From positions 1 to 42,026 of IMG/VR virus record IMGVR_UViG_3300021403_000026: DNA of 42,026 nucleotides. One strand, 5' to 3'. This DNA comes from a virus. The first letter of the stretch is position 1; each line of letters starts with the position of its first letter. Positions 1 to 42,026 of the stretch are shown here, piece after piece. The notes beneath the pieces were generated by a model. That model ran no database searches. It was given only the letters and a program-made list of their open reading frames with translations, and was not told where the DNA came from. Both the position numbers and the translations under genes were made by a program.

Positions 1-113
1 ACATCTTCATTCGTGACGTTTTCGTTTCCTAACCGCGCCGCGCCTGGTTTTGATCTTAGGTACTCGGGCACTTCCTGAATTGCCATGCTTTCCTTTTTTT
101 GTATTGCTTTCAT
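1..113 (-). CDS. Partial second copy of the 5' end of the ssDNA-binding-type gene
   Basis: This is the start of the gene that is complete at 41225-41992, repeated because the contig ends overlap. Translation begins at the ATG at 113 after a GAGGAAAAC Shine-Dalgarno site and runs off the left edge after about 37 codons. In the closed circle there is only one gene. It shows that the minus-strand operon at 1-9353 continues into the minus-strand operon at the right end. Confidence 0.85.
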   Translation of the reverse strand, partial: MKAIQKKESMAIQEVPEYLRSKPGAARLGNENVTNED

Positions 114-147
114 GTTTTCCTCGTTTCGTTTTTAGTTTTATTGGTAC
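1..147. repeat. Left copy of terminal direct repeat
   Basis: These 147 bases recur at the right end (41880-42026). The two copies differ only at three positions near the inner edge of this copy (127 C/T, 135 G/T, 140 A/T). This is what a circular or terminally redundant phage genome looks like when assembled as a linear contig. The mismatches cluster in a T-rich stretch at the extreme contig end, so low-coverage assembly error is the simplest explanation for them. The length fits an assembly overlap as well as a biological repeat. Confidence 0.95.
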
Positions 148-909
148 CCTTACTCGTCCTGTGCTTCCGATTGCTCCGCACCACCTCGCAATCTGATCGA
201 GGTCTTCAAAAACACCGCCGTCCCCGGCAGCGGCGGCTGGCCCGCTACTAGGCGCTCCTTGTTTAGCGCGTTCATTGTTTGCCATGAGAGAGTAAGTAAG
301 TTTTGCAGTTTCTCCTTCTTGACTGCCAACAACAACGAAGCTTGATCTATTACCGAGCTGTAAGGCTCCGTCTGCTGGAAGCACGATAGGCCGCTCTCCA
401 ACGTTATCTTTGTTAGGCCGGAAGCTTCGAAGTTCTCGACCAAAAGCTGTGAGAGGGCTTCTAACTCGATGTTCGCCTTGCTGATTACTTCCTCTAAGTT
501 CTTTTTCGTCTGCCGCACCGAGCTGAACATCTTCACTAATTCCGAAGTTTCTAGCTGCAGGCATTTGCTCTTGTATTCTTCCACTTTCTGTTGGAAGCTC
601 GGCTCCTGTTCGAACGCCGGCAGCTTGCCCTTCAACTTGTCGTATTTGCCCATCGCTCCCCCTTGGAATGGATTGTGAAATCCGTCCATCTTTTTCAATT
701 TCCAGCTTTATTTCCATGCATGCGCGACACGTCAGGAAGTGCGTTACCGCGCCCGATTCCCACTTGCCTGCTTCGTCGTACTTTTCGTGAAACGTTACGG
801 CGTGGCCAAAGCGCTGCATCTGTTCGATAATGAATTGCACGTTGCGCAGCTCATCGGGGCCGTGCAGTGGCGTCGTGCCTAGCTTGAAGATGTTCACCCA
901 GTACTCCAT
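7..909 (-). CDS. Early protein, about 75 credible residues then a suspicious overlapping reading frame
   Basis: Only the first part looks like a natural protein: roughly residues 1-75, beginning MEYWVNIFKL and containing a TCRAC cysteine pair. From about residue 80 the frame lies over the whole coiled-coil gene at 150-653 in another phase. It becomes rich in Gly, Arg and Ser and ends over the start of the next gene in the circle. I think the original stop was lost through a frameshift or sequencing error near the GGGGG run at about 656-660, or that the frame is open by chance. I do not recognise the N-terminal domain. The start nearly abuts the preceding gene, as elsewhere in this operon. Confidence 0.35.
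   Translation of the reverse strand: MEYWVNIFKLGTTPLHGPDELRNVQFIIEQMQRFGHAVTFHEKYDEAGKWESGAVTHFLTCRACMEIKLEIEKDGRISQSIPRGSDGQIRQVEGQAAGVRTGAELPTESGRIQEQMPAARNFGISEDVQLGAADEKELRGSNQQGEHRVRSPLTAFGRELRSFRPNKDNVGERPIVLPADGALQLGNRSSFVVVGSQEGETAKLTYSLMANNERAKQGAPSSGPAAAAGDGGVFEDLDQIARWCGAIGSTGRVRVPIKLKTKRGKHESNTKKGKHGNSGSARVPKIKTRRGAVRKRKRHE
150..653 (-). CDS. Coiled-coil early protein, function unknown
   Basis: The 167-residue product is Lys-, Glu- and Leu-rich with long predicted helices (KVEEYKSKCLQL, KNLEEVISKANIELEAL), consistent with a coiled coil. A longer frame starts at 698, but the ATG at 653 follows a strong AAGGGGGAGCG ribosome site and begins MGKYDKLKGKL, so I chose it. In the closed circle it lies just upstream of the ssDNA-binding-type gene, suggesting a role in DNA metabolism or host takeover. 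I do not recognise a family. An alternative frame on the same strand (7-909) covers it completely and is probably not real over this stretch. Confidence 0.75.
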   Translation of the reverse strand: MGKYDKLKGKLPAFEQEPSFQQKVEEYKSKCLQLETSELVKMFSSVRQTKKNLEEVISKANIELEALSQLLVENFEASGLTKITLESGLSCFQQTEPYSSVIDQASLLLAVKKEKLQNLLTLSWQTMNALNKERLVAGQPPLPGTAVFLKTSIRLRGGAEQSEAQDE

Positions 910-910
910 T

Positions 911-1093
911 TCACGCCTGCTTATCCCAAATGTTACCGAGAATTTCTTTTTGCTTTTCTGAAAGGTTGCGTCGTCGCGTCCACTGATCGCTAACCGATTC
1001 GAAAAATTGTTGCTCCCATTCTGTAAGCTGATCGATATTCATGCCGGTCATAATATAATCAATCGCTTTATCGGTCATCTCTTCTTGCTTCAT
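911..1093 (-). CDS. Small acidic early protein
   Basis: The 60-residue product is predicted to be all helical and ends LSEKQKEILGNIWDKQA. I recall similar tails in small phage proteins of unknown role that carry an LSxKQ...L...W/Y pattern. Its ATG overlaps the stop of the preceding gene by four bases (ATGA), so it is probably translated by coupling. No enzymatic motif is visible. Confidence 0.75.
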   Translation of the reverse strand: MKQEEMTDKAIDYIMTGMNIDQLTEWEQQFFESVSDQWTRRRNLSEKQKEILGNIWDKQA

Positions 1094-1287
1094 ATGCCAT
1101 CCTGCTCAGTAAAAGATTCTCGGAATGCTTGCTCTGGACTCATGCCATCATCAAAGCACTCGCGCCAGTAGTCCGCCGTTCTGTCAATAACATGCTCGGC
1201 TTCTGACATGGCGAACGAAGCAACTTGATTAAGCCATAGGCCGAAGCGTTCTTCCACGCGATCCTGCACGGTTCGATGTCGCGTCAC
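1090..1287 (-). CDS. Small early protein with GTG start
   Basis: The 65-residue product contains acidic helices (MSEAEHVIDRTADYWRECF) and no motif I recognise. An ATG at 1314 would give 74 residues but has no ribosome site. The GTG at 1287 follows AGGAGGAATT directly and overlaps the stop of the HTH gene upstream as GTGA, so I chose it. Its own stop overlaps the next gene as ATGA. The pattern is a chain of translationally coupled small genes. Confidence 0.7.
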   Translation of the reverse strand: MTRHRTVQDRVEERFGLWLNQVASFAMSEAEHVIDRTADYWRECFDDGMSPEQAFRESFTEQDGI

Positions 1288-1445
1288 AATTCCTCCTCTT
1301 TCAACTTGAGCCATACGTACTGCTTAGAGATGCTGAACCCCTGCATCTCTAATTGGCGCGCTATCTCGGAGTACGAACAACCGAGCTTGCGTAGCTTTAC
1401 CGCCTGCTTGCGCACTGCGGGCCATAGCTTTACTTTTGGTTCCAC
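1284..1445 (-). CDS. Small helix-turn-helix DNA-binding protein (GTG start)
   Basis: This 53-residue frame lacks an ATG start at its beginning and is easily missed. It starts with GTG at 1445, inside the last codons of the upstream gene, and ends at a TGA that overlaps the next gene's GTG. The segment KLRKLGCSYSEIARQL followed by SISKQYVWLKL fits the helix-turn-helix of resolvase or homeodomain-like folds: helix, tight turn at Gly-Cys-Ser, recognition helix. It could be a small early transcription regulator or a terminase-like HTH fragment. The coupling on both sides and the coherent protein support a real gene. The DNA target cannot be read from the sequence. Confidence 0.7.
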   Translation of the reverse strand: MEPKVKLWPAVRKQAVKLRKLGCSYSEIARQLEMQGFSISKQYVWLKLKEEEL

Positions 1446-1663
1446 AGTCGCTCCAATTCACGCAAGGATTTAATTTCATCGCGCATTACGTCGAGTGTAC
1501 GTATTTGGATCGAACGATCTTCTTGTTCGTAACTCAGGATGGCGCGCGAGAGTTGTTTTGAGCAATCGGCTTCGTATCGGTCACGCTCCGAACGTTCACG
1601 CAACGCGCGTAGCCTCTGACGAGCCTCGCTATTTAACACCTTGAAATCATCAGTCCTGTGCAT
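1430..1663 (-). CDS. Small charged helical early protein
   Basis: The 77-residue product is rich in Arg, Glu and Leu (LRALRERSERDRYEA, LRELERLWNQK), so it is likely a short helical or coiled-coil protein. The ATG at 1663 follows AAAGGAGCTTAACG, a strong ribosome site lying inside the end of the helicase gene, and the two genes overlap by 14 bases. Its stop overlaps the GTG start of the HTH gene downstream. I do not recognise a family. Confidence 0.75.
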   Translation of the reverse strand: MHRTDDFKVLNSEARQRLRALRERSERDRYEADCSKQLSRAILSYEQEDRSIQIRTLDVMRDEIKSLRELERLWNQK

Positions 1664-3212
1664 CGTTAAGCTCCTTTCGCCATTCTTGACAAGTAAGGTC
1701 AGCTACGTTTTTCTTTTCGCGTAACGCCTTGAAGATTACATGGTCAATCGTGTGCTGGCCTTTTGGCCCGGTAGCCAGCACGTCGATATACGTGACTTGG
1801 TTTACTTGCCCAGGCCGGTGGCAGCGGTCCTCGGATTGGAGACGCATCCCCAACGCGAAGTCGTTACTCAGATAGATTGCTTCGCTCGCCGCTACGAGGT
1901 TCAGGCCGTGGCCTCCGGCGTGAGGTTGAGCAATCAAGACGTAAGTCGCCCCACCGTAATCCGTAAGAGCATTGTCAGAAAAATATTTTACAGCAATATC
2001 TCGCTCAATTTTTGCCTGTCCTCCGTAAAGTTCAAAGGTATAGCGAACTTTCCCTGATTTTTCATTGTAAGAGCGAAGCGCTTCTGCAAGCCGTTCTCGC
2101 TCGCGCCGCCAACGGCACCATACGATTACGGCTTTTGCTGTGCATTCTTCGGTTAGGTACTCTACGGCCCAGCGGAGTTTTTCGTCGGACAAATCCTGCA
2201 TAGACGGACTGAAAATAGGCAAATCGAGATCATTTGGATCTTGTGGAGTTGGACCGTTGCCTAATATGCCACTTGTTAACTGCGCGAGCCGCATTAAACG
2301 AACTGCCGCGTTTGGCTCCATGCGCTTTTCGCTAGCCGCGCCAAGCGAAATGAGCGCATCTCTCTTTAGCTCCTGGTAACGCTTCCAACTTTCTACGGAA
2401 AGCGCTACTTCGCGCTCGGTGTATAGCTTCGCCGGCAAGTCAAGGCAATCTTTCTTCTCGCGCCTTAGCACAAAGGGAGAAATTCTTTGTGCTAATTCAC
2501 CCAGGTTCTTATACTCGACGACTTGCTGAAAGCTGCGGCCTGCGAACTTCTGCGTGCGCATCGTGCAGTACGAGTAGCGAAAGTTGTAAAAGTTCTTGAA
2601 ATACTCGCCTAGAATCTTTTCGTCTAGAATTTGCATTTGACTCCAAAGATCGAGCGGCGAATTTGTTACCGGCGTGCCATTGAGCAGAACGCAGCGCGCG
2701 CAATGCTTTCTCAAACGAAGAACAGCTTTCGTTTGAGAAGCGGAGCGGTTCTTAACGTAGCTGGATTCGTCTAAAATGAGAAGCGCTTTAAGACTCGCGA
2801 TCTTTTCCGTAAGAGTTCCGAGGTGCGCGGCGCTACGTAACCACTCGTAATTCGTTACAACCCAATCGAGATTTGGTTGCGGCGTTTCGTAGCGATCCTC
2901 CCAAACTTCTTTGAAATCTTTACGGAATTCATAAACACGATTGCGCATCCAGCTATGCTTCTTAATCTCGCCAATCTCTTTATCGAGCCATACGCAGCGA
3001 ACGCTAGCGGGCGCGACGATCACTACGGTATCGATCTTCCCTTGTTCTGCTAGGATGCAGGCGGCGTCGATCACTTGCTTCGACTTTCCTGCGCCCATCT
3101 CATCGAAAAGCGCGAATGCTTCATGCTCTACCAATGCTTTAATTCCTACGCGCTGGTGCTCGAACGGCAGCGTCTTAAAAGCGTATTCGATGATCATAGG
3201 CTCAGTTTTCAT
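1650..3212 (-). CDS. SNF2-family DNA helicase/translocase
   Basis: The 520-residue ATPase has superfamily 2 motifs in order: a Walker A variant DEMGAGKSK (about residues 37-45), a DExx box LDES (about 146-149), LNGTPVTN (motif III), and near the C-terminus GHGLNL and HRPGQ (motifs V and VI). HRPGQ is characteristic of SNF2 proteins, so it should move on double-stranded DNA using ATP. Phage relatives are found in replication and recombination modules. The ATG at 3212 overlaps the stop of a small membrane-protein gene as ATGA, so I prefer it to the ATG at 3272. There is no added nuclease domain, but a separate VRR-NUC nuclease lies just upstream in the operon; that pairing is common in phages. 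Confidence 0.93.
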   Translation of the reverse strand: MKTEPMIIEYAFKTLPFEHQRVGIKALVEHEAFALFDEMGAGKSKQVIDAACILAEQGKIDTVVIVAPASVRCVWLDKEIGEIKKHSWMRNRVYEFRKDFKEVWEDRYETPQPNLDWVVTNYEWLRSAAHLGTLTEKIASLKALLILDESSYVKNRSASQTKAVLRLRKHCARCVLLNGTPVTNSPLDLWSQMQILDEKILGEYFKNFYNFRYSYCTMRTQKFAGRSFQQVVEYKNLGELAQRISPFVLRREKKDCLDLPAKLYTEREVALSVESWKRYQELKRDALISLGAASEKRMEPNAAVRLMRLAQLTSGILGNGPTPQDPNDLDLPIFSPSMQDLSDEKLRWAVEYLTEECTAKAVIVWCRWRRERERLAEALRSYNEKSGKVRYTFELYGGQAKIERDIAVKYFSDNALTDYGGATYVLIAQPHAGGHGLNLVAASEAIYLSNDFALGMRLQSEDRCHRPGQVNQVTYIDVLATGPKGQHTIDHVIFKALREKKNVADLTCQEWRKELNDAQD

Positions 3213-3334
3213 GGCAGCTCTGCAACCCAGCGCTCGATTAGCGGTACGCCGAACAAGATCAGCCATAGGCATAGCGCGCAGAAGAGCATTAAGATGCTAA
3301 TCGAGATCGTAAAAGCTTGTTTGTCTGTAAGCAT
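3209..3334 (-). CDS. Small single-span membrane protein
   Basis: This 41-residue frame is one hydrophobic helix (ISISILMLFCALCLWLILFG) with a short polar start (MLTDKQA) and a charged end (IERWVAELP). It is preceded by AAAGGTGGACG at good spacing and by a sigma70-like promoter at 3352-3380. Its stop overlaps the helicase ATG as ATGA. It is the first gene after that promoter. Early phage mini-membrane proteins can alter host membrane functions, block superinfection or act as holins or antiholins; the sequence does not say which. Confidence 0.72.
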   Translation of the reverse strand: MLTDKQAFTISISILMLFCALCLWLILFGVPLIERWVAELP

Positions 3335-3351
3335 CGTCCACCTTTTAAACA

Positions 3352-3380
3352 TATTTACGCTTCTTTCTGTTTGTTGTCAA
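3352..3380 (-). promoter_or_regulatory. Sigma70-like early promoter, copy 2
   Basis: On the minus strand there is a perfect TTGACA (3375-3380), a 17-base spacer and TAAATA (3352-3357). The first spacer bases (ACAAAC) and the last (AAGCG) are identical to those of the promoter at 6946-6974, so the pair looks like a conserved phage promoter. It would drive the small membrane-protein gene, the helicase and genes beyond. The position, in a 53-base gap of an otherwise overlapping operon, supports the call. Confidence 0.75.
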
Positions 3381-3387
3381 GTATTAT

Positions 3388-3762
3388 TTAGAACATTCTC
3401 CTCATTCTTTCGACCAGCTCCGCGAATGTCAGCTCCGGCCCATCTGTCCAACTTGCCGCTTCGCGCGCCAGGAACAAATATCCGTTCTTAGTAGTAGCGT
3501 TCCAGACGCAGTACCAAGCGTTTAAGCGTTTCGCCATCTCGAATTGTAGCGGCATAAAGACGCCTTGCTTCGCGCTGCCCGTGTGCGGGCGTCCGATGAG
3601 CTTCACCTCGCACCACGTTGTATGGTTATCGCTATCGTAGCGCGTGACGCTGAAGTCCGGGACTCCCGCCGTCATCGGGTTAATATGCTTAATGACTACC
3701 GCGTCCGGTAGCGCTTGGCGCAGCGCGCGCAGTAGGCGTTGCGTAAATTGAGATTCGGTCAT
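3388..3762 (-). CDS. VRR-NUC domain nuclease
   Basis: The 124-residue product shows the PD-(D/E)XK pattern of VRR-NUC enzymes: GVPDFSV (about residues 33-39), then WCEVKL (about 50-55) and a helix with a conserved Gln (PLQFEMAKRL). These nucleases cut branched or structured DNA; stand-alone phage versions probably process replication or recombination intermediates. It sits upstream of the SNF2 helicase on the same strand, and the two may act together. The ATG at 3762 is immediately next to the stop of the preceding gene. The length is typical of the stand-alone family. Confidence 0.88.
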   Translation of the reverse strand: MTESQFTQRLLRALRQALPDAVVIKHINPMTAGVPDFSVTRYDSDNHTTWCEVKLIGRPHTGSAKQGVFMPLQFEMAKRLNAWYCVWNATTKNGYLFLAREAASWTDGPELTFAELVERMRRMF

Positions 3763-4008
3763 TCAATCCGCCTGTATTTGGTGCTCGCAAAGCGATCTAT
3801 AATCAGCCATTGGTGCATCCGGCCAAAGCTTTTTAACGTCTTCTTCGTGAATTAGATAAAGTATTTCATCGTACGGCCCGATTCCCCACCGCTTTACTCT
3901 TACAATTTTTCCAATTGTTTCTTGCCATCGATTCAATTTATCGCCAAATTGATAATAATGGCAGGAATAATCAACTGGCGCGATTCGCACTGGCTGCCAT
4001 TCGCTCAT
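3763..4008 (-). CDS. Small early protein, paralogue of 4497-4760
   Basis: The 81-residue product resembles the protein at 4497-4760. Both start M-x-[ED]-W-x-x-V-[RK]-I-A, have a central IRVK or IVRVK and end with an [I/L]CEH motif (SLCEHQI here, FICEHYI there). The two flank an unrelated pair of genes, so a local duplication followed by divergence is likely. A strong GGAGG-type site precedes its ATG, and its start overlaps the upstream gene by four bases. Function unknown. Confidence 0.75.
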   Translation of the reverse strand: MSEWQPVRIAPVDYSCHYYQFGDKLNRWQETIGKIVRVKRWGIGPYDEILYLIHEEDVKKLWPDAPMADYRSLCEHQIQAD

Positions 4009-4205
4009 CTTATCCTCCGGTAAGAGCTATTCGCTCCGTAAAGAAACAGCAGATCGTCAAGAAACCTATTCCATGCCGCTTTTGTTACCGAGATATATTC
4101 ATTGTTTGTTAACCGTAAAGTTAGGTGCGCGTGACTAGAGCGATGCTCGAAATTAGCGGCACTCATTTCTTGCCGTACGTTGCCGCGCTTATACAGTTCG
4201 GTCAT
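4005..4205 (-). CDS. Small early protein
   Basis: The 66-residue product (MTELYKRGNVRQEM...) has a likely strand-helix C-terminal half (LTLRLTNNEYISVTKAAWNR). Its ATG lies 17 bases inside the end of the TubC-N-like gene, and its stop overlaps the next start as ATGA. A second Met at residue 14 could be the true start, but neither site has a strong Shine-Dalgarno. No family recognised. Confidence 0.65.
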   Translation of the reverse strand: MTELYKRGNVRQEMSAANFEHRSSHAHLTLRLTNNEYISVTKAAWNRFLDDLLFLYGANSSYRRIR

Positions 4206-4500
4206 GATGGTACGCGCTCCTCGGCGGATGCAGATTTACGTTCGGCCCTACGGCGTAGCAACCGGCGCAGGCAGGCGAGCCGCAGGCAGCCAGGTCGCTT
4301 TGGCGTTCGATCCTAGTAGGTCGAAGCTCGGAAACGAGGTAAACTACGATTTCCGGCTTATTGGCCCGCAAATCGGCCAGGAAAGCCTCCCGTTGGGTCT
4401 TTGGCCAGCACTTTGGCGGCGTGTAGAGCACCTTTTCGCCATCTAGGGCAAGTACGCAGCCTGCGGCGCGGGCGCTTAGGACTAGCTCTTTCGCTGTCAT
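4189..4500 (-). CDS. TubC-N-like domain protein with Cys-rich tail
   Basis: The first about 60 of 103 residues look like the TubC N-terminal docking domain: MTAKELVLSARAAGCVLALD, then GEKVLYTPPK and LRANKPEIVVYL. In polyketide and peptide synthetases that domain is a docking module. Single-domain copies also occur in phages, where the role is unknown. Residues about 72-82 (ACGSPACAGC) could bind zinc, and are followed by NLHPP. It overlaps both neighbours by a few bases. Because no synthetase is nearby, a protein-protein contact role is the most I would infer. Confidence 0.72.
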   Translation of the reverse strand: MTAKELVLSARAAGCVLALDGEKVLYTPPKCWPKTQREAFLADLRANKPEIVVYLVSELRPTRIERQSDLAACGSPACAGCYAVGPNVNLHPPRSAYHHDRTV

Positions 4501-4760
4501 AGTTCCTCGATGTAATGCTCACAGATAAAGCGCAGCTTGCTATCGCCACGAATGCGCTTCGAATCGGCAAGGCAAACTTCGTAGAATTTATACGAATCGC
4601 AGCCTACTTTGCGAAACGCCGCAGGGTTATACTTCTTCGCGAGTTTTACGCGAATGCGCGCGCCGGCCCAGCTTGCCCACGCCGTTAAGCTTTGCTCTTC
4701 TTGCTCCGTGTGCGCTTCGCGGTTCATCTTCGCTATTTTTACCGTGCGCCAATCGGTCAT
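4497..4760 (-). CDS. Small early protein, paralogue of 3763-4008
   Basis: The 87-residue product shares an N-terminal W-x-x-V-[RK]-I-A, a central IRVK and a terminal [I/L]CEH motif with the protein at 3763-4008. It differs by a longer basic middle (KLAKKYNPAAFRKVG). Start and stop each overlap neighbours by four bases. The Cys-Glu-His end could bind metal, but one Cys-His pair is not enough to claim a zinc finger. Confidence 0.75.
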   Translation of the reverse strand: MTDWRTVKIAKMNREAHTEQEEQSLTAWASWAGARIRVKLAKKYNPAAFRKVGCDSYKFYEVCLADSKRIRGDSKLRFICEHYIEEL

Positions 4761-5362
4761 TTAAATAGTACCTCTTGGCGTAAACGGTTCGCAGCGATCT
4801 CGCAGTAGCGTTCGTTTTTCTCGATGCCAATAGCTTCTCGGCCCATTTCTTTGGCGGCAACAAGCGTTGTGCCGGAGCCGCAGAAAGGGTCAATCGTTAA
4901 TTCTCCCACTGGGCATCCTGCACCCATAAGCCACTTCCAAAGATTTAACGGCTTTGCACTGGGATGTCCGGTATTTTGACCGTTCGCATTGGCGCTAAAT
5001 TCCTTTGCGTCAAACGGCATTGGATTTTCTCCGTAAATCAATATCGGCTCCCAATGAGAAAAGCGCTGCGCGCCAACAGCTCTTTGCACTGATCCTGGCC
5101 TAAACCAGCAAGCTGTCCAAAGTGGATTAGGATAAATCCATTGATTAGAATTTCCTGGAGTTACCATTACAATCTTCGCCAGCTTCCTAGCAACGCTTAA
5201 CCATTCAAGCGATGGAACGTAATTGTCCCAATCCGCCACACCAACGCCGTATGGCGGATCGGTTAAAACAAGATCGCAATTCGGCATCTCCGGCAACAGC
5301 TCAAAGCAATCACCGCAGTAAAGCGTCAAGCCGGATTCGCGATAATAAGGCTCAGGCAGCAA
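4757..5362 (-). CDS. Orphan DNA methyltransferase (N6-adenine or N4-cytosine), TTG start
   Basis: The 201-residue product has the catalytic motif TDPPYG near the N-terminus and the AdoMet motif DPFCGSGTT near the C-terminus. This order, catalytic before AdoMet motif, is that of beta-class amino-methyltransferases. It should transfer a methyl group to adenine N6 or cytosine N4. No endonuclease lies beside it, so it probably protects phage DNA from host restriction or marks regulatory sites. A longer frame from 5470 overlaps the upstream gene heavily. The TTG at 5362, preceded by AGGAGG at nine bases, gives the usual family start (LLPEPYYRESGLTLYCGDC), so I chose it. Target sequence cannot be predicted. 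Confidence 0.88.
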   Translation of the reverse strand: MLPEPYYRESGLTLYCGDCFELLPEMPNCDLVLTDPPYGVGVADWDNYVPSLEWLSVARKLAKIVMVTPGNSNQWIYPNPLWTACWFRPGSVQRAVGAQRFSHWEPILIYGENPMPFDAKEFSANANGQNTGHPSAKPLNLWKWLMGAGCPVGELTIDPFCGSGTTLVAAKEMGREAIGIEKNERYCEIAANRLRQEVLFK

Positions 5363-5906
5363 CGGCCTTCGCCTCCTCGCGCGTCTTGACGTACTTAATA
5401 AATCCCTGCTTCGCCATAACTGAAAGCGAAGCGCGTACCGTATTCTTCGGAGTTTTCCCTTCTGTTGCACCGGTCACGTTGCGATAAATCTTCGACCAAA
5501 GCTCATCGAAGGTAATTGCACCTTCCGCGACGATGGTTCTATACGCCAATGCCGCGAAGCTCTTCTTTTCGGGATTGGAGTATGCTTCATGCTTCTTACT
5601 CGTCGCTTCATAACGCACAACAAGCAAGCCTTTTACTTTTGCAACTTTCTTCTCACTTTTTGCCATTGTTTCTCCTTTTTCGTTTGATTTGATCCAACTC
5701 TCTACATCCTTCACTTCCGGGTGCGGCACCACTTGCGCATCATAACACCAATGCTCTTGTTTTGCGCCGCAATCAACAAGCGTCGAACCGGCGCAGTGCC
5801 TAACAACAACGCCGCGTATGCCCGTGGTGTGCGTTAAGATCAGCTCGAACGCAGCGCCTGCGGCGAGCGTCTTTAACAGCACTTCGCCCGGCTCGCAGCC
5901 CATCAT
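5352..5906 (-). CDS. Two-part early protein with a second, in-frame internal start
   Basis: The full frame is 184 residues. Residues 1-80 contain a small beta-rich unit (AFELILTHTTGIRGVVV...STLVDCG). Residues 81-184 start MAKSEKKVAKVKG and look like a winged helix (FDELWSKIY...VRASLSVMAKQGF). The ATG for residue 81, at 5666, is preceded by AAAAAGGAGAAACA, one of the best ribosome sites in the genome. So the gene may make both a 184- and a 104-residue protein, or it is two genes joined by loss of a stop codon. The first start overlaps the upstream gene as ATGA. No family recognised for either half. Confidence 0.72.
   Translation of the reverse strand: MMGCEPGEVLLKTLAAGAAFELILTHTTGIRGVVVRHCAGSTLVDCGAKQEHWCYDAQVVPHPEVKDVESWIKSNEKGETMAKSEKKVAKVKGLLVVRYEATSKKHEAYSNPEKKSFAALAYRTIVAEGAITFDELWSKIYRNVTGATEGKTPKNTVRASLSVMAKQGFIKYVKTREEAKAVAA
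5671..5680 (-). promoter_or_regulatory. Strong internal ribosome binding site
   Basis: On the minus strand AAAAAGGAGA lies just upstream of the in-frame ATG at 5666 inside the 184-residue gene. The same AAAGGAGAAACA leader precedes the ATG at 37651. It decides a likely second start that gives the 104-residue C-terminal protein alone. Confidence 0.75.
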
Positions 5907-6595
5907 TGCGCGGCCTCCATTAACTCAATTAACTTATCGGCTTGCGCGTTGCGGAATTTTTGACGAGCAGCAGCAGCAGCAGCAGCATCAGCATAAGCAG
6001 CATCAGCAGCATCAGCATAAGCATAAGCAGCATCAGCAGCATAAGCAGCATAAGCAGCATAAGCAGCATCAGCAGCAGCAGCAGCAGCAGCATAAGCAGC
6101 ATAAGCAGCATAAGCAGCATAAGCAGCATCTCTTAATTTAGGCCAATCGATGTTATCTACTTCTTTGTTAATTATTTTCTGATACGCATCAGCTACATTC
6201 TGAATTGCTTTTTTCGATTTACTGAACTGGATTACTCCGTACTGCGGATCAATGAGCAACCATACTGCGAACTGCGGCCATACCATCGAAAGATCGGCAC
6301 CGACGCGCGGCGCTTCGAGAAATTGTTCGGGCCACAATTTCGCGCGACCATTCGATAACGATTCGAAGATATTATCTTCAATCTTCGCTAAAATACGCGG
6401 GATGCCTAGCTCAGTTTCATACGCAGAGTGTTTATTGGAATGTACCGTGCAACCGACGGCACAGCCCTTACCGTTTTGCCAATAGATACCATGCACGATT
6501 TCATCGGCAGCGGCGTGCGCTCTAATGCGCGCCAGGTACTTCTCTTTAATTTCTGGATCGCCATGAAACGCTCTAAGGCTTGTTTCAAAGATCAT
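5903..6595 (-). CDS. Protein with conserved N-terminal domain and Ala-Tyr-Asp repeat tail
   Basis: The 230-residue protein has an N-terminal domain (about residues 1-150) with the pattern HGIYWQNGKGCAVGC, then LGIP, FESL, WPEQFL and GADLS. I recall this arrangement in unnamed bacterial and phage proteins. Residues about 156-209 are almost only Ala, Tyr and Asp in AAY/AAD units, probably one long helix with Tyr spaced every third or fourth residue. The gene begins with a perfect AAAAGGAGGTAACACA site. The repeat is made of near-identical DNA triplets, so its length may vary between isolates. Function unknown. Confidence 0.85.
   Translation of the reverse strand: MIFETSLRAFHGDPEIKEKYLARIRAHAAADEIVHGIYWQNGKGCAVGCTVHSNKHSAYETELGIPRILAKIEDNIFESLSNGRAKLWPEQFLEAPRVGADLSMVWPQFAVWLLIDPQYGVIQFSKSKKAIQNVADAYQKIINKEVDNIDWPKLRDAAYAAYAAYAAYAAAAAAADAAYAAYAAYAADAAYAYADAADAAYADAAAAAAARQKFRNAQADKLIELMEAAQ
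5966..6129. repeat. Triplet-based low-complexity repeat (GCAGCATAA-type units)
   Basis: About 164 bases consist of AGC/CAG runs mixed with CAT and TAA triplets on the plus strand. Read on the minus strand they encode the AAY/AAD tail. Runs of six or more identical CAG units occur at both ends. All three codon phases stay open on more than one strand, which produces spurious ORFs of Ser-Ile, Gln-His-Lys or Leu-Met. Such tracts expand and shrink by replication slippage and are error-prone in short-read assembly. Confidence 0.93.
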
Positions 6596-6747
6596 TGTGT
6601 TACCTCCTTTTCGATTCGCGCGACTCTATGCCGCGCTTCGATAGCCCGTTCAACTCTCTCACGAAACTTCTCAAACTCTTCGCAGCGCTTCTTATTTGCT
6701 TCTAGAATCGCTATTGCGTCTTGCGCGCATTGCATTAGGTGGGACAT
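6592..6747 (-). CDS. Small coiled-coil early protein
   Basis: This 51-residue frame starts at the ATG at 6747 after AGGAGGCTGAGTA, an excellent ribosome site. It ends by overlapping the next gene as ATGA. The product is a charged amphipathic helix (ILEANKKRCEEFEKFRERVE) with two cysteines in its first half (MQCAQDA, KKRCEE). A short parallel coiled coil is likely. No family recognised. Confidence 0.72.
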   Translation of the reverse strand: MSHLMQCAQDAIAILEANKKRCEEFEKFRERVERAIEARHRVARIEKEVTQ

Positions 6748-6917
6748 TACTCAGCCTCCTGTTTTGCATCTAGATTGGAGATTAATTTGTTAAGAAGATC
6801 GCGAGCCATCGTTTCCGGCATGATTAGTTCTGGGCCTGTCTCACCAACGAAAGCTACAAACTTAATGCGTACCTTGCCATTAAGTACTGCGACTTCAATG
6901 TCCATGATATTTGTCAT
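6747..6917 (-). CDS. Small early protein, first gene after promoter copy 1
   Basis: This 56-residue frame has two beta-like segments (IEVAVLNGKVRIKFVAFVG) and a C-terminal helix (ETMARDLLNKLISNL). GAGGAATTGAATCA lies upstream of the ATG at 6917, and the stop overlaps the next ATG as TAATG. A sigma70-like promoter ends about 30 bases upstream. A second Met at residue 5 is an alternative start. Function unknown. Confidence 0.7.
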   Translation of the reverse strand: MTNIMDIEVAVLNGKVRIKFVAFVGETGPELIMPETMARDLLNKLISNLDAKQEAE

Positions 6918-6945
6918 TGATTCAATTCCTCACTTTCTAGAATTG

Positions 6946-6974
6946 ACTTTACGCTTATTGCGGTTTGTTGTCAA
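6946..6974 (-). promoter_or_regulatory. Sigma70-like early promoter, copy 1
   Basis: On the minus strand a perfect TTGACA (6969-6974), a 17-base spacer and TAAAGT (6946-6951) lie between the primase gene and the next operon gene. Twelve bases from the -35 onward (TTGACAACAAAC) and the stretch AAGCGTAAA are shared with the promoter at 3352-3380. It gives the genes after the primase their own transcription start. Confidence 0.78.
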
Positions 6975-7004
6975 GCATAATTTTAGCCTTTGTTTATGCG
7001 GCGA

Positions 7005-9353
7005 TTATACTTCCTCCGTATCGTCTCCTGGCTCGCGTACAGAAGCGCTGAACGCATCACGCACACCAATGCCTTCCCATGAAGCTTTATGATCATGCCC
7101 GGTGGTGAATTTCTTGAAGCCGCGCTTGCGTAATTGCTTCGAGAGGGACTGCGATTGCATTGGACGCTTGTTCTTATTTTCCTCACACCACTTCAAGTAC
7201 TCCGCATAAATTGCCGCGTGCGTTGCTTCATAACCAGAACCAAGCACACAGCGTTCGGACCAAAAGTCAGCAAGCCAATCCATTTCTTGCGCCAGCGCTT
7301 CGCGCGCTTTAAGTATTTCTTCAGGAGGCGCAAGTGTGCCATTTGCGTACCAATCGGCAGCGTAACGGACTGCTTTTGCTAAAATGCCTTCCATCTCGCC
7401 TAACAGTTTCCAATGCAACATGCCGTCTTGCTTCGCCTCTGGTATGCGGTAGTTAAATGAAATGTAGTGCAGGCGGTCGTAGAGAGCGCGCGCTACTTCA
7501 TCGATATGCGGCACGTCGTTAACAAGCAGAAATATCTTACACACGGGCAGGAACTGAAACTCGGGAGAGTAGAGAAATCTCGCTTTCATCCAATCTTCGC
7601 CGGTGAATTGTTTTATTTTACCACCATCGAGGCGGTACTTTTCACCTGGGTTAACTTCACTTGCCACCACCATACGTGCTCCGGCAAGTCCCGCTATATC
7701 AGGATCAGCGCCTGAAGCATTGCGCGATTGCTGCAAGAAAGTTTCAAACCGCGCAGTTTGTGCGTAATTCTCGGCGCGCATGCCTAATAGCGTTTGCAGC
7801 GCGCGCGCAAAAGTGCTTTTGCCGTTCTTGCCGGTACCATAAAGAATGAAAAACGCACGCGCTGCCGTCTCTCCCGTTAAGCAATAACCAATAACACGCC
7901 ACAGATACTCAATCATTTCTTCGCTGCCCAGCATTATATCTTCCAGGAACTGATCGAAAATCGGGCAAGCCGCTTCAGGCAGATAGCTCCATTCAACGCC
8001 GCGCGTCAGATACTCTTGCCTCACTCCTTCACGCAATGCGCTGGTACGCAGATCGATGACCCCATTTTTGCACGCTAACAGGTGTGGATGCTGATCGAGA
8101 TCGTGCGAGTTAACGTTTAAACGGTAGCGTGCCCAGCGCTCAATGTTACGCTGCCTGCCAATGCAATCGGACTCCTTGGCCCATTGCCGCAACTCTTTAT
8201 AATCCGTATTCGCGCGCCACTCCTCCCACAGCGCGTCGCTCACAAGCCGCGTTTTGCGCAGAATCTCAAGGTCCGCACCTCTGCGCCAGTAAACACCGTT
8301 CCACTCCAGCCACGTATTCCAATCCTGCACCCAACTGAACGAATTACCGGACATCTTGATAAATGCGTCGGTGTTTGTGCCGTCCGAGAGACGGCGCGGC
8401 CCTACTCCATTCGGATGCGTTGGGTCGTACAGCGTTTGTTTCTTCTTGCGTATTTCCTCGAACGCTTTTGCAATTGTACGCTTACCATATGTTCCGAACG
8501 TCCCATCATGCGCATCCCACTTCTGGCGGTATAACGCCGAGGGGCGGAATAAGTGTTCCGTGCGTGCAGCATCAAGGCGCGTGTAGCGTCCTAAAATGAT
8601 ACAAAGATTAAAGTCGGCGCTGGAGGGTGATTTATCTTTCTTTAGAAATTCTATATTGCCTTGCATCAGTTCAGTGAAATGCTTTTCATTGCGCGCCATA
8701 ATTGCCAGTAGATCATGATCGGGGATGTTTTGCACTGCGGTGAAAAGCGCATCTGGCGGCGTTGCTTCTTTTGGATTTTCTTCCTGCGGCTTTCCAAAAA
8801 TGGACTCGTATAGCGCACAAACTTCTTTTTGACGTTGCTCAATTCTTAAAGTTTTTGAAACCACGCGGCCAGTGAAACAGAAGTACCGTTTCTCGAAGTA
8901 CATCTCTACATCCGACTTCTTGCCGCTCTTTGGAATCTTTGCTTTTACAATAATATGCGCGCCGGTGCCGCTTGGCGAGCTTTCGGTGTAAGAGTTTATT
9001 TCGTTAATTAAAGCGGTAGAGGCTGGAGTAAATTCACCTGTTTCAGCGTCACGACAATTGTCTAGATCAATACCCATGTAAGGATCGAAAGAGCTGAATA
9101 CGAAGCCTATGCCGTTAAGTTTTTCGTCTTCGTTATGCGTGAGGTAGCGTTGCACAGCTTGGCCAAGAGACCCCCACGTAGCGCTGTCAGTTGTGCTTGC
9201 TGCGCGCCCTGTGTTTGGGTCCACCGGAGCCTTGTCGCCTACGCCGCGCGGCCCCCAACACACCCATTGACGCAGTTCCGCTAACTCGCGCGGAATTTGT
9301 TTGAAGTCCGTTTCTACTAGTGGTTTGTATGACTTAGGTGGTTTTTTAGGCAT
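7005..9353 (-). CDS. Primase-polymerase fused to D5-like SF3 helicase
   Basis: The 782-residue protein is the replication core. Residues about 80-165 carry the archaeo-eukaryotic primase pattern: GIDLDN (acidic pair, 94-99), SPSGTGAH and YFCFTGRV. Residues about 480-640 form a superfamily 3 helicase with Walker A YGTGKNGKST (505-514), the acidic VVASEVN and FLLVNDVP. Such proteins make primers, may extend them, and unwind the phage origin. No separate DNA polymerase gene is visible, so either this enzyme polymerises or the host polymerase is used. The start at 9353 lies inside a 19-bp inverted-repeat arm region and lacks a clear Shine-Dalgarno. An 11-codon leader (9346-9381) overlapping the start could couple its translation. 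Confidence 0.93.
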   Translation of the reverse strand: MPKKPPKSYKPLVETDFKQIPRELAELRQWVCWGPRGVGDKAPVDPNTGRAASTTDSATWGSLGQAVQRYLTHNEDEKLNGIGFVFSSFDPYMGIDLDNCRDAETGEFTPASTALINEINSYTESSPSGTGAHIIVKAKIPKSGKKSDVEMYFEKRYFCFTGRVVSKTLRIEQRQKEVCALYESIFGKPQEENPKEATPPDALFTAVQNIPDHDLLAIMARNEKHFTELMQGNIEFLKKDKSPSSADFNLCIILGRYTRLDAARTEHLFRPSALYRQKWDAHDGTFGTYGKRTIAKAFEEIRKKKQTLYDPTHPNGVGPRRLSDGTNTDAFIKMSGNSFSWVQDWNTWLEWNGVYWRRGADLEILRKTRLVSDALWEEWRANTDYKELRQWAKESDCIGRQRNIERWARYRLNVNSHDLDQHPHLLACKNGVIDLRTSALREGVRQEYLTRGVEWSYLPEAACPIFDQFLEDIMLGSEEMIEYLWRVIGYCLTGETAARAFFILYGTGKNGKSTFARALQTLLGMRAENYAQTARFETFLQQSRNASGADPDIAGLAGARMVVASEVNPGEKYRLDGGKIKQFTGEDWMKARFLYSPEFQFLPVCKIFLLVNDVPHIDEVARALYDRLHYISFNYRIPEAKQDGMLHWKLLGEMEGILAKAVRYAADWYANGTLAPPEEILKAREALAQEMDWLADFWSERCVLGSGYEATHAAIYAEYLKWCEENKNKRPMQSQSLSKQLRKRGFKKFTTGHDHKASWEGIGVRDAFSASVREPGDDTEEV

Positions 9354-9356
9354 GGT

Positions 9357-9375
9357 GCGTAGTAGGCGTAGTAGC
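9357..9375 (+). repeat. Left arm of perfect 19-bp inverted repeat
   Basis: The bases gcgtagtaggcgtagtagc are the exact reverse complement of 9422-9440, with 46 bases between. Each arm is itself a tandem of GTAGTAG separated by GC. It lies over the primase ribosome-site region, where a bound protein or an RNA hairpin could block primase expression. Confidence 0.9.
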
Positions 9376-9414
9376 CAACATAAACCCCCCTATAAGAAAA
9401 TATATGAAATACTT

Positions 9415-9442
9415 TATATACGCTACTACGCCTACTACGCAA
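9415..9442 (-). promoter_or_regulatory. Possible leftward primase promoter overlapping the operator arm
   Basis: On the minus strand TTGCGT (9437-9442) is followed by 16 bases and TATATA (9415-9420). The match to consensus is modest. The interest is that the spacer is almost exactly one arm of the 19-bp inverted repeat. It does not share the TTGACAACAAAC sequence of the two stronger early promoters, so it may be controlled separately. Confidence 0.4.
9422..9440 (-). repeat. Right arm of perfect 19-bp inverted repeat
   Basis: The bases gctactacgcctactacgc pair with 9357-9375. This arm falls between the proposed -35 and -10 boxes of a leftward promoter, where a repressor operator would be expected. 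Two operators bridged by looping is a plausible reading. Confidence 0.9.
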
Positions 9443-9463
9443 AGTAAAGTTTTTTCTTTACTT
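9442..9463. other. Short perfect hairpin with T6 loop
   Basis: AAGTAAAG (9442-9449), six T and CTTTACTT (9456-9463) form an 8-bp stem directly next to the 19-bp repeat arm. It lacks a GC-rich stem, so it is a poor terminator. A regulator site or origin element is possible. Confidence 0.55.
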
Positions 9464-9642
9464 GTGTGCTTGTTTACTTGTACCGTTGCACCTATGCAGC
9501 GCAACCTAAACGACGTTCGGCTTCGACACCCCCTGGCCGCGTCACTTGTGCTGCTGACCTGCGCGCAGCCCGGCATGATAAAATTCCGCTCATCCGGTGA
9601 GAGGAAAGTAGCTGGCGCTACGGCGCTGGGCTGCGCGCGAAT

Positions 9643-10182
9643 ATGACACGCAAGCAATTACGAGAAGAAAAGTTTTGTCAAGCATACGTTGTTGATTTAA
9701 ATGGTACGTCTGCGGTAATTGCTGCCGGGTATACCGATAATCGTGAAAGCGCTCGCGCGATGGCTCCTCTTATTTTAGCAAAAGTTAGCGTTCAGCAACG
9801 CATCGAAGAACTTTCCCGTCAGCAATGCAAGAATTTAGAAATTACAACTGAGTGGACGCTCGGCCAGATGCGTAAGCTCGCTGGTTTTGATGCGACACGA
9901 TTATTCAACGAAGATGGGAATATGATTCCCATCGATCAGTGGCCCGCTGATGTGCGCGCTGCTGTGTCTGGAATTGAATTTGAAGAAGTGTACGAAGGTC
10001 GTGGAGAAGAGCGCGTTCACGTTGGACGTATTCATAAAATTAAGCTTGTCGATAAAACGAAAGCTCTTGAAATGCTCGGCAAGTATCAAAAGTTGTTTTC
10101 TGATCGAGTAGAACTAACCGGACCTGATGGCGCGCCACTAGTCGCGAGGATCGAACTTGTCGGCCCAAGCTCAAATCGTTAA
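9643..10182 (+). CDS. terS: Terminase small subunit
   Basis: The 179-residue protein fits the Terminase_2 family. It has an N-terminal helix-turn-helix segment typical of these subunits (REEKFCQAYVVDLNGTSAVI, then AAGYT and SARAMAPLIL), a middle with many acidic residues and a C-terminal part that follows the usual VDKTKALEMLGKY motif. It binds the packaging site and directs the large subunit. The next gene starts 26 bases inside its end. No clear Shine-Dalgarno precedes the ATG; an upstream stop at 9598 limits alternatives. It is the first gene of the rightward operon. Confidence 0.92.
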   Translation: MTRKQLREEKFCQAYVVDLNGTSAVIAAGYTDNRESARAMAPLILAKVSVQQRIEELSRQQCKNLEITTEWTLGQMRKLAGFDATRLFNEDGNMIPIDQWPADVRAAVSGIEFEEVYEGRGEERVHVGRIHKIKLVDKTKALEMLGKYQKLFSDRVELTGPDGAPLVARIELVGPSSNR

Positions 10183-11458
10183 CGTACAACTTCCTGAAGC
10201 GCTTGGCTTCTTGCTTGAAGCGCATCGCTATAAGATCGCATATGGTGGACGTTATGGCGTCAAAAGCTGGAGCTTTGCGCGCGCTCTCATTCTTATTTGT
10301 CTTGATCCTGGTTATTTGTGGCCTGGTAGAACGAAAGGTCCGCGCATTCTTTGCGCACGCGAGACGCAGAAGTCAATTGCTGAATCTGTTCATAAGCTAT
10401 TAAAGGATCAAATCGCGGAACTTGGCGTCGAGCGTAAGTTCCTTGTACAAGAAACATCGATCAGCGTTCCGCGCAACGGCGCTGAATTTATCTTTGCTGG
10501 AATTCGTCAGAACGTAACGAATATTAAATCTTATGAAGCGTGTGATATTTGCTGGGTCGAGGAAGCACAAACAGTTTCAAAGAATTCTTGGAATGTCCTC
10601 GTGCCGACAATACGAAAAGAGGGCAGTGAAATATGGGTATCTTTTAATCCCGAATTGGAAACAGACGAAACGTACCAACGATTTGTCGTTGTACCTCCAA
10701 CAAACTCAAAAGTCGTCCATACAACATACCGAGACAATCCTTGGCTCTCAGCTGTTATGCGGCAGGAGATGGATGATCTAAAGCGCCGCGATCCTTCCGC
10801 GTTCGATAATGTGTATGAAGGAATGTGTAAGCAAGCCGTTGAAGGCGCAATCTATCGCGAGGAAATAACGAAAGCAGAACTAGAGGGCCGCTTTACGCGC
10901 GTACCATACGATCCAACGAAGCTAGTCGATACGTTTTGGGACTTAGGCTATGGCGACAACACAAGCATCTGGTTCGCGCAATCGTTTCCATTTGAGTTTC
11001 GTATCATCGATCATCTTAGTGGATCGCTGAAAGGCCTGAAGTGGTACGTCGAGCAACTACAAGCGAAGCAATACGTGTATGGCAAGCATGTATTGCCGCA
11101 TGATGGAGCAGCACATGAACTTGGAAGTGGAAGAACAATCGAGGAGCAGCTGCGTGACTTCTACCAAGGTAAAACTCGTATTGCGCGCAAGCTCTCAGTT
11201 GTTGATGGCATTGCAGCCGTTCGAGCTATATTTCAAAAATGCTACTTTGACCGTGAAAAATGTGCCGATGGCATTCAGTCGTTACGACATTACCGTTACG
11301 AAGAAGACGAAAAGCTAGGCACGTACAAGCGCGAGCCGCTGCATGATTGGGCTTCGCACGATGCTGATGCTTTTAGAACGCTGGCCGTAGCGATCAAAGA
11401 AGAAGCGCGACCGTTGCCACAGCGCGCGCCGTATCGTCCGGCATCGAGTTGGTCATGA
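10157..11458 (+). CDS. terL: Terminase large subunit, TTG start
   Basis: The 433-residue packaging motor resembles PBSX-type (Terminase_3) large subunits. It has an N-terminal ATPase with Walker A GGRYGVKS (about residues 30-37) and Walker B ICWVEE (about 131-136), and a C-terminal nuclease with FWDLGYGDNTS (about 260-270) and HDWASHDADAF near the end. The usual Walker A is GGRGSGKS, so this one is deviant just before the Lys; viral terminases often deviate. The start is TTG at 10157 with GAGGA six bases upstream, inside the small-subunit gene. It cuts and pumps phage DNA into the procapsid. Confidence 0.95.
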   Translation: MSAQAQIVNVQLPEALGFLLEAHRYKIAYGGRYGVKSWSFARALILICLDPGYLWPGRTKGPRILCARETQKSIAESVHKLLKDQIAELGVERKFLVQETSISVPRNGAEFIFAGIRQNVTNIKSYEACDICWVEEAQTVSKNSWNVLVPTIRKEGSEIWVSFNPELETDETYQRFVVVPPTNSKVVHTTYRDNPWLSAVMRQEMDDLKRRDPSAFDNVYEGMCKQAVEGAIYREEITKAELEGRFTRVPYDPTKLVDTFWDLGYGDNTSIWFAQSFPFEFRIIDHLSGSLKGLKWYVEQLQAKQYVYGKHVLPHDGAAHELGSGRTIEEQLRDFYQGKTRIARKLSVVDGIAAVRAIFQKCYFDREKCADGIQSLRHYRYEEDEKLGTYKREPLHDWASHDADAFRTLAVAIKEEARPLPQRAPYRPASSWS

Positions 11459-11712
11459 AATACGCAATTCTAGTTGCGTGCTTATTCGCTGCTACGTTCT
11501 TGGCAGCGCAAGAATCGCGTGGCAAAGATGGAAAGTTTCACGATCCAGAAACAGGTGAAGTACAGCCCGATACGTGTAACAATTCGTTTAAGAATACGCA
11601 TCCATGCGAATGCGAGAAAACAAAAACATGCGGCATGAAGATTGAGCACGACCGAACGTGTCAGGTGTATTGCCGTAAAGATGCGTGCCGATGTTTAGCG
11701 GAGTGTTCGTAA
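11455..11712 (+). CDS. Secreted Cys-rich small protein
   Basis: The 85-residue product has an N-terminal signal peptide (MKYAILVACLFAATFLAA, then QES) and a mature part with nine cysteines in CxC and CxxxC groups (PCECEKTKTC, CQVYC, CRCLAEC). Such a protein would leave the cytoplasm and fold with disulfides or bind metal. Its ATG overlaps the terminase stop as ATGA. A secreted Cys-rich protein between terminase and portal genes is unexpected. It could be a periplasmic effector, an anti-host peptide or a cargo gene. No family is certain. Confidence 0.78.
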   Translation: MKYAILVACLFAATFLAAQESRGKDGKFHDPETGEVQPDTCNNSFKNTHPCECEKTKTCGMKIEHDRTCQVYCRKDACRCLAECS

Positions 11713-11807
11713 TGCCTAAAATAACAGGCTTCAAAGCCGCGCATAAAGCAGCGCAAGAAGAGTTTGCGAAGAAGCGCGCGCCAAAGAAAAAGAAAGCGAA
11801 GAAGTGA
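11712..11807 (+). CDS. Very small basic peptide
   Basis: This 31-residue frame starts at an ATG overlapping the previous stop (TAATG). Its own stop, TGA, overlaps the next gene's GTG start. It ends in a Lys-Arg cluster (KKRAPKKKKAKK), as in nucleic-acid-binding tails. The double coupling and the sharp composition favour a real peptide. A DNA-condensing or head-interior role would be a guess. Confidence 0.55.
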   Translation: MPKITGFKAAHKAAQEEFAKKRAPKKKKAKK

Positions 11808-12151
11808 TCACCAAAAAAGATATTCGCGCAATCACGAAAGACAATTTCGCAACAAATAAGATTGCTCGTGCGATTCTTATCTGCGCGCGTTCGCGGCCGC
11901 ATATGTACACCGAATTTCTTCAGTACGGTGCGCTAATTACGTTTCGGCGCCGCATACTTCACAACGAAATGAGCGATAACGATAAAGAAATCATCAAGCT
12001 TGCTGAGTGGGCGATTGAAGAGTTTGGATTGCCGGAGGTAAAAGATGCCGGGACGAGCGAAGTTGTCGGACGTATTGCGAGCGTTGATGGTGCAAAACAG
12101 GGGAATGTTGCTGCCGAGAGCGGGAAGCCCGCCTCTTGGCAAGTGCATTGA
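11804..12151 (+). CDS. Hypothetical late protein, GTG start
   Basis: The 115-residue frame begins GTG at 11804, coupled to the upstream stop as GTGA. Residues 1-75 look like a coherent protein (ITKDNFATNKIARAILICAR, then YTEFLQYGAL and IIKLAEWAIEEFGLPE). The last 35 residues run over the start of the next gene, which has a strong ribosome site, so the original stop may have moved. I do not recognise it. Confidence 0.62.
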   Translation: MITKKDIRAITKDNFATNKIARAILICARSRPHMYTEFLQYGALITFRRRILHNEMSDNDKEIIKLAEWAIEEFGLPEVKDAGTSEVVGRIASVDGAKQGNVAAESGKPASWQVH

Positions 12152-12317
12152 TTGTAAGCGCGATATTCTGGCTATGGAAATGTATGCGAGGTGCCCAAAT
12201 TGCGAGCAAAGCATGATATGCGTGGATTGCGTGGACGCTCACGATCATCTGCACAATCTGATAACGAGGCCGAACAAGCGATTCGATCCTCGTTCTCTAG
12301 AGATTTCACGAAATTAA
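12045..12317 (+). CDS. Zinc-ribbon protein
   Basis: The 90-residue product has clustered metal ligands: CIDCKRD, then ARCPNCEQ and ICVDCVDAHDH. That is six cysteines and two histidines, enough for one or two zinc sites in a B-box-like or RING-like arrangement. The ATG at 12045 follows GGAGGTAAAAG, an excellent site. It overlaps the end of the upstream frame by about 107 bases and lies before the GroES-like gene. A protein or nucleic-acid binding role is likely; more cannot be said. Confidence 0.72.
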   Translation: MPGRAKLSDVLRALMVQNRGMLLPRAGSPPLGKCIDCKRDILAMEMYARCPNCEQSMICVDCVDAHDHLHNLITRPNKRFDPRSLEISRN

Positions 12318-12346
12318 GAGAGGAACTACGCGAGACGCCGCAAGCG

Positions 12347-12619
12347 ATGCAGGATCGCGTAATTCTCGAAGGTTTCCAAGACGATATGCGAGGCGCGCCG
12401 TTGAATCTCGAATCGCGCATCGTGATACCAACGATGTATGCCGAGCCTTCACGCTATTCGAAGGTGCTTGCTGTTGGCCCGTTGTGCGTTGAAGTGAGAC
12501 CCGGTGATGTTGTGTTGTCTGGTCGGTATCCGTCTAGCGCTTGGGCGTTCGAGCACGAAGGCCGCACGCTGGTTAGCGTTAAGGAAGATGAAATTCTGGC
12601 AAAGATTGAGGTGGAATAA
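12347..12619 (+). CDS. GroES-like co-chaperonin
   Basis: From the ATG at 12347 the product is 90 residues, close to the GroES length. It follows the Cpn10 pattern: DRVILEGF near the N-terminus, RIVIP at the mobile-loop edge, KVLAVGP, then EVRPGDVVL and a final DEILAKIE. Cpn10 caps the GroEL chamber; phage examples such as T4 gp31 help fold the coat protein. It precedes portal and coat genes, which fits. The frame is open from a GTG at 12191, but that would overlap the zinc-ribbon gene by 127 bases, so I prefer the shorter form. No strong ribosome site was found at 12347. Confidence 0.72.
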   Translation: MQDRVILEGFQDDMRGAPLNLESRIVIPTMYAEPSRYSKVLAVGPLCVEVRPGDVVLSGRYPSSAWAFEHEGRTLVSVKEDEILAKIEVE

Positions 12620-12909
12620 TGAAAAGCGACGTAACAGCAACAACGCACAAAGAGCGTAGAGCACCGAAAGTTGTAAGCCATCTTGAGATTCGTCCCAATA
12701 TGGACGGTGGGCATAACGTTGAGGTGCATCATACGCATTACGATTATCCTCCAAAAGTGAAAGAACATGCCGGCCCGCACGAAGCTGTTTCATTGCCGAA
12801 GGGCCACGTACTACACTCGATAGCAAAAGAAATGGGAATTCAAACAACGGGAACTGGCGCTGGCGCAGAAGAAAACGTCGATGCGAAAGAAGCAGGGGTG
12901 ATGTCGTGA
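12619..12909 (+). CDS. Hypothetical His-rich late protein
   Basis: The 96-residue product has a basic start, a His-rich centre (GGHNVEVHHTHYDYPP, then KEHAGPHEA) and a Gly-Ala-rich end. GAGGTGGAATA precedes the ATG at 12619, which overlaps the co-chaperonin stop. The histidines could bind metal. It belongs to the gene cluster between terminase and portal; no family recognised. Confidence 0.72.
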   Translation: MKSDVTATTHKERRAPKVVSHLEIRPNMDGGHNVEVHHTHYDYPPKVKEHAGPHEAVSLPKGHVLHSIAKEMGIQTTGTGAGAEENVDAKEAGVMS

Positions 12910-13145
12910 AGATCATCGATCTGTTTTTCGGTCATAAGCGCGTCGTTGACGATAATGGCGACTTTGTTCAGCATATTCATCGCAAGGGAGCATACGATGC
13001 CGTGGAACGAAGTAATGAAAAAGTGGAAGAGCGGAACGCTGCGTTCAGGCTCGAAGAAAGGCCCGAAGGTGAAGAGCCAAGCGCAGGCAGTAGCGATCAT
13101 GCTCTCGGAGAAGCGAGCAGCGAAGAAGGGCAAGAAAGAATATAA
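12906..13145 (+). CDS. Possible small protein overlapping the DUF6496-like gene
   Basis: The frame starts at GTG 12906, coupled to the previous stop as GTGA. Residues 1-35 (MKIIDLFFGHKRVVDDNGDF...) look natural. From 12997 it overlaps a better-supported gene in another phase and becomes a Glu-Ser-Gly-rich sequence. A short gene of about 35 residues whose stop has been lost, or a true overlap, are both possible. Confidence 0.4.
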   Translation: MKIIDLFFGHKRVVDDNGDFVQHIHRKGAYDAVERSNEKVEERNAAFRLEERPEGEEPSAGSSDHALGEASSEEGQERI

Positions 13146-13179
13146 ATCGGACGTTCATGCAACAACTTACGGGAGATAA
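12997..13179 (+). CDS. DUF6496-like small basic phage protein
   Basis: The 60-residue product starts MPWNEVMKKWKSGTLRSGSK and continues KGPKVKSQAQAVAIMLSE, the pattern I know from small phage proteins of the DUF6496 type (basic, with SGSKKGP and a short helix). Its role is unknown, although such genes often lie beside head genes. AAGGGAGCATACG precedes the ATG at 12997; an upstream ATG at 12946 has no such site. Confidence 0.72.
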   Translation: MPWNEVMKKWKSGTLRSGSKKGPKVKSQAQAVAIMLSEKRAAKKGKKEYKSDVHATTYGR

Positions 13180-13182
13180 ACG

Positions 13183-13647
13183 ATGACACAGATCGTGACA
13201 ACAGAAATAGCGAGTATTCAGAATGGACCGCGCGGTATTGGTGCGCGCGCCGTTGGTGGCACGTATACGCAGGATTGCCAGCAGGATTTAATCGATTCTG
13301 ATTGCTTTCAAGTTGCGCCAACCGTACTAACGGGAACAACGGATGCGATACCTGGCTTTGCTTCCGGTACGCATTTCGGCGGCAATTATGTCATTGAAAC
13401 TGGGCAAGCTGATGCTATTACGCTTCCTTTGCCTACGGATGAATTAGATGACAATTTAACGATTGCCATTTATTCCAATACTGCGTTTGCGCATACTGTA
13501 ACGCTGCCTTCAGCGCTATTTGCTTCCGGCGCAGCGCTTCACGGTCTGGCTACATTTGCTGCGTTTCGCGGCGCTGGTCTAACGTTGCGCGCGTGGAATG
13601 GTTCGTGGCAGGTTGTTAGTCAGTCTGGTATTACGTTCTCTGCCTAA
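13183..13647 (+). CDS. Hypothetical beta-rich late protein
   Basis: The 154-residue product has no signal peptide. It is dominated by Thr, Ala and Gly with short strands (TLPLPTDELDDNLTIAIYSN, HTVTLPSALF) and ends WQVVSQSGITFSA, like phage surface or decoration modules. ACGGGAGATAAACG precedes the ATG. It sits directly before the portal gene; a minor head or decoration protein is a guess from position and composition. Confidence 0.7.
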   Translation: MTQIVTTEIASIQNGPRGIGARAVGGTYTQDCQQDLIDSDCFQVAPTVLTGTTDAIPGFASGTHFGGNYVIETGQADAITLPLPTDELDDNLTIAIYSNTAFAHTVTLPSALFASGAALHGLATFAAFRGAGLTLRAWNGSWQVVSQSGITFSA

Positions 13648-13649
13648 AA

Positions 13650-15788
13650 ATGCCAAACACGTACAGAGACGACGATTCGAAGAGCTTCCTTCAAGAAGCG
13701 CGAGATCGCTTTAAGTATTGCATAGAAGCGTGGCGCGATATCCGCGAACAGCACGATCTGGATATGCGCTTCCTTGCCGGCGATTCCTGGGACCCCACTG
13801 AGGCGCGCAAACGTAAAGACAAGAATATGCCGATGATTCACTTGGATGAGCTGACGCAATACATTAATCAGCTCATTAACGACGTGCGGCAGAATAAGCA
13901 TGCCGTGAACGTGCTTCCGAAAGGAAGTGGCGCTAATGACAAAACAGCGGCGCTTCGCGCGGATTGGATTAGGGCGGTTGAATACATCTCGCAAGCTCAA
14001 ACGGCTTATACGACGGCTTTTGAGGGAGCGGCGGGCGGTTCGTATGGGTTCTGGAAACTCGAAACGTATTACGAGAATCCGAAGAGTTTTAACCTCAGCG
14101 CTCGCATCGTTCCGGTGACGAACGCAAATACGATCATTTTCGACCCGGACTGCAAGCACTACGATTGTAGCGATGCGGAAGATTGCTGGGAAATTGATTT
14201 CATCTCGAAGGATACGTTCAAGCGCCGTTACCCGGACGCGGAGATTAAGACTTTCAGCGACGAAGTACAGAAAGTCGATCCTTACTGGATTAAGTCCGAG
14301 CAGGTACAAATCGCTTCGTGGTGGAAAGTAAAGGTCGAAAAGATTCAGCTTCATCTTGTTGATTTAGAGGACGAGCGAGAGCCTATCGTGATGCGCAGCG
14401 ATCAGCTGCCAAAAGGTATGGACGAAAAGCGCATCTTGAAGTCGCGAGACTACGATGATCGCCGCATCGTGCAATACGTCTTGAACGGCGTTGAAGTGCT
14501 TGAAACGAATGATCCGCGCAAGGGAAAAGGTTGGCCAGGGCAGTGGATACCGATTATCCCGGTATGGGGCAAAGAATTGTTTGTTGACGATGGTAGCGGC
14601 TCGAAGAGAATGCTGTTCTCGCTAATAAGATTAGCGCGCGATCCGCAACGATTGCTGAATTACTACGCGGCGCAAGAGATGGCCGAAGCGAAGATGTCTC
14701 CGCGCACGCCGTATATGGCTCCGCGTGGAATGATGAGCGCTAATCATGGTGAATGGGAAGAAGTAAACGATACGCCAAAAGCGTTTATTGAATATGACGT
14801 GCCGGAAGGAATTCCTCCGGGAAGCGTAGAACCAAAGCGTGTGCCATTCGTTCCTAATTTCCAAGCATATGAAATGGCGAAAGAATCAACTTCGCGCTCG
14901 ATTATGAAAGCAATGGGTATCTCGCCGCTACCCACCGACGCGCAGCGCGCGAATAATAAGTCAGGCATTGCGCTGAAAAAGATTCAAGGCGAGCGTGCGC
15001 AAGGCAGTTTTCACTTTATCGATAACTTTGATCGTTCGCTTGTGTATTGCGGTAAGCAGCTCGATGATTTATTCGATAGGATTCATGATACGGCGCGCGA
15101 TATACCTGTGCGCAAAGAAGATGGCACGCACAGCATGGCTCGGATCGGAGATCAAAGTGACCCTAAAAATAAAGAATTCGCGGGCGATCACGACGTTACG
15201 ATTACGACTGGTCCAAGCTTTGAGTCGCAGCGAGAGGAGGCGGCGGATTTTGCCGATACGCTTGCTCAGGTTGAGGGAGTATTTCCGCTTATCGGAGATT
15301 TGCTGGTTAAATTGCGTAACCTCGGGCCAATCGGAGACAGTATCGCTGAACGCCTCACGCCTCCGCAATTCGCTTCACAGAATGGCGAAGATGTTCCAGC
15401 TACAGCAAAGGCAGCTATAGCGCGGCTAACGCAGCAAGCGCAGCAAATGCAGCAAGTCATTGCGCAGCTAACGCAGGAAAAAGCTGCGAAGATGATCGAA
15501 AAAGACGCGCAGTACAGAATCGCAGCGCTACAAGAGAATACAAAGCTCGTTGTGGCGCAAGCTACATTGCAGCGCGATAAGGCTGAGTCGATTCTTCAAA
15601 CTGAGCTGCAAAAGATTCAAACGATTTTGGGGCAGGCGCACGATCAAGCAACGCAGGCCACGGATCAACAACACGAAAAGAATTTAGCGGAGCAACAACA
15701 CCAGCATGACTTGGCGTTAGCATCGCACACGGCGGCGCTTGCGCCAACAGAGCCAGCAAATACTAACGGAGCGGGAGGAGCACAATAA
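13650..15788 (+). CDS. Portal protein, P22-like
   Basis: The 712-residue product matches P22-like portals in length and order: an N-terminal helical clip region (RFLAGDSWDP, IHLDELTQYINQLIND), the ADWIRAVEY segment, GSYGFWKLETYYENP and FDPDCKHYDCSDAEDC, then RLLNYYAAQEMAE. The C-terminal about 180 residues are Gln-rich coiled coil (LTQQAQQMQQVIAQLTQE) with a His-Gln-rich tail, resembling the P22 barrel. Twelve copies form the ring through which DNA enters and leaves the head. It follows the terminase cluster, and its stop overlaps the next ATG. Confidence 0.93.
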   Translation: MPNTYRDDDSKSFLQEARDRFKYCIEAWRDIREQHDLDMRFLAGDSWDPTEARKRKDKNMPMIHLDELTQYINQLINDVRQNKHAVNVLPKGSGANDKTAALRADWIRAVEYISQAQTAYTTAFEGAAGGSYGFWKLETYYENPKSFNLSARIVPVTNANTIIFDPDCKHYDCSDAEDCWEIDFISKDTFKRRYPDAEIKTFSDEVQKVDPYWIKSEQVQIASWWKVKVEKIQLHLVDLEDEREPIVMRSDQLPKGMDEKRILKSRDYDDRRIVQYVLNGVEVLETNDPRKGKGWPGQWIPIIPVWGKELFVDDGSGSKRMLFSLIRLARDPQRLLNYYAAQEMAEAKMSPRTPYMAPRGMMSANHGEWEEVNDTPKAFIEYDVPEGIPPGSVEPKRVPFVPNFQAYEMAKESTSRSIMKAMGISPLPTDAQRANNKSGIALKKIQGERAQGSFHFIDNFDRSLVYCGKQLDDLFDRIHDTARDIPVRKEDGTHSMARIGDQSDPKNKEFAGDHDVTITTGPSFESQREEAADFADTLAQVEGVFPLIGDLLVKLRNLGPIGDSIAERLTPPQFASQNGEDVPATAKAAIARLTQQAQQMQQVIAQLTQEKAAKMIEKDAQYRIAALQENTKLVVAQATLQRDKAESILQTELQKIQTILGQAHDQATQATDQQHEKNLAEQQHQHDLALASHTAALAPTEPANTNGAGGAQ

Positions 15789-15994
15789 TGGCAAGAATGA
15801 AAGATACAAAGATCGGACCTTCTGTGGCTTTCGATAAGACGCAGAAGCCGCACAAGCCGGGCAAGAACAAGAACACATATTCTTTGAATGAGAATTCAAA
15901 GAAAGAAGCTGACGAAAAGCGCGGTGGGCATATCGTTAAACTTACGAACATGCTGCATGGTAAAGACCCGTACTGCGCATCGCATAAGCTATAA
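15788..15994 (+). CDS. Small basic late protein
   Basis: The 68-residue product is Lys-rich (KTQKPHKPGKNKNTYS, KKEADEKRGGHIVKL) with a single Cys near the end (DPYCASHKL). GGGAGGAGCACA precedes the ATG at 15788, which overlaps the portal stop. It lies between portal and scaffold genes, where small head proteins are common. Function unknown. Confidence 0.72.
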   Translation: MARMKDTKIGPSVAFDKTQKPHKPGKNKNTYSLNENSKKEADEKRGGHIVKLTNMLHGKDPYCASHKL

Positions 15995-16015
15995 AAATTC
16001 ATCGGAGGAACGACG

Positions 16016-17059
16016 ATGGCAACTGACGCTAAAGAAATAACCGTGGAATCGTCACCCACGGAGATTCTTGCCTCGATGACGCCAGTGGAGCGAAAGACCT
16101 GGCGTGAAACGGGCAACGTACCGGAACCAAAAGAAAAGGCGGCAAGTGCGGCTGCGCCACCCGCAAAAAAAGATTCTGATAAGGCGGAAGATGCGGCTGC
16201 GCCACCCGCTGCGAAAACGGAAGTTGCCGAGAAAGTAGCTGCTTCGGCGCCAGCGAAAGACGAACTTTCGGTTTCACGCGGGAAAAATGCGGCAACGCGC
16301 ATCCCGGAATTGCTCTCGGAGATCAAGCGGCTAAACGCTGAGCTTGAGACTGCGCGCAAAGTTCCGGCTGCTGCTCCGGCGAAAAAAGAAGAGGCCATCG
16401 CCAAGCCTCACCGCAACGATTTAGACGAGAAAACAGGACAGCCAAGGTACGCAACGGACGATGAGTTCCTCGACGCGCGCGATAAGTATGTAGCCGATAT
16501 GACTTCGAAGCAAACACGCGCGGATATTGCGAAAGAAGAGGGAGAGCGCCGCGTTGCGGAGCAGAACAGGCTTATTCGTGACAAGTATCTGAAAGCGCTA
16601 ACGATTGCTCGTGAAGCGCATTCGGACTTCGATAAGGTGTGCGAGGTTGACGATAAAGGCGCATTCCAGAACGCCGAGCTTAAAAAAATTAAGGGCGGCG
16701 CGTCGCTGGATCGCTTTTGTCTCGACACGGCAAGGGGTGGAGATATTCTCTACTACCTTGCTTCGCATCCTGGAGAAGTCGAGCGCATTCAGGCTATCGA
16801 TTCGCTCGATGAAATTACGGAAGCCTTGGTTGACTTAAAGAAGAAGTCTCTCGCTGAAGCGTCCGCGAAAGCAGAAGAAGTGAAAACCGAAAGCTCGCAA
16901 AAAGTAGTAACAAAAGCGCCTGCGCCGGCAGCCGATGTTGGCGGCAGGGCCACCGCTCCTCGCGATGAAGAGGAAGCGGCCCTTAATGCGGGAGAGTTTC
17001 GTCGCTATATGAAAGCAGCGAACGAAGCAGAATTCCGCACAAAAAAGAAAGCGAGCTGA
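16016..17059 (+). CDS. Scaffolding protein
   Basis: The 347-residue product is rich in Ala, Lys and Glu with no Trp after the first 30 residues, and has long helices (LSEIKRLNAELETARKV, TSKQTRADIAKEEGERRVAE). It lies between portal and coat genes, where P22-like phages encode gp8. Scaffolds guide coat assembly and leave before packaging. The segment AAPPAKK...AAAPPAAKT is a short internal duplication, also visible as repeated gcggctgcgccacccgc bases (about 16148-16164 and 16193-16209). CGGAGGAACGACG precedes the ATG. The call rests on position and composition. Confidence 0.8.
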   Translation: MATDAKEITVESSPTEILASMTPVERKTWRETGNVPEPKEKAASAAAPPAKKDSDKAEDAAAPPAAKTEVAEKVAASAPAKDELSVSRGKNAATRIPELLSEIKRLNAELETARKVPAAAPAKKEEAIAKPHRNDLDEKTGQPRYATDDEFLDARDKYVADMTSKQTRADIAKEEGERRVAEQNRLIRDKYLKALTIAREAHSDFDKVCEVDDKGAFQNAELKKIKGGASLDRFCLDTARGGDILYYLASHPGEVERIQAIDSLDEITEALVDLKKKSLAEASAKAEEVKTESSQKVVTKAPAPAADVGGRATAPRDEEEAALNAGEFRRYMKAANEAEFRTKKKAS

Positions 17060-17062
17060 AAA

Positions 17063-18301
17063 GTGCCGAATACATTTGCGTTTCCGCAATGGGTATCGAT
17101 GGATGCCCTGCGGTTTTTGTTGAATAAACTCGAAGTTCTTTCCATTTTCAATACAGAATGGCAGAAAGAATTCGAGCGCGATTTTCCGATTGGCAGCGTC
17201 ACGCAGGTGAAGATTCCGCAAGCATTCATCATTCGTGACGGCCTCGGTTACAACCCGCAAGGGATTAACCGGCTAACGACAACTATAAACTGCAACCAGA
17301 TTCTTGGTGTTGACTTCGAATGGGATTCCTTCGAGCAAGCTTTGAACATGGAGCGCTCGAAAGAAGAGATTCGCAAGCAATACCTAGAACCTGCCGTTGC
17401 GCAACAGGCGCAAGAGTGGGATTCGCGCGCCGCGCAGTTCGCATATCAAAACATGAATAACGCGGTCGGGACGCTCGGAACCGATCCGAACACGGTGCAA
17501 ATCTTTGCTCAGGCGCGGCAGCGGCTCTTCGAGTTGGCTTGCCCGCCAAGCGGAGAAAAGGCGCTGTGCATCCCTCCGCAAGTTTCGACTTCGATGGTGC
17601 CTGCCTTGCAGACGCTGCTTAATCCGCAAGACGATATTTCGAAGCAATTCAAAGAAGGTTCGCTCGGGAAACTGCACGGCTTCGACGTTTACGAGTGCAT
17701 GTCGCTGTGGCGTCACACGGCAGGTACGGCGGCGGCGCACGCCAATACGGTGAATACAACGAACGTAAACAATGGCGGAAACCAGATTGGTTTGAACTTA
17801 ACTGCCGCTGACACGTTCAACGCTGGTGATATTATCACGATTGCCAACGTAAACCAAGTCAACCCGCGCACGCGGCGTTTCCTCTCGCCAATTCTGAAGC
17901 AGTTCGTCGTTTTGCAGCCCTTAGTGGCTACTGGTGGCGGTTCTGCTTTGGACTTTGTGATTGTTTCGCCGGCGCTTTTTGGGCCAGGTTCGCAGTACCA
18001 GAACGTTGACGCACTTCCGGTAAACGGAGCGACGGTTAACGTGCTGTTCACTTCAGGGCAAACCGGCGCTCAGGCGCTCGCCATACATGGCGATGCGTTT
18101 GGCGTTGCTGGCGTGAAGCTCGAAGAGCCGAAAGCGACGGAAATGACTTCACAGGCGCGCGACCCGGAGACGAAGATGGCGCTTCGGTTTATTCGTATGT
18201 TCGATCCGGTGCAATCGAAGATGATCAATCGTTGGGATAGCGTAGGCGGCTTCGGGCAACTGTACTCCGATTCCTGCGCAGTAAGGATACTCTGTGCATA
18301 A
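17063..18301 (+). CDS. Major capsid protein, P22 gp5-like, GTG start
   Basis: The 412-residue product fits the P22 coat family: an N-terminal arm (MPNTFAFPQWVSMDALRFLL), IGSVTQVKIPQAF (about residues 42-54) and a long helix (QYLEPAVAQQAQEWDSRAAQ). It then has an Asn-Gly-rich insertion (about 225-330) like the P22 I-domain, ending PETKMALRFIRMFD and SVGGFGQLYSD. It forms the icosahedral shell. The start is GTG at 17063, without a clear strong ribosome site, which is odd for the most abundant virion protein. It follows the scaffold gene by three bases. Confidence 0.92.
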   Translation: MPNTFAFPQWVSMDALRFLLNKLEVLSIFNTEWQKEFERDFPIGSVTQVKIPQAFIIRDGLGYNPQGINRLTTTINCNQILGVDFEWDSFEQALNMERSKEEIRKQYLEPAVAQQAQEWDSRAAQFAYQNMNNAVGTLGTDPNTVQIFAQARQRLFELACPPSGEKALCIPPQVSTSMVPALQTLLNPQDDISKQFKEGSLGKLHGFDVYECMSLWRHTAGTAAAHANTVNTTNVNNGGNQIGLNLTAADTFNAGDIITIANVNQVNPRTRRFLSPILKQFVVLQPLVATGGGSALDFVIVSPALFGPGSQYQNVDALPVNGATVNVLFTSGQTGAQALAIHGDAFGVAGVKLEEPKATEMTSQARDPETKMALRFIRMFDPVQSKMINRWDSVGGFGQLYSDSCAVRILCA

Positions 18302-19169
18302 AATCATGAAAAACAAACTGAACTACCTCAAAGCCGCACTCGTCGTTCTCGCCCTGCTGTGCGTTCCGGCTCTTTCGCAAGCGCAGCAAAACTTACTCGT
18401 TCAAACTACGCTTTCCGTCGCGCAAGCGGCTCCGGCAACACCAGGCGCTGCGCCCGTACCTTACGGCACGGTACAAATTGCGTCCTCGACGGGAATCGTG
18501 GGTTATTCGCTCAACCCAACACAAACGATCAATGCTCAGCAGTTGTGGGTTCTGTATATTGACCGCGAAGAAGAGGCTGTCATTACGGTCCAGGGCGCTG
18601 TGCTGAGCGTCATTCGCGGTTACAACTCAACCGTTGCGACCTCGCACGTTGCTGGAACGATGGTTCTATACGGCAAAGCGGCATGGTTCTATAACTACGA
18701 TCCAGGCGCGATTCTTGAACAAGGTGGCACTTCTGCCGTTTCTGGCGGCACAGCTTGTGTCTTAGCAACTGTGTTCGCGCATCCTTGGGTTAATGTACGA
18801 ACTGGCGAACAGTTTATTTGTTCGACGGATACGTTGTCTTGGGTGCCTGGATTCAACCAAGGTTTCGGCGCTGGTGGCAACAACGTACCTACGGCTGGGA
18901 CGGAAGCCTCAGTTGCAGGTACAAACGCGGTGCTTGGCCCTGTGTTTGCCATCTCAGGTACAAATGCAATCGTGACGTTCACGCCTCCGGTTGGTTTTAA
19001 TACAACGGCTGCTGGCGGTGGATGCTTCACGGTTATTCCGAAAGGCATTTTTACATGGACAGCGGCGGGGAACATTTCGGTTGCTGGTACCACAACGGCT
19101 ATAACGCAGAACGTAACATTCTGTTGGAATCCGTACACTTCGAAGTGGGTTCCTAGCCGCGTATCGTAA
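18294..19169 (+). CDS. Secreted or surface late protein next to the coat gene
   Basis: The 291-residue product starts with a clear signal peptide (basic MHKIMKNKLNYLK, then hydrophobic AALVVLALLCVPA, cleavage LSQA-QQ). The mature part is Thr-, Ala- and Gly-rich beta protein (GTVQIASSTGIVGYSL, IVTFTPPVGFNTTA), with SYNSTVATSHVAGT-like motifs as in phage adhesin or decoration domains. AAGGATACTCT precedes the GTG at 18294, favouring it over the ATG at 18306. Its place directly after the coat gene is that of decoration proteins, but a signal peptide is unexpected for those. Function unknown. Confidence 0.75.
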   Translation: MHKIMKNKLNYLKAALVVLALLCVPALSQAQQNLLVQTTLSVAQAAPATPGAAPVPYGTVQIASSTGIVGYSLNPTQTINAQQLWVLYIDREEEAVITVQGAVLSVIRGYNSTVATSHVAGTMVLYGKAAWFYNYDPGAILEQGGTSAVSGGTACVLATVFAHPWVNVRTGEQFICSTDTLSWVPGFNQGFGAGGNNVPTAGTEASVAGTNAVLGPVFAISGTNAIVTFTPPVGFNTTAAGGGCFTVIPKGIFTWTAAGNISVAGTTTAITQNVTFCWNPYTSKWVPSRVS

Positions 19170-19190
19170 CGAGTTAGTGGACAGCGCTTC

Positions 19191-19214
19191 GGGCGTTGAG
19201 CGTTATCAGCGCCC
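19191..19214 (+). terminator. Weak hairpin after the coat/secreted gene pair
   Basis: GGGCGTT (19191-19197) and AGCGCCC (19208-19214) can form a 7-bp stem with one G-T pair and a 10-base loop, followed by AACTTTT. The T-run is short and offset. It lies in the only gap of more than 60 bases in the head region (19170-19235). It may attenuate transcription or protect the coat mRNA end. Confidence 0.3.
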
Positions 19215-19235
19215 AACTTTTAAGATGAGGATGCC

Positions 19236-19712
19236 ATGCCGCAAATTACAGACGAACAAATGGTTGCGTTTCAGGAATTCATGTCGCGCTTCACGCCGCA
19301 AAAGCGCCGCGAAGGGCCGGACCCGGCGCATCGAGGAGTTATCGATCCAAACTATGTGCGTCCCGCGCCAACAGAATTCCCTAAGATGATGCACCATTCT
19401 ACGGGAATGACAAAAATTGTGCAGAGCCGTAAAGAGCAAGAAGAGCTTGGCGCGCAGTGGCATACCGCGCCGGTTAAACGCATACCGGATTGGAAATCGA
19501 AATTGAACGAAGTTTATTCCGCTTCCGGTTTCCGTATTTATCAGAATCACCTTGAGTTTTTACAAGCGAACGAAGTCCCAGGAGTTGCTACGCTTCAAGA
19601 TGCCGCGAAGTTTATCGATATGCTCGATAACGAGCAGCAAGAGCAGTTCTTTAAAGAAGCTGAAGATTTTCAGCCGGCAGAAGTATTCGTAGAGAAAGGC
19701 AAAAAGAAATAA
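19236..19712 (+). CDS. Hypothetical late protein
   Basis: The 158-residue product is soluble and charged (MPQITDEQMVAFQEFMSRFT, then QKRREGPDP). Its C-terminal half looks helical (DAAKFIDMLDNEQQEQFFKE) and ends in a Lys run. GATGAGGATGCC precedes the ATG. It lies between the coat and gp4-like adaptor genes; phages often encode small head completion or assembly-helper proteins here. No family recognised. Confidence 0.75.
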   Translation: MPQITDEQMVAFQEFMSRFTPQKRREGPDPAHRGVIDPNYVRPAPTEFPKMMHHSTGMTKIVQSRKEQEELGAQWHTAPVKRIPDWKSKLNEVYSASGFRIYQNHLEFLQANEVPGVATLQDAAKFIDMLDNEQQEQFFKEAEDFQPAEVFVEKGKKK

Positions 19713-20546
19713 ATGCCCATACTTCCGCCAACGCCGCCAAATCCTCCGCCGCAACCACCAACGCCTACGACGTTTCGTGTGATTTGCACGAACGCGCTGT
19801 GGGAAATTAACGTCGTAGCGCCCGGTGAGGTGCCGGATTACTCTGAGTTGGCGTTTGCGCTGGATAAAGCCAATCAGATTGCTGATAGCTGGTCGGCGCA
19901 AAAAGTTTATATTTACGCTTCGCAGCTTATTTCCGCAGCCCCCGGCCCTCCGGTTGGTAATAGTGCCGCGTTTCTGCTTAATCCTGGCTTAGTCAATCAT
20001 ACGGTTGGTCCTTCCTGGGGCGGCGCGCCTACGTTTCCTGTCATTACCGAGCGTCCGGTAAGAATTAAGAACGTGAACGTCATTCTTAACAACGTGACAC
20101 CAGTTGTGCGGTACCCACTTAAAAAGCGTGACTCTGATTGGTGGGCAACGAATCGTGTGCAGACGATTGCGACTTCGCTGCCAACGGATTTTTATTATCG
20201 CGTAGATTGGCCTCTTGGTTCGTTATTCTTTTGGCCTGTTCCTAATTTCGCTTGGGCATGCGAGCTGGAGATTGAAAGCGTCATTCAGGGCGGTACGACA
20301 CTCGATACTGAGTTTATTGGGCCTCCAGGCTACGAGCTGGCGATGACGTTGACGCTTGCCGAATTGTTGTGCAATGCGTTTGAGAAGCAACCGCCTCCTG
20401 TACTCGTGAATTCAGGAAGAATGGCGCGCAACGTGGTCATTGGCTTAAATACAGCGCCTCCGCGAATTAGCTTAGATGATTTTGGAGATGCTTCTACCGG
20501 GAAGCCGCGCGCGACTTGGAATTATAGAACGGGGATGAGTCGATGA
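19713..20546 (+). CDS. Head-tail adaptor, P22 gp4-like
   Basis: The 277-residue product opens with a Pro-rich stretch (PPTPPNPPPQPPTPTTF), then a helical pair typical of podovirus adaptors (SELAFALDKANQIADSWSAQ). It has the mid-motif ITERPVRIKNVNVILNN, DFYYRVDWPLGSLFFWPVPN and the final ELAMTLTLAELLCNAF. Such proteins bind the portal ring and form the first tail layer. The extra N-terminal Pro-rich segment is unusual. The ATG follows the preceding stop directly, and its own stop overlaps the next gene as ATGA. Confidence 0.82.
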   Translation: MPILPPTPPNPPPQPPTPTTFRVICTNALWEINVVAPGEVPDYSELAFALDKANQIADSWSAQKVYIYASQLISAAPGPPVGNSAAFLLNPGLVNHTVGPSWGGAPTFPVITERPVRIKNVNVILNNVTPVVRYPLKKRDSDWWATNRVQTIATSLPTDFYYRVDWPLGSLFFWPVPNFAWACELEIESVIQGGTTLDTEFIGPPGYELAMTLTLAELLCNAFEKQPPPVLVNSGRMARNVVIGLNTAPPRISLDDFGDASTGKPRATWNYRTGMSR

Positions 20547-22081
20547 AAAAATTTTTATTATCCTTAATCCTTATATTTTTATCGTTAAATGAATTACAAG
20601 CACAGCAGACAAGCGCACTTTTAACGAATTTTGAAACTTACAGCATTTTTGTTGCAAGCGCTAGTTGCGGAGTTACGGCTTCTTGTGTATGGATGAAGTT
20701 GGCGACCGGAACGACTACGGCTGTTGTAACTTTATCAGGAACTTTTGCTGGGACTTTCATTGTCGAACAATCTGGAGACGGCGGCGTAACGTTTTCAACA
20801 GTTGCAACTTACACCTCAGTTCAAACAGCGCAATCTTTTACTGTAACCGGCATGACAGATTTTCGCGTGCGGTGTTCTGCATATACGAGCGGCGTAGCAG
20901 TAATTACGATTAGTTCAAGTCCTACGGGAACATTTATTGCCGGATCGTTTAATCCTGCTGCGCCGGGTCCTATTGGCATCACGACGCCATCTTCTGGAGC
21001 ATTTACTACGGTTTCTGCTACTGGGGCTATCACTTCGACATTCGACGGCGTTCACGCTGGCTATGAATCGTTTGTAGGCAACACCGCGAATCAGACAGTA
21101 ACTGCAAATACAGTTGGATTTATGGGACCGACATCGGCAACATTCACTGCGTACGCGCTTCAATTACCAAGTACGGGGCCGACAACCGCAGCCCCTCTTT
21201 TAAGTTGCGTTACACCCGTTGGTTCCGTTTCAGCTTGTTCCTTTGTAGCGGCAACTGGAGGTTCAACTTTTCCAGTAACTGTTAGCGGAGCAGTGAACTC
21301 TGGAGGCATCCCCTGTTTTAATTCCACTACTAATGAGCAGACCTCTGTAGCGTTGACGGCGAATGTGATTGTCAAGGGCGGAGGTGCCGGTGCATGTCCG
21401 ACAAATTCTCTCGCTACGGATGATGGTACTCAGATTATTTATACGGGCACTGGTGGAATCGAATCCCCGATATTTGAAAGTACTGGTTCCACTGCTGGAT
21501 TTATCGATTTTCCTCAAGGAACTACAAGCTCGGCAATTGATCCTTGTAACGTGGCAACAAGCATTTGTGAACAGGCTCCTACAGCCGTGACATCCTACCT
21601 TGTCGTTAAACCTGGAGTTGCAGCAAGTGGAGTTCTTACGAACAGCGTGGCAGCGGCTGTAGACACTCAAGGTTTTAGCGGAGATGCTGGACATTCAACA
21701 ACAGTTTCTTGGTCTACAGCAACATCGCTTGGTTCTACGTCTTTGTGTTCAACTGCGCTTTGTCCGGCTGGAACATATCGCATCAGTGCTTATATTGACG
21801 TAACGACGGCCTGCACGACAACTGGAAGCTATCTCATCAACATCATCTACACTGATGATACAACAGTATCCAAGACCACGCTTATTCCTCTTGAAGGAAC
21901 CGGCAGCACGTTTGCTACTGGCGTTCTGGTTCCTGTATCCACAACCGATTACGGTCAAGCTACTTTCATACTGCGCTCAACTGGTGCAGCGTCCATTAAT
22001 TATTCAACCACGGCAGCAGCTTGTGGCTCCGGTGGTCCCGGTGTCGGAAAATTGTATCTCACGGTGGAGCCGATACAATGA
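20543..22081 (+). CDS. Large beta-rich protein with Sec signal peptide, likely fibre or adhesin
   Basis: The 512-residue product begins with a typical signal peptide (MKKFLLSLILIFLSLNELQA, cleavage before QQTS). The mature protein is very rich in Thr, Ser, Gly and Ala with short strands. It includes GITTPSSGAFTTVSATGAIT, a phrase common in phage tail-fibre repeats. Several Cys pairs could form disulfides, consistent with export. It lies between the gp4-like and gp10-like genes, where one expects virion parts. It is either a fibre that keeps a signal peptide or a secreted decoy or adhesin. GC-rich gcgcgc runs common in head genes are rare here. Confidence 0.75.
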   Translation: MKKFLLSLILIFLSLNELQAQQTSALLTNFETYSIFVASASCGVTASCVWMKLATGTTTAVVTLSGTFAGTFIVEQSGDGGVTFSTVATYTSVQTAQSFTVTGMTDFRVRCSAYTSGVAVITISSSPTGTFIAGSFNPAAPGPIGITTPSSGAFTTVSATGAITSTFDGVHAGYESFVGNTANQTVTANTVGFMGPTSATFTAYALQLPSTGPTTAAPLLSCVTPVGSVSACSFVAATGGSTFPVTVSGAVNSGGIPCFNSTTNEQTSVALTANVIVKGGGAGACPTNSLATDDGTQIIYTGTGGIESPIFESTGSTAGFIDFPQGTTSSAIDPCNVATSICEQAPTAVTSYLVVKPGVAASGVLTNSVAAAVDTQGFSGDAGHSTTVSWSTATSLGSTSLCSTALCPAGTYRISAYIDVTTACTTTGSYLINIIYTDDTTVSKTTLIPLEGTGSTFATGVLVPVSTTDYGQATFILRSTGAASINYSTTAAACGSGGPGVGKLYLTVEPIQ

Positions 22082-22842
22082 GGAAAATCTTCTCACTATT
22101 AATTATGCTCTTAATTACGACCTCACTTCCCGCTCAGGGTATTGGCGGTAAGGCAGGCATTGGCGGTAACGCGGGTATTGGCGGGGGCGCTCCCGCTGCT
22201 CCACCTACCTTTGGTCAGGCTCCAACTCCATGTACCGGAGGCAGCGGTGGGGGGCCTACAGCGATTACTTGTGTAATCTCAGGAAGCGTAACGGCAGGCC
22301 AATTCATTGTCTACGAATCTGATATGGGCGCTAGTTCTGGCACTATGACCGTTAGCGACAATTGCGGAGGAACCTACATTACCGATGTTGGCCCAACCAT
22401 TGTGTCGTTCAATAACGTTCAAGCAGGGCACTCCACCGGATCATCGGGCAGTTGCACGGTCAGCGTCCTGTGCAGTCTCACGTTTACGCAATGCACAATA
22501 ACAATCGCTACGATGAGCGGAGCAAGTGCATTTGATGTTGGAGCGGCGTTGAATACCCAATCCTCGCCGGGAACGGGTGCAAACGCAGTTACAAGCAACG
22601 CAGTAACGACTAACTTTAGAGATTTATGTTTCGGCTACACAATTGAGGGTGCAGGAGCCGGAAGCGGAACTATCACCGCTGGAACAACAATTGCTTGGAC
22701 GTTGGGTGCCAGTAGCTCTGCGGCGTTCAATGCCGGTATTGAATATTTCACTCAAGCTGGGGCGGGAAGCATAACCGCGACATTTACAGACACAACGGCT
22801 GGCTCAACTAGATATACGACGGGTGTTTCATGTTTCCATTAA
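22078..22842 (+). CDS. Secreted Gly-rich protein, possible adhesin
   Basis: The 254-residue product starts MRKIFSLLIMLLITTSLPA, cleaved before QGIGGKAG. It continues with GIGG[K/N]AGIGG repeats and a beta-rich domain of Thr, Ser, Ala and Gly (VISGSVTAGQFIVYESDMGA). Four to six cysteines could pair. Its ATG overlaps the previous stop as ATGA. A longer frame from 22021 lacks a signal peptide and overlaps the upstream gene, so I rejected it. Likely part of the same exported or virion-surface set as its neighbours. Confidence 0.75.
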   Translation: MRKIFSLLIMLLITTSLPAQGIGGKAGIGGNAGIGGGAPAAPPTFGQAPTPCTGGSGGGPTAITCVISGSVTAGQFIVYESDMGASSGTMTVSDNCGGTYITDVGPTIVSFNNVQAGHSTGSSGSCTVSVLCSLTFTQCTITIATMSGASAFDVGAALNTQSSPGTGANAVTSNAVTTNFRDLCFGYTIEGAGAGSGTITAGTTIAWTLGASSSAAFNAGIEYFTQAGAGSITATFTDTTAGSTRYTTGVSCFH

Positions 22843-24275
22843 AGCGATTGACTATTCTCATTCTATTGATGGTATGCGTGACCATGCCTGTTGGCGCTAC
22901 TACCTATTTTCTCGCCAGTTCATCTAATTCTCCTGCTGGCAATGATGGCAATACGGGAACTGATGCAGCTCATCCTTGGCTTTCTCCGAACCACGCGCTT
23001 AACTGTGGTGATGTAATCCTTGCAGCGGCGAGCACGGCGTATAACGCTGGCAATTTCTTCACTGGCAGTTGGGGCACTGTAACTTGTGCTGCTGGAAATA
23101 ACGTTGCTTGGCTTAAATGCGCTGTCTTCGATACTTGTAAGATTACCGGAACATCTTTCGCCGGAATGTGGATCGATAAGAGTTATTGGGGCGTGCAAGG
23201 TTGGGAGATTACAACTCCGCAGACAGATCAATTTGGTCAATGTTTTCAAACTGAACCAAACTTCACGACGCCTGTTAACATTCATCATATCATTTTCGCC
23301 AACAACATTGCCAATGGCTGCGGTGGGGCTGGTATTGCTACCGCGCAAGGCAGTAATAACACCACAGGAGTCGATTACGTTGTATTGATAGGCAACATTG
23401 TTTACAACTCGTCTTCTTCCACAACTGGAGTTTGTGACAGTGCTATTAGCATTGCTGTGCCCATCAATACAGATACGGCTCCAGGAACTCACGACTATGT
23501 GGCAGGGAACTTCACTTGGGCTTCCTTTGATGGGAATCCTTGCAATGGTGGAGTGCCCACGGACGGCGAAGGCATCATTCTCGATACGATTAATTTCTTC
23601 AATTACACTGGTCAAATGGTGGTTCAAAACAACATCGTCTTTCTAAATGGCGGTCGTGGAATTGAAGTCTATTTGAATGCTGCCTTGGATTCTAGAATTT
23701 ATATAAAGTATAACACTCTCTATTCCAATGGAACGGACCCCAATCAGAACAGCAGTGTATGCGGAGACCTCCAGATATATACCGATAGTAAGATTGAGGA
23801 ATTGTTTAACTTGGTTCAAGAGGCTCAATCTACCGGATGCGGGTCAAATCTTCTCTACGCAATGTCCGTTGGCAATGGTGGTCCAACTGACCACGTTTAC
23901 AATAATTTTGCTTATGGAATCAGCGGGCAAAATACCCAAATCAGTACCAGTCCAGGATTCAGCTACGGGCCTGGAAATACATTGGGAACAAGTCCAGCTT
24001 ACTTCAATCCGGTAAATCCGGGCGCCCCATCCTGCGGATCATTTGTGAGCGTTCCTGCATGCATGGCTACGGTAATCTCTAATTTCACTCCGACAAACGC
24101 GACAGCGAAGCCATATGGCTACCAGCCAGTGAGCACTACTTCTATTTATGATCCATTTTATCCTGTATGGCTATGCACGGTAACCAATCTTCCGACTGGC
24201 CTAGTGACGCCAGGTTGCGTGACAGGAGATAGCCTTGCATCAGGAACGGCAATTAGCGGAAAGACGTTGAAATAA
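22830..24275 (+). CDS. Right-handed beta-helix protein with signal peptide, possible polysaccharide lyase/depolymerase
   Basis: The 481-residue product has a signal peptide (MFPLKRLTILILLMVCVTMPVGA, then TTYFLA). The start of the mature part (SPAGNDGNTGTDAAHPW) is like that of pectate-lyase-type beta-helix proteins, which are often annotated as right-handed parallel beta-helix. Repeated Asn-Asn ladders follow (HHIIFANNIANGCGG, VLIGNIVYNSSSS, VVQNNIVFLNGG, YIKYNTLYSNG), typical of stacked helix turns. Tailspikes with this fold cut capsule or exopolysaccharide. Catalytic residues cannot be assigned by eye. The gene overlaps the previous stop and ends just before a duplicated gene start (24279). 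Confidence 0.8.
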   Translation: MFPLKRLTILILLMVCVTMPVGATTYFLASSSNSPAGNDGNTGTDAAHPWLSPNHALNCGDVILAAASTAYNAGNFFTGSWGTVTCAAGNNVAWLKCAVFDTCKITGTSFAGMWIDKSYWGVQGWEITTPQTDQFGQCFQTEPNFTTPVNIHHIIFANNIANGCGGAGIATAQGSNNTTGVDYVVLIGNIVYNSSSSTTGVCDSAISIAVPINTDTAPGTHDYVAGNFTWASFDGNPCNGGVPTDGEGIILDTINFFNYTGQMVVQNNIVFLNGGRGIEVYLNAALDSRIYIKYNTLYSNGTDPNQNSSVCGDLQIYTDSKIEELFNLVQEAQSTGCGSNLLYAMSVGNGGPTDHVYNNFAYGISGQNTQISTSPGFSYGPGNTLGTSPAYFNPVNPGAPSCGSFVSVPACMATVISNFTPTNATAKPYGYQPVSTTSIYDPFYPVWLCTVTNLPTGLVTPGCVTGDSLASGTAISGKTLK

Positions 24276-24278
24276 ACT

Positions 24279-24302
24279 ATGGCGAGATTCGGACTCATCG
24301 GA
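24279..24302 (+). pseudogene. Remnant duplicate of the first eight codons of the gp10-like gene
   Basis: The 24 bases encode MARFGLIG, exactly the first eight residues of the gene that starts at 24337. Every codon except the ATG is a different synonymous codon (GCG/GCT, AGA/CGC, TTC/TTT, GGA/GGC and so on). After that the frame goes wrong and ends at about 24374. This is what remains when a recombination between divergent relatives imports the end of one genome just past the start of the next gene. The intact gene then keeps its own start and its AAGGAG ribosome site. Confidence 0.72.
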
Positions 24303-24336
24303 CTAAAGACGCTTGCCATTAAGGAGTATAGCATAA

Positions 24337-25917
24337 ATGGCTCGCTTTGGCCTAATTGGGCCTTCATATTCTAGCCAAAGCTTGAATGCTGACTGCCAGG
24401 TAACGAAGAACTGGTACGTCGAGCAAATCGAGTCGGCTTACGGTAAATCGGCAATGGCATTGTATCCTACGCCAGGAACGATAATTTTCGCCACGCTGCC
24501 AGGGCAACCCTTGCGCGGGCAACTGGAAATTAACGGGCGTTCGTTTGCTGTAAGCGGAACGAATTTCTGTGAAGTATTTGCCAACGGCACGTTCAGCGTG
24601 ATCGCTCAAGTATTAAACGATCTTCTGCCTGTTTCGATGGTCGCTTCGCCGCAACAACTCTTGCTCGCTAGTGCTGGGAATCTATATGTATATTGGTTGC
24701 AAACTACTACGGGTGGAACGAATCCTCAAGTTGCAGGAACGTTCATACAAGTGCCTGCCAATTTATTTTCTGTTCCTGGTGGCATACAAGGCAGCCCAAT
24801 TCAGGTTGAATACATCGACGGCTTCTTCTTGGTTCTGATGAGAAATTCGCAGACGATTTATATTTCTACGCCGCTCGACGCTTCGACTTGGCCTCCGCTT
24901 CAGATAATTGTTGTAACTGTGTTTTCCGATAACGTACAGTCGATTATCGAGAATCAGCGACGTTTGTACGTACAAGGACGTAAGCGCTCGACGGTATATT
25001 ACGATTCTGGTGGACCGAATATCTTCGATGTCGATCCTAGCGGGACGAGCGAAAACGGCTCTGCTGCTGTGTTTGGCGTTACGCGCGCCGATAACTCTAT
25101 TTACTGGATTGATCAGGACGAACGTGGCGCTGCGATTGCGCGCCGCATGTCGGGATACACGCCGGAACGCATCTCTAATCATGCTATAGAATACGCTTGG
25201 CGCGGCTACGCGAGGAACTCAACGATCAACGATTGCGTAACGTACGCTTATCAAGATCAAGGGCACACGTTTGTACAGTTTAATTTTCCTACTGCGAATG
25301 CAACGTGGGATTACGATATAGCTACAAAGATGTGGCATGAGCGTGCGTTCTTTAACGCTACGACTGGCCTGTATTCCGCGCATAAGAGCTGGAATCATGC
25401 TTTTGCTTTTGGGAAGCATTTGGTGGGCGATCCGCAAAGCGGAAACATTTATCAGATGGAAATTCCTGCTGCTGCGGTGGGCGGCGGTTGGAACTTCGCT
25501 ACTGACGCAGGCGGAGCTTTAATTCGCCGCCTGCGTCGTTCGCCGCACGTTTCGATTGAGAATAAGTATCAGTTTTACAGCGAGGTGATTATTGACGCCG
25601 AGACGGGCTTGGGGCCTCAGCCGCCATTACTTGATGGTGGGGGCCTTGCGCGGGGCCCCAAGCTCACCTTGCGTTGGTCGCGTGATTACGGGCATACATG
25701 GTCGAATGAGTATGACTTGGACGCTGGGCAGGCTGGCGATTTTCGGCACCGCTTACGCAAATCGCGGCTTGGCAGGGCGCGCGATATGGTGATTGAGATT
25801 TCAACGAGCGATCCAATTCCGTGGAGGATTGTGGAAGGTTATTTGTATACCGAGGGTGGCGATGCGCCGCGTAAGGCGCAAGAGCGCCTTGCTCACACTT
25901 ACGGGAGGGTGACGTAG
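24337..25917 (+). CDS. DNA stabilisation/tail hub protein, P22 gp10-like
   Basis: The 526-residue protein fits the phage stabilisation family (P22 gp10): MARFGLIGPSYSSQSLNADC, KNWYVEQIES, then ALYPTPGT, a long beta-propeller-like middle (ILFDNV-type repeats such as SDNVQSIIENQRRLYVQG) and conserved NDCVTYAYQDQGHTF, ATWDYDIATKMWHER. It closes the portal channel after packaging and holds the needle or tailspike. TAAGGAGTATAGCATAA gives a strong ribosome site. The gene is preceded by a duplicated start (24279-24302). Confidence 0.9.
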   Translation: MARFGLIGPSYSSQSLNADCQVTKNWYVEQIESAYGKSAMALYPTPGTIIFATLPGQPLRGQLEINGRSFAVSGTNFCEVFANGTFSVIAQVLNDLLPVSMVASPQQLLLASAGNLYVYWLQTTTGGTNPQVAGTFIQVPANLFSVPGGIQGSPIQVEYIDGFFLVLMRNSQTIYISTPLDASTWPPLQIIVVTVFSDNVQSIIENQRRLYVQGRKRSTVYYDSGGPNIFDVDPSGTSENGSAAVFGVTRADNSIYWIDQDERGAAIARRMSGYTPERISNHAIEYAWRGYARNSTINDCVTYAYQDQGHTFVQFNFPTANATWDYDIATKMWHERAFFNATTGLYSAHKSWNHAFAFGKHLVGDPQSGNIYQMEIPAAAVGGGWNFATDAGGALIRRLRRSPHVSIENKYQFYSEVIIDAETGLGPQPPLLDGGGLARGPKLTLRWSRDYGHTWSNEYDLDAGQAGDFRHRLRKSRLGRARDMVIEISTSDPIPWRIVEGYLYTEGGDAPRKAQERLAHTYGRVT

Positions 25918-25918
25918 A

Positions 25919-26185
25919 ATGCCATTACCCGTAGCGCAGCCGCCAACAAATACGCCACCGTTGATTGTTGACGATAAAGGCAAGATAACGAATGCGTTTG
26001 TTTCGCCGTGGCTCCAGTGGCTCGTTGCAATTTGGAGCAGTATACGCGGGCCGGCAAACACCACGCCGCCAGCAAACTCATCGGCAGTAGGCATTGCTGG
26101 GCAGTTGGCTCAAGACAATAATTTCTTGTATGTGTATAACGGAACAACAAAAACATGGAAACGAATACCGTTAACGGCGTTCTAA
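25919..26185 (+). CDS. Small late protein
   Basis: The 88-residue product is Pro- and Thr-rich at the N-terminus (PVAQPPTNTPPLIVDDKG). It has a short helix (SPWLQWLVAIWSSI) and a C-terminal FLYVYNGTTKTWKRIPL, similar to the ends of small phage tail proteins that bind other subunits. The ATG follows the previous stop directly, and the next gene starts inside its last 31 bases. Function unknown. Confidence 0.72.
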   Translation: MPLPVAQPPTNTPPLIVDDKGKITNAFVSPWLQWLVAIWSSIRGPANTTPPANSSAVGIAGQLAQDNNFLYVYNGTTKTWKRIPLTAF

Positions 26186-26535
26186 AAGTTAAGCGCCTAG
26201 CGCCTGATGAATACGAGAAGCTGCGCAACGTCGAAGAGGGTTACGTCCCTGATCCTGCGCATAGCATCGTGATCGTTGCCGAGCTGGACGAAAAGATCGT
26301 AGGGCGCGCGATGCTGATCCGCCCGTTTCATGTAGAAGGCACATGGCTCGATCACTCGATTCGTAAAGGCACGGTCGGGATTCGCATGTTTCGCTTGCTT
26401 GAAGAAGAAGTGAAAAAGATCGGCATGACTAAAATATTCTCATATTCGCAGAGCGATGAAGTTTCTGGATACCTGGAACGTATGGGCTACAAAAAACAAG
26501 ATGTAACGATTTGGGTAAAGGATGTATGCCGTTAA
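26155..26535 (+). CDS. GNAT-like acetyltransferase fold protein
   Basis: The 126-residue product has strand order and spacing of a small GNAT domain: HSIVIVAELDEKIVGRAMLI, then VEGTWLDHSIRKGTVGIRMF, a helix (RLLEEEVKKIG), TKIFSYSQSDEVSGYLERMG and TIWVK. The acetyl-CoA loop (R/Q-x-x-G-x-G/A) is only partly recognisable, so it may be a non-catalytic member. I recall such proteins beside tail genes in P22-like podoviruses. The ATG overlaps the previous gene by 31 bases and has no clear ribosome site. Confidence 0.72.
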   Translation: METNTVNGVLKVKRLAPDEYEKLRNVEEGYVPDPAHSIVIVAELDEKIVGRAMLIRPFHVEGTWLDHSIRKGTVGIRMFRLLEEEVKKIGMTKIFSYSQSDEVSGYLERMGYKKQDVTIWVKDVCR

Positions 26536-27320
26536 TTGCGCTAGGCGTTGCCGGAGCGGTAGCGGGCGGCGTGGGTTCTGCCGTGGCTGGCAGCGAACAG
26601 GCCGGAGCTGCGAAATCTGCGGCGCAGCTTCAGGCTGATGAAGCAGCGCAGTCGCTTGCGTTTCAGAAGCAAGAATGGAATACGCAACAACAGAATTCAG
26701 CTCCATTCCTTAAGGCTGGAACGCAGGCCGAGGGCGAGCTTTCAGGTCTTACTTCAACTCCGGGACAAGGGCTACTCACGCCATGGACCGAGCAGTTTAA
26801 GGCTCCTACAGCGGCGGAAGCTGAAGCAACGCCTGGTTATCAGTTTATAAAAGAGCAAGGCAACGAAGCGCTACAGAATTCCGCTGCTGCGAGTGGCGGA
26901 TTGCTAACTGGCGGGACGGCCAAAGCTCTCGATCAGTTTAATACCGGACTTGCCGATACGACGTACGGGGAGACGTATTCGCGCGCTTTGCAGGAGTACC
27001 AGACGGCCTACAACACCTTCCAGAATAATCAGACGAATACTTTCAACCGGCTTGCTACGCAGGCTGGCGTGGGGCAAACAACAGCTTCGCAGCTTGGGCA
27101 ACAGGGCCAAGTTGCGGCGTCGAACGTAGCTGGAATAAATTCCACAGCAGGCGCGCAGATCGGACAAAACATTAATAACGCAGGCGCAGCTACAGCGAGC
27201 GGTTATTCTGGCGTGGCGAACGCGGTAACTAGCGGATTTGGTAATATTCAAGGCCTGCTTACGCTTCAAGATTTAATGAAGAATCAGAACAATCCTGGAG
27301 CAACGCAAAGCTATGGCTAG
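26526..27320 (+). CDS. Ejection protein (DNA-transfer type)
   Basis: The 264-residue product opens with a Gly-Ala-rich segment (PLIALGVAGAVAGGVGSAVAG), then AGAAKSAAQLQADEAAQ. It continues with TPGYQFIKEQGNEALQNSAA and a Gln-Asn-rich helix (NTFNRLATQAGVGQTTASQL). This is the usual plan of the small injected proteins of podoviruses (P22 gp7-like), which leave the head with the DNA. The ATG at 26526 follows AAAGG; a TTG at 26511 would extend it by five residues. Confidence 0.8.
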   Translation: MPLIALGVAGAVAGGVGSAVAGSEQAGAAKSAAQLQADEAAQSLAFQKQEWNTQQQNSAPFLKAGTQAEGELSGLTSTPGQGLLTPWTEQFKAPTAAEAEATPGYQFIKEQGNEALQNSAAASGGLLTGGTAKALDQFNTGLADTTYGETYSRALQEYQTAYNTFQNNQTNTFNRLATQAGVGQTTASQLGQQGQVAASNVAGINSTAGAQIGQNINNAGAATASGYSGVANAVTSGFGNIQGLLTLQDLMKNQNNPGATQSYG

Positions 27321-28884
27321 TATTCCTCTATCCGCCCTTTCAATTCGTCCACCGGAAAACCCGTTGGATCAGTACGCTAAAGCTCTTTCCGTGAAGAGCA
27401 TGATTCAGGGGCAACAAATCGGAGAGCAGCAGCTACAGCAGGAAAAAGTCAAGACACAAGAGTCTCAGATTGGTTTAAAGGATATGCAAGCGCGTAGCGC
27501 TGCTATGAGCCAGTGGGATGGAAAAGATCCAAATAATTTAGCTGATCTGATTAGGCAGAATGGCGGATCGTATGACGCTGTTTATGCGGCAAAGAAGCAA
27601 GGCCTTGATTTGCAGCAGCTATATTCCAAAATCGCTTTAGACGATTCAACTACCGGAAAGAATAACCTTGATGTAATTAAAGGTCAGCACGATCAGGTTG
27701 CCGGGGCGCTGGAGTCTTTAGTCGATCCTAAAGCTGTGCCAGATGATCAGCTTCACAATGAAGCGACTAAAACCTTAAATGGGTTAATGGCGGATAAGGT
27801 TCTGGATCGAGATCATGGGCAGCAACTACAAGAACAAATCGATCAAACGAAAGACCCGAATACATTGCGTCAGGGAATTGATCATTACGCAAAGATGCAT
27901 ATGGGAGCTTCTGAAGCGGCAGCTTTAGCGAAGTCTCAAGCTGAATCCGGTAAGTCGGTTGCCGAAGCGAATCTTGCAAATCAAAAACTGAAACTTTACA
28001 CCAGTTCAAAGCCTGGTGATTTCGACTCTCAAATTGATGCGCTAATTCCTCCGACTGCGAATAATCCCAACGCTGATCTTAATAAGCAAGCAAAAACCAT
28101 GGTTAATGGATTGCTTGCGCGTGGCGATTACGAAGGTGCTGCAAAGTCGCTTGAAAATGCGCAACATGTTTTAAATGAGCGCATGCAGACGAACTATGTT
28201 CAAGGGCGCGAAGATATGCGTGCGGCGAATCAGCGCGCCGCGAATCAAGATAACCAACTTCAAAAGAATGCGATTGAGCAGCTTGACAAGGTATGGACCG
28301 ATCCGCAGCATGGCTATACGCAGTTTTTGGCGCAAGCGAACGCAACGCGATCCGCGATTTCTTCAGCGAAAGATGGTAATGAGTTAGCAGCATCTCTTGC
28401 GCCGCTTATGACCGTGCTTGGCGTAAATAGTTTCGCTGGAGTGCATCGCATTAATCCTCAAGAGTACGAAGCTGCTGGTCCTGGCGTTGGTAGTATCTAT
28501 CGACGCATCAATACAACGCTCGATAGAGCCGTTAGTGGTAAGCTTAACCCTGATACTGCAAAAGAAATGAATTCTCTCGTCGGGCAGCTCATAGAGCAAA
28601 AGTACAATTCTTTGCTGCCAGCCTCGCAACTTATCGTTCGTAACGCTCCTGGGCTTGACGCTACGAAAGTAACGATTTTCGATAAGGATGGGAATCCAAA
28701 CACGCTAGATAATGCAGCGAAGGGAATCGTCGCTCCGAAGGCTGGAGGATCGACAAACACAACGATTCAAGTTCCTGAGAATGTAATGAAAGCGCTATCG
28801 AGCGTTGGGACTGGACGGCATACTCTTAGTGACGGTTCGGTTTGGGATAAGCATGCCGATGGTACGATTTTGAAGGCTCAATAA
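27313..28884 (+). CDS. Internal virion/ejection protein 2
   Basis: The 523-residue product is mostly helical and Gln-, Asn- and Ala-rich (QQIGEQQLQQEKVKTQESQI, then SKIALDDSTTG, LAKSQAESGKSVAEANLANQ) with no signal peptide or transmembrane helix. Length, composition and position between two other such genes match the large ejection proteins of podoviruses (P22 gp16/gp20 type), which form the DNA conduit. Its ATG overlaps the previous stop as an 8-base overlap. No catalytic motif such as a transglycosylase Glu is evident. Confidence 0.75.
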   Translation: MASIPLSALSIRPPENPLDQYAKALSVKSMIQGQQIGEQQLQQEKVKTQESQIGLKDMQARSAAMSQWDGKDPNNLADLIRQNGGSYDAVYAAKKQGLDLQQLYSKIALDDSTTGKNNLDVIKGQHDQVAGALESLVDPKAVPDDQLHNEATKTLNGLMADKVLDRDHGQQLQEQIDQTKDPNTLRQGIDHYAKMHMGASEAAALAKSQAESGKSVAEANLANQKLKLYTSSKPGDFDSQIDALIPPTANNPNADLNKQAKTMVNGLLARGDYEGAAKSLENAQHVLNERMQTNYVQGREDMRAANQRAANQDNQLQKNAIEQLDKVWTDPQHGYTQFLAQANATRSAISSAKDGNELAASLAPLMTVLGVNSFAGVHRINPQEYEAAGPGVGSIYRRINTTLDRAVSGKLNPDTAKEMNSLVGQLIEQKYNSLLPASQLIVRNAPGLDATKVTIFDKDGNPNTLDNAAKGIVAPKAGGSTNTTIQVPENVMKALSSVGTGRHTLSDGSVWDKHADGTILKAQ

Positions 28885-28886
28885 CG

Positions 28887-30707
28887 ATGGCTGATCTTAC
28901 AGTTGCGAGCAGCGCGCCTCTTCCCGATCTTTCCGTGAAGAGTAGCATGGCTTTACCTACGACACCTTCTATCAGTGCGCAGCCGGAAAAGCAGCCATCT
29001 AGCTATATTCAAGCGTTGGCATGGGATCAAATTCCTGGCGCGAAGTTAGCTTCTGACGCGATTGATAAGCTCCACGAATGGGCTAATTTCACGCAAGAAG
29101 GTAAAGATCAACACCCGGTTCAAGCCGCTGCCGGGCAATTTGCTGATCGCTTAAAGCAAATGCTTGTTGGTGGAAAAGGTGGCGGCTTAAATATGGAAAC
29201 TGGTTTTTTGAACAATCCTATTACAAGTTCGATTGTTGGTGCTCCAGAAGATGAAACTATTAACCTTGCTCGCGGAGCGATTAAAAAGGTGGGCAGTATA
29301 GCGACTGCGCCATTTGAAGCCGCTAAATCAACCGAAGCCGCTCGTGCCGTAACGCAAAAGCTCGCTCCTGAAACAGCTAATGCGTCCGTGGCAATGACTC
29401 GTGGTGCTGTTTCTACTGGTGGAGCGGCAACAAATGCAATAACAAACGCTGATGTATTGAATCATGCATCTCAGATGGGTGTAAAGCTTACTCCTGCGCA
29501 AGCGCTTGGTACGAACGCGGCTCGTAGCGAACAAACTTTAGGTGAAGAAGCTTTGCTAACAGGTAGTAAAATAAAGGAAGCAGTAGCTGCGCAACGTAGT
29601 AAACTTGAAGATGCGATAGGAGATTTTCAAGACAAGCTTGATCCGCAGCGCGTTGGTATGACTTCAGAATCTGCTGGAGAACACTTACAAAATTCGGCGG
29701 AAATTGCTCGTTCCGTAATGAAAGATAATGTTAACCAAGCCTATTCTGATGTAAAAGCGCAGCAAAGCGATCTTGCTGGAGATGTGACGGGACGCTTACA
29801 GGATTTAATCCATAACGAGCGGTATTTTAAACAGCCAAGTGCGGCGGTTGAACGCCCAGTCCTTCAAACAGAAGCTGCTGATAAAGCGCTAAATGATATC
29901 GAATCCAGTCTTTCGAATTCAGCAATGCAGGGGCGACAATCGATTCAATCTTTGCGTAATCTTAGAACTAATTTTCTGGAGAAAGCAAATCAATATGGTG
30001 CGAACGCTCTTTCTGATTCTGGTCAGCGCATTTACAAGCTTGCAGCTAGTCAGGTGGATAGTGCGATTATGGATGCGGCGCGAGGCACACCGTTCGAGGA
30101 AACTTTCCGAGCAGCAGGCGCTCAGAACGCAAAACTCCAAGAACTATATAACCAACCAGGCTCGCCCCTTTATCGTATCCTCAATACCGACGACCCAGCA
30201 AAAGTTACCGATGGAATCCTCAACAGAAGCTCAGTCCAAGAAATTGAAACGCTGAAAGGCGAGAATTTCGATCTCGGTCCTCTTGCTCGCCAGGCCGTTG
30301 AAGATATTAAAAGCGGAGGATATCGCGTAACGAAAGATGGTCTTGGTGGATATCCTGACACTTTCCTTCGTTCATTGCTTGGACCGGATGCTTCGAAAGA
30401 ATTATATATGAAAGCCGATATCGCTCGTAGGCTTTCTGAGAATTACAATCCATCAGGTTCTGGAAAGGTTTTGCTTGGTGCTTCACAAGTAAAGCCCTGG
30501 ATGGCAGTTGCGGCGCAGGCGGCGCGATCTCGCAGCATGCCTGCTGAAGCTGCAAGCTTTTTACCTAAAGTTACTTCTCCTATTACTGGCGGCGCTCTAG
30601 CAAGCCCTTCTGAAATGTTTAAAAGCGCGGCGCCGCTAGCTGACGATGCTGCTATATCTATTGCAAAAAATGCTGCTCGGTTTAGCGAAAAAAGAGATAA
30701 CAAATGA
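28887..30707 (+). CDS. Internal virion/ejection protein 3
   Basis: The 606-residue product begins with an Ala-Ser-Pro-rich segment. It has the repeated residue style of injected proteins (QALAWDQIPGAKLASDAIDK) and long helices with Gln-Asn (QSLRNLRTNFLEKANQYGAN). Near the C-terminus there is a probable membrane-interacting stretch (MAVAAQAARSRSMPAEAAS). Third in a row after two other ejection-type genes, it matches the P22 gp20/gp16 position. Starts two bases after the previous stop and overlaps the next ATG as ATGA. Confidence 0.75.
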   Translation: MADLTVASSAPLPDLSVKSSMALPTTPSISAQPEKQPSSYIQALAWDQIPGAKLASDAIDKLHEWANFTQEGKDQHPVQAAAGQFADRLKQMLVGGKGGGLNMETGFLNNPITSSIVGAPEDETINLARGAIKKVGSIATAPFEAAKSTEAARAVTQKLAPETANASVAMTRGAVSTGGAATNAITNADVLNHASQMGVKLTPAQALGTNAARSEQTLGEEALLTGSKIKEAVAAQRSKLEDAIGDFQDKLDPQRVGMTSESAGEHLQNSAEIARSVMKDNVNQAYSDVKAQQSDLAGDVTGRLQDLIHNERYFKQPSAAVERPVLQTEAADKALNDIESSLSNSAMQGRQSIQSLRNLRTNFLEKANQYGANALSDSGQRIYKLAASQVDSAIMDAARGTPFEETFRAAGAQNAKLQELYNQPGSPLYRILNTDDPAKVTDGILNRSSVQEIETLKGENFDLGPLARQAVEDIKSGGYRVTKDGLGGYPDTFLRSLLGPDASKELYMKADIARRLSENYNPSGSGKVLLGASQVKPWMAVAAQAARSRSMPAEAASFLPKVTSPITGGALASPSEMFKSAAPLADDAAISIAKNAARFSEKRDNK

Positions 30708-32149
30708 AGCGTTTATTCTTATTTCTGATCCTGCTTTGTGCCGCTCGCGCAAGCGCGCAAGTGCCTGTGACATTCAGCCCATATCAACGTCAGCAGTTCA
30801 GCGACAATAATGGCAACCCGCTGGCAGGCGGAAAGCTCTGCACGTACCAGGCGGGAACGAGCACGCCACTAGCAACCTACACAGATTATACGGGCTTGTT
30901 TCAAAATACAAATCCAATCATTTTAGACTCAGGCGGGTTTGCTAACGTATGGATCACTGCTAACGCTTATCGGTTTATTCTTCTTAGCGCTGGGACGGAC
31001 AACACTTGCTCGACTGGCGTACAGCAATGGGTTTTGGATTTTATCACACCGCCTTTAAGCGCGGGTGGCAATAATGTTTTTACCGGCAATAATACGTTTA
31101 GTGGCACAACAAATTTCTCCGGGCCTGTAAACTTAAACGCTGGTGGTTCGTTGAACGGTTCGTTTAGCGGCACGCCAAACTTTGTTGGCAACGTGATATT
31201 CAGCGGCAACCCACTTTTTACCGGCTCTCCGAATTTTACTACCGCTACCATCGTTTGGCCTACCGCTATTCAATCAAATCTTAACGTACCAACGCAATCC
31301 GTAGTGCTTCCTAACGAGACAATTACCGGGACTACCAGCTCCAGCCTTGCCAAGCTAACCGGATCGCCTTCCACGGTCATTATCACTTCGACTACTGATG
31401 TTGGTGGCGTGATCGGTATTTGTACATCTAATTGTTTTGCCGCTGGTAATGCGACGATTCAAACGAATGGCACTACGACATGTAACTTTGATGGAAATAC
31501 AGCAGCAGGAGATTACGTCCAGATAAGCACGATGACGAACGGAAAATGTCACGACGTTGGTGGTGGAGGATACCCATCATCTGGACAAGTTATCGGGCGC
31601 GTGTTATCGACGAATGTTGGAGCTGGGCAGTATTTAATGGAGTTGTTTCCTCCCGATATTCGCGCTCCATCGGTAAGTATTAATTATCCGAACGTGGTAT
31701 ATAGCACGCCCTCGGCCTCGACGAACGCGAATATCACGCCCGCAGCGGGAACGATGATTACCCCAGGGGTAACTGCGACATATCGTTTTAATTGGTATGT
31801 TTCTTTAACTGTCATTGGCACTTCATGCACAGGAAGCACCACCATTGGCGTACGTCTAACTTATCAAGACCCATCGGCGCCTGGAACTACGCCAGTAATC
31901 TTGAGCAATACAAACATTAATGATGGAACATCTACTCTTGCTGGTTTTACCTTAGCCCGATTGGGAAATGGTACTCTCGGGGTCGCTTATTCGCAAACGT
32001 CTGGATTTGGATATTTACCAAGTTTTGAATTCCGTGCGAAAGCAGGAACACCTATTCAATATGATGTTAGCTACGGGATTGGAGCGGCTTGCGCGCCTGG
32101 TCCGCAGTATCAATTATTTCCAATTTTGGAGCAAATGACATCAAACTAA
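30704..32149 (+). CDS. Tail fibre with podovirus-type N-terminal domain and a Sec signal peptide
   Basis: The 481-residue product starts with a signal peptide (MKRLFLFLILLCAARASA, then QVPVTF). What follows is the fibre head-binding pattern: SPYQRQQFSDNNGNPLAGGK, TYQAGTSTPLATYTD, NPIILDSGGFANVWI, as in many podovirus fibres. The middle repeats N-x-FSG/F-x-G units (VFTGNNTFSGTTNFSG), a thin beta-structured stalk. The C-terminus (TYRFNWYVSLTVIGT...) probably binds the receptor. A virion-bound fibre with a Sec signal is odd; cleavage after ASA would leave the head-binding domain at the mature N-terminus. Its stop region is overlapped by a lipoprotein gene. Confidence 0.85.
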   Translation: MKRLFLFLILLCAARASAQVPVTFSPYQRQQFSDNNGNPLAGGKLCTYQAGTSTPLATYTDYTGLFQNTNPIILDSGGFANVWITANAYRFILLSAGTDNTCSTGVQQWVLDFITPPLSAGGNNVFTGNNTFSGTTNFSGPVNLNAGGSLNGSFSGTPNFVGNVIFSGNPLFTGSPNFTTATIVWPTAIQSNLNVPTQSVVLPNETITGTTSSSLAKLTGSPSTVIITSTTDVGGVIGICTSNCFAAGNATIQTNGTTTCNFDGNTAAGDYVQISTMTNGKCHDVGGGGYPSSGQVIGRVLSTNVGAGQYLMELFPPDIRAPSVSINYPNVVYSTPSASTNANITPAAGTMITPGVTATYRFNWYVSLTVIGTSCTGSTTIGVRLTYQDPSAPGTTPVILSNTNINDGTSTLAGFTLARLGNGTLGVAYSQTSGFGYLPSFEFRAKAGTPIQYDVSYGIGAACAPGPQYQLFPILEQMTSN

Positions 32150-32283
32150 TACTTATTTTCGTATTGATTCTAGCTGGGTGCGCTGCTCGTCGTTCAGCAA
32201 TAGAGCAGCCATATTGTTCTTGGTATCCGCCGTTAAATCACGTGGCATGTTGTTACGACGATGGAAGGTGCTACCCACAATGA
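32089..32283 (+). CDS. Small lipoprotein (possible outer-membrane exclusion protein or spanin-like)
   Basis: The 64-residue frame has a hydrophobic segment ending in a lipobox (LILIFVLILAGC, then AARRS), so the Cys should be lipidated after signal peptidase II cleavage. The remaining 30 residues include five more cysteines (PYCSWYPP, VACCYDDGRCYPQ). The start is not certain: TTG at 32089 follows GGAG closely, overlapping the previous gene by 61 bases. Its stop overlaps the next ATG as ATGA, which supports reality. Phage lipoproteins may block superinfection or act as outer-membrane spanins; the Cys-rich end fits neither clearly. Confidence 0.5.
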   Translation: MRAWSAVSIISNFGANDIKLILIFVLILAGCAARRSAIEQPYCSWYPPLNHVACCYDDGRCYPQ

Positions 32284-35200
32284 AACTACGTTTTTTATTT
32301 CTTGTTCTGTTTTCTTTGTGCGCCACCGCGCTTCACGCGCAAGGTTTTTGGGTTCCTATTCAATATTTACAAGAGGGAACGATTGCAGGCGTAACGAACG
32401 CAGTTATCATTCCACCTTCCCCCGTTCTTGCCTTCTGCAACGCTCCTGCAAACGCAGTGCCATGTACGAACAAGGCAGCTACCTATACGGACTCAACGCT
32501 CGGAACGCTGTGCTCTACCAGCACGCAGTTTGTGTTAAACGGAACGAATGCATGCGTTGGATTCTTAAATCCCCAAAACCTGGGTGGAGTGTGGGTCGCT
32601 GCCGGTCAGTATGCTTACACGGTAAGCGTAGGTGGCGCGAACTTTGGTCCGTTCTTTATAACTGCTGGAGGATCTGGCGGTGGGGGTGGCGGTGGGCCAA
32701 CGCTGCAAACAAACGGCGTGCCTAATGCATCACAGTCTCTATTGAATCTTAAAAGTGGAACTGGAATAGTAATTACTTCTGATGGTGCTGGAGGAGTGAC
32801 GGTAAGTTCTTCCATTACTCCTACAGCGCCAGGGGGAGCTTCAAATTCTTTGCAATATAATTGCTCTGGATCGTTTTGCGGAACTCCTGGGATTGTTACG
32901 CCAGATGGTGGAAATAGCTTAGATATTAAAGGGCCAATTCCTTGGATTGATGCGACTCAGTACGGTATGAGGACATTTCCTAATCCTCCAAATATAATCA
33001 CCGTTTCTACTAGCGCCAGTAGCCCGACAGTTTCTACGACAGGAGTATCGGATTTTATCAAGAATGACGGGATCGTAATTCCTCAAGCTGGTCCTGCAAC
33101 AGCACAATCCACTCCAGCAGCGCCAACGCTACAGATGATCGGGGCAAGCGGCGCACAAACTGTTAATTATAGATGCGTGGCAGTAGACCGCCAGTGGGGA
33201 TTGACGGCGGCTAGTCCAGCTACAGCTATAACTAACGTTCCTACGGTTTTTGGGGCGCCGGCTGCCGTGATTTCTTCTATTGTACGTAGCGCGAACGTTG
33301 TAACGGTTACAACAGGTTCAGCAATGCCTTTCTCTTCTGGATCATTTCATGCTCGAATTGGCAATGTCACTGGCGGCACCACCCAATTTTCAGGCTTGCA
33401 AGTTGTTACAGTAATGAGTGGAACCACTTTAACTTACAGTCAAACTGGAGCCAATGAATCTGGTACGGTAGGCGCTACGTCATTTGTGCGCTTCGATAAT
33501 GCTTTCTTTGTGACTACTGCCCAGGCTACAACGGGATCGAATCAAGTTGTTCTTACAACAGATGTACCGCATAACATTCTTTGGAATAACAGCGGCCTTA
33601 ATCCTGACGAGGTGTTTACTGACGGCATTCAGTTTACTGCGGCCAATCCTCAAGGGTACGCTATTGGTCCATTCCCGGTTGGCGGTATTGGTGCGAGTAC
33701 AATAACAATTAACACTTCCTACACCTCACCGATAACAACGACGGGCGTGGCTAATTTCAATTACTCTACTTCTCAAAGTGGAGTAAACGTTATGACGGTT
33801 ACCGTTTTTCCAAAGGTGATTGTTACCTGTCCTGCAATCTCAGGGACTACTGTGTATTACGCCATTTACGCGGATTATGGCAGCGGTTCTGCTCCAATTG
33901 GATTTACGCCGTGGTTACATAATAAGTTTGAGGATTACGGCCCTGCATTTACAAAGTCTGGATTCACGCCGCCTCCTGCGATGAATCTTCCGGCTACCTT
34001 TCCAGTTGCAGCGCAAAATCAAGTATTTAGTGGACAGATCGCGTCTATTTTTGGTACAACGCTTACATTGACTGGAAATGTTCCTACCGCGGTTTCTGCC
34101 GTTACTGCTTATCACGATGATGGTGTTCCATTTCAAAATGCCATTGCAGCATCATGTAGTTCAATTGGAGGAAATACATTCGATAGTGTGTACTTGCCAC
34201 CGGGCATTGCATTTGGTTATTATTTCTTTCATGCTCCAGTAGATTTGTCAGCTACCTGCAATAGAACGAACATCCTTGATGGTGGAGCTATTTATGCTAA
34301 TGGAACCATCTATGATGATAGTGCTGGTGAATTAGTATGGCGTAGACCGCAGGACTTGTCTGGATTCAATAGCATCAGCACTGGCGCACCCAACAAAGGG
34401 CAGATATTGTTATTCGGATTGGCATCTCCTGAAATGGTGACTCCGCCGGCGGGGAGTTCTTCCATCGTCGGGATGCAATTCAATGTACTCTCCAATAGCC
34501 AGGTAGGATTACTGGTGCAAAATAACAATGTTCACCTGGAGGACAACACTTTTGAAACGGTAGGTGCTAACAATCTCAGCGCCATTCCGTTTGAAATGGG
34601 CGGCAATGTGGGATTTGAATTCAAAATGACTACCACTGCCTGGAGTGGTGATGTCAATACTCAATATCCAGTCACTGCTGGCGGCGATCCGCCTGTCGGA
34701 GATATCGCCTACTGGCCTGTTCCTGTATTTGATTTCTTTGGTCCCAATAGCATGGCTGACACTATCATTGTTGATGGCATTAATTATGGAAATTTACGTG
34801 GCTTTAGATTAAATAACATGTACGGTCTTGTGCAAAGCTCTCCAATGGTCATCATGTCGGATATACGAACCTATCAATCTCCTTATAATCCTTTATTAAA
34901 GATCGTTGGGAATTTCGGCTTACCAAGGGTTAGCATAACAAGGGCAATATCGGATAGCATTCAACAGCCGATCACTACATGTATACGATCAGACAATGGC
35001 TCCTGCGGAAACTTTTATAGTGACGATGTTGTCAGCAGCGATGGTAGCGCCAACTTTCCTGTGTTTACCGGCCCGCCGTGGGGTGTTGCTCTTCAATATT
35101 CATCTCCTGGATCTGGTTTAGCTCAAAACACAAATGAATGTACGTATCTTTTTTCTCCTTCAAGTTTCAATTGCACGTTGCCAATCATTGGAGCTACTTT

Positions 35201-35792
35201 TGCCGGAGGGACTTTTACTGGTACTTCTTTTTCTGCTGGCTCAATGCCACCAACAGCAGTTTGCGGCACAGCAACCGGAGCACTTTGTCTTGGAGAATCT
35301 TCCACTGGTTGCACTCCAACAGCGGGACAGGCTTGTATTCGAGCTGATTCGACTAGTAATGAGTTTCTTGCCACGATTAACGGGACTCCTGAAGCTCCTT
35401 TAGTTCAAACTACAGGAACTTCAGTTGATCTGACTGGACAGACAGCGGCTATTGGCGCGACAAATATCGTGGCCTCTGCTCCTCGTAACGCAATATATCG
35501 AATATGCTTCTCTTCTAATATCACGACGGCAGGCTCAGTTAGTTCTACGCTTGGCGGAACGAATGGCTTCCAGGTTATCTATACCTCGCCTACGGATTTA
35601 TCATCAAATACAACCGTCCCAAATGCTGCATGGTCATCGACGGCAAATACCACCGCTACGGCAGTTGGTGGTTGTGTCAGTGTGTATGCTCTAGCATCAA
35701 CTGCTATTCAGTACAGTTTTGGTTATACAGCAAATGCGGCTGCTTCGATGGCTTATGAAATTCACGTTCGAGCAGAGGATGGGTTGAACTGA
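32280..35792 (+). CDS. Very large secreted beta-rich protein, likely fibre/tailspike or adhesin
   Basis: The 1170-residue product starts MKLRFLFLVLFSLCATALHA, cleaved before QGFWVPI. A first domain ends in a Gly-rich linker (GGSGGGGGGGP), then tail-fibre-like repeats (SLLNLKSGTGIVITSDGAGG). Later parts (DGVPFQNAIAASCSSIGGNT, then VYLPPGIAFGYYF and an LVQNNNVHLEDNTFETV ladder) look like a pectate-lyase-type beta-helix tailspike. The C-terminal domain (SFGYTANAAASMAYEIHVRA) looks like a knob. It is the longest gene and, like its neighbours, has a Sec signal. A longer frame from 32178 has no start support; ATG at 32280 is coupled to the lipoprotein gene. Confidence 0.83.
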   Translation: MKLRFLFLVLFSLCATALHAQGFWVPIQYLQEGTIAGVTNAVIIPPSPVLAFCNAPANAVPCTNKAATYTDSTLGTLCSTSTQFVLNGTNACVGFLNPQNLGGVWVAAGQYAYTVSVGGANFGPFFITAGGSGGGGGGGPTLQTNGVPNASQSLLNLKSGTGIVITSDGAGGVTVSSSITPTAPGGASNSLQYNCSGSFCGTPGIVTPDGGNSLDIKGPIPWIDATQYGMRTFPNPPNIITVSTSASSPTVSTTGVSDFIKNDGIVIPQAGPATAQSTPAAPTLQMIGASGAQTVNYRCVAVDRQWGLTAASPATAITNVPTVFGAPAAVISSIVRSANVVTVTTGSAMPFSSGSFHARIGNVTGGTTQFSGLQVVTVMSGTTLTYSQTGANESGTVGATSFVRFDNAFFVTTAQATTGSNQVVLTTDVPHNILWNNSGLNPDEVFTDGIQFTAANPQGYAIGPFPVGGIGASTITINTSYTSPITTTGVANFNYSTSQSGVNVMTVTVFPKVIVTCPAISGTTVYYAIYADYGSGSAPIGFTPWLHNKFEDYGPAFTKSGFTPPPAMNLPATFPVAAQNQVFSGQIASIFGTTLTLTGNVPTAVSAVTAYHDDGVPFQNAIAASCSSIGGNTFDSVYLPPGIAFGYYFFHAPVDLSATCNRTNILDGGAIYANGTIYDDSAGELVWRRPQDLSGFNSISTGAPNKGQILLFGLASPEMVTPPAGSSSIVGMQFNVLSNSQVGLLVQNNNVHLEDNTFETVGANNLSAIPFEMGGNVGFEFKMTTTAWSGDVNTQYPVTAGGDPPVGDIAYWPVPVFDFFGPNSMADTIIVDGINYGNLRGFRLNNMYGLVQSSPMVIMSDIRTYQSPYNPLLKIVGNFGLPRVSITRAISDSIQQPITTCIRSDNGSCGNFYSDDVVSSDGSANFPVFTGPPWGVALQYSSPGSGLAQNTNECTYLFSPSSFNCTLPIIGATFAGGTFTGTSFSAGSMPPTAVCGTATGALCLGESSTGCTPTAGQACIRADSTSNEFLATINGTPEAPLVQTTGTSVDLTGQTAAIGATNIVASAPRNAIYRICFSSNITTAGSVSSTLGGTNGFQVIYTSPTDLSSNTTVPNAAWSSTANTTATAVGGCVSVYALASTAIQYSFGYTANAAASMAYEIHVRAEDGLN

Positions 35793-36928
35793 TGAAAATA
35801 AGAATAGTTGTATTTTTACTCTTGTTAGGAGCCTCGGCATCTCCGAGTAGGTCTGCTGGTGCCATCTGGAGCATAGGTTATTATACTCCTTGGAATAACA
35901 CAGCCAACGCAACATCTTCTAATCTATCTACATTGCAATGGTCCGCCCTTACTCACATGATCGTCGTTGCGGCTGGTCCGAACACGAATGGAACGTTAAA
36001 TTATTTCAATGCCGGGAACTTCGCATCGACCATCGCTTCGACCATCTCTACCGCTCACACGCATAACGTGAAAGTTCTTCTCGACATTACAAGCGCGAAC
36101 GGGAGCTTTACAAACGCTTTTGGCGCTCAAAATTCTTTGGCTACTTTAATCACCAACATCATGTCCGTCGTGAATTCAGATAGTTTCGATGGTGTGGATA
36201 TCGACTTCGAGGAGGGCTGGAATCAGACTTTGATGAATAATTTACTGTCTGGTTTACGAACCAGTCTTGGCTCTAAACTTCTTACGGCTTTTGCGAACGA
36301 TAGCCAATTTAATTGGTCTGGGCCTCCAACTCCCGTATGCGCAGCCGCTGGGAATGGATGGACTTCCACTCAAATTGGATATCTTGATCGGTTGAATCTA
36401 GGAGCCTACGATCTTGGAAACCCTGGTAATGGCGACCCTTATACGTGGTTTAATTATGCTTTGCATAGCGACACAAACCAATTTCTATGGTCTGCGGATT
36501 ATCTTAAAACTGCGGCTATTAACTGCGGCGTATCTGCGGCGAAATTGACGATAGGACTTCCTTTCTACGGGACTCTTTACACGGTCAATACAGCTCCCCG
36601 TCAGACGGTTGGTGGAGGTTCGACGGCTACTCAAGAGCCGTATAGTTATATTCTTACGAATTTCAGCTTTTCTAGTCCCACTTATGATATTACCGCTCAC
36701 GCTCCATGGAAAGTACAATCAGGAACTCGATACTTGGCTTGGGCAAATACGCAAGCTATAGACGATGCGATAAATTACATAAAAGCACAAAGCTTAGGTG
36801 GTATTTTCGTATATGCTTTAGGGTGGGATGGGTCTGATTGTTCGGTAAGCTGTCCTCTTCTATCGCAGATTGGCTTGGACCTTGCAGCTCCTGTAAATCC
36901 AGGTAATGGTGGAGCGATAATTCAGTAA
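35792..36928 (+). CDS. Secreted GH18 glycoside hydrolase (chitinase-like)
   Basis: The 378-residue enzyme has a signal peptide (MKIRIVVFLLLLGASASPSRSA) followed by GYYTPWN, the first strand of GH18 barrels. The catalytic motif DGVDIDFE lies at residues 133-140, with E140 as acid/base and D138 as partner. Later landmarks are LGAYDL (about 203-208; the usual M-x-Y-D) and GIFVYALGWDG (second-to-last strand with conserved Trp). GH18 enzymes cut beta-1,4-GlcNAc linkages in chitin or related glycans. Secreted GH18 in a phage is unusual. It could open cell envelope or biofilm polymers. The ATG overlaps the tailspike stop; the lysis cassette follows. Confidence 0.92.
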   Translation: MKIRIVVFLLLLGASASPSRSAGAIWSIGYYTPWNNTANATSSNLSTLQWSALTHMIVVAAGPNTNGTLNYFNAGNFASTIASTISTAHTHNVKVLLDITSANGSFTNAFGAQNSLATLITNIMSVVNSDSFDGVDIDFEEGWNQTLMNNLLSGLRTSLGSKLLTAFANDSQFNWSGPPTPVCAAAGNGWTSTQIGYLDRLNLGAYDLGNPGNGDPYTWFNYALHSDTNQFLWSADYLKTAAINCGVSAAKLTIGLPFYGTLYTVNTAPRQTVGGGSTATQEPYSYILTNFSFSSPTYDITAHAPWKVQSGTRYLAWANTQAIDDAINYIKAQSLGGIFVYALGWDGSDCSVSCPLLSQIGLDLAAPVNPGNGGAIIQ

Positions 36929-36938
36929 CGGAGACCTT

Positions 36939-37202
36939 ATGACTCCTGATCAAGAAGCACAGCTTCTTGAAACAGTTACAGCGGTAAACGTGAAGATGAA
37001 TCTGCTGATTTCGGACGACGCCGCGCGTGGCATCGTCCCGGATCTGAAAGTAAGACAGGCGGTTCTTGAAAAAGCTGTAGACGATAATATCAAAGATTGG
37101 GTGTTTTGGAAGGGTTATATCAAGGGCGGTCTAGCTGTTATCGCAGCCTTATTTCTTGCTCTTGGCGGCGTTCTTGCAGCTCATCTATTAGGAGGAAAGT
37201 GA
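36939..37202 (+). CDS. Membrane protein with coiled coil and C-terminal helix, holin-associated type
   Basis: The 87-residue product has a charged coiled-coil first part (LLETVTAVNVKMNLLISDDA), an amphipathic middle and one C-terminal transmembrane segment (GGLAVIAALFLALGGVLAA). This plan resembles XhlA-type haemolysin/holin-helper proteins. ACGGAGACCTT precedes the ATG at 36939. It is the first of three small membrane proteins upstream of the lysozyme-like gene, so a lysis role is likely. Confidence 0.75.
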   Translation: MTPDQEAQLLETVTAVNVKMNLLISDDAARGIVPDLKVRQAVLEKAVDDNIKDWVFWKGYIKGGLAVIAALFLALGGVLAAHLLGGK

Positions 37203-37203
37203 A

Positions 37204-37395
37204 ATGAAAGTAAGCACGCATGTAATCGTACAGGTCCTGTTAATGGTTGTTTCTATCGGAACGATGATCTCAGGACAAGTGCCGGTTAAGTATCAGCCGT
37301 TGATCGTTGGCCTGGTCAGTCTTGCGCAGGGCGTTATCGCATGGATCAATCACTACTACTCGCCAAGCGGAACCGTACTGCCGCCAACGGCATGA
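37204..37395 (+). CDS. Putative holin
   Basis: The 63-residue product is predicted to have two membrane helices (IVQVLLMVVSIGTMISG and PLIVGLVSLAQGVIAWI) joined by a short polar loop with Lys (VPVKYQ). Short, two-helix proteins in this position, just before an endolysin-type gene, are typical holins, which open the inner membrane at a set time. GGAGGAAAGTGAA precedes the ATG. Its last codons overlap the next gene as ATGA. Confidence 0.75.
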   Translation: MKVSTHVIVQVLLMVVSIGTMISGQVPVKYQPLIVGLVSLAQGVIAWINHYYSPSGTVLPPTA

Positions 37396-37640
37396 GCGAA
37401 GAGGCACGAACCGATACAGACGTTCGGATTCTTGCCGCGCGCCTTGACGAGCGGCTAAAGGCTTCGGATATGGCAACGAAACTTGCCGCCGACGCTCTAG
37501 ACGCTTGGAAGCAGTCAGCGAACGAATGGCGGCAAGCGATGAACGATCAGCGTTCGATGTTTATTTCTAGATCGGAAATGATTTCTTGGCTTTTGATTGG
37601 ATTAACGATTCTTGGGCTAGTCATGCACTATACAAAATAA
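37392..37640 (+). CDS. Tail-anchored membrane protein of the lysis region
   Basis: The 82-residue product has a long charged helix (VRILAARLDERLKASDMATK) and a single C-terminal hydrophobic anchor (MISWLLIGLTILGLVMHY), ending TK. The ATG at 37392 overlaps the holin stop; a longer frame from 37341 has no support. It may be a holin regulator, antiholin or inner-membrane spanin, but its anchor is at the C-terminus, opposite to the usual i-spanin layout. Confidence 0.75.
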   Translation: MSEEARTDTDVRILAARLDERLKASDMATKLAADALDAWKQSANEWRQAMNDQRSMFISRSEMISWLLIGLTILGLVMHYTK

Positions 37641-37650
37641 AGGAGAAACA

Positions 37651-38181
37651 ATGAAGAAATTAGCTTTGCTTTTCGTTTTATTCGCAGCGCCGTGTTTTGC
37701 GCAGACGTCAGTTCCGAAGCCGTCGCTCTTTACCATGTCCGGCAATTACGCCGCTTTCACAGGTACGAAAACCACTACGCCCGTAGTGGTTGCTACTGCC
37801 GCCGTACAGGTAACAAATCACTTCTCTTTCGGGTACGAACATATTCAGGCTACTTCCGGCTCGCTCGACGCTCGCTGGGAGCTTGGTATTGGAGCTTATA
37901 CGCGCCAACTCAACGAGCTGCTCGGTGCGAATCTTTCTAGTAAAATCCTGTTCGACGTTTCTCAGATTGGCGTAACCTTCACAGCGGGAGGAGGAAAGCT
38001 CTTACAGCCTACAGTGAATCGTATTGCCGAGACTGCTGGCGTGCATTTCAGCTATCCGCTTGCCGATCATATTTCGATGCAGGTAATTGGAGTCGATATA
38101 CTTCATGGCGGTGTACAAACTGGCATATTGACTACGAACACTACGGCGAGCGTCTCGTCAGGAATTAATATCTATTTCTGA
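37651..38181 (+). CDS. Putative outer-membrane beta-barrel protein
   Basis: The 176-residue product has a signal peptide (MKKLALLFVLFAAPCFA, then QTS) and a mature part with many alternating hydrophobic strands (FSFGYEHIQATSG, ARWELGIGAYTRQ, SKILFDVSQIGVTFT, GVHFSYPLADHISMQVIG). It ends SSGINIYF. A C-terminal Phe after an amphipathic strand is the BAM recognition signal of outer-membrane proteins. The size fits an eight-strand barrel, like phage Lom/Ail proteins. It sits between membrane lysis proteins and the lysozyme-like gene, with the strong ribosome site AAAGGAGAAACA. It could exclude other phages or change host surface. Confidence 0.75.
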   Translation: MKKLALLFVLFAAPCFAQTSVPKPSLFTMSGNYAAFTGTKTTTPVVVATAAVQVTNHFSFGYEHIQATSGSLDARWELGIGAYTRQLNELLGANLSSKILFDVSQIGVTFTAGGGKLLQPTVNRIAETAGVHFSYPLADHISMQVIGVDILHGGVQTGILTTNTTASVSSGINIYF

Positions 38182-38189
38182 GGCGACTT

Positions 38190-38612
38190 ATGTCTGATTA
38201 TGACGCTTTACTTGTTGCGCTTGCAGCGAAGTTTGCGCATGCAGTTGCGCTCGCGGAGGGATTCTTCGTTCAAGGCTCCCTCCCCGAGCGCGTTCACAAT
38301 CCCGGCGATCTAGAGCTTGGCAATCGCGGGTGGGGAGTCGAGCAAGGCAAAACTATTTACTTTAAAGCTGATCTGGAATCTTCGCTTGATGATCGTGCCG
38401 ATGGTTGGGCTGCGCTTAAACGGGAATGCGTGGCAATTCTAACCGGAGGCTCGCGCGAATATTCGCCAAGCGACACGTTCGAAGAAGTATCGGTAAAATG
38501 GACTGGCGGCGACAACCCAGGCGCATGGTGTAAAATCGTCACCGATAACCTAGGCGTACAGCCGCTTGACCGCCTGGTGGATTGGGTTAAGGCAGCAGCC
38601 CAACAAGCCTAA
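38190..38612 (+). CDS. Endolysin-type protein (lysozyme/transglycosylase-like)
   Basis: The 140-residue product begins with a helix leading to AEGFFVQGSLPERVHNPGDL (about residues 22-41), a pattern of phage muramidase-like proteins, where the Glu is the likely catalytic acid (E23). Later GWAALKRECVAILTGGSREY and SVKWTGGDNPGAWCK match the usual helical remainder, and it ends LGVQPLDRLVDWV. It has no signal peptide, so it would need the holin to reach peptidoglycan. It closes the rightward operon; its stop overlaps that of a minus-strand gene by four bases. The reaction cannot be fixed by eye. Confidence 0.78.
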   Translation: MSDYDALLVALAAKFAHAVALAEGFFVQGSLPERVHNPGDLELGNRGWGVEQGKTIYFKADLESSLDDRADGWAALKRECVAILTGGSREYSPSDTFEEVSVKWTGGDNPGAWCKIVTDNLGVQPLDRLVDWVKAAAQQA

Positions 38613-38770
38613 GTTCGTGGTACGTCCAGACGAGGAACCAGTAGAGGCGCGTCATTTTGCTCCTTTTCTTCTAGTGGAGCGACGGCTGGCGATGAAGGTT
38701 CGCCTGTTCCACCACTCGGTCCAAGCTCATTTCGAGTGTATTGCGGGCGATATTTATATGCATTTGCCAT
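38609..38770 (-). CDS. Small early protein at the end of the leftward operon
   Basis: The 53-residue frame starts at ATG 38770 after CCGGAGGAAAC, an excellent ribosome site. It gives a Pro-rich, soluble peptide (YKYRPQYTRNELGPSGGTGE, then PSSPAVAPLEEKEQ). Its TAG overlaps the endolysin TAA by four bases, so the two operons meet end to end here. It is the last gene of the minus-strand operon. Function unknown. Confidence 0.6.
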   Translation of the reverse strand: MANAYKYRPQYTRNELGPSGGTGEPSSPAVAPLEEKEQNDAPLLVPRLDVPRT

Positions 38771-38813
38771 GTTTCCTCCGGGCCACTCGACCCACTGCTG
38801 GATTAGTCAGCGT

Positions 38814-38921
38814 CTACTTGACCCACCATTTCAGTATCGCTTTTGTGAGTAGCCAACCAATAAACACTCCAACTGGAACAGCGATGCACAACCAGCCGAT
38901 GAATGAATCTTTAATACTCAC
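38814..38921 (-). CDS. Very small single-span membrane protein
   Basis: The 35-residue frame starts at GTG 38921, coupled to the upstream stop as GTGA. It is preceded by AAAGGAGCGGGAA. The hydrophobic core (FIGWLCIAVPVGVFIGWLL) spans a membrane once, with Lys and Trp at the far end (LKWWVK). Similar tiny proteins occur in early phage operons; role unknown. Strong translation signals favour a real gene. Confidence 0.6.
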   Translation of the reverse strand: MSIKDSFIGWLCIAVPVGVFIGWLLTKAILKWWVK

Positions 38922-39250
38922 TTCCCGCTCCTTTCCCACAAAGCCTGGATTTTCTGAATGTTCCAGTTTTTCTCACTGCGCTCATAATTTTCCAAGTGAT
39001 TTGAGCAAATAACAAAATGTCGATTTTTCCAAGTTCCGGTTGCAATCGTCTGACTATGGTTCCAAGTCCCGTCACTTCCTTGCTCGCAGCAGTGACAGGA
39101 AGGAATAATTGGTAATGGACCACTTATGTTCACTTCCCCGGACTTGTCGGGAGGGGTGTCCAATTCTTGCAGTCGCCGTCGCTTTTCCTCTCGAATAGCT
39201 TCACAGTCTTTGCATCGGCAGACCCAGGGGCCAGGAATACCAGCATTCAT
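38918..39250 (-). CDS. Cys-rich early protein
   Basis: The 110-residue product has metal-ligand clusters VCRCKDC near the N-terminus and SCHCCEQ, then VICSNH in the middle, so it may bind one or two zinc ions. Ser-Gly-Glu (DKSGEV) in the middle recurs in neighbouring proteins. Start and stop each overlap neighbours by four bases (ATGA, GTGA). Function unknown; a nucleic-acid or protein contact role is likely for a Zn module of this size. Confidence 0.72.
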   Translation of the reverse strand: MNAGIPGPWVCRCKDCEAIREEKRRRLQELDTPPDKSGEVNISGPLPIIPSCHCCEQGSDGTWNHSQTIATGTWKNRHFVICSNHLENYERSEKNWNIQKIQALWERSGK

Positions 39251-39501
39251 GCCGGTACCGTAATCGTGATCGTTGCTAATTTGCTCCTCAATTCCCCGGA
39301 CTTGGAGGGAGACTCACCAATTGCTTCTCTTGCTTCCTTAAGCCAAGCCTCGGCATCGGCTCTTGTTGGACCGCCATGCGAAACATGAGCGAAGGCGTTC
39401 TCAACAAGTTCAATTCCTTTCAGCAGAGCGATTCGCACGCCACTGTCACGCCACGAAGGTTCCTTCGACATTTCCAAGTCGGATTTAGGTGGCCGGCTCA
39501 T
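39247..39501 (-). CDS. Small early protein
   Basis: The 84-residue product is soluble, with one likely helix (IALLKGIELVENAFAHV) and another (DAEAWLKEAREAIGES), then SPSKSGEL and a hydrophobic end (ATITITVPA). It overlaps both neighbours by four bases. It shares the short KSGE segment, and the 13 bases coding for it, with the next gene. No family recognised. Confidence 0.72.
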   Translation of the reverse strand: MSRPPKSDLEMSKEPSWRDSGVRIALLKGIELVENAFAHVSHGGPTRADAEAWLKEAREAIGESPSKSGELRSKLATITITVPA

Positions 39502-40085
39502 TTGCTCCTCCCTTCCCCACCCAAAGCCGGGAGACGATTGAGTTCACGCAACCTAGAGCACTCAGACTTACATTTCTCGCAACACACGCACCGCTGACAC
39601 GATCTAATGTGTTCATCTCTCCGCGCCTCGGCTCTCGCCTCGTTCAATCGCTGCTCCAGCAATTTGCATGCGTCGCAAGTAAAATGGCCATGCTCATCGC
39701 CAATCATATTAGATTTGAAATGTCCGCACGGTTCACGCTCCATCCCCTCATTGCAAATTTGTTTACGCAAGTTAGCATCGTGCTCCTCCAGCGCAGCGGC
39801 GTAGTCGGTGGGGATGAGGGCGCGGATAGCTACTTTACAGGACATGACTCCGTCTTGAAACGCTCTAGCATAGGCACTTTGAATTACATCTTTGACGGTA
39901 GATTGTGGGAATGTGCTGATCGCCTTCTCCAGCATTGCCGCTGTCTCGGCTCTGCGGGTAGTGATGTCAGCTTCAAGGACGTTGATATGCTCGATTAAAC
40001 TATCAATACAAGAAAGAGGGACCATGTGATAGCGAGTCCAATCTTTGTTTCGGATAGCTTCTAACTGTTCCCTCGTCAATCTCAT
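39498..40085 (-). CDS. Zinc-finger early protein
   Basis: The 195-residue product has a helical first half (LTREQLEAIRNKDW, then ETAAMLEKAISTF) and a second half with three metal-binding groups: REPCGHFKSN, HFTCDACKLLEQ and SCQRCVCCEKCKSEC. More than ten Cys/His residues suggest two or three zinc sites. It lies in a chain of overlapping early genes. It could bind nucleic acid or a host protein; no family recognised. Confidence 0.75.
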   Translation of the reverse strand: MRLTREQLEAIRNKDWTRYHMVPLSCIDSLIEHINVLEADITTRRAETAAMLEKAISTFPQSTVKDVIQSAYARAFQDGVMSCKVAIRALIPTDYAAALEEHDANLRKQICNEGMEREPCGHFKSNMIGDEHGHFTCDACKLLEQRLNEARAEARRDEHIRSCQRCVCCEKCKSECSRLRELNRLPALGGEGRSK

Positions 40086-40681
40086 TCCTTTTCCTCCAGC
40101 GCGGCCAAGAATTCCTCGGCAACTAAAGCATCGCGCGTGTCTTTCTTTTTAAGACGTGCCGCCAATTCCCTCACCCGTTCGATGCTGGCCTTGTGGGCAG
40201 CTAGAAGCTGCGCGTCGCGGGCGGTGATCAGTTCCTCAATCTGTGCCATGAACTTTCTGTTCGGAGTTGCTTCAATATCCAACGCAAGGATGTGCTCAGA
40301 AAGTTCCTTTGCGTTCAATGGCTCGGCAGGCGTCCCAACTTCGCCTGAGTCTCGCACGGGCGCGTCTAATGACGCTAGAATCGGCTCCCGATTGTTTCGG
40401 AACGGTCCAATGTGAGAATGTGGACCAGTATGATTTTGCGGAAGAGCGCAGGGCTCTTTATCTTGCGGGGCTATTCCTCCGCATGGATATATTCTCGCTG
40501 GCGCGGGCGCGTCGAGGAGGGCGATGGTAGCACGAAAGTTGTCTAACTTTTCCTGAGCCTCTCGTGCAAACTCTTTATGATTTGACGGTGATTCGATCTC
40601 TCTTTTCATATAGAACTCAACAGTAGACTGAACTCCCCGCATCGCATCCGCCAGCCGTTTCATCTTCTCTTCCAGTGTCAT
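40082..40681 (-). CDS. Early protein with coiled coil and Cys/His centre
   Basis: The 199-residue product starts MTLEEKMKRLADAMRGVQST. The ATG at 40681 follows GGAGGATAGC, so it is preferred to the ATG at 40693. There are coiled-coil segments at both ends (EAQEKLDNFRATIALL, then AAHKASIERVRELAARLKKK). The centre is Cys/His-rich (YPCGGIAPQDKEPCALPQNH, TGPHSH). A C-x(n)-C-x(n)-H-x-G-P-H-x-H arrangement could hold a metal. Its stop overlaps the next start as ATGA. Role unknown. Confidence 0.75.
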   Translation of the reverse strand: MTLEEKMKRLADAMRGVQSTVEFYMKREIESPSNHKEFAREAQEKLDNFRATIALLDAPAPARIYPCGGIAPQDKEPCALPQNHTGPHSHIGPFRNNREPILASLDAPVRDSGEVGTPAEPLNAKELSEHILALDIEATPNRKFMAQIEELITARDAQLLAAHKASIERVRELAARLKKKDTRDALVAEEFLAALEEKE

Positions 40682-40698
40682 GCTATCCTCCATCTCAA

Positions 40699-40818
40699 TT
40701 AAATGGCGCTCTCGAACGGCTCCGGTTTAGCGCCCTCTCCGGCCTCGTGATTCTGAGCCTGGGAATGCAAAACATGGACGCTCAGGACCACCATTAATGC
40801 TGATACGACAATTTTCAT
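40699..40818 (-). CDS. Micro-protein with Sec signal peptide
   Basis: The 39-residue frame begins MKIVVSALMVVLSVHVLHSQ and has a cleavage site before QNHEAGEG, so only about 18 residues would be released into the periplasm (NHEAGEGAKPEPFESAI). It has no strong ribosome site. The frame at 40727-40858 lies across it in another phase. The signal-like N-terminus with Gln after Ala fits the rest of the secreted set, but a 39-residue frame can arise by chance. Confidence 0.45.
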   Translation of the reverse strand: MKIVVSALMVVLSVHVLHSQAQNHEAGEGAKPEPFESAI

Positions 40819-40858
40819 CAATGTTATTCTTCGGCTCAGGGGCTTTATCATCTGGCAT
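40727..40858 (-). CDS. Possible small protein overlapping the micro-protein
   Basis: This 43-residue frame (MPDDKAPEPKNNIDEN...) starts 11 bases inside the end of the upstream zinc-finger gene after GGAAGAGGGTG and ends at 40727. It overlaps the signal-peptide frame, so at most one of the two is likely to be the main product here. The protein has no recognisable domain. Confidence 0.3.
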   Translation of the reverse strand: MPDDKAPEPKNNIDENCRISINGGPERPCFAFPGSESRGRRGR

Positions 40859-41225
40859 CACCCTCTTCCTTGCGCCGGCTGCGCTTGCTTTTTTCTAAGA
40901 ATCTTTTACTCGCCAGCCTATTTGAGTTCCGGTAACACCGCTTACAGCGATGATCGTAAACGCGCGGCGCGTGCCAGTGTGTATCAGGCGGCGCTTGGCA
41001 CGCAGGACATTTAACATAGTTGTCTTCTACTGTCTCTAGCACCTCGCAACGCGCGCAGCCAGGGACCGCGCATCTAAAAATCCCTGGCCGCGTGCGTATC
41101 GGATCGTGCCGCGCTACCTCCGCCAAGCCTTGCCCGCGCCTTCGCAAGCCCCGCTTTGGCGCGGTAGCTAAAACGAACGTCATTGCGACGCCTACATGTA
41201 CAGGGCAGCGCGGCGCGGGGAGCAT
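40848..41225 (-). CDS. Zinc-ribbon early protein
   Basis: The 125-residue product starts at ATG 41225, which overlaps the upstream stop as TAATG. It has a Cys-rich middle (CAVPGCARCEVLE, then KCPACQAPPDTHWH) and DHRCKRCYRNSN, so two zinc sites are likely. A basic tail (FLEKSKRSRRKEE) follows. A longer frame from 41279 would overlap the ssDNA-binding-type gene. Nucleic-acid binding is a fair guess from the zinc and basic parts. Confidence 0.72.
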   Translation of the reverse strand: MLPAPRCPVHVGVAMTFVLATAPKRGLRRRGQGLAEVARHDPIRTRPGIFRCAVPGCARCEVLETVEDNYVKCPACQAPPDTHWHAPRVYDHRCKRCYRNSNRLASKRFLEKSKRSRRKEEGDAR

Positions 41226-41992
41226 TAGACCGCCACCGTTTCGCTTTCTGGCGCTGGCATGCGGCCTGCGGCGCGCCAAGAGTTAATCAGCTCGTAGGCC
41301 AAGAATCCTGCCTTAGCTTGTTCTTCGGTTACTAATCCATCGTTCTCAACCGATGGTTGATAAGAATCGCCCGAAGCGCGGTGATCTTCGACGACATTCA
41401 GCTTGTATACGCCAGCGAAGCGGTCGAGATTCTTAATGTTGACAAGCGTGTTCCAGTGCTTACCGGCTTTAATGGCGATTGATTTGAAGCTGACGATCAC
41501 GATTCCGGCCGGATCGACTTTTCCTTGCTTATCGATTACAAGGCACGGGAAGTTCATGAACATCATGCAGCTTGGCCGGGAATCTTCTTCGTCCGTGTTG
41601 AATTTCGAAAACTCGCACTGCGCGCATAGCCCGCCTGGATCTCCAATACCTTGCGTTCCGTTATCGGAACGGCACAGAATGCCTGCTCCGATTTCCTTGC
41701 CATTCCAGCGGATACGCGAGCGAAAGTAATGAACGTTCACGACGCGCAATGTTTCGCCGTAAATCTCTTTCGTCGCCGTATTGAAGAACTGCCCAGCCTC
41801 TAGGCCCGCGATGTACTTCGCATGCGATTTCTTCAACTCGAAGCTATTCGCTTGCGCAAGCGCTACGCGCGGAACGATGACATCTTCATTCGTGACGTTT
41901 TCGTTTCCTAACCGCGCCGCGCCTGGTTTTGATCTTAGGTACTCGGGCACTTCCTGAATTGCCATGCTTTCCTTTTTTTGTATTGCTTTCAT
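41225..41992 (-). CDS. Conserved phage early protein, candidate ssDNA-binding type
   Basis: The 255-residue product follows a pattern I know from many phage replication regions. It has a short basic start, VPEYLRSK, then NVTNEDVIVPRVALAQANSF and AGLEAGQFFNTATKEIYG, a beta strand with RVVNVHYFRSRIRWNG. A Cys set follows (GILCRSDNG, GGLCAQCEFSKF, PSCMMF) and then NFPCLVI. The Cys set could bind zinc. Neither the family name nor ssDNA binding can be proved here. Ribosome sites precede both the ATG at 41992 (GAGGAAAAC) and the Met at residue 10. It belongs to the same minus-strand operon that continues from position 1. Confidence 0.8.
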   Translation of the reverse strand: MKAIQKKESMAIQEVPEYLRSKPGAARLGNENVTNEDVIVPRVALAQANSFELKKSHAKYIAGLEAGQFFNTATKEIYGETLRVVNVHYFRSRIRWNGKEIGAGILCRSDNGTQGIGDPGGLCAQCEFSKFNTDEEDSRPSCMMFMNFPCLVIDKQGKVDPAGIVIVSFKSIAIKAGKHWNTLVNIKNLDRFAGVYKLNVVEDHRASGDSYQPSVENDGLVTEEQAKAGFLAYELINSWRAAGRMPAPESETVAV

Positions 41993-42026
41993 GTTTTCCT
42001 CGTTTTGTTTTTATTTTTTTTGGTAC
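41880..42026. repeat. Right copy of terminal direct repeat
   Basis: These bases repeat positions 1-147 with three mismatches near the inner edge of the left copy. The repeat begins inside the ssDNA-binding-type gene and ends before the next gene, so closing the circle removes one copy and restores a continuous minus-strand operon from 9353 through 1/42026 to 38609. Confidence 0.95.

Follow-up and report, generated by a model that had tools for sequence, protein, structure and literature searches.

Carrier phage and gene neighbourhood

Nucleotides 35792-36928 (+) of the 42 kb virus record analysed here over its whole length (further referred to as the window) form an ORF of 378 aa, with the same limits as in an earlier note on this DNA, whose product is a GH18 glycosidase. 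The window also encodes a P22-type portal and coat protein, Terminase_2/3, the head closure protein Hc3 and a DNA ejection protein, which together identify this soil-type virus of bacteria as a P22-like podovirus. The features relevant to the GH18 gene and to its neighbours are listed below; signal peptides were called by a home-made rule, used in a loose and a strict version, and not by SignalP.

13650-15788, + strand: P22-like portal, which marks the contig as a podovirus
17063-18301, + strand: P22-like coat protein, likewise a podovirus mark
18294-19169, + strand: predicted signal-peptide protein directly behind the coat gene, conserved in >10 loci of related phages
20543-22081, + strand: predicted signal-peptide protein with 13 cysteines in the mature part; its N-terminal part is common to exported proteins of the related phage G001 (see below) and of other loci
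22078-22842, + strand: signal-peptide protein by the home-made rule (MRKIFSLLIMLLITTSLPAQ), 8 cysteines
22830-24275, + strand: signal-peptide protein by the home-made rule, 14 cysteines
30704-32149, + strand: tail fibre or spike with a signal peptide, a podovirus virion-binding N-terminal domain (by sequence comparison) and a cysteine pair
32178-35792, + strand: tailspike-like protein, likely start at 32280 (MKLRFLFLVLFSLCATALHAQ), with a signal peptide and the four-cysteine N-terminal domain 'PANAVPCTN'
35791-35795, + strand: TGATG, overlap of the tailspike stop and the GH18 start, with AGAGGA ~12 bases upstream
35792-36928, + strand: GH18 glycosidase, with a signal peptide (residues ~1-22), the GH18 domain (28-346), Y206-D207, the substitutions M204G and W341Y, and four cysteines
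37651-38181, + strand: small signal-peptide protein of the putative lysis cassette that may be an outer-membrane protein (weak match to Porin_3, E 0.033)

Since the GH18 start codon shares bases with the stop of the preceding tailspike gene, the two genes are probably co-translated. The earlier note had placed the enzyme between the tailspike and a lysis cassette; the spike gene (32178-35792) does precede it and small hydrophobic ORFs follow from position 36939, but the second part of this placement stays putative, as lysis genes, including an endolysin, were recognised in the window by none of the libraries searched. The ORF at 38190-38612 is a candidate lysis-region protein that looks lysozyme-like by eye; it was matched by no library and, among the loci compared, has a relative (44%) in locus L258 only. 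No integrase was recognised among the window genes scanned, which comprised part of the ORFs, and the window exhibits neither Rfam elements nor an excess of promoters or terminators. At its ends, 41225-41992 and 150-698 (-) encode homologs of phage Pam3 gp34 and gp33, and 5903-6595 (-) encodes a small protein with a C-terminal run of AAYAAYAADAAYA repeats.

The closest phage found is G001 (IMGVR_UViG_3300049217_000020, 39 kb), with 68% identity in the best segment of the protein encoded by 28887-30707. G001 has no GH18 gene; when its ends are joined, two signal-peptide proteins come after the spike gene, one of which looks like a spike by eye, and these are followed by a GH24-type lysozyme (PF00959). 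As G001 carries other signal-peptide proteins where the window carries GH18, the spot between the spike and the lysis genes seems to hold varying exported cargo.

The GH18 domain and its catalytic pocket

The earlier note had described the product as a GH18 enzyme with an intact catalytic motif and a signal peptide of its own, and both statements are borne out. Pfam family PF00704 matches residues 28-346 with E 1.6e-31 and 110.6 bits (curated cut-off 29.6) and is covered at profile positions 3-317 of 317, i.e. as a full-length family domain; the catalytic DxxDxDxE is present as DGVDIDFE at residues 133-140, together with the Tyr of the MxYD motif. By the home-made rule, the protein starts with a typical Sec signal peptide (MKIRIVVFLLLLGASASPSRSAGA), and with an even number of cysteines (four) in the mature part the protein looks like a Sec-exported, disulphide-bonded one. 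The AlphaFold2 model, built with 56 aligned sequences (pLDDT 87, pTM 0.89), exhibits the TIM-barrel fold of the family. Its matches in the PDB are GH18 chitinases and several chitinase-like lectins (e.g. 4uri, YKL-39), the best being the class V chitinase of tobacco (3alg, E 2.2e-23, TM 0.75). The 378 aa comprise the signal peptide and the GH18 domain only and include no virion-binding N-terminal domain, so the protein lacks the own attachment domain that characterizes a tailspike depolymerase.

In the alignment of 56 rows, D133, D136, D138, E140, Y206 and D207 are all kept. On the other hand, M204, a Met in 55/56 rows, is replaced by Gly in the window, and W341, a Trp in 48 of the 49 rows with a residue there, is replaced by Tyr. 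Both positions line the -1 subsite in GH18, and the protein thus possesses neither the -1 subsite Trp near the C-terminus nor the Met of MxYD that are found in canonical chitinases. Similarly to the class V-type chitinases of Nicotiana tabacum (3alg/3alf), it has a TIM barrel of the same topology, the DxxDxDxE motif and the catalytic Tyr-Asp; it differs from them in the two substitutions, in an overall identity of ~22%, in being phage-borne and in having no carbohydrate-binding module. M204G and W341Y suggest a changed substrate, the alternative being lost activity; with the -1 subsite altered, plain chitin is not an obvious substrate and the role of a canonical chitinase is unlikely, while GlcNAc polymers of the envelope or biofilm are a possible one. 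All in all, the product appears to be a real, rare GH18 that is probably active but altered.

Relatives of the GH18 protein

The earlier note had called GH18 rare in tailed phages, and the searches agree with it: tblastn against 50,697 phage records gave no match at E<=1e-5 and a single fragment at E=3, and an alignment-based scan of IMG/VR with distant GH18s revealed 12 loci, all distant relatives of the window protein. A short-peptide scan for direct relatives found none in viral or genome contigs, so that relatives came only from the alignment with distant GH18s. The exact DGVDIDFE pattern has four matches in viral contigs, of which one (L034) lies in a GH18-like frame and the other three are due to chance. 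GH18 genes in Listeria and E. coli "phage" records were left out, as these are unannotated records of 2-15 kb and likely contamination, and those of L125 and L126 lie beyond an apparent integrase at the contig end and are probably host genes.

In the tree of 109 GH18 domains, the window sequence forms a group of four with that of L121 (IMGVR_UViG_3300036886_000097) and two proteins of Patescibacteria (SH-aLRT 94); its branch is long and the placement of such a branch unsure. The two Patescibacteria hits (L041/L042) were considered as mis-binned phage, an idea that we abandoned because nothing phage-like was seen in their neighbourhoods. As to the question raised in the earlier note, namely whether the enzyme nests within a clade of host bacteria, it lies apart from the sampled Acidobacteriota GH18s and outside their chitinase clade; an origin from an Acidobacteriota host was rejected, as the GH18s sampled there are <=30% identical and located elsewhere in the tree.

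Two of the distant relatives resemble the window in their genomic context. L121 has a tail-region GH18 with a signal peptide, within a run of tail-region genes that also bear signal peptides, but unlike the window protein it possesses an extra N-terminal domain between the signal peptide and GH18, and its motif reads DGVDLNWE. Close to this gene, L121 9899-10366 carries what looks by eye like the motif of a PIG-L-like GlcNAc deacetylase (AHPDDEALWW), for which the family search gave only a weak match to phrog_11796. L123 (IMGVR_UViG_3300037200_000368) also has GH18 in a phage tail region, but as part of a protein of 952 aa with fn3 domains and the motif DGVDIDWE, encoded behind the baseplate genes. 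Related GH18 genes are present in L122 (7836-9785), a viral contig of 157 kb, and in L129 (7782-8978), a phage with a P22 portal; the L122 protein starts with a lipoprotein-like signal and may contain a beta-helix (weak match) after GH18.

Signal peptides across the tail proteins

Assembly of tailed phages is regarded as a wholly cytoplasmic process, for which tail proteins should not require a signal peptide. In the window, however, about seven predicted signal-peptide products are encoded in the structural region, starting at 18294, 20543, 22078, 22830, 30704, 32280 and 35792; the ejection protein (26511-27320) also scored under the loose rule, a false positive that disappeared under the strict one. 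With the strict rule, signal-peptide ORFs number 36/261 (the fibre genes themselves included) in the 19 loci whose fibre N-terminal domain has a signal peptide, and 0/346 in the 28 loci that have the same domain but no signal peptide on it. Other exported proteins in these loci vary in kind, with parts resembling GDSL esterases and GH43 (weak matches, below the cut-off), and such resemblances are frequent among tail spikes. As signal peptides are present on about seven structural-region proteins and on tail proteins of related phages, the one on GH18 says little about the enzyme alone: as far as can be read from the sequences, predicted signal peptides are a trait of this phage rather than of the GH18 enzyme.

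Cysteine pattern of the fibre and spike domains

The N-terminal domain of 30704-32149 is that of the tail spike of Xanthomonas phage PBR31 (49.5% identity, E 2e-18), and PBR31 ORF34 occupies the same place after the internal proteins. In the isolate podophage records examined, PBR31 among them, this domain starts at the start codon or close to it, and both a signal peptide and the cysteine pair are absent. In the window and related phages, on the other hand, it is preceded by a signal peptide and has two cysteines at fixed places (GGC.FTY ... TNCASG in most relatives, GGKLCTY ... NTCSTG in the window). Among 57 distinct fibre domains, the cysteine pair was found in 18 of the 21 with a signal peptide and in 0/36 without one. 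The tree reduces this association to one or two origins; the counts are thus not independent events, and a Fisher p-value is not a fair probability for them. The fibre domains of L208 and L240 have a different cysteine pair, and those of G254 and G294, two genomes assigned to Acidobacteriota, have a signal peptide without the pair.

The same tendency is not confined to the fibre domain and is observed for the exported proteins as a class: in 36 loci with a signal peptide on the fibre, the cysteine count is even in 54/60 exported proteins vs 146/282 other proteins, an excess that is expected if cysteines pair in an oxidising compartment. The N-terminal domain of the spike has a signal peptide in 24/24 viral loci, the window included, and always contains 4 or 6 cysteines; this 'PANAVPCTN' domain has no match in Pfam, PHROG or the phage collection. 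The window segment 32280-32620 and loci L246-L268 represent a new family of cysteine-rich domains ('AFCNAPANAVPCTN'), located N-terminally in exported spikes. L275 (15308-18679), in a bacterial chromosome of the Acidobacteriota genome G294, is a lone exported spike of 1,124 aa with the cysteine domain; no other obvious phage genes lie nearby, and the spike may be a phage remnant or have been domesticated.

A relative of the terminase with 51% identity is present in one Acidobacteriota genome; genomes of this phylum also contain the fibre and spike domains together with signal peptides, as apparent remnants. The phylum label rests on how these genomes were sampled, namely as the phylum to which an Aminicenantes genome belongs. 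Acidobacteriota are therefore a lead for the host and not a result, being the sole phylum searched in that way.

Function of the GH18 protein

In our opinion the best explanation, to which we assign a probability of about one half, is that this phage lineage sends its tail appendages into the periplasm and that GH18 is among the exported proteins, acting as a depolymerase that is either released at lysis or joined to virions. According to this reading, the retaining glycosidase would be produced in late infection by joint translation with the tailspike. The host Sec system would then carry it to the periplasm, its site of folding and of a possible pairing of its four cysteines, a route that it would share with a set of other tail-region proteins of the lineage. 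Its substrate would most likely be a GlcNAc-containing glycan of the host surface or matrix, and with a remodelled -1 subsite probably not plain chitin; it may act as a free enzyme once the cell has lysed or while bound to the virion. The GH18 fold in this scheme is a prediction, while the catalytic residues, signal peptides, tailspike overlap and the cysteine pattern of the appendages are read from the sequence.

The enzyme may instead be a Sec-exported endolysin, i.e. a peptidoglycan glucosaminidase of the phage that reaches the periplasm via its signal peptide and aids lysis. Its gene lies immediately in front of the putative lysis cassette with its small hydrophobic ORFs, the libraries recognised no other endolysin in the window, and phage lysins with a cleavable signal peptide do exist, as exemplified by Oenococcus phage fOg44 (cited in PMC4640515). 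However, the GH24-type lysozyme that follows the exported proteins of G001 indicates that lysis in this lineage uses a separate gene, the ORF at 38190-38612 occupies the place expected for an endolysin, the GH18 relatives of L121 and L123 are located in tail modules and the best structural matches are chitinases, which makes this role unlikely.

A secreted GH18 could also serve as an auxiliary metabolic gene that digests soil chitin or related polymers and thus feeds the infected cell. A phage-encoded chitinase-type gene of this kind has been described in Pseudomonas phage KT1, where it supports growth of the host on chitin (PMC11788074), and the fold of the window protein matches chitinases. 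The KT1 enzyme, however, is a GH19 protein of 177 aa from a prophage, with a demonstrated effect on host growth (PMC11788074), while in the window no integrase was recognised among the genes scanned, the GH18 gene overlaps the tailspike gene instead of being a separate cargo gene, and the -1 subsite Trp and Met are changed; we find this role harder still to credit. The least probable reading is that of a sugar-binding adhesin similar to chitinase-like proteins: M204G and W341Y, two changes at near-invariant pocket residues, could also mean a weak or lectin-like enzyme, and several structural matches are chitinase-like lectins (4uri, YKL-39), but such lectins have usually lost the catalytic acidic residue, and here DxxDxDxE and the catalytic Tyr-Asp are intact.

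Implications for tailed phages

A result more surprising than GH18 itself is a lineage of tailed phages whose tail appendages look like exported, disulphide-bonded proteins. The same export tag on a whole set of tail proteins suggests a group of viruses that ships tail parts out of the bacterial cytoplasm, which tailed viruses are, to our knowledge, not known to do. We regard it as an evenly balanced proposition that in a lineage of tailed phages, possibly infecting Acidobacteriota, the tail fibres, spikes and associated enzymes such as GH18 pass via Sec to the periplasm and acquire disulphides as they fold there, the virions being completed outside the cytoplasm at about the time of lysis or later. 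In the open-access literature we found no report of signal peptides or disulphides on the fibres or spikes of tailed phages, and hence no precedent for an exported fibre or spike. Export of lysins by phages is known (PMC4640515, PMC3765740), as is that of Lom-type outer-membrane proteins (PMC12309495), and according to one study phage DGR target proteins have no signal peptides, unlike bacterial ones, an absence that was taken to support phage origin (PMC6199706).

If the proposed export is true, a part of the virion would be made in the periplasm, disulphide-bonded spikes would be possible, and the phage would need the Sec and Dsb systems of its host. Besides, a signal peptide on an enzyme of such a phage, be it the GH18 protein of the window or the GDSL- and GH43-like proteins of its relatives, would alone be no evidence for a secreted metabolic gene.
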